Source: Actinomycetes bacterium (GTDB lineage Bacteria; Actinomycetota; Actinomycetes; Jiangellales; Jiangellaceae). Taken from it: a DNA stretch of 37,495 bases. The position numbers were made by a program, and so were the translations under genes. Positions within the stretch are counted from its first letter, which is position 1; every line of letters starts with the position of its first letter. The stretch is taken from the NCBI GenBank assembly GCA_021793295.1, contig JAJYTA010000023.1, positions 1-37,495 of the forward strand, written 5' to 3'. Below, in pieces: positions 1-37,495 of this stretch. The notes beneath the pieces are model-generated. The model ran no database searches, was not told the origin of the DNA, and was given only the letters and a program-made list of their open reading frames with translations.

Positions 1-38
1 CGGGTGGTGTGGCAGGGAATTGCCAAGTGAACATGATC

Positions 39-63
39 ATTTGACTATCGCGGAGTAGGGTGT
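39..63 (+). promoter_or_regulatory. Possible SigB/F-type promoter of the GlsB-like gene
   Basis: The bases read ATTT, 15 bases, GGGTGT. This resembles the GTTT/GNNT-N14-16-GGGTAY pattern known for SigB/SigF-class stress sigma factors, but it deviates at the first base of the -35 and at the fifth base of the -10. It ends 42 bases before the GTG start of a stress-type membrane protein gene. It is the weakest of the set of such sites in this window. Confidence comes mainly from the same 15-base spacing and the fitting target. Confidence 0.35.
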
Positions 64-105
64 GTGCAGGTAGTTCGGTAGCGGCAACGGCGCCGGGAGG
101 AACTC

Positions 106-369
106 GTGGAAATCGGTGGAATCATTTCCGCACTGATCGTCGGTATCGTCATCGGTGCACTGGGCCGGCTCATCGTTCCGGGCAAGCAGAAAATCGCCAT
201 CTGGCTCACGATCCTCATCGGCATCGTCGCCGCACTCATCGGGACGGCCATCGTCGGCCCGCTCCGGGACACCTCCGGCATCGACTGGATCGAGCTCATC
301 GTGCAGGTCGCCTTGGCCGCCTTCGGCGTGATCGCGGCGTCGAGGTTGATGGAGTCGCGCAAGAGCTGA
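106..369 (+). CDS. GlsB/YeaQ/YmgE family stress-response membrane protein
   Basis: An 87-residue, very hydrophobic protein with three predicted membrane segments (about residues 5-22, 29-50 and 60-80) and glycine-rich turns such as GRLIVPGKQ. This layout is typical of the transglycosylase-associated GlsB/YeaQ/YmgE family, small inner-membrane proteins induced by acid, osmotic or general stress. Their molecular role is not well established. The GTG start at 106 is chosen because GGGAGG lies at 95-100, at good distance. A weak SigB/F-like promoter lies upstream at 39-63. The gene is convergent with udgX, and a strong hairpin separates the two. Length is normal for the family. Confidence 0.85.
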   Translation: MEIGGIISALIVGIVIGALGRLIVPGKQKIAIWLTILIGIVAALIGTAIVGPLRDTSGIDWIELIVQVALAAFGVIAASRLMESRKS

Positions 370-406
370 GCGCTTGCGGCCCGGTGTCGTGGCCGCAGGT
401 AGCGCT
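369..406. terminator. Bidirectional hairpin between convergent genes
   Basis: TGCGGCC (375-381) pairs with GGCCGCA (391-397) around a 9-base loop. The stem is extended outward by AGCGCT at 369-374 and 401-406 with a 3-base bulge. It overlaps both stop-codon regions, so it probably serves as terminator for both the GlsB-like gene and udgX. There is no T-run, as is usual in high-GC actinobacteria. Confidence 0.6.
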
Positions 407-1038
407 CAACCCTGCGCGGTGACGGAGCCGGGCTCGATCCGGGCCACGACGTCCAGATCGGCGACGAAGGCCGCATGATCCGCTGCGCGCTCACGCGAGC
501 GCAGCACCGCGGACGGGTGCACGGTGGCGACCACGAGCGCGTCGTCGATCGGCAGCTCGCCATCACGGGCCAGCGGGGAACCGTCCGCGAGGTCCGACCA
601 CGCCAGCACCTGCCCACGCTGCCGGCTGACCCGGAACGACGAACCCAGCGTCGTCGCCGCGGCCGTGGCGCCGAGCACGACGACGATCTCCGGTCGTACG
701 GCCGCGAGTTCTGCGCGCAACCACGGCCGGCAGGCGGCGAGTTCGGCCGCGTTCGGCTTCTGGTGAATCCGGCGCTTGCCACGCTCGGCGCGGCGGAACT
801 TGAAGTGCTTGACCGCGTTGGTCACGTACAGATCCGTCCGCACCAGGCCGGCCTCGTCCACCGCCTGCCACAGCAGCCGTCCGGCCGGGCCGACGAACGC
901 CTGGCCCGCACGATCCTCCATGTCGCCGGGCTGCTCGCCGATCATCATGATCCGTGCCGTGCGCTGCCCGTCGCCGAAGACGGGCTGCGTGGCGTCTTCG
1001 AACAACGAGCACGCCCGAGTGCCGGGCGCGGTCGTCAC
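406..1038 (-). CDS. udgX: UdgX-type uracil-DNA glycosylase
   Basis: A 210-residue uracil-DNA glycosylase-fold protein. The UdgX hallmark KRRIHQ is at residues 88-93. In this family the histidine of that loop forms a covalent bond with the abasic site after uracil removal. Motif 1 is GEQPGD (34-39), FVGPAGR follows at 48-54, and the C-terminal TVHPSAVLR motif is present. The GTG start at 1038 overlaps the stop of the upstream epimerase as GTGA, suggesting translational coupling. Length matches known UdgX proteins. Oddity: where the family has an N-terminal CxxC Fe-S ligand pair, this protein has T7-R-A-C10, so the first cysteine is missing and the N-terminus is short. The likely role is repair or protection of uracil-containing DNA. 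A stress-type promoter precedes the operon. Confidence 0.9.
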   Translation of the reverse strand: MTTAPGTRACSLFEDATQPVFGDGQRTARIMMIGEQPGDMEDRAGQAFVGPAGRLLWQAVDEAGLVRTDLYVTNAVKHFKFRRAERGKRRIHQKPNAAELAACRPWLRAELAAVRPEIVVVLGATAAATTLGSSFRVSRQRGQVLAWSDLADGSPLARDGELPIDDALVVATVHPSAVLRSRERAADHAAFVADLDVVARIEPGSVTAQG

Positions 1039-2006
1039 CGCCAGCCATGAGCCGATCCGTTCTCCCTGAACCAGGCGATCGTGGTGGCCAGACCCTCCTT
1101 CACCGGTACCCGCGGCCGCCATCCCAGCACCTCGCCGGCCAGCGTGATGTCCGGGCGGCGGGAATGGCCCAAGTTGGGCGGCGCCTCCACGAAGGCCGCG
1201 GGAGAGTGGCCGTCGGTGAGGTCGATCAACTGCTGGGCGAGGGAGAAGATCGAGACGTCGTCCGGGTTGCCGACGTTCATCGGGCCCGGATGTGCGCTGT
1301 TCGCCAGCGCCAGCACGCCCGCGACGGTGTCGTCGACGTAGCACAGCGAGCGGCGCTGTGCTCCGGAGCCCGGAATCGTCACCGCGCCGTCGGTGAGGAC
1401 CTGGCGAATGAGCCGGGCCAGGACCCGCCCGTCGTCGAGGCGCATCCGGGGCCCGTAGGTGTTGAAGATCCGGGCGATGGCGGTGGACAGAGAGTACGCC
1501 GCGCGATACGTCGAGGTGGCGGCCTCGGCGAACCGGCGAGCCTCGTAGTAGGCGCCGTAGGCGGCCACCGGGTCGATCGCGCCCGGATGCGCCTCGTCCA
1601 GCGGCTCCGGCGTGGGTGGGCCGTACGTCTCCGAGGTCGACAGGAGCACGAACCGGGCGTGGTGATGGTGGGCGAGTTCGAGGGCGTTCAGCGTGCCCAC
1701 ACTGGCAGCCCGCGTCGCCCGTACCGGGTCGAGCAGGTAGTCGCTCGGCGTGGCCGGTGCGGTGAGGTGGTAGACGACGTCGACGGGGCCGGCGATCTCG
1801 ATGCCGTCGAGCATGTCCTGCCGCAGCAGCCGGAAGCCCGGTCGTTCCACCAGGGCACGCAGGTTGGTCAGACGCCCGGTCTCGAAGTTGTCGACGCAGG
1901 TGACGCTGGCGCCGGACTCGGTCAGTGCTTCACAGAGGTGCGAGCCGATGAAACCGGCTCCCCCGATGACGACGGCCCGAATGTGCCTGTTCGTCTCCTT
2001 GCCCAT
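1035..2006 (-). CDS. NAD-dependent epimerase/dehydratase, UDP-glucuronate decarboxylase-like
   Basis: An extended short-chain dehydrogenase of 323 residues. The NAD-binding motif GGAGFIG is at residues 15-21. The segment PATPSDYLLDP (84-94) and the LSTSETYG motif (122-129) are typical of the UDP-glucuronate decarboxylase/dTDP-glucose dehydratase branch, which acts on nucleotide sugars for surface polysaccharides. The active-site YxxxK reads Y153-Y-E-A-R157, so the catalytic lysine is replaced by arginine. The ATG at 2006 is a plausible start but has no clear ribosome site at ideal distance; GTG nine bases upstream is an alternative. The gene is first in a two-gene unit with udgX (GTGA overlap) and has a SigB/F-type promoter at 2059-2083. 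The exact substrate is unknown. Confidence 0.8.
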   Translation of the reverse strand: MGKETNRHIRAVVIGGAGFIGSHLCEALTESGASVTCVDNFETGRLTNLRALVERPGFRLLRQDMLDGIEIAGPVDVVYHLTAPATPSDYLLDPVRATRAASVGTLNALELAHHHHARFVLLSTSETYGPPTPEPLDEAHPGAIDPVAAYGAYYEARRFAEAATSTYRAAYSLSTAIARIFNTYGPRMRLDDGRVLARLIRQVLTDGAVTIPGSGAQRRSLCYVDDTVAGVLALANSAHPGPMNVGNPDDVSIFSLAQQLIDLTDGHSPAAFVEAPPNLGHSRRPDITLAGEVLGWRPRVPVKEGLATTIAWFRENGSAHGWR

Positions 2007-2058
2007 GGCCCTCACAATCCGTTCGGCGACCGGTACCGGGGAACCTTCGCTGAAGGAC

Positions 2059-2083
2059 ATACCCAGCGCGGCCTGAACGACAC
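2059..2083 (-). promoter_or_regulatory. SigB/F-type promoter of the epimerase-udgX operon
   Basis: Read on the minus strand the bases are GTGT, 15 bases, GGGTAT. This fits the GNNT-N14-16-GGGTAY consensus of SigB/SigF-class sigma factors. It ends 52 bases before the proposed ATG at 2006, leaving room for a short leader. Both half-elements and the spacing match other sites in this window. Confidence 0.6.
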
Positions 2084-2181
2084 GATGGAGCGGTACGCTG
2101 GGCAGCGTCGGGGGCACAACTGGAGACGCCTGCCCGTTCTCCCTGTTGGGGCTGTGGTTGACGGAGTCAGGAGGCAGGGCT

Positions 2182-2865
2182 GTGCACGAACCGGACGCCA
2201 ACGAGTTCGCGAAGATGGCGCTGGCCATGTTCAACGAGTCCGACACCGAACACACCCTCGACCGGGTGGTCGAATACGCGCAGCATGCCACCGCATGTGA
2301 CGATGCCGGGTTGATGTTGCTGCACTCGCGCGGGCGCATCGAAACCGCCGTGGCCACCCATGACCGGGTCTACCAGGCCGACCAGCTGCAGGTCGATCTC
2401 GCCGAGGGGCCGTGCATCCAGGCGATCTGGGACCGCGACGTGTTCATCACCGACGACACCGCGTCCGACGAGCGGTTCCCGAACTGGGGCCCGAAAGTTG
2501 CTGAGCTGGGGCTGCGTAGCGTCCTGTCGATTCGGCTGCACACGGCGACCGCCACGGTCGGTGCGCTCAATCTCTACGGCCACCAGCCGGGCACCTTCGA
2601 TGACGACGATCTGGACGTCGCCGACATCTTCGGCCGGCATGCGTCGGTGGCCCTGGCGTCGGCGCGTGAGGAAGAGGGGCTGCGCCAGGCCATCGGCGCC
2701 CGGCACCTCATCGGGCAGGCGCAAGGCATCCTGATGGAACGCTACGGCCTCGATCACGATCGCGCCTTCGCCCTGTTGCGGCGCTACTCCCGCGACAACA
2801 ACATCAAGTTGCGCGTCGTGGCGCAGCGCGTCATCACCAACGGCAAGCTCTCCGAGGAGCCCTGA
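2182..2865 (+). CDS. GAF and ANTAR domain regulator
   Basis: A 227-residue protein with a GAF sensor domain (about residues 15-155, including the LAEGPCIQAIW and LSIRL segments) followed by an ANTAR RNA-binding domain (about 165-222, with GQAQGILMERYGLDHDRAFALLRRYS). ANTAR proteins bind paired hairpins in nascent RNA and prevent transcription termination; in this architecture the GAF domain probably supplies a small-ligand or redox signal. The GTG start at 2182 is chosen because AGGAGG lies at 2169-2174 with a 7-base spacer. The gene is divergent from the epimerase operon, with about 175 bases between the starts. The RNA targets cannot be told from this window. Confidence 0.88.
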   Translation: MHEPDANEFAKMALAMFNESDTEHTLDRVVEYAQHATACDDAGLMLLHSRGRIETAVATHDRVYQADQLQVDLAEGPCIQAIWDRDVFITDDTASDERFPNWGPKVAELGLRSVLSIRLHTATATVGALNLYGHQPGTFDDDDLDVADIFGRHASVALASAREEEGLRQAIGARHLIGQAQGILMERYGLDHDRAFALLRRYSRDNNIKLRVVAQRVITNGKLSEEP

Positions 2866-2872
2866 GCCGGCT

Positions 2873-3511
2873 TCACGGGAGATCGTCGGCGATGCTCGGG
2901 TCGAGCGCTGCTCGTACGCAAGCCGCCGTCAGCCGGGGGAACTCGGCGTTGGGCACGAGTTCGGCCAGTTTCTCGGCCGACTCCGGCAGGCCGAGCTTGC
3001 GGGCGCCGTCGTGCACGCGCCGGTCGGCATACGGGGCGACGTCGGGCCAGACGCCCTGGACCTCGCGGCAGAAGATGGCCGAGCCGGTGGGACCGACACC
3101 GGGGAACCGTTGGATCAGGCTCTCCAGTTGCCGGGTGCTCGTGGCCGCACCGTGCAGGCGGCGAAGGTCACCGGCATAGTCGTCCAGAAGCAACTGGGCA
3201 CCGTCGCCGAGCATCGTCGAGGTCCGCTCGTCGTAACGGCGGTAATGGCCGCGGCCGAGAGCGTCGACCCGCTGTTGCCAGGTGGCCGCGGCCATCCGCT
3301 CGGGCGTGCGGAAGCCCGCCTTCGACAGTTCCCGGGCCGCGGCCGTCGCGATGCCGGCGTCGATGCGTGCCGAGAGCAGCATGGACAGCACGAGCAGCCG
3401 ATACAGCGCAGAGGGTTTGTCGCTCAGCTTGATGCCGGCCTGCTCGGCATAGGTCTTGCCGTGCCGGTCGAGGACGGCTCTGGCACGATCGCTCGGCTCG
3501 GTGGTGGCCAT
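2873..3511 (-). CDS. HhH-GPD family endonuclease III-like protein
   Basis: A 212-residue protein with the helix-hairpin-helix segment RFPGVGPTGSA (135-145) and a downstream aspartate (D163 in APYADRR) at the position of the conserved catalytic Asp of the HhH-GPD superfamily. That superfamily includes base-excision glycosylases such as Nth and MutY. The lysine that makes Nth bifunctional is a threonine here (T142), and the C-terminal four-cysteine Fe-S loop of Nth is absent. If it is a glycosylase it is therefore likely monofunctional, and its substrate is unknown. The ATG at 3511 lies only 9 bases after a consensus SigB/F-type -10 element, so the mRNA may be leaderless. The gene is divergent from whiB. 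Confidence 0.75.
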   Translation of the reverse strand: MATTEPSDRARAVLDRHGKTYAEQAGIKLSDKPSALYRLLVLSMLLSARIDAGIATAAARELSKAGFRTPERMAAATWQQRVDALGRGHYRRYDERTSTMLGDGAQLLLDDYAGDLRRLHGAATSTRQLESLIQRFPGVGPTGSAIFCREVQGVWPDVAPYADRRVHDGARKLGLPESAEKLAELVPNAEFPRLTAACVRAALDPSIADDLP

Positions 3512-3520
3512 GCCCGTGGG

Positions 3521-3545
3521 CTACCCGCGCGGGGCTGAGGCAAAC
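3521..3545 (-). promoter_or_regulatory. SigB/F-type promoter of the endonuclease-like gene
   Basis: On the minus strand the bases are GTTT, 15 bases, GGGTAG, matching the SigB/SigF-class consensus except for the last base. The -10 ends 9 bases before the ATG at 3511, which implies an almost leaderless transcript. The site lies back to back with the whiB promoter at 3558-3582; the two -35 boxes are 12 bases apart. Confidence 0.65.
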
Positions 3546-3557
3546 CGCGCCGCTGGC

Positions 3558-3582
3558 GTTTCGGCAGCGCCGGCGCGGGTAC
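3558..3582 (+). promoter_or_regulatory. SigB/F-type promoter of the whiB-like gene
   Basis: The bases read GTTT, 15 bases, GGGTAC, a full match to the GTTT-N15-GGGTAY consensus of stress sigma factors. The -10 ends 9 bases before the ATG at 3592. No Shine-Dalgarno sequence lies in between, so a leaderless mRNA is likely. Confidence 0.7.
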
Positions 3583-3591
3583 GCACCCCGC

Positions 3592-3912
3592 ATGACTATT
3601 GCCGATGCTCCGTCCGTCGGTCGCGCCCGGTCGATGCTGGATGCGCCGTGGTGGGAGTACGCCGCCTGTCGATCCGTCGACGCCGATCTGTTCTGCGTAC
3701 CCGACGGCGTGCCCCTGCGGCGTAAACGCGAACAGGAGCGTCAGGCGAAAGCCATCTGCAGTCGGTGCCCGGTACAGAAGTCATGCCTCGAGGAGGCATT
3801 GGAGCGCGACGAGCAACACGGTGTGTGGGGCGGAATGGACACCTCCGAGCGTCGGCAGTTGCGCCGGAGAATGACGGCCGAACGCCGGCAGGCTCGAACC
3901 GGCGACAGCTGA
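3592..3912 (+). CDS. WhiB family Fe-S transcriptional regulator
   Basis: A 106-residue WhiB-like protein. The four cluster cysteines are C26, C56, C59 and C65 (AAC, then ICSRC and SCLEEAL), followed by the G[VI]WGG turn at 77-81 and a basic C-terminal tail (RRQLRRRMTAERR) for DNA contact. WhiB proteins bind a [4Fe-4S] cluster and usually act with region 4 of the principal sigma factor, often in redox or stress responses and development. An additional cysteine, C35, is present. The start at ATG 3592 is supported by the promoter 9 bases upstream; there is no ribosome site. The gene is convergent with the ligase, with 9 bases between the stops. Confidence 0.92.
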   Translation: MTIADAPSVGRARSMLDAPWWEYAACRSVDADLFCVPDGVPLRRKREQERQAKAICSRCPVQKSCLEEALERDEQHGVWGGMDTSERRQLRRRMTAERRQARTGDS

Positions 3913-3921
3913 CCAAGCGGG

Positions 3922-4926
3922 TCATTCCGCGTCGGGTGGTGGTTGCGGGTCCTCCCGGACCACCTCGGTGGGATCCTTGTCGTCGCGCAGCCCTTCGTAC
4001 GACGGATGCCGCAACGTGCCTGAGCTGGTCCATTCGGCGAATTCGACTTCACACACGAGCCGGGGCTCCACGAACACGGCGTCGCTCTGCGGTTGGCGCC
4101 CAGCGAACGGGCTGTCCGCCCGGCGCAGCGGATCGAGCGCGGCTTGCAGTTGGTCGCGCGCGGCGCGATCGAACCCGGTGCCGACCTTGCCGGCGTAGCG
4201 CAACTGGCCATCGTCGTAGTAGCCGACGAGCAACGCGCCGAATCCGCCGCTCAAGCGGCCCTTCCCGGCGACCCAGCCGCCGATGACCACCTCTTGGCGC
4301 CGGACGTTCTTGATCTTGAGCCAGTCGCGGGTGCGTTTCCCCGGTCGATACCGGCTGGCCAGCCTCTTGGCGATGATGCCTTCCAAGCCTCGAGTCCGGG
4401 TGGCCTCGAGCAGCGCTCGTCCCTCGCCCGGGTGATAGGCGGGCACCTGCCAGTGCGGGCCGCCGAGGCCCAAGGCCTCGAGCTCGCGGCGGCGGTCTTC
4501 GTATCCCAGCGCGAGCAACGAGCGGCCGTCGTCGTACAACAGGTCGAACATGACGTAGACGACGGGAATCGTGCGCTGCCGCTCCCGGACGTCGGCGTCG
4601 GAGCTGACGTGAATGCGTGGCTGCAGCCGCTGAAAGCTCGGCCGGCCGTCGTCGTCGAAGGCGACGATCTCGCCGTCCAGCACCGCCCGGCGCGACCCGA
4701 GCTGCTCGGCGAGGCCGCCGACCTCTGGATAGCGTTTCGTGAAATCGCTCCCGGTCCGTCCGGTCAGCCGGAACGCGCCGCGGTCGCAGAAGGCCACGGC
4801 GCGTACCCCGTCCCACTTGATCTCGAAGCCCCAGCCGGACTCGTCGGCCGGCAACACCGACGGCGTCGCGGCCATCGGGGTCAGCGATCGAGGCATCGGG
4901 TCGGTGCCCGCCGTGGAAGCGTCCAT
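3922..4926 (-). CDS. ATP-dependent DNA ligase, LigD/LigC type
   Basis: A 334-residue ligase with all nucleotidyltransferase motifs: motif I KWDG with the adenylated lysine K37, motif III LDGEIVAFD, motif IIIa VMFDLLY, motif IV EGIIAKR and motif V DWLKIK, followed by an OB-fold region (about 215-315). It corresponds to the ligase domain of LigD or a stand-alone LigC, enzymes that seal breaks in non-homologous end joining or gap repair. No polymerase or phosphoesterase domain, and no ku gene, is present in the window. The ATG at 4926 is the outermost start; internal ATGs at residues 11 and 18 are alternatives. It lies 33 bases behind the SDR gene and is probably cotranscribed from its stress-type promoter. 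Confidence 0.87.
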   Translation of the reverse strand: MDASTAGTDPMPRSLTPMAATPSVLPADESGWGFEIKWDGVRAVAFCDRGAFRLTGRTGSDFTKRYPEVGGLAEQLGSRRAVLDGEIVAFDDDGRPSFQRLQPRIHVSSDADVRERQRTIPVVYVMFDLLYDDGRSLLALGYEDRRRELEALGLGGPHWQVPAYHPGEGRALLEATRTRGLEGIIAKRLASRYRPGKRTRDWLKIKNVRRQEVVIGGWVAGKGRLSGGFGALLVGYYDDGQLRYAGKVGTGFDRAARDQLQAALDPLRRADSPFAGRQPQSDAVFVEPRLVCEVEFAEWTSSGTLRHPSYEGLRDDKDPTEVVREDPQPPPDAE

Positions 4927-4959
4927 AGAGGCATCATCGTCCAGCCACGCCGGTGGTGG

Positions 4960-5853
4960 TCAGAAGACGGGCTTGCCCCCGGTGACGCCGAGCACCGTGC
5001 CAGAGACGTAACTGGCCTCGGTGGGCGAGGCGAGGAAGACGAAAGCCGGCGCGACCTCAGCCGGTTGCCCGGCCCGGCCGAGCGGGGTGTCCTGGCCGAA
5101 CTTCTCGACCTTTTCCGTCGGCTGGGTCGCCGGCTGCAGCGGCGTCCAGATGGGACCGGGCGCCACGGCGTTGACGCGGATGCCGCGCGGGCCGAGCTCG
5201 GCTGCCAGGTTGACCGTGACGTTGTTGATGCCCGCTTTCGTCGCCGCGTAATCCAGCAGGGACACCGACGGCTCGTACGCCTGGATCGAGGAGTTGTTGA
5301 TGATGGCGCTGCCCGGGCCCAGTGACGGCAACGCCGCCTGCACCATCCAGAACAGCGCGTAGAGGTTGGTCCGGAAGACTCGGTCGAGCTGGGCGGTGTC
5401 GATCTGTTCGATGCCGACGGTGCGGGCCATCTGGTAGCCGGCATTGTTCACCAGCACGTCGAGCCCGCCGAGCTCGTTGGTGGCCCGGGCGACGAGGTGG
5501 GCGCAGGCGTCGGGCTCGGTGAGATCCGCCGCGACCGCCAGTCCCTTGCGCTCGGCCGCGACGACGTGGGCCATCGTCGCCTCGGCATCGGCGGCCTCGC
5601 TCGGCAGGTGCGAGATGACGACGTCGGCGCCTTCGCGGGCGAACGCGATCGCGACGGCCCGCCCGATGCCGGAATCGCCACCGGTGATCAGCGTCCGCAA
5701 CCCTTCGAGGCGGCCGTGGCCACGGTAGGTGTCCTCGCCGTGGTCCGGAACCGGGGTCATGGCGTCGGTGGTCCCGGGGGGCTGTTGCTGCTGCGGCGGG
5801 AAGCCGGTCGGGCGTTCTCGGCCAGCAGCGTCGGTCACTGATTCGTTCGACAT
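4960..5853 (-). CDS. SDR family oxidoreductase, YghA/YdaD-like
   Basis: A 297-residue short-chain dehydrogenase. It has a proline- and glutamine-rich leader of about 45 residues, the cofactor motif TGGDSGIG (57-64), NNAG (136-139), the catalytic serine near 188-189 and YAATK with Y202 and K206. The leader and the GGDSGIG form are typical of the YghA/YdaD/YhxC group; some Bacillus members of that group belong to the SigB general-stress regulon. The substrate is unknown. The ATG at 5853 is preceded by AAGGAC. A GTTT-N15-GGGTAG promoter ends 10 bases before it, so promoter and ribosome site nearly touch. The DNA ligase gene follows 33 bases downstream in the same direction. Confidence 0.85.
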   Translation of the reverse strand: MSNESVTDAAGRERPTGFPPQQQQPPGTTDAMTPVPDHGEDTYRGHGRLEGLRTLITGGDSGIGRAVAIAFAREGADVVISHLPSEAADAEATMAHVVAAERKGLAVAADLTEPDACAHLVARATNELGGLDVLVNNAGYQMARTVGIEQIDTAQLDRVFRTNLYALFWMVQAALPSLGPGSAIINNSSIQAYEPSVSLLDYAATKAGINNVTVNLAAELGPRGIRVNAVAPGPIWTPLQPATQPTEKVEKFGQDTPLGRAGQPAEVAPAFVFLASPTEASYVSGTVLGVTGGKPVF

Positions 5854-5863
5854 GTCCTTGGCT

Positions 5864-5888
5864 CTACCCCCGCTCGTCGAGGGCAAAC
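5864..5888 (-). promoter_or_regulatory. SigB/F-type promoter of the SDR-ligase unit
   Basis: On the minus strand the bases are GTTT, 15 bases, GGGTAG. The -10 ends 10 bases before the ATG at 5853. It is one of two divergent sites of the same class; the other, at 5943-5967, reads the opposite way into the PEBP and sigma factor genes. Confidence 0.65.
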
Positions 5889-5942
5889 GACAGGTCGGAA
5901 CTGTCCGGGTGCGCGTCGTACCTGCAGATGCCTGCAGCACGG

Positions 5943-5967
5943 GTGTCTGGATCACAGTGGCGGGTAC
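5943..5967 (+). promoter_or_regulatory. SigB/F-type promoter of the PEBP-sigma unit
   Basis: The bases read GTGT, 15 bases, GGGTAC, the same half-elements and spacing as the site before the DUF1876 gene at 13749-13773. The -10 ends 14 bases before ATG 5982. It would place an RpoD-like sigma factor gene under a stress sigma factor. Confidence 0.62.
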
Positions 5968-5981
5968 GGGACGGTGGGGTC

Positions 5982-6563
5982 ATGGCGGCAACCGCGAAGA
6001 CCAGCTCTGTTACTCGAACTCGGCCGGAATCCGATGGACTGGAACCGCCCCCTGTGGCGCGTGTCGTCGGAGCCGAGCCGGCCGGCTCACGACGGAAGGT
6101 GGCGCCAACGATGGGCGCGATCGAACTACGAAGCCCCGATTTCGAACACCTCGGGGTGATTCCCGATCGGCACGCACACGACGCCGGCAACGTGTCGCCG
6201 TCGCTGGAATGGGTCGGTGTACCTCCCGATGCCGTGGAATTGCTGTTGATGTGCGAAGATCCCGATGCGCCTGGTGGATCGTTCCTCCACTGGCTCGTCA
6301 CTGGAATAGATCCGCATGCCGGTGGCGTTCCAGAACATGTAACGCCGGCCGGAGGCCTAGAGTGGCCCAACGGTTTCGGCGAGAACGGGTGGGGCGGTCC
6401 TGCGCCGCCACCGGGCGACGGTCCGCATCGATACGTCTTCACGGTATATGCGCTGTCCGCCCGGGGTGACCTACCTGACGCACCCACCGTCGAGGACATC
6501 TACCGTGCTGCCGATGCCGCCATGCTCGAGCGTGGCACGTTGGTGGGTTTGTACGAACGCTGA
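5982..6563 (+). CDS. YbhB/YbcL family Raf kinase inhibitor-like (PEBP) protein
   Basis: A 193-residue phosphatidylethanolamine-binding-protein fold. Recognisable segments are IELRSPDFEHLGVIPDRHA, NVSPSLEW, CEDPDAPGGSFLHWLV (the conserved DPDAP ligand-site motif) and GPHRYVFTVYAL. Bacterial members of this family are poorly characterised small-molecule-binding proteins. The start at ATG 5982 fits the promoter just upstream and gives an N-terminal extension of about 43 residues. ATG 6111, with GGAAGG upstream, would give a 150-residue protein close to the core domain. The gene is followed after 9 bases by an RpoD-like sigma factor gene and is likely cotranscribed with it. Confidence 0.82.
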   Translation: MAATAKTSSVTRTRPESDGLEPPPVARVVGAEPAGSRRKVAPTMGAIELRSPDFEHLGVIPDRHAHDAGNVSPSLEWVGVPPDAVELLLMCEDPDAPGGSFLHWLVTGIDPHAGGVPEHVTPAGGLEWPNGFGENGWGGPAPPPGDGPHRYVFTVYALSARGDLPDAPTVEDIYRAADAAMLERGTLVGLYER

Positions 6564-6572
6564 GGAGAGGCG

Positions 6573-7556
6573 ATGACGATGGTGACTGAGCGCGGCATCG
6601 AGGCGGCCGCGCGCAACGAGCCGCGCGAGCTCGACCAGGATTACGACCTCGTGGGCCACTACCTCAAGCAGATCGGTTCCACGCCGTTGCTCTCTGCTCA
6701 GGAAGAGGTCGAGTTGGCCCGCCGGATCGAGGCCGGCGTCTACGCGGCCGAGCTTCTGCGGCGAGCTGACGAGGAGGGGCAGGAGCTGGCTCATCCCCGC
6801 GCGGAGCTGCAGGCCATCGCCGAAGACGGAGAGCGCGCCAAAGACCACATGATCCGGGCCAACCTGCGCCTGGTGGTCGCGGCGGCGCGAAAGTACTACC
6901 GCAACACGGGGTTGTCGTTCCTCGACGTCGTGCAGGACGGCAACCTGGGCCTCATCCGGGCGGTCGAGAAGTTCGACTACACCAAGGGGTTCAAGTTCTC
7001 CACCTACGCGATGTGGTGGATCCGCCAGGCGATCGAACGCGGCCGGGCCGAGAAGGCGCGAACCATCCGGTTGCCGGCGCACGTGGTCGAGAGCATTTCC
7101 AAGCTCGCCCGCGTGGACCGCAAGCTGCAGGTGAGCTTGGGGCGTGAGCCGACGACCGAGGAGGTCGCCGAGGAGGCCGATCTCACTCCGGAGCGCGTGG
7201 AGGAACTGCGCACGATCTCGCGCGACGTGGTGAGCCTCGACCTACCGGTCGGCGACGACGGCAGCGCCAACGTCGGCGACCTGATCGAGGACACCGAGGA
7301 CCTGCGGGCCCCGGACGTGGTCGAGTTCCAAGCGCTGGGGGAGGAGATCCGCTCGCTGGTGGCGACCCTGCCGCCGCGCGAGGCGCTGATCGTCAGCCTG
7401 CGCTACGGCCTGACCGACGGCCGCCAGCACACGTTGCAGGAAGTCGCCGAGCGGGTGGGGCTGACCAAGGAGCGCGTGCGCCAGCTCGAGAAGCAGTCGA
7501 TCGCGGAGTTGCGTGACCCGCAGCGCCGGGAACCGCTGCTGGAGTGGGCCGGCTGA
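6573..7556 (+). CDS. RpoD-family (group 2-like) sigma factor
   Basis: A 327-residue sigma-70 protein with region 1.2 (DLVGHYLKQIGSTPLLSAQEE begins near residue 25), region 2 with FLDVVQDGNLGLIRAVEKFDY and FSTYAMWWIRQAI, region 3, and region 4 ending in GLTKERVRQLEKQSIAELR. It is shorter than a principal RpoD/HrdB, lacks the long acidic N-terminus and resembles the non-essential group 2 sigma factors such as mycobacterial SigB or the Streptomyces Hrd paralogues. GAGGAG immediately precedes the ATG at 6573. The upstream PEBP gene ends 9 bases earlier, so the two form an operon read from a SigB/F-type promoter, suggesting a sigma-factor cascade. Confidence 0.9.
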   Translation: MTMVTERGIEAAARNEPRELDQDYDLVGHYLKQIGSTPLLSAQEEVELARRIEAGVYAAELLRRADEEGQELAHPRAELQAIAEDGERAKDHMIRANLRLVVAAARKYYRNTGLSFLDVVQDGNLGLIRAVEKFDYTKGFKFSTYAMWWIRQAIERGRAEKARTIRLPAHVVESISKLARVDRKLQVSLGREPTTEEVAEEADLTPERVEELRTISRDVVSLDLPVGDDGSANVGDLIEDTEDLRAPDVVEFQALGEEIRSLVATLPPREALIVSLRYGLTDGRQHTLQEVAERVGLTKERVRQLEKQSIAELRDPQRREPLLEWAG

Positions 7557-7571
7557 GCCCGCCGGACATCA

Positions 7572-8870
7572 TCAGGCCCGGTTCGACACCGACGGTCGCT
7601 GGGCTAGGTGGTCGATCAACCAGTCGCCGGACAACCGGGCGACTTCATCCAGTGCGCCGGGCTCTTCGAACAGGTGTCCGGCGCCGTCGACCACCTCGAG
7701 CCGCTTCGGCCCGCTCAATTGCTCCAGCGCCTGCCGGTTCAGGTCGAGTACCACTTCGTCGCGCCCGCCCACGATCAGCAAGGTGGGCGCACTGACCTGT
7801 CGCAGGGCGTTCCCGGCGAGATCCGGGCGCCCGCCGCGCGACACCACGGCACTGACCTGGTCCGCGGCGCGGGCCGCACAGATCAGCGCGGCCGCGGCGC
7901 CGGTGCTCGCGCCGAAGCAGCCCAACGGCAGCCCAGCGGTCGAGGCCTGATCGCTGAGCCACTCGCGGGCCAGGTCGAGCCGGTCGGCCAGGAGCTCGAT
8001 GTCGAAGCGCAGGCTGCCGGTTGCGGCGTCCTGCAGTTCCTCGGTCTCGGTGAGCAGGTCCATGAGCAGCGTCGCGAGCCCGCGGCGGCGCAGGGCCCGG
8101 GCCACGTGGCGGTTGCGGGGGCTGTTGCGGCTGCTTCCGCTGCCGTGCGCGAACAACACCACGCCCACCGGGTCCGGAGGGCTCTCCAAGTCGCCGTACA
8201 CACTGCCGCCGCCGGGCACGGCGATCTCGGCCTGCCGGGGTCGCCGGGTGGCCAGCAGCGCCACCACCTGCTCGTCGCTGGTCTGGGTGAAGTTCTCATA
8301 CCACGAGCCGATCGAGCCCATGCCAGGTTGCGACTCCACCGCGATGACCTGGTCGGCGATGCCCGTCAAACGGCGGGCGGTCTCGGGCGGGCACACCGGG
8401 ACCGCGAGGATCAGCCGCTGTGGCCGGTGTCGCCGTAGCGCGCGTAGGGCGGCTTCGGCGGTGACGCCGGTGGCCAGGCCGTCGTCGACCAGGATGACAT
8501 CGCGATCTTCGAGGTCGGGCAGGTCAACGGTGCCGCGGTAGGTCTCGACCCTGCGGTTCAGTTCGCGGCGTTCAGCCGCGGCCAACGCACGCATCCGGGC
8601 ACCGCTGATCCCGAGCCGGCGGGCATCACGGGTCTCGATGATCAGGTCGTCGCCCTCGGCGATGGCGCCGATACCGAACTCCGGCTGACCGGGTGCGCCG
8701 ATCTTGCGGGCGACGAAGACTTCCAGCGGCGCACCCAAGCGGTCGGCGACATGCGCGGCGACCGGGACGCCGCCACGCGGCAGCGCCAGCACGACGGGCC
8801 GATCGAAAGGTTTGCCGCTGAGCTTGTCGGCCAGGCGGCGACCTGCGTCGTCACGGTCTCGGAACGTCAT
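7572..8870 (-). CDS. Phosphoribosyltransferase-alpha/beta hydrolase fusion protein
   Basis: A 432-residue two-domain protein. Residues 1-215 are a type I phosphoribosyltransferase fold with PRGGVPVA (31-38) and the PRPP-loop VILVDDGLATGVTAEAAL (125-142). Residues 220-432 are a dienelactone-hydrolase-like alpha/beta hydrolase with nucleophile S322 in GASTG, D371 in GGRDE and H399 in GAGHLFEE. Similar phosphoribosyltransferase proteins, alone or fused to hydrolases or esterases, occur in actinobacteria, for example in the mycobacterial dormancy regulon. The reaction is not established. ATG 8870 is preceded by GGAG at suitable distance. It lies 51 bases behind transketolase and is probably in one operon with it. 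Confidence 0.85.
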   Translation of the reverse strand: MTFRDRDDAGRRLADKLSGKPFDRPVVLALPRGGVPVAAHVADRLGAPLEVFVARKIGAPGQPEFGIGAIAEGDDLIIETRDARRLGISGARMRALAAAERRELNRRVETYRGTVDLPDLEDRDVILVDDGLATGVTAEAALRALRRHRPQRLILAVPVCPPETARRLTGIADQVIAVESQPGMGSIGSWYENFTQTSDEQVVALLATRRPRQAEIAVPGGGSVYGDLESPPDPVGVVLFAHGSGSSRNSPRNRHVARALRRRGLATLLMDLLTETEELQDAATGSLRFDIELLADRLDLAREWLSDQASTAGLPLGCFGASTGAAAALICAARAADQVSAVVSRGGRPDLAGNALRQVSAPTLLIVGGRDEVVLDLNRQALEQLSGPKRLEVVDGAGHLFEEPGALDEVARLSGDWLIDHLAQRPSVSNRA

Positions 8871-8921
8871 GGGTACTGTCTCCAAGGACGATCATGGCCG
8901 GCCGCCTCCGCGTGGACGGTG

Positions 8922-10772
8922 TCACTGCCCGAGCAGGTGCAAGACGGCCTCGTTGATTGCGGTGTGGTCGATGCCGGCCGCGCGCAGCTGTTCTGCGGGC
9001 GATGCGGAACCAGGCATGCCGTGCACGGCCAGCTTGAGCACGTGCGGCGAGGGCTCACCGTGAGAGAACACCTCGAGGACGGCGTCGCCGAGTCCGCCCT
9101 CAGGCCAGTGGTCCTCGATCGTGACGATGCGCCCGGTGTCCGCCGCGGCCCGGCGCAGGGTCTGTGCGTCGACCGGTTTGACCGAGTAGAGGTCGATGAC
9201 GCGCGCGGCCACGCCCTGGCGGGCGAGCTCGTCCGCAGCTTTCAGCGCCTCGTGCAGGGTGATGCCGGCCGAGACCAGGGTCACCTGGTCGGCCGGAGAC
9301 GAGCGCAACACCCGGCTGCCGGCGATGGAGAATTCCTCGTCCGCGCCGTACAGCACGGGCGTGTCACCGCGGGTGGTACGCAGGTAGGCGATACCCGGAT
9401 AGTCCGCCAGCCCCGCCACGAGCGCGGCCGCCTGATTGGCGCACGACGGATAGAGCACCACGCTGCCGTACACGGCTCGGAACGCGGCCAGATCCTCCAA
9501 CCCCATCTGCGACGGACCGTCCTCGCCGATCGACACGCCGCAGTGCGAGCCGATCAGGCGGAGATCGGCACCGCTCACCGCTGCCATCCGGACGAAGTCG
9601 TGTGCCCTGGTCAGGAAGGCGGCGAACGTCGCCACGTACGGAATCCAGCCACGGCTTTGCATCCCGACGGCCGCGGCCAGCATCTGCTGCTCGGCGATGT
9701 AGAACTGGAAGAACCGCTCCGGATGCGCATCGGCGAAGAACTGCATCCGGGTGGAGTCGGCGACCTCGGCGTCCAACCCGACCACGTCGGGCCGAGCGGT
9801 GCCGAGAGCAGCCAGCGCCTCGCCGAACGCGGTCCGCGTCGCCACCTCGGTGCCCACCTCGTATTCCGGCAGCTTGATGGCTGAAGCGGTGCCGAAGTCG
9901 TGCGGCCGCGTGCCGGTCTGCGGTGGCGACACCGTGACCCGCAGGTCGCTCGGCCCGCCGAGTTCCGCGATGGCGTCATCGGCTTCGGCCACCGGCTTAC
10001 CGTGCTTGCCTTCTTGGTCGGCGACGGCGGCCACGCCGGCGCCCTTGACGGTCCGGGCGAGGATCGCCGTCGGCCGGTCGGACTGCACCGCCTGTGTGTA
10101 CGCCTGATCGATCTCGTTCACGTCGTGGCCGTCGATCTCGATGGTGTTCCAGTCGAAGGCGCCGATGCGGCGGGCGTAGGCCGCGGTGTCCCAGCCGTGT
10201 CGGGTGGGTCCACGCTGGCCGAGCCGGTTCACGTCGACGATGGCGACGAGGTTGTTCAGCCGTTCGTAGCCGGCATGCTCGAAGGCCTCCCACATCGATC
10301 CCTCGGCGAGCTCGCTGTCGCCGCAGAGGACCCAGACCCGGTACGGCAGCTGATCGAGGAACTTGCCCGCCATGGCCATGCCCACGCCGAACGGGAGCCC
10401 CTGGCCGAGGGAACCGGTGGCGACGTCGACCCACGGCAGCCGTGGAGTGGGGTGACCCTCGAGCCGGCTGCCGAGCGTGCGGAAGGTCAGCAATTCCTCG
10501 TCGGTGATCGCGCCGGCGGCTTTGTACAGCGCGTACAGCAACGGCGACGCGTGGCCTTTGGAGAAGACCAGGTGGTCGTTGTTCGGCTCGTCCGGGTTGT
10601 CGAAGTCGTACCGCAGATGGCGGGCGAACAGCGTCGCCATCAGGTCCGACGCCGACATCGACGACGTGGGGTGACCCGATTCGGCGGCGGCGGCGCAACG
10701 CACGGCGTCGACCCGCAGCTGTCGCCCCAGCTCGGTGATGTTCAGCTCTGGGCTCAGGCTCTGGTTCGTCAC
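8922..10772 (-). CDS. tkt: Transketolase, short type
   Basis: A 616-residue full transketolase on one chain, shorter than the usual 660-700. The thiamine-diphosphate region reads CGDSELAEGSMWEA, with S replacing the second G of the usual GDG, followed by NLVAIVDVNRLGQ. The N-terminal histidine region (SGHPTSS, FSKGHASPLLYAL) and the pyrimidine-binding domain with FFQFYIAEQQM and ATFAAF are intact. It transfers two-carbon units in the pentose phosphate pathway. The start GTG at 10772 has no ribosome site, but a GGGTAC element ends 9 bases upstream, as in the leaderless-looking genes nearby. The phosphoribosyltransferase fusion gene follows. The GDS form appears to be a subfamily trait and not necessarily a defect. 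Confidence 0.88.
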   Translation of the reverse strand: MTNQSLSPELNITELGRQLRVDAVRCAAAAESGHPTSSMSASDLMATLFARHLRYDFDNPDEPNNDHLVFSKGHASPLLYALYKAAGAITDEELLTFRTLGSRLEGHPTPRLPWVDVATGSLGQGLPFGVGMAMAGKFLDQLPYRVWVLCGDSELAEGSMWEAFEHAGYERLNNLVAIVDVNRLGQRGPTRHGWDTAAYARRIGAFDWNTIEIDGHDVNEIDQAYTQAVQSDRPTAILARTVKGAGVAAVADQEGKHGKPVAEADDAIAELGGPSDLRVTVSPPQTGTRPHDFGTASAIKLPEYEVGTEVATRTAFGEALAALGTARPDVVGLDAEVADSTRMQFFADAHPERFFQFYIAEQQMLAAAVGMQSRGWIPYVATFAAFLTRAHDFVRMAAVSGADLRLIGSHCGVSIGEDGPSQMGLEDLAAFRAVYGSVVLYPSCANQAAALVAGLADYPGIAYLRTTRGDTPVLYGADEEFSIAGSRVLRSSPADQVTLVSAGITLHEALKAADELARQGVAARVIDLYSVKPVDAQTLRRAAADTGRIVTIEDHWPEGGLGDAVLEVFSHGEPSPHVLKLAVHGMPGSASPAEQLRAAGIDHTAINEAVLHLLGQ

Positions 10773-10781
10773 ACGCGGTGG

Positions 10782-10806
10782 GTACCCAGCCGCGCGCAGT
10801 TGATTC
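10782..10806 (-). promoter_or_regulatory. Possible SigB/F-type promoter of the transketolase unit
   Basis: On the minus strand the bases are GAAT, 15 bases, GGGTAC. The -10 is a full match and ends 9 bases before the GTG start at 10772. The -35 fits only the loose GNNT consensus. The repeated 9-base distance to the start codon supports it. Confidence 0.45.
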
Positions 10807-10820
10807 GTCCGGGACGCCGG

Positions 10821-12305
10821 TCAGGATCCGTCCGAGGCAGCCTCTGGTTCAGCGGTGGCCAGGACCTCGCCGTCGGCATCCAACGCCTCGACGGCCACAT
10901 ACGGCTCATCCGGGACCTCGGCGGAGGTCTCGAACCCGTCGCGTTCGACGGTGGCGACTTCGGTGGCGCTGTCGGCATCGGCGCCGGCGAGGAACCGCCA
11001 CGACGCCACGTCGGTCGCGCCGTTCCAGCTCACCCAGGCCGTGCCGTCCTCGACCACCATGGCCGGCGGTTCGCTCGGTTGCCCACGCCAGGGAAATCGG
11101 TAGGCGCGGTAGCTCTGGCCTCCGCTGAACTGCCAGTCGGTCAGCAACTCGCCGTCCGCGGTGTACTCGGAGTAGAAGGGCTCGGAGCCCCAGCCGACGA
11201 CGACGTTGCCGTTCTCACGGACCTGCAGGTTGCCCTGGCTCGGCGCCAGCCGCCCATCGGGAGGCAGGTACTCGGTGACCACGCGGGCGGTCATGGTCTC
11301 GGTGTCCACATCGAGGCGCATCCCGCGGGACTCCTCGCCGACAGCGGGCGAGCTTTCGTTGTCGAACAGCGTGATGGTGCCGTCGGGTTGGCGCTGGGCG
11401 TCGTGTTGCCAGGCGAAGACCGCATCGTCGTCCATCTCGAAGTCGCTGGCCGAACCGCCGAGCGTCCAATCGACCTCGCCGGTGCGCCGGTCGATCCGGT
11501 AGATGGCGTGGGTACTGCGCGCCGAGGCGAGCAGGTGGTCACCGTCTTCGGTGACGGAGTTGATGTGGAAGTAGTCGAACGGCTGTTCCTTGCTGCCGTC
11601 CTGCTTCTCGCGATACTCGAACTTGTTCAGCGTCTCGGACAGCTCGACGTGGTCCAGCGCGCTCCACTCCCACAGGACCTCGCCGGTGGCGATGTCGATC
11701 TCCTGGATGACGCCGTCGAGGACGTAGCCGTCCCGCGGGCCGTCGAGCTCGGTGAGGTCCTGGCCGCCGACGGTGGGATAGCTGACCAGGAACGCGGTGC
11801 CGTCATCGGTGATGGTCATCTCGTGCAGGTCGGCCTTGGTCCCCTTCGTGGTGACCGTGGCGATCTCTTCATACGAGGTGTCCAAGATGACGAACTCACC
11901 GATGCCGTAGCCCTGCTCCCTACTCTCCCCGCGCCAGTACGTGAGCACCGGCTCGCCCTCATACTGCTGCACGCGGAAGTCGTAGCTCTTCCCGTCGGTG
12001 TCCTGGATCCACACCGGCTCGCCCTCGGCGTCGGCGATGAGCAGGGAGTTCATCGGTGACTCCTCGCCCTTGGGCGCCACGAGCATGAGGTCGTCGTCGG
12101 CCGGGTCCACCTGCCCGGACGTCTCGACTTCGATCAGCGGGGGCGTCAGCTCCGGCCGTGTGACGAATTCCGCCGGGGCACCGACGTGGGGTTCCTCGGT
12201 CGGCGACGACGCGGCGGGCTCGTCGTCCTGGCAGGCAGCGGCGGTCAAGGCGAGTGCTGCGGCGCCGACGGTGGCGGCTCGCAGGGGGGAACGTTGGCGT
12301 CTCAT
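10821..12305 (-). CDS. Secreted arylsulfotransferase (ASST) family protein
   Basis: A 494-residue exported protein. The N-terminus MRRQRSPLRAATVGAAALAL is followed by TAAAC25, a lipobox-like site that would anchor it as a lipoprotein; the lipobox is weak because -3 is alanine. The body is a beta-propeller-type protein with recurring turns such as LHEMTITDDGTAFLV, FDYFHINSVTEDGDHLLASAR, WTLGGSASDF and WQHDAQRQPDGTITLFDNE. These correspond to the Arylsulfotran_2 family, which includes sulfotransferases and many uncharacterised secreted relatives. The conserved histidines (LHEM, DYFHIN, WQHDAQ) are present. ATG 12305 is the start. The gene ends 48 bases before the transketolase start, which has its own candidate promoter. 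The biological substrate is unknown. Confidence 0.8.
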   Translation of the reverse strand: MRRQRSPLRAATVGAAALALTAAACQDDEPAASSPTEEPHVGAPAEFVTRPELTPPLIEVETSGQVDPADDDLMLVAPKGEESPMNSLLIADAEGEPVWIQDTDGKSYDFRVQQYEGEPVLTYWRGESREQGYGIGEFVILDTSYEEIATVTTKGTKADLHEMTITDDGTAFLVSYPTVGGQDLTELDGPRDGYVLDGVIQEIDIATGEVLWEWSALDHVELSETLNKFEYREKQDGSKEQPFDYFHINSVTEDGDHLLASARSTHAIYRIDRRTGEVDWTLGGSASDFEMDDDAVFAWQHDAQRQPDGTITLFDNESSPAVGEESRGMRLDVDTETMTARVVTEYLPPDGRLAPSQGNLQVRENGNVVVGWGSEPFYSEYTADGELLTDWQFSGGQSYRAYRFPWRGQPSEPPAMVVEDGTAWVSWNGATDVASWRFLAGADADSATEVATVERDGFETSAEVPDEPYVAVEALDADGEVLATAEPEAASDGS

Positions 12306-12398
12306 CGGTGCCCATCATGCCCAGTTGAGGCGAAAGTACTCACCAGACTTCGCGCCGTACCGTGCCGGGCCGCGCCGCCGCCGGGAAGCCCGGCGCGC

Positions 12399-12404
12399 TA
12401 GTCT
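12399..12404 (+). promoter_or_regulatory. -10 box TAGTCT before the TrmB/LuxR-like gene
   Basis: TAGTCT ends 8 bases before GTG 12413, the geometry expected for a leaderless transcript (TANNNT followed by the start codon at +1). No clear -35 element is visible in the GC-rich upstream bases. Confidence 0.4.
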
Positions 12405-12412
12405 GCCCATCG

Positions 12413-13438
12413 GTGCACGTCATGCAGGGAGGGGACGATGCCGGCGACCTCAGTGACCATGATCGGCGCGGGCTTCTGATGCTCACCGTTCTCGGCGCGA
12501 GCCCGGACGAAGACCGGGTCTACGGGCATCTGGTCACGACGATGTCGGCCACGGAGGCGGAGATCGCGCAGGCCACCGACCTGTCGCCGGCGGCGATTCG
12601 CACCGCCCTGGCCGCCCTCGCCGGGCGTGGGCTCGTCAGCACGACCGGCGATGTCCCGCCGCGGTTCGTGGCCGCTTCGCCGGGGGTCGTCGAGTCGATG
12701 ATCGCCGAGCGGCTACGCGAGCTGCGCGAAGCGCAAGACGCCCTGGACCGGCTGTCGGCGCATCACCGGGCCACCAGCCTGGCGATGGACGCCTCCGGTG
12801 TCTTCGAGATCGTTCGGGGTCAAGAAGCGTTGCGGCAGTGCACCATGAACCTGTTCGCCTCGGCGCGCCACGAGGTGCTCAACCTCATCAAGCCGCCGGC
12901 CATCGTCGTCGAGTCCGAGGAACGCGTACAGGCTCACCCGTCCGCGCGCGGGCGAGCGGTCTTCGAGACCGAGGCGCTGGAGAACCCGGGCAGCCTGGCG
13001 GCGGTGCAAGAGGGCCTGCGCGACGGTGACCTCGTACGCGTACACACGAAACTGCCGATCAAGATGCTCGCGATCGACCGTTCCATCGCACTGCTGCCGT
13101 TGGCGCAGCGCGACAGCACGCCGGTCGGGGTGCTCATCCGACAGGGCGCGGTGTTGGACGCGCTGCTGGAGCTGTTCGAGTTCGTGTGGGCCGCGGCTGT
13201 CCCGTTGCACGTGGACAGCGAGCACACCCCGCCCGCGCGCAACAACTCGGTGCTCGGCGACGACGATCGGCGGTTGCTGTCACTGCTGCTGTCCGGGTTG
13301 ACCGACGAAGCCATCGCGGCACACCGGGGTACCAGCGTGCGCACCGTTCAGCGCCGGGTGCACGCACTGATGGACCTCGCACACGTACGTACCCGCATGC
13401 AGCTGGCCTGGGAGGCCGCCCGGCAAGGCTGGGTGTAG
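12413..13438 (+). CDS. TrmB/LuxR-like helix-turn-helix regulator
   Basis: A regulator of 341 residues from GTG 12413. An N-terminal winged-helix TrmB-like domain (LTVLGASPDEDRVYGHLV... ATEAEIAQATDLSPAAIRTAL) precedes a helical linker and a central phospholipase-D-like/TrmB effector region. A C-terminal LuxR-type helix-turn-helix (LLSGLTDEAIAAHRGTSVRTVQRRVHALM) completes it. This architecture is common in actinobacteria, often near secondary-metabolism or stress genes; effector and targets are unknown. The start is uncertain. GTG 12413 lies 8 bases after a -10 box (leaderless). ATG 12479 begins at the conserved domain and overlaps the stop of a 13-codon ORF (12438-12479) that has a strong GGGAGGGG ribosome site. 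Confidence 0.78.
   Translation: MHVMQGGDDAGDLSDHDRRGLLMLTVLGASPDEDRVYGHLVTTMSATEAEIAQATDLSPAAIRTALAALAGRGLVSTTGDVPPRFVAASPGVVESMIAERLRELREAQDALDRLSAHHRATSLAMDASGVFEIVRGQEALRQCTMNLFASARHEVLNLIKPPAIVVESEERVQAHPSARGRAVFETEALENPGSLAAVQEGLRDGDLVRVHTKLPIKMLAIDRSIALLPLAQRDSTPVGVLIRQGAVLDALLELFEFVWAAAVPLHVDSEHTPPARNNSVLGDDDRRLLSLLLSGLTDEAIAAHRGTSVRTVQRRVHALMDLAHVRTRMQLAWEAARQGWV
12438..12479 (+). other. Possible 13-codon upstream ORF with strong ribosome site
   Basis: GGGAGGGG at 12427-12434 precedes ATG 12438. The ORF encodes MPATSVTMIGAGF and its TGA shares bases with ATG 12479 (TGATG), the first in-frame ATG at the TrmB-like domain. If the long GTG start of the regulator is not used, this would be a translationally coupled leader peptide. 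If the GTG start is used, it is only an out-of-frame accident inside the coding region. Confidence 0.35.
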
Positions 13439-13452
13439 TTCGCCGTCGCGGC

Positions 13453-13719
13453 TCACACGCTCAGGTGAGCGGGTTCGTGGGTGATGTCCTCGATCTCCGT
13501 CGCGGCCCGGTCCATCAACTGGTGCACCATGTCCGCCAGGGCCCGGGCCGCGGCGATCTCCTCACCGATGCGAGGCCGCGCGGGGTCGTCCGGGTTGCGC
13601 TTGGCCGTCCCGTGCGCCCGCAGTTGCGACCCGTCGGCCAGGGCTAGCGTCACGGTGGCCTCCGTACGGTCGGTGTCCTCCTGAAACGCCACGTCGATGT
13701 CCCACTCGACAGTCTGCAT
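13453..13719 (-). CDS. DUF1876 domain-containing protein
   Basis: An 88-residue protein with the pattern of the DUF1876 (dsRBD-like) family: an N-terminal strand MQTVEWDIDVAF, then DRTEATVTLALADGSQLRAHGTA, RNPDDPARPRIGEEIAAARAL and a C-terminal helix ending in THEPAHLSV. Such small proteins are frequent in actinobacteria and have no established function. Of the candidate starts (GTG 13728, ATG 13725, ATG 13719), ATG 13719 is best because GGAGG lies 8 bases upstream. A SigB/F-type promoter, GTGT-N15-GGGTAC, sits 29 bases before the start, making this the clearest complete promoter, leader and ribosome-site arrangement in the window. Confidence 0.88.
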   Translation of the reverse strand: MQTVEWDIDVAFQEDTDRTEATVTLALADGSQLRAHGTAKRNPDDPARPRIGEEIAAARALADMVHQLMDRAATEIEDITHEPAHLSV

Positions 13720-13748
13720 GACCATCACCTCCGTCGGATGGATGGTCC

Positions 13749-13773
13749 GTACCCACGAATCGGCTCAGGACAC
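13749..13773 (-). promoter_or_regulatory. SigB/F-type promoter of the DUF1876 gene
   Basis: On the minus strand the bases are GTGT, 15 bases, GGGTAC, identical in both half-elements to the PEBP promoter at 5943-5967. It ends 29 bases before ATG 13719, leaving a normal leader that contains the GGAGG ribosome site. Confidence 0.65.
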
Positions 13774-13811
13774 GCCTCGGCGCGGCCGGTCGTGCGACGA
13801 CGGCTGCGAGC

Positions 13812-14213
13812 TCAGCCGGCGACAAACGACAGCCGGAGCTGCCGGTGGTGATTGTCGACGTTGCTGTCGACGACGACCACGGATTGCCAGGTCCCCAAGG
13901 CGGGCATGCCGTCGACGACCGGAAGGGTCAGAGACGGAGAGATGAACGCCGGTAGCACGTGGTCCCGGCCGTGACCGGTACTGCCGTGGCGGTGTCGGTA
14001 GATGTCCTCGCGTGGCAGCAACCGGTCGATGGCCTGGCCGAGATCGGGCTCAGTGCCGGAGCCGGTCTCGATGAGCGCGAGGCCCGCCGTCGCGTGCGGG
14101 ACGAACACGTGACACAGGCCGTCGCCACGGCCACGGCAATACTCCCGCACCAGGCCCGTCACGTCGGTGACCAGCTCGGTCCCGGTCGTCAGGTCGAACG
14201 TCTCGGTGTCCAC
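13812..14213 (-). CDS. YjbQ family (UPF0047) protein
   Basis: A 133-residue protein of the YjbQ/UPF0047 family, annotated elsewhere as a secondary thiamine-phosphate synthase. Family marks are the HATAGLALIE segment, the GHGRDHVLPAFISPSLTLPV histidine region and GTWQSVVVVDSN followed by the RQLRLSF end. The physiological role is uncertain. The GTG start at 14213 gives the usual length and begins at the first conserved strand (VDTETFDL); ATG 14285 would add 24 residues without similarity to the family. No strong ribosome site is visible. The gene is divergent from the ECF sigma factor. Confidence 0.82.
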   Translation of the reverse strand: MDTETFDLTTGTELVTDVTGLVREYCRGRGDGLCHVFVPHATAGLALIETGSGTEPDLGQAIDRLLPREDIYRHRHGSTGHGRDHVLPAFISPSLTLPVVDGMPALGTWQSVVVVDSNVDNHHRQLRLSFVAG

Positions 14214-14370
14214 CCCGCCATTGTCGACCGAGCCGGACCGCGGGTCGAGCAGACCTGGCGACGCGGAACCGCCGGCGGTGTTCATTTCGGACGGGATCTC
14301 GAAGAATCGGCTACTTGCCCGTAACCTCGTGATCGCACCGTCCGTCCGGCGGTGCGGCGAGGAGGACACT

Positions 14371-14925
14371 CTGTCCGTCGGCGAGGAGTTCGGCCCGATC
14401 ATCGACGCGGCGCGCTGTGGTGCGTCGTGGGCGCTGGAACGCCTGTACACCGACCTGGCCCCGGTCGTGACGGGCTACGCCAGGCTGCAGGGCTCGGACG
14501 AGCCCGACGATCTCGCCAGCGACGTGTTTCTCGGCGTCTTCGCCGGTCTTGCCGCCTTTGAGGGTGATGAGCGGCAGTTTCGTTCCTGGGTTTTCACCAT
14601 CGCGCACCGGCGGCTGGTCGACGAGCGGCGTCGGCGGGCCCGCCGGCCGGTCACGGTGACCGACCGTATCGATCTGCTCGACCGCAGACATGGCGACGCT
14701 GAAGAGGACGCGTTGGCGGCGCTCGGCCGCGGCCGGGTCGACGAACTGTGCGCTCAGCTCTCCGCGGACCAGCGCGAGGTGTTGCTGCTTCGGGTGGTGG
14801 CCGACCTCACCGTCGACCAGGTGGCCGAAGTCCTCGGCAAGTCCGTCGGTGCGGTCAAAGCGCTGCAGCGGCGAGGCCTGACGGCGCTGCGGAAGAAAAT
14901 TCTGCTTGAAGGCGTACCCCTGTGA
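14371..14925 (+). CDS. ECF-type sigma factor
   Basis: A 184-residue sigma factor with region 2 (ALERLYTDLAPVVTGYARLQG ... DLASDVFLGVF ... FRSWVFTIAHRRLVDERRRR) and region 4 (LSADQREVLLLRVVADLTVDQVAEVLGKSVGAVKALQRRGLTALR). There is no extra domain. GAGGAGG at 14358-14364 is followed 6 bases later by CTG TCC GTC GGC, so CTG 14371 is the most likely start and matches the usual MSVGE-type N-terminus. GTG 14329 is the nearest conventional in-frame start. The stop overlaps the GTG of the next gene as GTGA, a coupled sigma/anti-sigma pair. The response signal is unknown. Confidence 0.85.
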   Translation: MSVGEEFGPIIDAARCGASWALERLYTDLAPVVTGYARLQGSDEPDDLASDVFLGVFAGLAAFEGDERQFRSWVFTIAHRRLVDERRRRARRPVTVTDRIDLLDRRHGDAEEDALAALGRGRVDELCAQLSADQREVLLLRVVADLTVDQVAEVLGKSVGAVKALQRRGLTALRKKILLEGVPL

Positions 14926-15725
14926 GCGCGCCCAGCGATGACATGAACGAGATGCGTACTCAACGCCAGATCGACGACGCCACGGCTGAGGCTGTGCTGC
15001 GTGGCGACGTCGTCGTGCCCGAATTCCGGCCGGTCGCCGAGTTCGTGCAGGAGGTCAAGGCCGCGGGGACCGTTCGCGTCGCGCCGAGCCGCGAACTCGC
15101 CCAGCGCATGGCCACCGGCGATTTCAGCGGCATCGAGCCGGTAGCGCCGCCGGATTCGGTGGGCCGGCAGACGCGCCGCCGCCGGATGGCCGGAATGGGT
15201 GCTCGGGCGCGTTTCGCGACCGGGATGGCCGTCGTGCTCACCGCCTGCACCGGGGTGACCATGGCCGGTGCATGGCCCGACGGAGCCCAGCGCACTGTCG
15301 ACTCCATCATCAAGACGGTGCTGCCGTTCACAGCCGATGAGCGGGATGAGTCCGACGAGATCGCCGACGATGTCGACACGGAGTCGCCCGGCGTGCTGGA
15401 GCCGGCCGCAGACCCCGAACCCTACTCGGGCATCGGCCGGGCCGAGCAGAGCGGCGAGTCCGGCCGCTCCGCGTCGGGCACCAGCGAAGACGAGCTCCCT
15501 GCGAGCCGGCCGTCGGATCATCCGGGGCGGGGGGACTCCGACGGCAAGGGTTCGCCTGGGCAGAAGCCGTCGGAGCACCCCGGACAGGGGAACTCGAACG
15601 GCAAGGGTTCGCCCGGGCAGAAGCCGTCAGAGCACCCCGGACAGGGGAACTCGTCCGGTCAGTCGTCGAGCGCTGACCAGACGGGCGGGAAGTCAGAAAG
15701 CCGCTCTGCCGTTCGACGACGGTAG
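14922..15725 (+). CDS. Membrane-anchored anti-sigma factor-like protein
   Basis: A 267-residue protein cotranslated with the ECF sigma factor (GTGA overlap). The cytoplasmic N-terminal part (residues 1-90) contains the short RQIDDATAEAVLRGD and FRPVAEFVQEVKAAG helices that resemble sigma-binding segments of RsdA-like anti-sigma factors. One membrane segment follows (about 92-118, ARFATGMAVVLTACTGVTMAGA). The outer part is acidic and then low-complexity, with 2.6 copies of a 19-residue repeat, HPGQGNSNGKGSPGQKPSE. It is likely a one-pass regulator that holds the sigma factor at the membrane. No zinc (HxxxCxxC) motif is visible. Confidence 0.72.
   Translation: MSAPSDDMNEMRTQRQIDDATAEAVLRGDVVVPEFRPVAEFVQEVKAAGTVRVAPSRELAQRMATGDFSGIEPVAPPDSVGRQTRRRRMAGMGARARFATGMAVVLTACTGVTMAGAWPDGAQRTVDSIIKTVLPFTADERDESDEIADDVDTESPGVLEPAADPEPYSGIGRAEQSGESGRSASGTSEDELPASRPSDHPGRGDSDGKGSPGQKPSEHPGQGNSNGKGSPGQKPSEHPGQGNSSGQSSSADQTGGKSESRSAVRRR
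15519..15670 (+). repeat. 57-bp in-frame tandem repeats in the anti-sigma tail
   Basis: Two complete units (15519-15575 and 15576-15632) and a partial third unit (from 15633) encode a 19-residue Gly/Ser/Pro-rich repeat beginning HPG. Units one and two differ at few bases. The repeats form the outer tail of the anti-sigma-like protein. Confidence 0.85.
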
Positions 15726-15772
15726 GGCCCATGAGCGCCCGGCCGACGCGAAAGCGTCGCAACCGGGTCACG

Positions 15773-15813
15773 GGTTGCGGCCCCGGCTCGCTGCGGAGGC
15801 CGGGGCCGCAACC
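15773..15813. terminator. Perfect 15-bp stem-loop after the sigma/anti-sigma operon
   Basis: GGTTGCGGCCCCGGC (15773-15787) pairs perfectly with GCCGGGGCCGCAACC (15799-15813) around an 11-base loop. A smaller GACGC-GAAA-GCGTC hairpin lies just before it (about 15745-15758). It is a likely intrinsic terminator without a strong T-run, placed between the anti-sigma gene and cutA. Confidence 0.75.
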
Positions 15814-15881
15814 TCCTTGCTCGTCCTGGCGCGTTCGGGGCGCGCATGCCGTGGGGCCGCCTTCGCGGGTCGGCGAGGCGC

Positions 15882-15887
15882 TATTCT
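15882..15887 (+). promoter_or_regulatory. -10 box TATTCT of a probable leaderless cutA mRNA
   Basis: TATTCT ends 8 bases before ATG 15896, and there is no Shine-Dalgarno sequence. This is the standard geometry for leaderless actinobacterial genes transcribed by the housekeeping sigma factor. No convincing -35 box was found. Confidence 0.55.
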
Positions 15888-15895
15888 GCGACTGC

Positions 15896-16216
15896 ATGGA
15901 TGCCGAACACGTCATCGTGATGTCGACCACCGACAGTGAGCAGGCGGCTCAGCAGCTCGCCGCTGGTGCGGTCCGCGAGCGGCTCGCGGCGTGCGCGCAA
16001 ATCGTCGGCCCCATCACCAGCGTGTTCCGCTGGGAAGGCGACGTACAGACCGAGGCGGAGTGGCGCCTGGAGTTCAAGACGGCGGCCGACCGGAGCGAGG
16101 CGTTGCGCTCCTACATCATCGAGCACCATGGCTATGACGTTCCTGAGGTCGTCGTCGTCCCGGTCACCGCTGGTAGTCCTGAGTACCTGACGTGGGTGCG
16201 CGACGAGACGCGCTGA
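15896..16216 (+). CDS. cutA: CutA divalent-cation tolerance protein
   Basis: A 106-residue CutA1-like protein with the family signatures VIVMSTTDSEQAAQQLA, LAACAQIVGPITSVFRWEGDVQTEAEW, FKT and the C-terminal YDVPEVVVVPVTAGSPEYLTWV. CutA forms trimers of ferredoxin-like fold with a signalling-protein (PII-like) shape. It has been linked to copper and other divalent metals, but its exact role is unsettled. The ATG at 15896 gives the usual family length and is preceded by a -10 box only 8 bases away. It stands alone between a strong terminator and the STAS gene. Confidence 0.9.
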   Translation: MDAEHVIVMSTTDSEQAAQQLAAGAVRERLAACAQIVGPITSVFRWEGDVQTEAEWRLEFKTAADRSEALRSYIIEHHGYDVPEVVVVPVTAGSPEYLTWVRDETR

Positions 16217-16299
16217 CGTTCTCCTCTGACGGCAGGCCCGCGCGCCAAACCGGACGACGCCGCCAAACTAAACGATCTTGAAATGTGCCGTCCAACGTG

Positions 16300-16355
16300 C
16301 GAGAGTGACGGCGCGTGATCTTCCGAGACGCTCTTGACACGTTCTGTCACTCTCG
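16300..16355 (+). repeat. 10-bp inverted repeat framing a TTGACA promoter
   Basis: CGAGAGTGAC at 16300-16309 and its exact reverse complement GTCACTCTCG at 16346-16355 are 36 bases apart. The right arm lies between the -35 and -10 elements of the candidate promoter, so the pair could be two operator half-sites for a looping regulator or the arms of a long hairpin. GATCTT also occurs three times near here (from 16275, 16318 and 16372). Confidence 0.55.
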
Positions 16356-16362
16356 GTAATCG
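16334..16362 (+). promoter_or_regulatory. Candidate housekeeping promoter of the STAS gene
   Basis: TTGACA (16334-16339) matches the -35 consensus exactly. After 17 bases there is TAATCG (16357-16362), an imperfect -10. The GTG start lies 80 bases further on. The inverted repeat arm GTCACTCTCG fills most of the spacer. Confidence 0.45.
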
Positions 16363-16442
16363 TAGGCGTCGGATCTTGGCACCGATGAAGGAGCGCACCC
16401 GGTGGTCTCTGTGCTCTCAGCCCGGATGGTGGTGAGGCGGCA

Positions 16443-16838
16443 GTGAGCAACGACGTCACTGTGACCTACCGAGACTTCGGGGGATGCACGATCGTGACGG
16501 TACCTGGCGACGTCGATCAAGGAAGCGCGGACGAGATCAAGGCGTCCGCGGCTGCCGACGACGTCCGCCATGTCGTCCTCGACCTCGGCAACGCCAGCGC
16601 GGTTCATCCCGCGGCGGCGGACGTGTTGGCGGCGCTGCATCGGCGCACGCAGGAGCGCGGGGGCGGAGTCTGCTTCGTCACGCGCGAAGACGGCGTGCGC
16701 TCGCAAGTCAGCGCGGCCGCGGCCGGGTCGCCGATCTCGCCCTCGTTCTACGACGAGATCGGCGATGCCCTCGAAGCATCCATGGCCGCGCGCCAAGCGG
16801 CCCGGCGCGACTGTGACACCGTCAACGCCGCGGGCTGA
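16443..16838 (+). CDS. STAS domain protein (anti-anti-sigma factor-like)
   Basis: A 131-residue single STAS domain: VTYRDFGGCTIVTVPGDVD, then the VRHVVLDLGNASAVHPAAADVLAALHRRTQERGGGVCFV core. In SpoIIAA/RsbV-type proteins the loop after LDL contains a D-S-[SG]-G phosphorylation site; here it reads H55-P-A-A, so no serine is available at that place. It may act without phosphorylation or have another role. The GTG at 16443 follows GTGAGG at close distance. The gene is convergent with a SigB/F-type sigma factor 57 bases away, which makes a link to that sigma factor plausible but not shown. No RsbW-type kinase is in the window. Confidence 0.75.
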   Translation: MSNDVTVTYRDFGGCTIVTVPGDVDQGSADEIKASAAADDVRHVVLDLGNASAVHPAAADVLAALHRRTQERGGGVCFVTREDGVRSQVSAAAAGSPISPSFYDEIGDALEASMAARQAARRDCDTVNAAG

Positions 16839-16854
16839 CGGTCACCGCGGCGGT

Positions 16855-16882
16855 GGTGGCCCCGCCGTCCGGCGAGGCCACC
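16855..16882. terminator. Hairpin between the convergent STAS and sigma genes
   Basis: GGTGGCC (16855-16861) pairs with GGCCACC (16876-16882) around a 14-base loop that contains a smaller GC pairing. It lies between the two stop codons and probably serves both genes. Confidence 0.5.
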
Positions 16883-16894
16883 GTGGTTGGTGCA

Positions 16895-17734
16895 TCACGG
16901 CGCAGGTGTCGCCGCAGCCTTTCCGGTGGTCGTTTGCTCGTCCACCCCGAGGTCGCGACGCAATTGCGTCAGGATGCGCGCGAGCAGACGTGACACCTGC
17001 ATCTGGGTGACGCCGAGTTCCCGAGCGATCTCCTGCTGGGTCCAGCCGCGGAAGAACCGTAGGTACACGATTCGCCTGTCCCGCTCGCGCAGGCCTCGGC
17101 AGGCCGGACCCAACGCGACCACGGCCTCGGCCCGGTCGAAGCCGGTCTCGTCGTCGCCGAGCGCATCGGCCAGCGGGGTGTCCTCGCCGTCGGTGCCGCG
17201 GTAGTCGATGGAGGCCACGGTGAAGCACTCGTGCGAGGCGCTGGCCTCGAGCACTTCATCGAGGTCCACCTCGAGGTGTTCGGCGAGATCTGCCGCGGTC
17301 GGCGACGTGCCGAGCCGCTGGGCCACCTCTGACGAGGCGGCGGCGAGGGCAGAGTGCAGCTCCTGAACTCGCCGCGGTGGTCGTACCGCCCAGCCGTGGT
17401 CCCGGAAATGCCGTTTGACCTCACCGGTGATCGTGGGGACGGCGAACGAGGCGAAGTCCTTACCCATGTCGGGGTCGAACCGCCGCGCGGCGTTGACCAG
17501 ACCCAGGTAGGCCACCTGGACGAGGTCGTCGCGTTCGATGCCGCGACCGCTGTAGCGTTTGCCGATGGACTCGGCCAGGCCGAGGTTGAGCAGTACGGCC
17601 TCGTCGATGAGTCGGCGTCGCTCGGGTTCTGACGCGCTGGCCGCGGCCTTGAGGAGGCGATTGGTCAGCTCGTTGCGGTCGGCGTGCGGGTTTGTCGTAC
17701 GTGCATCGACGGGGGGCAGTGCCTTCATGGTCAT
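16895..17734 (-). CDS. SigB/SigF/SigG-family sigma factor
   Basis: A 279-residue sigma factor of the SigB/F/G group (group 3). Region 2 contains ESIGKRYSGRGIERDDLVQVAYLGLVNAARRFDP and FASFAVPTITGEVKRHFRDHGW. Region 3 begins VRPPRRVQELHSALAAA. Region 4 contains RDRRIVYLRFFRGWTQQEIARELGVTQMQVSRLLARIL. This group recognises GTTT/GGGTA promoters in other actinobacteria and Bacillus, the type found repeatedly in this window. ATG 17734 follows GGAGAGG with 9 bases between; ATG 17728 is also possible. No GGGTA site was found in front of this gene itself. Confidence 0.93.
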   Translation of the reverse strand: MTMKALPPVDARTTNPHADRNELTNRLLKAAASASEPERRRLIDEAVLLNLGLAESIGKRYSGRGIERDDLVQVAYLGLVNAARRFDPDMGKDFASFAVPTITGEVKRHFRDHGWAVRPPRRVQELHSALAAASSEVAQRLGTSPTAADLAEHLEVDLDEVLEASASHECFTVASIDYRGTDGEDTPLADALGDDETGFDRAEAVVALGPACRGLRERDRRIVYLRFFRGWTQQEIARELGVTQMQVSRLLARILTQLRRDLGVDEQTTTGKAAATPAP

Positions 17735-17800
17735 GGCCAAGCACCTCTCCAGATCGAAGCGGAGTGGCGTTTGCTTGACCACGTAGTCACACAGAATCAC

Positions 17801-17867
17801 GTTATCGGTCTGTTATCAAGTACGAGTCGGCGAAGTTTTTCGGTTGGTTCGTACCAGCATCGCTGGT
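17801..17867. promoter_or_regulatory. Repeats in the divergent region before the SigB/F-type gene
   Basis: GTTATC occurs twice with a 5-base gap (17801-17806 and 17812-17817). A hairpin-like palindrome ACCAGC-ATC-GCTGGT lies at 17853-17867. Both are in the 218-base gap between the sigma factor and the FhuF-like gene. They may be regulator sites; no canonical promoter could be placed with confidence. Confidence 0.3.
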
Positions 17868-17952
17868 GCAACCGATGGCATTGACCGGCCCGCTACGGCT
17901 CGGAGCAGCCCAGTTGCGGGTAGACCGGTGAGCTGCGGAGGTGGCAGAGATC

Positions 17953-18759
17953 ATGGCGGTGACCCGCGGTATGGCGAGCCTGCGCGCGGCCTGCCGGCTC
18001 GTGCCTGGCGTGCCGGTGCCCGAGCCGGCCACCGCGATCGCGAACCCCGGCTCGACGACGTGGGTCCCGGCCGCGCGGCTGGGTGAGCCGACTGTGGTGG
18101 CGACGGCGTTCGACGCTCTCCGCGCGGTGGGCGGCAGTCGCAACGCTGCCGCGATGGCCTTCCTCCAGGGCGTGGCTTACGCCGTCGTCGGCCCGACCGT
18201 CGCGGGTTCGCTGGGGCCTGGGGTGGTGCCGCCGCCGCAACCGGCTGGAGCGTGGTTCGGCTTCCGGGCCGGTGGGTTCTGTGACCGGGTGGCCTACGAG
18301 GCTCTCGACGTCGTGCCCGCTGAGCCGGGCGAATTCGAGGACCGGGTGGCGGAGTCGGCTCTAGAGGTGCTCACTCCGGTCGTCGACCACCTTCACCGCA
18401 GCAGTGGGCTGGGCGGTCGGGTTCTGTGGAGCACGGTGCCTGACTCGATCATGGCGATCGGACTGGCCTGGGCTGCGCGCTCCGCCGGCTCGCCGCGTGC
18501 GCTGCCCGCCGCGACGAGGCATGCGTGGTCGCGTTCCACCGCTCTGATCGACGCGCTGGCCCAGCGGGTGCCCAGCATGTCCGCGCGCCCCCGGCGCTTG
18601 CGGGTGACCGGTCCGGGCGGGGCCGTGACCTGGATGGTGCGCGGCGGATGTTGCTTCGTCTATCGCGACACGGCCCAGTACTGCTTGGCCTGTCCGGTCA
18701 TGGACGATGACGCGCGCGGCGAGCTGCTGATGGGCTGGTTGCTCGGATCCGACGGGTGA
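17953..18759 (+). CDS. FhuF-like (2Fe-2S) ferric-siderophore reductase family protein
   Basis: A 268-residue protein whose C-terminus carries the FhuF-type motif CC-x9-C-x2-C (GGCCFVYRDTAQYCLACPVM), which binds a [2Fe-2S] cluster in ferric-siderophore reductases. The N-terminal two thirds are alpha-helical and only weakly conserved, as usual for this family. It may reduce iron from imported siderophores in the cytoplasm, although no siderophore genes are nearby. ATG 17953 follows GGAGGTGG at 17937-17944; GTG 17941 is an alternative inside that sequence. It is convergent with the cold-shock gene, separated by a strong terminator. Confidence 0.78.
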   Translation: MAVTRGMASLRAACRLVPGVPVPEPATAIANPGSTTWVPAARLGEPTVVATAFDALRAVGGSRNAAAMAFLQGVAYAVVGPTVAGSLGPGVVPPPQPAGAWFGFRAGGFCDRVAYEALDVVPAEPGEFEDRVAESALEVLTPVVDHLHRSSGLGGRVLWSTVPDSIMAIGLAWAARSAGSPRALPAATRHAWSRSTALIDALAQRVPSMSARPRRLRVTGPGGAVTWMVRGGCCFVYRDTAQYCLACPVMDDDARGELLMGWLLGSDG

Positions 18760-18772
18760 GCCGGGCCAGACG

Positions 18773-18813
18773 CACCACTGCCCCCTCACCTGGATGGTGA
18801 AGGGGCAGCGGTG
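18773..18813. terminator. Strong bidirectional terminator hairpin
   Basis: CTGCCCC (18778-18784) pairs with GGGGCAG (18802-18808). The stem continues inward with TCACC/GGTGA and outward with CACC/GGTG, broken by single mismatches, around a TGGAT loop. It lies between two convergent stop codons. Confidence 0.8.
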
Positions 18814-18824
18814 TGACGGGTTGG

Positions 18825-19028
18825 TCAGACCGGACGCACCAAGTCCGCCTGCGGCCCCTTGGGGCCCTGGGTGATCTCGAACTCCACCCGCTGATTCTCG
18901 TCCAGCGTGCGGTAGCCCTCGGTCTGGATCGCCGAGTAGTGCACGAAGACATCGGGCTCGCCGTTGTCTTGCGCAATGAAGCCGAAGCCCTTCTCGGCGT
19001 TGAACCACTTGACGGTTCCCTGTGCCAT
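18825..19028 (-). CDS. Cold-shock domain protein (CspA family)
   Basis: A 67-residue cold-shock protein with RNP1 KGFGFI and RNP2 VFVHYSAI, starting [18 protein letters not shown]. It binds single-stranded RNA and DNA as an RNA chaperone. ATG 19028 is supported by AGGAGG 9 bases upstream and by the universal MxxGTVKWFN start. The upstream space is 267 bases and contains hairpins, so a long structured leader like that of other csp genes is possible. Confidence 0.95.
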
Positions 19029-19295
19029 GTGCTGTGTCCTCCTACGGGACGGTGTCGGAAGCCGCACCGTGCGACTCCGGGTTGCTGCCGCCGTCTCCCG
19101 CTACCACAGTGCTGGGCACAGAGAAGCGAAAAACGCCCGCGATAACATCCCACGGGCGTTCAAGGACGTGCGAGGAACTGTTACTGCAACCGCCGAAACA
19201 GTACCACCTTGGGCCCGCGCCGGGAAGCATACGATGGTTCGAGCCTTGATGCACAAGTGCGAATCTCGCTGTGTGAACAGGGGAGAGCCCGGGTC
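19029..19295 (-). other. Intergenic region or csp leader (267 bases)
   Basis: No coding signal was seen. On the minus strand it contains the hairpin AACGCCCG...CGGGCGTTTTTCG (19131-19160) and a second inverted pair ACTGTT/AACAGT (around 19176-19202). It must hold the csp promoter, but no clear -35/-10 pair was identified. Confidence 0.5.
19131..19160 (-). terminator. Hairpin with T-run, ung terminator or csp leader attenuator
   Basis: On the minus strand AACGCCCG pairs with CGGGCGTT over a 13-base loop, followed directly by TTTCG, a classical intrinsic-terminator form that is rare in this GC-rich window. It lies 135 bases after the ung stop and about 100 bases before the csp start, so it may end ung transcripts or act within the csp leader. 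Confidence 0.6.
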
Positions 19296-19973
19296 TCAGG
19301 GCAACTTCCAATCGACCGGCGGCAGCCCTGTGTCCTGCAGCAAGGCGTTTGCGCGGCTGAACGGCCGGGAGCCGAAGAATCCGTTGCGAGCTGACATCGG
19401 GCTCGGGTGGGCGGATTCGATGCACGGAATGTTATGAAGAAGTGGCCGAAGGTTTCTCGCATCGCGTCCCCAAAGAATGGCGACGAACGGCGTGGGACGG
19501 TTGACGAGGGCTCGGATGGCCTGTTCGGTCACCTGCTCCCATCCCTTTCCCCGGTGTGACGCCGGCGAACGCGGCGCGACCGTGAGGGCGCGGTTGAGCA
19601 GAAGCACGCCGTTGTCCGCCCACGGCGACAGATCGCCCGTGCTCGGCATCGGATGACCGAGGTCGGACACGTACTCCTGGAAGATGTTGACCAAGCTCGG
19701 GGGTAGCGGGCGTACGTGCGGCGCGACGGAGAAGCTCAAGCCGACGGCATGGCCGGGCGTCGGATAGGGATCCTGCCCGACGATCAGCACGCGTACGTCG
19801 TCGAACGGCTGGGTGAAGGCCCGCAGGACGTTGGGGCCGGCGGGCAGGTAGCTGCGTCCGGCGGCGAGCTCGGCGCGCAGAAACTCGCCCATCTCCGCGA
19901 TCTTTCCCGCGACGGGCTCCAAAGCCCGGGCCCATCCGGGTTCCACGAGTTCGTGCAGTGGTCGGGCGGTCAT
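19296..19973 (-). CDS. ung: Uracil-DNA glycosylase, family 1
   Basis: A 225-residue family 1 uracil-DNA glycosylase that removes uracil from DNA. The catalytic motif is [11 protein letters not shown] with D68; the YP form in place of YH is the usual actinobacterial version. The motif [10 protein letters not shown] and the C-terminal [18 protein letters not shown] loop are intact. ATG 19973 begins [10 protein letters not shown]. The start is only 16 bases from the start of the divergent G6PDH gene. Together with UdgX and the HhH-GPD protein it gives three base-excision type proteins in about 20 kb. Confidence 0.95.
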
Positions 19974-19989
19974 GGCGCACACTGTATCG

Positions 19990-21381
19990 ATGGGTGATCC
20001 ACCGACACGGAGTCCGGCCGTCAACACGCTGCTGATCCTCGGGGGCCACGGTGACCTCGCGACGCGATACCTGCTACCGGCAGCAGCGGAACTCATCGAC
20101 GCCGGCTTGTTCCCGGCCCGGCTGCGGATCGTGGCCGTCGACCGCGCCGAGATCGACACGGCCGACTACCGCGATCACGTCGTCGACGAACTGCGCCAGC
20201 ACGCCCCACACCTGCCCGAGCGCACTCGGGCCGAGCTGTGCTCGCGGCTGGATTACCGGCCTGGCAGCGCCACCGAGGCCGGCGACCTCCGCGCCGCGGT
20301 GGCCGGGTTGGACGGAGCGATCGCGGTCTACCTCGCGCTGCCCAACGCGGTGTTCCATGACACCATCGCGTCGCTGGGCGAGGTCGGCCTGCCGCCGGGC
20401 AGCCGGCTGGTCGTGGAGAAGCCGTTCGGCGTCGACCAGGCTGATGCACAGCAGCTCAACGCATTGATCCGGCAGGAGTTCAGCGAGGATCACGTCTTCC
20501 GCATCGACCACGTCCTCGGCGAGCAGATCGTCCTCGACGTGCTCGGCTTGCGGTTCGGCAACCGGCTGTTCGAATCCGCCTGGACCGCCGAGCACATCGA
20601 ATCGGTGGACATCGTCTTCGACGAGACCATCGCGCTCGAGGGCCGCGCGGGATACTACGACCACGCGGGCGCGCTGCGTGACATGATCCAGAACCACTTG
20701 CTGCAGATGCTCGCCGTGGTCGCCATGGAGCCGCCCACCGAACTGAACGAGCGCGAGTTGCGTGACCGCAAGGCCGACGTGTTGCGGGCGGTACGGCCAC
20801 CCGAGCCGGCACGGATGCGCGAAGCGTCGCGCCGGGCCCGCTACAGTGCCGGACGGTCTCCGGACGGCTCGGCCGTACCGGCTTATGTCGACGAACCCGA
20901 CGTCGACGCCGATCGGGCCACCGAGACCTACGCCGAGGTGACGTTCAGCATCCACAACGTGCGATGGGCCGGCGTGCCGTTCCGGTTGCGCACCGGCAAG
21001 GCACTCGGCGCGGATCGCCGTGAGATCGTCGTCCGGTTCCGGCCGCCGAATCACCAGCCGTTCGACAACCGAGGCGCTGTCGAGCAGTTGCGGTTCACCA
21101 TGGGGCCGGACTCCATCCGCTTCGACGTCAATCTGAACGGCGCCGGCGACCCGGCGGAGTTGCAGTCGCAGGCGTTCGTGGCCGACGTGGGCGAGCAGCG
21201 TCTGCCTTCCTACAGCCGGCTGCTGCGCGAGGTCGTCGCGGGCGATACCACGCTGTCGGTCCGCGGCGACGAGGCCGAAGAGTGCTGGCGCATCGTCGAG
21301 CCGGTGCTCGCGGCATGGACGGCAGGAGAGGTCCCGCTGGAGGAGTACCCGGCCGGATCGGACGGACCGGGGGCGCGCTGA
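19990..21381 (+). CDS. zwf: Glucose-6-phosphate dehydrogenase-like protein with altered active site
   Basis: A 463-residue G6PDH-family protein. The NADP-binding loop is [15 protein letters not shown] (17-31), the conserved EKPFG is at 143-147, and the C-terminal half carries [15 protein letters not shown] and RTGKAL. The substrate-binding motif RIDHYLGKE reads R171-IDHVLGEQ179. The base H174 is kept, but the tyrosine is V175 and the lysine that binds the sugar phosphate is E178. It may therefore use another substrate or be weakly active. ATG 19990 is the chosen start; there is no ribosome site and the divergent ung start is 16 bases away. No opcA, gnd or pgl gene is adjacent. Confidence 0.8.
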
Positions 21382-21390
21382 ACCGGCGCG

Positions 21391-22983
21391 TCAGCTCGTC
21401 CCGGCCACCAGCGGTTCGAGCACGACGTCCGGGTGCCGGCGCTGCACGGAGGACAGTCGCCACTTGTCCGGGAACAACGCGAGCAGGGCGCCGTCGCGGC
21501 GCTCGGCGACCTCGACCCCGGCTTCACCGTTCAGTAGCGCCACGTGCTCGGCCGCGGTCCGCCTGGCCAGCGAATAGGGCAGCGAGTCCAGCGCGACAGG
21601 CACGCCGAACTCCTGCTTCAACCGGGCGGTGGCCACCTCGAATTGCAACGGGCCGACCGCGGCCAGCATCGGCGCGCCATCGCCCCGGCGGTCGGAGTGC
21701 AGGATCTGCACCACGCCCTCTTCGGCCAACTGCTCGATGCCGCGCCGGAACTGCTTGGCTTTGCCGGTGTCGGTGGTGCGCGCGGTGGCGAAGTGTTCGG
21801 GTGCGAAACTCGGCATGCCCGGGAACGTGACGGGGGCGTCGTGGTCGTGCAACGTGTCGCCCACGGTGAGCGCCGAGGCGTTGACGAGCCCGACGATGTC
21901 GCCGGGGAAGGCGATGTCGACGGTTCCGCGCTCGCGGCCCAGCATGGCGCGCGCGTACTTGGTGGCGAACGGCTTTCCGGTGGCGGCATGGGTGACGACG
22001 GTCCCGCGTTCGAATCGCCCGGAGCACACTCGCACGAACGCGAGCCGGTCGCGGTGAGCCGGATCCATCCCGGCCTGGACCTTGAAGACCAGTCCGGAGA
22101 ACGGGGCGTCGACGGGGCGGGGCGAGCCGTCGACGTCCTCGCGAGCTGACGGCGCCGGGGCCAGCTCGAGCAGGGTGTTCAGCAAGGCACGCACGCCGAT
22201 GTTCGACACGGCCGCTCCGAAGAGCATCGGGGTGGAGTACCCGGCGCGGAACGACTCGTCGTCGACGGGGTCGAGCAGGGCGAGCTCGTCCAGAGCAGCG
22301 CTCCACTCGTTCGGGTACGCCGCCTTCGCCTCTCCCGCGGAGAGCACGGACTCATCGGCGATCCGGCTACCGCCGGGGGCGCGCTCGAACGTGATCATCG
22401 TCTCGGTGCCGCGGTCGAGCAGGCCGTGGAACGTCCCCGCCTCACCCACGGGCCAGTTGACCGGCGTCGCGTGCAGGTCGATGCGTTCGGCCAGTTGGTC
22501 GACGAGGTCGAGTGCGTGCAGGCCGGGGCGGTCCCACTTGTTCACGAAGGTGATGACGGGCACGCCGCGGTGGCGGCACACGTCGAACAGTTTCAGCGTC
22601 TGCGGCTCGAGGCCTTTCGCGGCGTCGAGGAGCATGACGGCGCAGTCGACCGCGGCGAGCACGCGGTAGGTGTCCTCGGAGAAGTCGGCGTGGCCGGGGG
22701 TGTCGAGCAGGTTGATCACGTGTCCGTGGTATTCGAACTGCAGCGCGGCCGAGGTGATGGAGATGCCGCGAGCCTGCTCCATCTCCATCCAGTCCGAGAT
22801 CACCGATTTACGGCCGGACTTGCCGTGCACGGCGCCCGCCTCACCGATGACTCGGGCATGCAGCGCCAGCGCCTCGGTCAGGGTGGACTTACCGGCGTCC
22901 GGGTGGCTGATGACGGCGAACGTGCGACGGCGGCGGGCCTCGGCGGCGATGTCCGCCGGGGCGGATGCGGGTGCTGTGACCAT
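21391..22983 (-). CDS. prfC: Peptide chain release factor 3
   Basis: A 530-residue translational GTPase of normal RF3 length. G1 is HPDAGKST (27-34), G2 lies in the RGISITSAA switch, G3 is DTPGHADF (94-101) and G4 is NKWD (148-151). RF3 recycles RF1 and RF2 from the ribosome after peptide release. ATG 22983 is the start. A -10 box TAGGAT (minus strand, 22994-22999) ends 10 bases before it, and a 12-bp tandem repeat covers the -35 region and beyond. It ends 9 bases from the convergent G6PDH stop; no terminator is visible there. Confidence 0.95.
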   Translation of the reverse strand: MVTAPASAPADIAAEARRRRTFAVISHPDAGKSTLTEALALHARVIGEAGAVHGKSGRKSVISDWMEMEQARGISITSAALQFEYHGHVINLLDTPGHADFSEDTYRVLAAVDCAVMLLDAAKGLEPQTLKLFDVCRHRGVPVITFVNKWDRPGLHALDLVDQLAERIDLHATPVNWPVGEAGTFHGLLDRGTETMITFERAPGGSRIADESVLSAGEAKAAYPNEWSAALDELALLDPVDDESFRAGYSTPMLFGAAVSNIGVRALLNTLLELAPAPSAREDVDGSPRPVDAPFSGLVFKVQAGMDPAHRDRLAFVRVCSGRFERGTVVTHAATGKPFATKYARAMLGRERGTVDIAFPGDIVGLVNASALTVGDTLHDHDAPVTFPGMPSFAPEHFATARTTDTGKAKQFRRGIEQLAEEGVVQILHSDRRGDGAPMLAAVGPLQFEVATARLKQEFGVPVALDSLPYSLARRTAAEHVALLNGEAGVEVAERRDGALLALFPDKWRLSSVQRRHPDVVLEPLVAGTS

Positions 22984-22993
22984 GTGATTTCTG

Positions 22994-22999
22994 ATCCTA
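22994..22999 (-). promoter_or_regulatory. -10 box TAGGAT of prfC
   Basis: TAGGAT on the minus strand ends 10 bases before the prfC ATG, leaving at most a few leader bases. The corresponding -35 window (about 23017-23022) lies inside the tandem repeat and does not match TTGACA. Confidence 0.45.
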
Positions 23000-23007
23000 C
23001 ATTCGTC

Positions 23008-23067
23008 GATCAGACCACCGATGAGGCCACCGATCAGGCCGCCGATCCGACCGCCGATCAGGCTACG
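23008..23067. repeat. Five 12-bp tandem repeats upstream of prfC
   Basis: Five consecutive units of the form GAT-(C/G)(A/C)G-(A/G)CC-(A/G)CC begin at 23008, 23020, 23032, 23044 and 23056; the last is diverged. On the minus strand the pattern reads as repeated GG-L-I codons. The array fills the gap between prfC and the hydrolase gene, ending 12 bases before the hydrolase stop. Confidence 0.85.
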
Positions 23068-23079
23068 TCGGCGAACGGC

Positions 23080-24021
23080 TCAGACGACGTTGACGAACGG
23101 CCGGTTGAGGTGCGCGGTGGCGAGCAGGGCGCCGCGGCGCCGCGCGCGGTGCAGTAACTTGCGGCGAGTGCCGCGTGCGCGTGCGTCGTCGTCTTCGAAC
23201 GCGTAGCTGACGTCCGGGTTCACCAACTGCACGGCGTGCACGAGGACGTCGCCGGTCACGACGATGTCCGTGGCGCCGTCGCTGACGACGAGCGACTGGT
23301 GCCCGGGGGTGTGCCCCGGCGTGGGTACCGCTGTGACGCGATGGCGTGTTCGGCCGTGCCCGCCGGCCAGCTGGGTGCGCCCGTGCACCTCGTGCAGTTG
23401 TCCGGTGGCTCGCAGCGGTTCCACGACATACGGCACCAACGCGCTGCCGGCGGCTTCCAACGCGGCCACCTCGGTGTGCTGCACCACGTAGCGTGCGCGC
23501 GGAAAGACCGGGTCGCCGTTGGGGTGGACCGCCCACCCGACATGGTCGGAGTGCAGGTGGGTCTGCACCACGAGGTCGACGTCACTCACCTCGATGCCGA
23601 TGTCGGCGAGGGCCTGAGGGAGCCGGCCGGGTACCGGCGCCCATCCCGACGCGGGGCTGCCGGCGGGTCCGACGCCGGTGTCGACCAGCGTGACACGGCT
23701 GCCGGGGCCGGTGATCACGAAGCATTGGAAGTTGAGATGCCACTGGCCGTCAGCGGTGAACGCCTCGGGGTCGACCGCGCGGGCTGCCGCCCAGTCGGCG
23801 TCGGTCGCGTCCGGGAATGCCTCGTCCGGGGTGCCCAGGCCGAATGGTCCTGCGGCGTCGAGCAAGCACATGACCTCCACCGCGCCCACATGGCGCGTGG
23901 CCACCACGCCACGCGGCGGTGGCGGGGCAGCGCCGGCCGCGGCGTGGGTGAGTGCGCTCGCGCCGGCGGTGCCAGTGGCGAGAAGCAGCGTACGTCGGTC
24001 GATCAGGTGCGCGTGGTTCAC
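23080..24021 (-). CDS. Secreted metallo-beta-lactamase-fold hydrolase
   Basis: A 313-residue MBL-fold protein. The N-terminus has RR at residues 9-10 followed by a hydrophobic stretch to an AHAAAG-like alanine-rich end, so export by the Tat or Sec route is likely. The metal motif is H155-L-H-S-D-H160, with a later PTPGHTPGH histidine and VTGD aspartate. This is the general pattern of lactonase or hydrolase members such as quorum-quenching lactonases; substrate unknown. The GTG start at 24021 follows GGAG 6 bases upstream. It is divergent from an ArsR-type regulator, which may control it. Confidence 0.85.
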   Translation of the reverse strand: MNHAHLIDRRTLLLATGTAGASALTHAAAGAAPPPPRGVVATRHVGAVEVMCLLDAAGPFGLGTPDEAFPDATDADWAAARAVDPEAFTADGQWHLNFQCFVITGPGSRVTLVDTGVGPAGSPASGWAPVPGRLPQALADIGIEVSDVDLVVQTHLHSDHVGWAVHPNGDPVFPRARYVVQHTEVAALEAAGSALVPYVVEPLRATGQLHEVHGRTQLAGGHGRTRHRVTAVPTPGHTPGHQSLVVSDGATDIVVTGDVLVHAVQLVNPDVSYAFEDDDARARGTRRKLLHRARRRGALLATAHLNRPFVNVV

Positions 24022-24064
24022 AGGTACTCCGTCCGTTCGGCATCGGCTACGGTGAGTCGACCTC

Positions 24065-24083
24065 GGCGCGCGATGTGCGCGCC
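24065..24083. promoter_or_regulatory. Palindrome in the ArsR-MBL divergent region
   Basis: GGCGCGC (24065-24071) and GCGCGCC (24077-24083) form a perfect 7-bp inverted repeat around GATGT. It lies 10 bases before the regulator ATG and between two divergent genes. It may be the operator of the ArsR-type protein or a hairpin that affects its ribosome site AAGGA. Confidence 0.45.
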
Positions 24084-24093
24084 AAGGATTCGA

Positions 24094-25242
24094 ATGACGT
24101 CGAATTCACCTCGGGGGCACGACGTGCTCACGTTCGACCTGGCCACGCACGGTCTCGCCCGCTCGAGATTCGCCCTGTCACGGCTGGTGGAGCTCAGCGA
24201 CGGGTTGGAAGTGCTGACGCATCCGAGTCGTGCGCCCTACGCCGAGCGATGGGTCCGGCGAACGCGCCGCCAGGTCGACCGCTCGGCCATCTCGGTCGTG
24301 CTCGCCTTGGTCGAGCACGATCACTGGTACGTCCCCGACTTCCTGGTGCCGGTACCGGACCGATACGAGCCGACGCTCGACGAGGAGCTCGCCGCGCTGG
24401 TCGCGACTCCGGCCGCGGTGGTGCTCGCCCAGCTCGCGACGGCGTTCCGGCTGGACGTGGCGCCGGTGTGGGCGGATGCCAGGGAGCTCGCGGGGTTCGA
24501 GGGGCTCGAGGGGTCTGCGGGGGCTGCCGGGGTGGACTGGCCCGGCTGGCCCAGCGGGTCCGGCGGGTCCGGCGGGTCCGGCGGCGACGATCGTCCACCG
24601 CTGCCGCGCGAAGTCGCCGAGGTGCTCGACGACGGCGGCGTGGAAGCACTGACCGCGTGCGTGGCCGACCAGCTGCTCCGGTGCTGGAAGGTGCTGCTCG
24701 CTGATTCGTGGGACGGCGTACGCCGGGTGCTCGATGCCGACGTACGGCGGCACGCCACGCTCGCGAGCCGGACCGGGCTGGCCGACATCGTCGGTACGGT
24801 GCATCCGGCGCTGTCCTGCGACGGTGGGTGCATCGAGCTCGAGCACGCGCGCACCGCGCGTGTCGGTTGCGCGTCGGGCGTGGTGCTCACCCCGTCGGTC
24901 TTCCTGCCGACCCCGGCGGTCTGGCTGGGTCGCCGCGGGCAAGCCATGATCGGTTACCCCGCACACGGCCGCGGGCAGGTGTGGTCGCTCCCGTCCCCGC
25001 TGGTGGGGGCGGCCGGTCCGCTCGGGGCCAGCCGGGCGGCCTTGCTCGCCGACCTCGGCGTACCGCGTTCCACCGCCGACCTGGCCGCCCGGCACGGGCT
25101 GAGCCCCGCGACGGTCTCCTACCACCTCCGGCTGCTCCACGACGCTGGATTGTTGAGCCGGCACCGGTCCGGGCGAACGGTGATGTACGAGCGAACCGAA
25201 CCAGCCGCGACGATCGTCACCGGGTCGGCTCCGGACCAGTGA
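24094..25242 (+). CDS. ArsR-family winged-helix regulator with large N-terminal domain
   Basis: A 382-residue regulator. The C-terminus (about 310-370) is an ArsR-type winged helix: STADLAARHGLSPATVSYHLRLLHDAGLL followed by the wing RHRSGRTVMYERTE. The long N-terminal part (VLTFDLATHGLARSRFALSRLVELSDGLEVLTHP) is characteristic of the DUF5937 class of actinobacterial regulators. A Gly-Ser linker encoded by 9-bp tandem repeats lies at about residues 154-163. ATG 24094 is preceded by AAGGA at 6 bases. Ligand and targets are unknown; the divergent MBL hydrolase and a lost transporter just downstream are candidates. Confidence 0.8.
   Translation: MTSNSPRGHDVLTFDLATHGLARSRFALSRLVELSDGLEVLTHPSRAPYAERWVRRTRRQVDRSAISVVLALVEHDHWYVPDFLVPVPDRYEPTLDEELAALVATPAAVVLAQLATAFRLDVAPVWADARELAGFEGLEGSAGAAGVDWPGWPSGSGGSGGSGGDDRPPLPREVAEVLDDGGVEALTACVADQLLRCWKVLLADSWDGVRRVLDADVRRHATLASRTGLADIVGTVHPALSCDGGCIELEHARTARVGCASGVVLTPSVFLPTPAVWLGRRGQAMIGYPAHGRGQVWSLPSPLVGAAGPLGASRAALLADLGVPRSTADLAARHGLSPATVSYHLRLLHDAGLLSRHRSGRTVMYERTEPAATIVTGSAPDQ
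24555..24581 (+). repeat. 9-bp tandem repeat coding a Gly-Ser linker
   Basis: Three perfect copies of CGGGTCCGG encode GSGGSGGSGG between the two halves of the ArsR-type regulator. The unit length keeps the reading frame, so copy-number change would alter only linker length. Confidence 0.9.
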
Positions 25243-25336
25243 GGACCTGGTCCGTCCGGCAGCGGTGACCGTCTTCACCAGCTACGTCCTGATGGCGCTG
25301 GCCGCCGCGCTCGTGTTCAAGCGCCGGGACGTCTGA
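25241..25336 (+). pseudogene. Probable 3' remnant of an ABC-2 type permease gene
   Basis: In a frame directly after the regulator stop, the bases encode EDLVRPAAVTVFTSY followed by a hydrophobic stretch VLMALAAALVF and the end KRRDV, then TGA. Ending in a membrane helix plus F-x-RRDV is typical of ABC-2 type transporter permeases encoded next to such regulators. There is no start with a ribosome site; the only in-frame GTG, at 25265, would give 23 residues. The best reading is a deletion scar of a former transporter operon; a small membrane protein is the alternative. Confidence 0.4.
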
Positions 25337-25342
25337 GCTGTG

Positions 25343-27313
25343 TCACCGGGTGGTTCGATCGCGGGCCGTCGCGGGCAGCCAGACCCGCATCTCCGACGGT
25401 CCGCGTTCGGCCCACCGGTGGTACGGCACGAGCACGATCTCAGCGGCTTCGGCGCAACCCGGGGCGCCGTCTGCAGCCGCCGCGTACGGCCAGGACGGTT
25501 CAGCGTCGGTCTCGGGACCGACGAGGCCCCGGACCAGCACACCGCCGTCGCCGTCCATCGGCGCATGAGAGGTGTCGACGGTCACGTCGTCCAGCCGCGT
25601 CCCGGGCGGCAGGTCTACGGATTCCGCGCAGTACACCAGCGGGCCGCGCTCCACCGCGACACAGCCGCGGACGGCGTCGACGCGCCGGTCCGGCCGGGTG
25701 AACCGCGGAGTCACCGGGAGATGCAGCCGGATCTCCTCGCCGGGGACCAACTCACGGTCGACCACCGCCGTGCCCGGCGCGACGTCGTGGCGCCGTTCCC
25801 CCTCCTCCAGCATCGCGCCGTGCGCCCATGACGGCACCCGCAGCCGCAACGCCACCGCCTCTGCGGGCGCCTGCCGCACCCTGACGACCACCAGGCCGTC
25901 GTCCGGATACGACGTCGCGACCTCGAGCCCCAGCGTGCGGCCGCAGCCCAGATCCGCCGAGATCCGCATCCCCGCGTACTGGAGCAGTGTCAGCTCGCCT
26001 TCGCCTGCGGTGGCCGCGTAGCTGTGCCACGTCGCCAGTGTCCGCGCGACGTTGGTCGGGCAGCACGACACGTCGAACCAAGCCGCGCGCGCCCCGCTCT
26101 CCGCGCGCAGGCTCACCCTGTCCTCGCCGGGCCAGTTGCCGGCGACGCGCTGGTGCAGCGGGTTCGCGTAGAAGAACGCTCGGCCGTCGGAGCGCGGCGA
26201 GGTCGCAATGACGTTCAGGAACGTGCGCTCGATCAGGTCCGCGTAGCGGATGTCGCCGGTGGCGAGGTAGAGCCGCCACGACACCATCACCGAGGCGACG
26301 CCCGCACAGGTCTCACAGTAGGCTCGGTCCGGCGGGAGCTCCCAGTCCGCGCCGAACGCCTCGTCCTGGTGCCGCGAGCCCATCCCCCCGGTCAGGTACG
26401 TCTGCCGCGCCACGGCGTGCGCCCACTGCCGTCGCACCGCGTCGAGCAGCGACGCGTCGTCGTACTCGACGGCGACGTCGACCGCTGCGGCGGCGAGATA
26501 CAACGCGCGCACGGCGTGCCCGCGCCACGTGTCCGCCTTCCGGACCGGCACGTCGTCCTGGAAGTAGGCGCGGCCCAGCGGGATATCGCGTAGCGTTCCG
26601 TGCCCGCGACGGTCCACGAACAGCCGCGCTTGTTCCAGATACCTTTCCTCGCATAGCGCACGGCCCAGCTCGGCGAGCCCGATCTCGATCTCCGGATGCC
26701 CGCAGACGGCGCGCAGCCCGTCGTCGCCGAACGTCTCGCAGACGTGATCGGCGGCCCGCCGCGCCACCCGCACCAGCTCGTCCTCGCCGGTGGTGCGCAG
26801 CCGCGCGACCGCGGCTTGCAGCAGATGCCCGGTGCAGTACAGCTCGTGTCCCATCTCCAGGTCGCTGTACCGCGGCTGCTGGTGTGCGTGGCCGTAGCAG
26901 GTGTTGAGGTAGCCGTCCGGGTCCTGGGCGGGCGCAATGCGCGCGGTCAGCCGGCGTACGGCCTCGTCGGCAGCGGGGTTCCCGGACCGGCCGAACTCCC
27001 AGCTCAACGCCTCGATGAGCTTGTACACCTCGGAGTCGGAGAACGACCAGCCGGGGCGGTCCGGTCCGGTGGTTCCGGCCGCCACCCGGTCGAAGTTCGC
27101 CAGCCACCCGAGCCGTTCCATCCAGTGCTCGCAGTGCTCGAACGTCGCTGCGGCGTTGGTGGCCTGGAGCGTCGCCCAGAACCCGCTGGTCAGCTGGACC
27201 TCGTTCAGCCCGAGCGGGCGTTGCCGTCCGAGCGAGGGGACGACCGGTCGCCCGCCGGTGGGGTCGGTGCCGGTCGACGTGCGGTGCGCAGTCACGGTGC
27301 TCCTTGCGGTCAT
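25343..27313 (-). CDS. GH127 beta-L-arabinofuranosidase
   Basis: A 656-residue enzyme of glycoside hydrolase family 127, (alpha/alpha)6 barrel with beta-sandwich C-terminus. The zinc-thiolate active site characteristic of the family is present: YCETCAG near residues 333-339 supplies Glu and Cys, and FDVSCCPTN near 413-421 supplies the two neighbouring cysteines, one being the nucleophile in the characterised Bifidobacterium enzyme. Without a signal peptide it is cytoplasmic and would release L-arabinofuranose from imported oligosaccharides. Its ATG overlaps the GH31 stop as ATGA; a GTG at 27295 behind AAGGAG is an alternative start. It is the last gene of the lacI-led operon. Confidence 0.92.
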   Translation of the reverse strand: MTARSTVTAHRTSTGTDPTGGRPVVPSLGRQRPLGLNEVQLTSGFWATLQATNAAATFEHCEHWMERLGWLANFDRVAAGTTGPDRPGWSFSDSEVYKLIEALSWEFGRSGNPAADEAVRRLTARIAPAQDPDGYLNTCYGHAHQQPRYSDLEMGHELYCTGHLLQAAVARLRTTGEDELVRVARRAADHVCETFGDDGLRAVCGHPEIEIGLAELGRALCEERYLEQARLFVDRRGHGTLRDIPLGRAYFQDDVPVRKADTWRGHAVRALYLAAAAVDVAVEYDDASLLDAVRRQWAHAVARQTYLTGGMGSRHQDEAFGADWELPPDRAYCETCAGVASVMVSWRLYLATGDIRYADLIERTFLNVIATSPRSDGRAFFYANPLHQRVAGNWPGEDRVSLRAESGARAAWFDVSCCPTNVARTLATWHSYAATAGEGELTLLQYAGMRISADLGCGRTLGLEVATSYPDDGLVVVRVRQAPAEAVALRLRVPSWAHGAMLEEGERRHDVAPGTAVVDRELVPGEEIRLHLPVTPRFTRPDRRVDAVRGCVAVERGPLVYCAESVDLPPGTRLDDVTVDTSHAPMDGDGGVLVRGLVGPETDAEPSWPYAAAADGAPGCAEAAEIVLVPYHRWAERGPSEMRVWLPATARDRTTR

Positions 27314-29313
27314 GCGGTCAGGGGGATGTCGGCACCCTCGCGGGTGAAGACGGGGATGCGGTCGAGCGGGCTGTCGACGTCACGCGTGCAGCCGCCGTCG
27401 ACGGCCTCGCCGGTCGCGGCGTCGATCCAGCGCGTTCCGGCGGGCAGGTAGACCCTGCGGGAGAGTTGTCCGGGATGTGTCACCGGCGCGACCAGGATGT
27501 CCGGACCGAACAGGAACTCGTCGTCGACGTCCCATGCGCGCGGATCCGCGGGATGGTCCACGAACAACGGACGCATCGGCGGCAGCCCGGTCCGCGACGC
27601 GGCCGTCATCTGCTCGTGGATGTACGGACGCAGCCGCTCACGCAGGTGCAACAGGCCGGAGATGATCTCGTAGGCCTCGTCGCCGTACGACCAGATCTCG
27701 TTCGGGCCGCCGGTCTGCGCGTACGACGTCGGCGTCCGGGGCTCGCGGTCTCCGTGCAGCCGGAACAGGGGGCAGAACACGCCGTACTGGAACCAGCGGA
27801 TCATCAGTTCCCGGTAGGCGGGGTCGCGGGCGTCGCCGCCGTGGAATCCGCCGATGTCGGTGGTCCACCAGGGGATGCCGGAGATCGCGAGGTTCAGCCC
27901 GGCGCGCAGCTGCCGGCGCAGTGAGTCCCAGGTGGCCGGGATGTCGCCCGACCACACCGCGGCGCCGTACTTCTGGGAGCCGGCCCAGGCGGAGCGGGAC
28001 AGCAACACGGTCGGTTCCCGCCCGGATGCGGCCATCCCCTCGGCGAACAGCCGGGCGTTGTCCCGCGGGTAGATGTTCGCGACCTCCGCCCCGGGACCCG
28101 CGTACATGGTCAGGTTGCCCGGATGGGCGGGGTTCAGCTCGGGTTCGGACGCGTCCAGCCAGAAGACCCGGATGCCGTGATCGAGATAGTTGCGGCGGAT
28201 CAGCTCCCAGACGTACTCGCGCGTGGCGGGGTTGCTGGGGTCGTAGAACGCGACCGGCATCGGGGTGGCCATGCCCTTGTCCTGGATGGTCTGGTGGTAC
28301 TCGACGCCCTGGTCGGAGCCGACCAGCATGCCGCGGTCACGGAAGTCGGCGAAGTTCTCCGACAGCGGCGAGACGGTGGGCCACACCGAGACCATGAGCT
28401 CGACGCCCATCTCCGCCAGCTCCGCCACCATCGCCCGTGGATCCGGCCACTCCGCGGGGTCGAAGCGGTAGTCGCCCATCGCGGACCAGTGGAAGTAGTC
28501 GGTGACGATGACCGACAGCGGGAGCCCGCGGCGCCGGTACTCCCGCGCGACGCCGAGCAGCTCCTCCTGGTCGAGGTAGCGCAGCTTGCTCTGCCAGAAC
28601 CCGCTCGCCCATGCGGGCAGGTCCGGGGCGTGGCCGGTGGCGTCGGCGTAGCGGGCGAGTATCCCGGCCGGCGTCGGCGCCGCGGTGATCCAGTAGTCGA
28701 TCTCCCGCGCCTGGCCTGCTTGCCAGCGGGTGCCGTTCTCGGCGAACTCGACCCGTCCGACGGCGGGGACGTTCCACAGCAGCCCGTAGCCGCGGCTGGA
28801 GAGCACGAACGGGACGGACACCTCGGCGTTGCGCTGAACCAGGTCGAGGGTCAGCCCCTTGAGGTCGAGCCGGCCGTGCGTGCGCTGGCCCAGGCCGTAG
28901 AGCCGCTCGTCCGGATACGCGGCGAACCGCTGGTGGATCTCGTACGCGCCGGACCGGTTGCCCTGGAAGTACCGCGCCCCGGGCAGCCAGAAGTGCTCCC
29001 GGCTCTCGGCGAGGAGCTCGGCGCCGGTGCTCGTCCGCGAGAACGTCAGCAGCGGCTCCGGGTAGGCGGCGTCGCGGTCGAACGCCACGTCGACGGTGAG
29101 CTCGCCGTGCACGAAGCGCGCCGAACCGTCGCCGACGTCGACGGCCGGCGGGCCGGCCGCGGGCGCGGCGTCCAGCGCTCCGTGACTGTCCGGCGGGATC
29201 CGGTACTGCGCCGCGCGGACGCGGACGCTGTCCGTCCCCCAGGCCTCGATCGTCAGCACTTCGTGCCGGTGCCGGACCTCGAGGGCGGTCGCCGTGGGGT
29301 GGAACGTGACCAT
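27310..29313 (-). CDS. GH31 alpha-xylosidase/alpha-glucosidase-like enzyme
   Basis: A 667-residue glycoside hydrolase family 31 protein. An N-terminal beta-sandwich with ERLYGLGQRTHGRLDLKG precedes the (beta/alpha)8 barrel. The barrel carries the nucleophile in FWLDASEPE (D near 386) and the acid/base in WSGD (D near 457). The DASEPE form is frequent in alpha-xylosidase-type members, but specificity cannot be fixed by eye. There is no signal peptide, so it acts in the cytoplasm. ATG 29313 follows GAGGAG at good distance. It is cotranslated with GH127 (ATGA overlap) and lies 43 bases behind the second permease. Confidence 0.9.
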   Translation of the reverse strand: MVTFHPTATALEVRHRHEVLTIEAWGTDSVRVRAAQYRIPPDSHGALDAAPAAGPPAVDVGDGSARFVHGELTVDVAFDRDAAYPEPLLTFSRTSTGAELLAESREHFWLPGARYFQGNRSGAYEIHQRFAAYPDERLYGLGQRTHGRLDLKGLTLDLVQRNAEVSVPFVLSSRGYGLLWNVPAVGRVEFAENGTRWQAGQAREIDYWITAAPTPAGILARYADATGHAPDLPAWASGFWQSKLRYLDQEELLGVAREYRRRGLPLSVIVTDYFHWSAMGDYRFDPAEWPDPRAMVAELAEMGVELMVSVWPTVSPLSENFADFRDRGMLVGSDQGVEYHQTIQDKGMATPMPVAFYDPSNPATREYVWELIRRNYLDHGIRVFWLDASEPELNPAHPGNLTMYAGPGAEVANIYPRDNARLFAEGMAASGREPTVLLSRSAWAGSQKYGAAVWSGDIPATWDSLRRQLRAGLNLAISGIPWWTTDIGGFHGGDARDPAYRELMIRWFQYGVFCPLFRLHGDREPRTPTSYAQTGGPNEIWSYGDEAYEIISGLLHLRERLRPYIHEQMTAASRTGLPPMRPLFVDHPADPRAWDVDDEFLFGPDILVAPVTHPGQLSRRVYLPAGTRWIDAATGEAVDGGCTRDVDSPLDRIPVFTREGADIPLTA

Positions 29314-29356
29314 GGGTGGTGCTCCTCGTGCAGAAGGGAGTGGCGGCGGTGCCGGG

Positions 29357-30175
29357 TCAGTCCTTGACGGCGCCGGCGGTGACGCCGCCGGCGACGTAGC
29401 GCTGCGCGACGACGAGCAGCACCGCGGCGGGGATGGACGCGACCACGGCGGTGGCCATGATCGAGTTCCACTGGGTCGTGTTGTTGCCGATGTAGCTGTA
29501 GATGCTCAACGTGATCGGGATCTTGTCGCCGTTGCGGTTGAGCGTCGAGGCGAAGATGAAGTCCGACCACGCCCACAGGAACGCGAACAGCGAGACGGTC
29601 AGCATCGCGTTCCTGCTGACCGGCAGGACCACCGACCGGAACGTGCGCCACGCCCCGGCGCCGTCGATCTTGGCCGCGTGCATCAGCTCCTGCGGGATCC
29701 CGGACATGAAGGCGGTGAACAGCAGCACACCGAACGGCACCGCGATGGTCGAGTCCGCGATGATCAGACCCCAGACGGTGTTCAGCCAGCCCAGCCGTAC
29801 GTAGATGGCGTAGAAGCCCATTGCCATCACCACGCTCGGGATCATCTGCGCCACCAGCAGCGTGAAGTTCAGCGGCCCTGCTCCCCAGGGCCGGAGCTTG
29901 GCGATGGCGAACCCGGCCGGCGCGGCGATCGCCAGCGTCAGCGCCACGCAGCCGAGGCCGATGCCGAGGCTCGTGGACAGCGCCGGCAGCTGCTGCGCAA
30001 ACACGTCGGTGAATCCTTCTGCCGTCGGATCCCATGGGAACCAGTGCGGGGGATCCGCGCGCATGTCGCTCGTCTTGGTCAGCGACACGTTGAACATCCA
30101 ATAGACGGGGAAGAGCATCAGCGCGGTGAACAGGATGCCCAGCGCCGTCTTCCACCAGGTACGTCGTGCCGTCAT
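29357..30175 (-). CDS. Sugar ABC transporter permease, MalG type
   Basis: A 272-residue permease with six membrane segments and the ABC-binding EAA-like loop, here MHAAKIDGAGAWRTFRSVVLP, characteristic of the MalG group of carbohydrate uptake (CUT1) systems. ATG 30175 overlaps the stop of the partner permease as ATGA. It works with the adjacent MalF-type permease and the lipoprotein binding protein. No ATPase gene is present in the operon, so a shared MsmK/MsiK-type ATPase elsewhere is expected. Confidence 0.92.
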   Translation of the reverse strand: MTARRTWWKTALGILFTALMLFPVYWMFNVSLTKTSDMRADPPHWFPWDPTAEGFTDVFAQQLPALSTSLGIGLGCVALTLAIAAPAGFAIAKLRPWGAGPLNFTLLVAQMIPSVVMAMGFYAIYVRLGWLNTVWGLIIADSTIAVPFGVLLFTAFMSGIPQELMHAAKIDGAGAWRTFRSVVLPVSRNAMLTVSLFAFLWAWSDFIFASTLNRNGDKIPITLSIYSYIGNNTTQWNSIMATAVVASIPAAVLLVVAQRYVAGGVTAGAVKD

Positions 30176-31188
30176 GTCCGCTCCTGCCGTCGCTGGAGGT
30201 ACAGATGAACGGACCCGAAGACCAGCGCGATGACGATGAGCAGGTTGCCGACCGTGGCGGCGGGCGAAAACTCCGGCTGGCCGGTGCCGAAGGCCTCGCG
30301 GTACGACCAGATCGCCAGCGTGGTCGACGAGTTGCCCGGGCCGCCGGTGGTCATGATCCAAATGACGTCGACGACCTTGAGCGTGTAGATCAACCCGAGG
30401 AGCAGCGTCACGGCCGACACGGGCCGCAGCAGCGGGAACGTGATCCGCCAGAACCGCTGCCAGACGGTCGCGCCGTCCAGCGCGGCCGCCTCGTAGAGGT
30501 CCTTGCTGATGTTCTGCAGCCCCGCGTAGAGGATCACCAGGTTGAACGGGATACCGAGCCAGATGTTGGCGATGATGACGGAGGTCAGCGCCCAGTCCGG
30601 GGAGGTCAGCCAGTTGATCTGGCCGATCCCGAACGACTCCAGCACCGAGTTCACGATCCCGTTCTCGCTGTTCAGCATCCACGACCACGTGGAGGCCGAG
30701 ACGATCAACGGCAGCAGCCACGGGATCAGGAACATCCCGCGCAGCAGCCCGGACAGCCGGAAGTTGTCGTGGAAGAACACCGCCAGGGCGAGGCCGATGG
30801 TGTACTGCGCGGCGATCGAGACGAACGTGAACAGCGCCGTGTTCCGCAGCGCCAGGCCGAACGCGTCCGACGTGACGACGTCCACGTAGTTGGCCAGGCC
30901 GAGGAACTCCGGGTTGCCCATGACGAACGCGCGTGGCGTGTAGTCATGCAGGCTGAGCTCGATGTTCCGGTACAGCGGATAGGCGTAGAAGATCGTCAGG
31001 TAGGCGAGCAGCGGAGCGATGAACGCGAACGCCGCCCACCGTGGCTCGCGTAGCCGGGACCTGCGTGCGGGGGCGGCCGGTGCGTCCGGCGGGGCGTTCG
31101 CCGGGCGGTCCGGCTGGCCGGGCGGCGTCGTCGCCACCCGGCCGTCGGACGCGCCGTCTCCGCTGGTCTTGGGGCTGGTGGATCTCAT
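30172..31188 (-). CDS. Sugar ABC transporter permease, MalF type
   Basis: A 338-residue permease with a proline- and alanine-rich N-terminal cytoplasmic stretch of about 45 residues, then six membrane segments and the loop LYEAAALDGATVWQRFWRITFP (EAA motif) that docks the ATPase. It belongs to the CUT1 MalF group. ATG 31188 follows AGGA. It is located 46 bases behind the binding-protein gene and overlaps the next permease. Confidence 0.92.
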   Translation of the reverse strand: MRSTSPKTSGDGASDGRVATTPPGQPDRPANAPPDAPAAPARRSRLREPRWAAFAFIAPLLAYLTIFYAYPLYRNIELSLHDYTPRAFVMGNPEFLGLANYVDVVTSDAFGLALRNTALFTFVSIAAQYTIGLALAVFFHDNFRLSGLLRGMFLIPWLLPLIVSASTWSWMLNSENGIVNSVLESFGIGQINWLTSPDWALTSVIIANIWLGIPFNLVILYAGLQNISKDLYEAAALDGATVWQRFWRITFPLLRPVSAVTLLLGLIYTLKVVDVIWIMTTGGPGNSSTTLAIWSYREAFGTGQPEFSPAATVGNLLIVIALVFGSVHLYLQRRQERT

Positions 31189-31234
31189 CTCACGGTTCCT
31201 CGTCCGGCTCGTGCGTGATACCCGCGCCGCAGGA

Positions 31235-32479
31235 TCACTCGGTCTCGGCCTCGGCGTTGGTCTGCGCTTCGGCCAGGGCCTCCTGCGGGCTCATCGAGCC
31301 GCTCAGGGCCTTCTGCACGGCCGTCCACAGCGCCTCGGAGATCTTCGGGTAGTCGATGCCGAGGTCGTCACTCGTGCGGCCCTTGGCGTTACGAACCGCT
31401 TCGACCCAGGGCTCGAGCGCGGCGTTCTGCGTCAGCAGCTCCTCCTGCGCGGCCTGCGTCGACGGGATGTAGTAGGCGAACGTGTTCGCGGTCTCGACGA
31501 GGCCCTCCGGCGTCGTCATGCACTCGACGATCTGGCTGGTGACGTCGTAACGGGCGTCATCCTCCTGGACCGGCGCGGTGATGAACTCGCCGCCGGTGGG
31601 CGTCTGCGCGACCCCGCCGTCCTGGCCGGGGATCTGGATGACGCCGGTCGGGAACTCGGCCTCGACGGCGGCGTTCACCTGCCAGGTGCCGTTCTCCGCG
31701 AACGCGAACCGCCCGGTGAGGAACTCCTCCCAGGTCGTGTTCTGGGAGTTGTTGATCACCGTGTTCGGCGCGTAGCCGGCGTCGAGCCACCCCTTCCACA
31801 GCTCGAGCGCCGCGACGGCCTCCGGGGAGTCGAGCTCACGCAGGTCGGCGCCTGCGCCCCAGAACCACGGCAGGAACTGGAACGAGCCCTCCTCGGTGCC
31901 GATGCCGGCGAACGTGATGCCCTCGTCGCCGTTCGCGACCACCTGCTCGAGCGCCGCGGTCAGCGACTGCCAGTCGGTGATCGACGCCGGGTCGACGCCG
32001 GCGGCGTCGAGGATCTGCTGGTTGTAATAGAGCGAGAGCGTGTTGGCGCCGATCGGGATGCCGTACGCGTCGCCGGCGACGACGCCCGCGTTCAGCAGAT
32101 TCTCGTCGAACCGGGAGGTGTCCAGGCCGAACTCCTCCATCGTGGTGAGCATGCCGGCATCGGCGAGCGTGGACACGGCGGGGTTGTCCAGCAGGATGAT
32201 GTCCGGCGACGTGCCCTCCTGGGCAGCCAGCAACGCCTGGTTGGTGAGCGCGGTGGTGTCGTAGGCGGTGCGCTCGATCGTCACGCCGGCCTCGTCGCCG
32301 CACGCGGAGACCCGTTGTGCCCAGTCCGACGAATCGTCGTGTTGCGGATACGGGTCCCACCAGGTGTAGGTGTCGCTGCCGGCCTGCGTGCTGTCGTCGG
32401 ATGACGAGCATGCGGCGAGCCCGGCCAGGCACAGGACGGCGGTTCCGGCCGCGCTCGCGGCACGGTTCGAGGGACGCAT
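31235..32479 (-). CDS. Sugar-binding lipoprotein of an ABC transporter
   Basis: A 414-residue extracellular solute-binding protein (family 1). The signal peptide ends in a clear lipobox, LAGLAAC24, so the mature protein is membrane-anchored. Family marks are DIILLDNPAVSTLADAGML, YGIPIGANTLSLYYNQQIL, the LELWKGWLDAGYAPN region and FAFAENGTWQV. It captures oligosaccharides for the two permeases. GGAGG lies 9 bases before ATG 32479; GTG 32482 immediately upstream is equally possible. It lies 28 bases behind the lacI-type gene and is likely cotranscribed with it. Confidence 0.92.
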   Translation of the reverse strand: MRPSNRAASAAGTAVLCLAGLAACSSSDDSTQAGSDTYTWWDPYPQHDDSSDWAQRVSACGDEAGVTIERTAYDTTALTNQALLAAQEGTSPDIILLDNPAVSTLADAGMLTTMEEFGLDTSRFDENLLNAGVVAGDAYGIPIGANTLSLYYNQQILDAAGVDPASITDWQSLTAALEQVVANGDEGITFAGIGTEEGSFQFLPWFWGAGADLRELDSPEAVAALELWKGWLDAGYAPNTVINNSQNTTWEEFLTGRFAFAENGTWQVNAAVEAEFPTGVIQIPGQDGGVAQTPTGGEFITAPVQEDDARYDVTSQIVECMTTPEGLVETANTFAYYIPSTQAAQEELLTQNAALEPWVEAVRNAKGRTSDDLGIDYPKISEALWTAVQKALSGSMSPQEALAEAQTNAEAETE

Positions 32480-32507
32480 CACGGTATTCCTCCTTGAATG
32501 GGATGGT

Positions 32508-33527
32508 TCAGGTGGGTGGAGCCGCGGTACTCCGGCGGTCGACGAGCTCGGGCGAGACCAACCGCACGACGTGCGGCTGTTTCCTGGCCTCCGGCGACTC
32601 GATCCGGCGGACGAGTTGGCGTATCGCCATCCGCCCGAGCCGGTCGGGTGCGCTCTCGATCGACGAGAACGGCAGCGAGAACGTGCGCGCGAACTCGTCG
32701 GAGTAGCGGCCGATGACGGACAAATCCGCGGGTGCGCTCAGCCCGCGGGCGTGCAGTACGGACGGCAGCGCGGCCGCTGCGGCCTCGTTGTTGAGCAGCA
32801 ACCCGGTGGCTTCCGGGTGCGTGTCCAGCAGGTCGTTGAGCAGTCGTCCGACGGCGGGCTGCTTGGAGTCGCCGAACACCGCGTGCAGCCTGACGCCGCG
32901 CAGGCTCGCCTGCTCCAGCGCCGCGTTCTGCAGCCGCCACACGTAGGCGCCACCCCGTTCGACGACGTGCTCGGGCTGCGAGACCAGGATCAGCTCACGA
33001 TGCCCGAGCCGGTACATGTGGTCGACCATCGTCCGGCCCGCTTCCTCGAAATCCAGGTCGAACACGTCGAGGCCGGAGCAGTTGCCGGGCAGGCCGACGA
33101 GCGCGCCCGGTTGCGGAGCGGCACGCAACGTGGACAGTCGCGGGTCGTCCTCGGCGACGTTGAGCAACACGACGCCGTCGACCATCCGGGAGTCGGTGAT
33201 CCGGCCGAGCGCGCGGGCGCCGTCGGCCTCGGTGACCAGCAGGATGTCGTAGCCGAGCTCGCGTGCCGCGTCAGAGACGCCGAGCATGTACTGCAACATG
33301 GCCGGGGCGAACTCGTCCTCGTGGAACTGTGCCAGCAACCCGATGACCATCGTCTTCGACGTCGCCAGTGCCCGGGCTCCCGCGTTCGCGGTGTATCCGA
33401 GCTCGACGACGGCGTCGTTCACCCGCTGTCGTACCTCCGCCGAGATCGTGCGCTTGCCGGACAGGGCGTACGACGCGGTGCTCCGGGATACCCCGGCCGC
33501 TCGCGCGACATCGCCGATCGTGACCAC
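32508..33527 (-). CDS. LacI-family transcriptional repressor
   Basis: A 339-residue regulator with the LacI helix-turn-helix at the very N-terminus (TIGDVARAAGVSRSTASYALSG) and hinge ALATSKT, followed by a periplasmic-binding-protein-like effector domain. The GTG start at 33527 has GAGGAG 7 bases upstream. A palindromic operator with the core CGAACCGGTTCG lies 20 bases before the start. A matching palindrome lies before the large glycosidase at 37412-37429, so it probably represses both its own operon and that gene until a sugar ligand binds. The ligand is likely an arabinose- or xylose-containing oligosaccharide. Confidence 0.92.
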   Translation of the reverse strand: MVTIGDVARAAGVSRSTASYALSGKRTISAEVRQRVNDAVVELGYTANAGARALATSKTMVIGLLAQFHEDEFAPAMLQYMLGVSDAARELGYDILLVTEADGARALGRITDSRMVDGVVLLNVAEDDPRLSTLRAAPQPGALVGLPGNCSGLDVFDLDFEEAGRTMVDHMYRLGHRELILVSQPEHVVERGGAYVWRLQNAALEQASLRGVRLHAVFGDSKQPAVGRLLNDLLDTHPEATGLLLNNEAAAAALPSVLHARGLSAPADLSVIGRYSDEFARTFSLPFSSIESAPDRLGRMAIRQLVRRIESPEARKQPHVVRLVSPELVDRRSTAAPPT

Positions 33528-33546
33528 GCGTGACTCCTCACTCTCT

Positions 33547-33562
33547 GCCGAACCGGTTCGAC
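33547..33562. promoter_or_regulatory. LacI-type operator before the transporter operon
   Basis: GCCGAACCGGTTCGAC is a 16-bp palindrome with one mismatch and the perfect core CGAACCGGTTCG. It lies between the glycosidase terminator and the lacI start and shares 15 of 16 bases with the operator at 37412-37429. LacI-family sites typically have a central CG, as here. Confidence 0.8.
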
Positions 33563-33583
33563 GGCTCTATCAGTCGACCCGGA

Positions 33584-33629
33584 GGGCAACCGGGCCGGCT
33601 CCTGGAAGTCAGTGGCCGCCCGGTTGCCC
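33584..33629 (-). terminator. Terminator hairpin after the large glycosidase
   Basis: GGGCAACCGGGC (33584-33595) and GCCCGGTTGCCC (33618-33629) form a perfect 12-bp stem around a 22-base loop. It lies just after the glycosidase stop and before the operator, separating two transcription units of the same direction. Confidence 0.65.
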
Positions 33630-33651
33630 GTTTGAGGTCAACCGCCAGGCA

Positions 33652-36600
33652 TCACGGCCGACTCGGCCGCGTCCGGCTGGAGAACTCCGTGATCGAGATG
33701 TTGTCGATCACCGGGGCGTACTGCGAGCGCAGGTGGATCCCCGGCCACAGGTCTTCGCTGTACGTGACACCGTCGAAGTTCGGCTTTTCCTCGGACGAGA
33801 ACACGATGGTGTTCGTGCCTTCGGTCAACTCCACCGGAACCGTCGTCTGCCAGAAGTTGTTCTCGTGGAACGTGCCCGGGAGGAGCACGCTCTCGGCCTC
33901 CGCTCCGTTGACCGAGATGTCCGCGCGACGCCCCATCGGGTTGGGGTTGTAGTGCGACGCCTCGGACTGCTCCGGGTTGGAGTAGCGCAGCCGCATCGCG
34001 TGCATACCGCTGCGCTCAGCCGTCACCTCGAACGTCAATGTGTTCGAGTTTCCGGGTTCCCCGCCGATCCCGGTGACCGCGGAGCCCTCGCTGGCCAGTG
34101 ACAACGGCGTAGCCTCGGCCGTTCCGGCCGTATCGGCGTCCTCGGCCTCGTAGACCGACGTGCGCAGGGTGCCCGAGGTCGGTTCGACGTCGATCCGGTC
34201 AATGAGCAACGTCCGGGACACCCCGGTGACGGTGACCTTGTTGATGCCGCCGGACAGTGAAACCGCGGCCGCGGCCGGGGCCGGCCCGACCGACATGACG
34301 TCCTGGCCGTTCACCGCAAGCTCGGCCGTGCCGCGGCCGAGCGTGTGCACACTGATGGTCGACTCGGCGTCCTCCGCGGAGTAGACCCAGAACGTCGCGA
34401 CATCGCCCTCGGTGAGCGCGGCGGCACCGGCGCCGGATACGCCGCGACGGCTCAGCCGCGGGTCGTCGTAGACGGCTGCCGCCCCGTCGAGCTCGGCCAG
34501 TTCCGCCTCGTAGGTCGACACCTCGGCGTCCGGGTTCGGCAGCGACAACACGATCCGGTCGATGAGAGCATCGCCCTTCGTGGCGCCGGAACCGTCGAGG
34601 CTCTGCGCCGCCAGCGAGATGGTGTGCCTGCCCTCGGTGAGTTCGACCGTCGTGTCGGCGTGGTCCCAGACCACCCACTTGTAACCCAACGGCAGGTGCA
34701 ATTCCTGTTCCGCGCCGCCGTCGACCCGCAGGAACACGTTGGTCGGGCCCTGCTCCTGGACAAGGTCGTGCGTGTTCAGCGAGTTGGCGAAGACGCTGAG
34801 GTCGTAGGTGCCGTCCTCCGGCACGTCGACGGTGAAGTCGAGCACACCGTCCGAGCCGGTGCGAAGCCCGCCCACGTGGAACCCGCCCGAAGTGTAGAAC
34901 TTCGACACGTCGTCGGGTGAGCCTTCCGGCCCGTTCAGGCTGTAGCCGGACCCGGTGTACTCGGCGTCCTCGGCCTCGTGGGACTGCTCCCACAGCGCCG
35001 GCGCGACACCGCCCGGCGTGCCCGCGCCGGCCGGCGCCAGCACGACCTCGTAGGCCGACGACTCGGTCAGCTCCGGCAGGTCGCCACCGAAGTCGAACTC
35101 CACCGAGGCGTCCTCCACCTCGACCACGCGCTCGTCGACGAGCTCCGGCTGGGCGGAGTCACCGATCTGCCCGGTCCACGGGATCTCTCGGATCCACGCG
35201 TGCACCCGGTCGCCGAACAGGTCGGCGGGGATGTTGTCGAACCGGACGCTGCCGTCTCCGTCGTCGCCGCCGAACAGCGCCCTGGCCTGGGCCTTGTTCT
35301 CGTCGAGCGTTGCGAGGCCCTGAAGGGTGTAGTTCTCACCCGGGAACGGCGGCGTGACCTCCACGGTGTGCCCGGTCATCCGGCCGTAGGCGTTGAACAG
35401 CCACCACTGGCCGTTGGCCCGGTTGGCCTGCACGGCCGAGTCCGACAGGTTGCCGTTGATGTTCCAGAAGGCCAGCATCGCGTCGATCTTGGACTCCTCG
35501 ATCGCCGAGAACCACTGGATCATCTGCCCGGGAACCGAGGTGTGGTAATTGAACGCGTACTCGTCCACGTTGATCGGCAGCTCGGTGCCTTCGTGCGCGG
35601 TGCCGGCGAACACCTCCGCCTCCCATTCGCGGTACCTGGCCACGCTGTCGCGGACGTTCTCGGGGTGGCTCAGTTCGTGCCAGGTGATGATGTCCGGAAC
35701 GGTCCCGGCCTCGACGGCGTGCTCCATGAACCCTTTGACCTGCGAGTACAGCGCGCTGGTGTTCGGGCCGGCGATCCGGACACCGGGCAGCCGGTCTTTG
35801 ATCATCCGGTAGATCCGGTCCCAGGCGGCGAAGTAGTCCGTCGGGTCGTCGAGCCAGCTGACCCCGTCGTAGCTCCACTGGCCGGTGCCGAACATGTTGC
35901 CCTCGGGCTCGTTGAACGGCTCGATGACGAGGTTGTCGCGGTACTCCGGGGCGAGCTGCGCGATCTGGTCGAGCTGACGCTCGACGACGTCGACGTAGCC
36001 GTCCAGCTTCTCGTCCGGGGTGTCGCCGGGCCACTGGTACGGGAAGCCGCGATAGAAGTCGGTCGGCCGGACGTAGACGTCGCCGTCGCTCGCGTCGGCC
36101 AGCGGCTTGACGACCTCCAGGGCATCCGACCCCGGATGCTGCGCTCCGTCCTGTCCCTTCGTGGCGACCGTGCGGACGTTCATGCCTTCGATGACGTTGT
36201 TCGTGGGCAGGCCCGGCCCGTACAGGCCGTAGAGGCTGCCGGAGGCGCCGCCGTAAAAGGCCTCGGTGTTCTTGGCCAGGTCCACGACCAGCTCATTGCG
36301 GACCACCCTGACGGTCGCGGTGACCGGTATCCCGGCCGCGGTCCCGTCCACCGTGAACTCGCCGGCTTCGGCGTAGTCGCCCGGTGACACGTCCGCCCAG
36401 TCGACGTCCACGTCGCGGTCGTAGCCGTCGGAGAAGGTGGCGCGGACCGTCGAGGGCAGGTCCGGAGCGGTTCCCACCGTCGTGCTCAGGTCGAACGTGT
36501 CCTGCGCCAGTCCGGTCGGTGTGGCGGTGCCGCCGCCGACAAGCGCGGCCACCTGCTCGGCCGACAACGCGGAGCCGTAGACGCGGAAATCGTCGACCGC

Positions 36601-37314
36601 TCCGTCGAACAGCGGATCGGGGTAGAAGCTCTTGCCGATGTAGCCGGCGACATCAGCCGAGTCGTCCACGAGCTCACCGGCGCTCACGGTGGTCGGCGCA
36701 GAGGCGACGGCGACACCGTCGAGATACGTGGTGATGCGTTCCGCAGTGGTGTCCAGGGTGACGGTGACGGTCTTCCATGCCTCGGCCGGCAGCGCGGCCG
36801 AGCCGGTGATCGTCGCTTCGCCGCCCGCGCCGGACGTGGTCACCGCGGTGCGGAGCCGGCCGTCGCCGTGGTGCGGCGTGGTGAACAGATAGCGGCTGGT
36901 GTCGGTGCCGAGCGCGTACATCCACTGCCACGGAGCCGTGTTCCCGCTCCAGCGGACGCGTAGGGAGACCGTCAGGTCGTCCGTGCCGTCGAGCGCTTCG
37001 GCTGGCAGTTCGACGTACGCGCCGCCGGAGTCGGCGGCGCCTCCCGGAAGGCTCAGGGCGTCGCCGCCATCGCCGTCGTCGACGTGCGCGGCGCCGGTAC
37101 CGGCGAGCGTGCCGTCGAGGCCGTTGCCGGACGTGTCGGTGATAGTACCGCTCTGCGGATCGTCGGAGTCGAAGTCGTACTGCAGGATCGGCGCAGGCGG
37201 GTCGGCGGCGCCCGCCGGTACGGCGAAGCTGCCGGCCACCAGGCCGGTGCTCACTGTGGCCAACGCCGCGGACACTGCCACGACGCGGGTCCGTGCTGCA
37301 CTTGGTCGCACCAT
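33652..37314 (-). CDS. Large secreted multidomain glycoside hydrolase with carbohydrate-binding modules
   Basis: A 1220-residue exported enzyme. A Sec signal peptide ends near AVPAGAA (37). A LamG/concanavalin-like domain follows (about 43-260), then a short Ig-like Big_4 type domain (about 270-340). Next is a TIM-barrel glycosidase (about 345-745) of clan GH-A type, with the acid/base glutamate in EPFNEPEGN (about 468) and the probable nucleophile in INVDEYAF (about 586). The C-terminus has three beta-sandwich modules that each open with an EAE motif (HEAEDAEY, YEAELAEL, YEAEDADT), typical of CBM6/CBM35-like modules. The GH family is not clear to me. ATG 37314 follows AGGAG at 8 bases. The gene is preceded by a LacI-type operator. 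Confidence 0.85.
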   Translation of the reverse strand: MVRPSAARTRVVAVSAALATVSTGLVAGSFAVPAGAADPPAPILQYDFDSDDPQSGTITDTSGNGLDGTLAGTGAAHVDDGDGGDALSLPGGAADSGGAYVELPAEALDGTDDLTVSLRVRWSGNTAPWQWMYALGTDTSRYLFTTPHHGDGRLRTAVTTSGAGGEATITGSAALPAEAWKTVTVTLDTTAERITTYLDGVAVASAPTTVSAGELVDDSADVAGYIGKSFYPDPLFDGAVDDFRVYGSALSAEQVAALVGGGTATPTGLAQDTFDLSTTVGTAPDLPSTVRATFSDGYDRDVDVDWADVSPGDYAEAGEFTVDGTAAGIPVTATVRVVRNELVVDLAKNTEAFYGGASGSLYGLYGPGLPTNNVIEGMNVRTVATKGQDGAQHPGSDALEVVKPLADASDGDVYVRPTDFYRGFPYQWPGDTPDEKLDGYVDVVERQLDQIAQLAPEYRDNLVIEPFNEPEGNMFGTGQWSYDGVSWLDDPTDYFAAWDRIYRMIKDRLPGVRIAGPNTSALYSQVKGFMEHAVEAGTVPDIITWHELSHPENVRDSVARYREWEAEVFAGTAHEGTELPINVDEYAFNYHTSVPGQMIQWFSAIEESKIDAMLAFWNINGNLSDSAVQANRANGQWWLFNAYGRMTGHTVEVTPPFPGENYTLQGLATLDENKAQARALFGGDDGDGSVRFDNIPADLFGDRVHAWIREIPWTGQIGDSAQPELVDERVVEVEDASVEFDFGGDLPELTESSAYEVVLAPAGAGTPGGVAPALWEQSHEAEDAEYTGSGYSLNGPEGSPDDVSKFYTSGGFHVGGLRTGSDGVLDFTVDVPEDGTYDLSVFANSLNTHDLVQEQGPTNVFLRVDGGAEQELHLPLGYKWVVWDHADTTVELTEGRHTISLAAQSLDGSGATKGDALIDRIVLSLPNPDAEVSTYEAELAELDGAAAVYDDPRLSRRGVSGAGAAALTEGDVATFWVYSAEDAESTISVHTLGRGTAELAVNGQDVMSVGPAPAAAAVSLSGGINKVTVTGVSRTLLIDRIDVEPTSGTLRTSVYEAEDADTAGTAEATPLSLASEGSAVTGIGGEPGNSNTLTFEVTAERSGMHAMRLRYSNPEQSEASHYNPNPMGRRADISVNGAEAESVLLPGTFHENNFWQTTVPVELTEGTNTIVFSSEEKPNFDGVTYSEDLWPGIHLRSQYAPVIDNISITEFSSRTRPSRP

Positions 37315-37411
37315 CGTTGCTGCTCCTGGGTCGTCGCTCAGGTGGTCGTCGGTGCTCGTCCGTCCCTGTCCGAGCTCGTGCGTACTCCTTTCGTCGGACC
37401 GCGTCGACGGG

Positions 37412-37429
37412 TGTCGAACCGGTTCGACA
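37412..37429. promoter_or_regulatory. Perfect 18-bp LacI-type operator before the glycosidase
   Basis: TGTCGAACCGGTTCGACA is a perfect 18-bp palindrome, 97 bases upstream of the glycosidase ATG. It has the same core as the operator before the lacI-led operon. No clear -35/-10 pair was recognised between it and the window end (37430-37495). Confidence 0.85.
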
Positions 37430-37495
37430 GTGTGCGGAAACATCCCTTCGCGTGGATGGGTGTTTCGGGCGGGAAATGTCCTCGGTCGATTGTGG

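Follow-up and report, generated by a model that had tools for sequence, protein, structure and literature searches.

The window analysed here (the whole stretch of 37,495 nucleotides, contig JAJYTA010000023.1 of assembly GCA_021793295.1, family Jiangellaceae) carries a gene of the glucose-6-phosphate dehydrogenase (G6PDH) family whose signature motif reads RIDHVLGEQ instead of RIDHYLGKE, and the question raised by this locus is which substrate the encoded protein would oxidise. The first-pass annotation had described the replacement of Tyr by Val and of Lys by Glu, with the His kept, and had suggested a changed substrate. The motif was found exactly as claimed, and since Haloactinopolyspora alba shares Val and Glu at these sites, the change is neither a matter of chance nor a sequencing error. 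The gene is treated below as a putative free-glucose 1-dehydrogenase, a paralogue within the G6PDH family.

Gene, domains and predicted fold

The gene occupies positions 19972–21381 of the forward strand, where the longest open reading frame has 469 amino acids and no internal stops; the likely start is the ATG at 19990 or a later codon, and the earlier numbering of His174 and Glu178 matches a start at this ATG. RIDHVLGEQ lies inside this intact frame at 20500–20526 (+), with the R codon at 20500–20502. The Pfam domains G6PD_N (PF00479) and G6PD_C (PF02781) cover nearly the full protein, with scores of 120.7 and 269.6 bits against curated cut-offs of 22.1 and 27. The protein passed the NCBIfam model NF009492 ('glucose-6-phosphate dehydrogenase' equivalog; 519 bits, cut-off 428) and was below the cut-off of the older zwf equivalog TIGR00871 (376 versus 400.6).

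A structural model was obtained with AlphaFold2 from an alignment of 21 sequences (20 members of the clade defined below and one canonical enzyme). Its mean pLDDT was 92.7 and its pTM 0.91, and the best Foldseek match was 7xhl, the G6PDH of Zymomonas mobilis (TM 0.91, 37% identity). A G6PDH fold is confidently predicted, and the catalytic motifs are intact, in support of the first-pass annotation.

The dinucleotide-binding loop GGHGDLAT (20041–20064, +) fits the fingerprint GxxGDLx given in an excerpt of PMC11448927. In the second-strand region VAVDRAEI (20131–20154, +), an Asp precedes the Arg that aligns by eye with Arg50 of the Escherichia coli enzyme, for which the roles of K18 and R50 have been described, Arg50 being the NADP-selecting residue (PMC4807051, in excerpt). 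This position was considered as an indicator of cofactor preference; it varies across the clade, and only NAD(P)+ is claimed.

Phosphate-site and catalytic residues

According to the excerpted text of a 2024 review of G6PDH structures (PMC11448927), and in human numbering, the phosphate is held by His201, Tyr202 and Lys205 and is also bound by Arg365 and Gln395, the catalytic dyad is formed by Asp200 and His263, and Lys171 positions substrate and coenzyme. The window protein resembles canonical bacterial and human G6PDH (zwf, EC 1.1.1.49) in its domains, fold and catalytic dyad, as well as in the motif EKPFG (20416–20430, +), which keeps the equivalent of Lys171. Within RIDHVLGEQ, Asp200 and His201 are kept, and Tyr202, Lys205 and Glu206 are replaced by Val, Glu and Gln, respectively. 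The segment RDMIQNH (20677–20697, +) keeps Asp258 and the general base His263. A 12-residue segment at 20989–21024 (+) keeps Lys360 and has Asp at the position of Arg365, in a loop where the alignment is less sure, and Gly is found at the position of Gln395 in LRFTMGPD (21088–21111, +). The dyad and Lys171 expected of a functional G6PDH are present, but the window protein differs from the canonical enzymes in having Val, Glu, Asp and Gly instead of the phosphate ligands Tyr202, Lys205, Arg365 and Gln395. The last two losses were not mentioned in the first-pass annotation.

The same sites were compared among 74 clade members, in a residue table that omits the small loci L052, L053, L054, L055 and L129, identical sequences, the two short pieces of the broken copy L170 and the short second piece in L066. 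Tyr202 is absent from all of them, with Phe in 72 and Val in two, the window protein and that of H. alba. Lys205 is absent from 59, the site holding Lys (15), Met (15), Arg (13), Asn (10), Leu (8), Trp (5), Glu (3), Asp (2) and Val, Ser or Gln (one each), that is, eleven residue types including ten different replacements; Glu occurs only in the window protein, H. alba and L142. For the two loop columns, in which the alignment is less certain, Arg365 was found in 2 of 74 (Pro in 24, Asp in 22, Lys in 12, and others) and Gln395 in none. Asp200, His201, His263, Lys171, Glu239, Asp258 and Lys360 are kept in all 74. Among the canonical enzymes, Tyr202, Lys205 and Arg365 are each present in 31 of 31, and Gln395 in 30, the remaining sequence being gapped at this site. 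Judged by these residues, the clade appears to have lost most of its grip on the 6-phosphate, with its catalytic residues kept. The change from Lys to Glu, which the first-pass annotation had linked to a possible change of substrate, is one of ten replacements found in the whole clade.

Further divergent actinobacterial paralogues (L161–L169, L172–L176 and L178) also have Phe for Tyr in part but lie outside the clade. In the set of 16 sequences chosen by eye from the tree listing, which comprises these and L087, Lys205 is kept in 15, Tyr202 in eight, and Phe is found in seven, so the replacement of Tyr by Phe alone is no marker of phosphate loss. Two of them, L164 and L165, in which Lys205 is kept, adjoin an NAD-type 6-phosphogluconate dehydrogenase (gnd_rel).

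Phylogeny and distribution

The tree, built from 121 proteins, contains a split (support 0.901) that sets 74 sequences, including the window protein, apart from the other 47. The nearest relative is the protein of H. alba (L057), which is 62% identical and reads VLAER. The clade extends over Actinomycetes, Acidimicrobiales and one MAG labelled Gemmataceae. Within the family of the window organism, 22 genomes were searched, its own included, and the clade gene was detected in three of them (G000, G001 and G009); its distribution there is patchy, and it can be lost or gained. NCBIfam G6PDH models match all 21 sequences scored (20 clade members and one canonical). The class search detected the paralogue in 26 genomes, each of which has at least two PF02781 places, although in G123, a genome that is 80% complete, the second place is a fragment and the canonical copy is uncertain.

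Two further observations concern individual members. The copy L170 (G039:C1:7116237-7117614), in a genome of 9.2 Mb, lies in two frames with an internal stop and is apparently a broken gene. In Microbacterium kyungheense (L065 and L066), a pair formed by a gene of glycoside hydrolase family 15 (GH15) and the paralogue occurs twice on one contig, with near-identical flanks.

Genomic context of the window gene

The genome of the window organism (4.67 Mb, 320 contigs) has two PF02781 places. The second, on contig C254, is a canonical zwf reading RIDHYLGKET, located in a cluster encoding Tkt, Tal, Pgi, Zwf, OpcA and 6-phosphogluconolactonase, names that were assigned by eye from the sequences without a family search. 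The window gene is therefore a paralogue, and the second, canonical zwf whose search had been proposed as a check is present.

The direct neighbours of the window gene are a divergent gene for uracil-DNA glycosylase (ung, 19296–19973, −) and a convergent gene for peptide chain release factor 3 (prfC, 21391–22983, −), and H. alba shows this gene order too. It differs from canonical zwf in having no opcA, pgl or tkt as a direct neighbour, and neither a GH15 nor a gluconokinase gene lies beside it. The earlier statement that pentose phosphate partners are not adjacent is correct for these direct neighbours. Some 9 kb upstream, however, there is a transketolase gene (8922–10772, −), which at this distance would be a tentative candidate for a pathway partner; its 616-residue product scored 927 bits with NCBIfam NF004559 and is 29% identical to the operonic transketolase of the same genome. 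A GH15 gene (contig C235), a gluconokinase and a 6-phosphogluconate dehydrogenase are encoded elsewhere in the genome, away from the window gene.

Between the window gene and that of H. alba, dN/dS was 0.40, compared with 0.10–0.21 for eight control genes, canonical zwf (0.128) being one of them. The window gene is under purifying selection, but a looser one, and evolves faster than its neighbours.

The remainder of the window contains several other genes on the reverse strand. The product of 7572–8885 (−) is a fusion of two domains, a phosphoribosyltransferase and an alpha/beta hydrolase of the dienelactone type, and 10821–12305 (−) encodes a protein of the Arylsulfotransferase (ASST) family. 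The region 25343–33527 (−), with GH127, GH31, sugar ABC transporter, solute-binding protein and LacI regulator genes, looks like a plant-polysaccharide utilisation locus; its GH127 protein matched the aceric acid hydrolase model below the cut-off. A protein of 1263 residues with Laminin_G_3 and Big_4 domains and a weak CBM35 match is encoded at 33652–37443 (−).

Gene neighbourhoods in the clade

Neighbourhoods were counted for 70 clade loci, with genes called mechanically, so that the neighbours depend on the caller. The count omits L113 (the same place as L057), L066 (the second copy on the L065 contig), L003 and L087 (canonical), and the members with flanks of 1.5 kb (L052–L055, L129, L132, L133, L137 and L138). 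In 21 of the 70 loci the immediate neighbour is a GH15 gene of the trehalase/glucoamylase type, located upstream on the same strand in 11, divergent in seven and convergent in three; one was assigned by Pfam (PF00723 with a TREH_N domain) and the rest by BLAST clustering. Two of these GH15 proteins were compared with NCBIfam, and trehalase models were closest, with scores far below the cut-offs. The named records among the 21 comprise one of Streptosporangiales, one of Acidimicrobiales and several of Microbacteriaceae. In nine loci (L060, L088, L089, L090, L093, L141, L143, L146 and L157) the end of the GH15 gene and the beginning of the dehydrogenase gene form a 4-nt overlap of stop and start, ATGA or GTGA, which is the usual sign of translational coupling. 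Four of the 15 clade members that keep Lys205 also lie beside GH15. Canonical zwf loci differ: a GH15 gene was found beside none of 27 canonical loci (flank 1.5 kb on each side in 26 of them), and an opcA match was found beside all 27 but in none of the 70 clade loci.

Other neighbours also relate to sugar metabolism. A gluconokinase gene (TIGR01313, cut-off 113.75) lies directly downstream in L090 (156 bits, 67 bp) and L097 (127 bits, 143 bp), and in the genome of the latter (G051) it is the only gluconokinase found. Co-occurrence across genomes gave no support: a gluconokinase is present in 20 of 26 genomes that have the paralogue and in 21 of 30 that lack it, hardly a difference in frequency. 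An IlvD/Edd-type sugar-acid dehydratase gene is located 2 bp downstream in L094 (PRK13017, 949 bits), a sugar porter gene lies downstream in L101 (11 bp) and L103 (14 bp), and a lactonase-like protein, with low scores, is encoded 1.2–1.6 kb upstream in L099 and L101.

A different arrangement is found in four operons, L151, L152, L153 and L155, which all contain a GH65 gene and in which genes for a trehalose-phosphatase, a ROK kinase and a beta-phosphoglucomutase-like protein each occur in three of the four. The GH65 gene directly precedes the paralogue in L152, L153 and L155, and lies two genes upstream in L151, with a sugar porter gene in between. The order in L152 (347–6757) is sugar porter, beta-phosphoglucomutase-like protein, ROK glucokinase-like protein, trehalose-phosphatase, GH65 and dehydrogenase. 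This gene set could make glucose 6-phosphate, against a simple free-glucose reading. The paralogues of all four operons have Trp at the phosphate-Lys site, which in L152 would count against glucose 6-phosphate as the substrate.

Proposed reaction and alternative explanations

The window gene probably, though with restrained confidence, encodes an NAD(P)-dependent dehydrogenase that would oxidise free beta-D-glucose, or a closely related free aldose, to the 1,5-lactone. We infer that it shares the activity of its clade, and its putative substrate, product and cofactor are likewise taken from the clade. The strongest evidence on the substrate is given by the neighbourhoods of its relatives (GH15, gluconokinase and dehydratase), to which the window itself does not contribute. 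The changed substrate proposed in the first-pass annotation is retained in that a free sugar appears to be the best-supported substrate, but the Lys to Glu replacement is one part of a clade-wide loosening of phosphate binding.

From their conservation, and with the sugar-side residues intact, the Asp200–His263 dyad and Lys171 would act as in G6PDH, with hydride transfer from C1, and in the window protein a carboxylate at the former ammonium site would repel phosphate. Beta-glucose is the anomer used by G6PDH. GH15 enzymes are described as inverting in an excerpt of PMC12446779, and the translationally coupled hydrolase of the relatives would therefore release beta-glucose. The dehydrogenase would convert it with NAD+ or NADP+ into gluconolactone, and the resulting gluconate could be converted by gluconokinase into 6-phosphogluconate or pass to a sugar-acid dehydratase.

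Mammalian H6PD, an enzyme of the endoplasmic reticulum, is fused to a lactonase. This relative of G6PDH accepts both free glucose and glucose 6-phosphate for oxidation, is described as not selecting between NAD+ and NADP+ (PMC4470864, in excerpt), and is a precedent for the proposed activity; it differs in being eukaryotic and in also taking glucose 6-phosphate. The same reaction as the one proposed, from free glucose to gluconolactone with NAD(P)+, is carried out by the SDR-type glucose 1-dehydrogenases such as Bacillus GDH (excerpt of PMC3891874), which have an unrelated short-chain fold of about 250 residues.

Several observations stand against the proposed oxidation of free glucose. All 74 members retain His201, another of the phosphate ligands; 15 of 74 keep Lys205, four of them beside GH15; neither GH15 nor gluconokinase adjoins the window gene, which evolves faster than its neighbours; gluconokinase is hardly commoner in genomes that have the paralogue; and the L152, L153 and L155 operons carry genes that would make glucose 6-phosphate. 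The protein might thus still be a G6PDH, with a phosphate site that is weaker or built in another way (for example from His201 and clade-specific residues), and this isoenzyme would open a further way into the pentose phosphate or Entner–Doudoroff pathway. For this reading speak the three operons, the Lys205 kept in 15 of 74 relatives and the Arg found in 13, the score above the NF009492 cut-off, and the Phe-for-Tyr paralogues outside the clade, which have retained Lys and of which L164 and L165 adjoin 6-phosphogluconate dehydrogenase. It is considered unlikely: of the five phosphate ligands given in the excerpt of PMC11448927, four are lost or variable in the clade, the Lys site is occupied in many members by Glu, Asp, Trp, Met or Leu, the coupling with GH15 implies free glucose, and a canonical zwf is already present in the genome.

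The eleven residue types at the Lys205 site would also be compatible with another free aldose or the reducing end of an oligosaccharide (xylose, arabinose, maltose or kojibiose), depending on the subclade. The dehydratase beside L094 is of the dihydroxy-acid/pentonate type, and the polysaccharide locus about 4 kb downstream of the window gene, with GH127, GH31 and sugar ABC transporter genes at 25–33 kb, could supply pentose. This locus is, however, separated from the window gene by prfC and two other genes, and the GH15 and GH65 neighbours of the relatives favour glucose, so that such a substrate is regarded as quite improbable. Lastly, the raised dN/dS and the confinement of Val at the Tyr site to two proteins, and of Glu at the Lys site to these and L142, could mean that the copy of the Haloactinopolyspora lineage is decaying or has no catalytic function, but the frame is open in both species, all catalytic residues are kept, the fold is confidently predicted, dN/dS is well below 1 and the gene order is conserved, making decay very improbable.

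Significance for the family

Extending the free-glucose reading to the whole clade is a tentative step, held possible but not quite probable: the clade may be a family of glucose 1-dehydrogenases that has escaped recognition and whose origin lies in the loss of the phosphate site from a G6PDH. Together with GH15 and gluconokinase or gluconate dehydratase, it would form a hydrolytic, non-phosphorylated route from trehalose or alpha-glucan into gluconate metabolism. A search of the open-access literature found no paper on the clade, on its coupling with GH15 or on a bacterial member of the G6PDH family acting on free glucose.

If this reading is true, genes automatically annotated as G6PDH would be glucose dehydrogenases, and for many actinobacteria the number of G6PDHs assumed in modelling NADPH supply and the pentose phosphate pathway would be too high by one. 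The clade would also provide a natural series of replacements at Lys205 for studying the shift from a phosphorylated to a free substrate, and new NAD(P)-dependent glucose dehydrogenases could be drawn from it.
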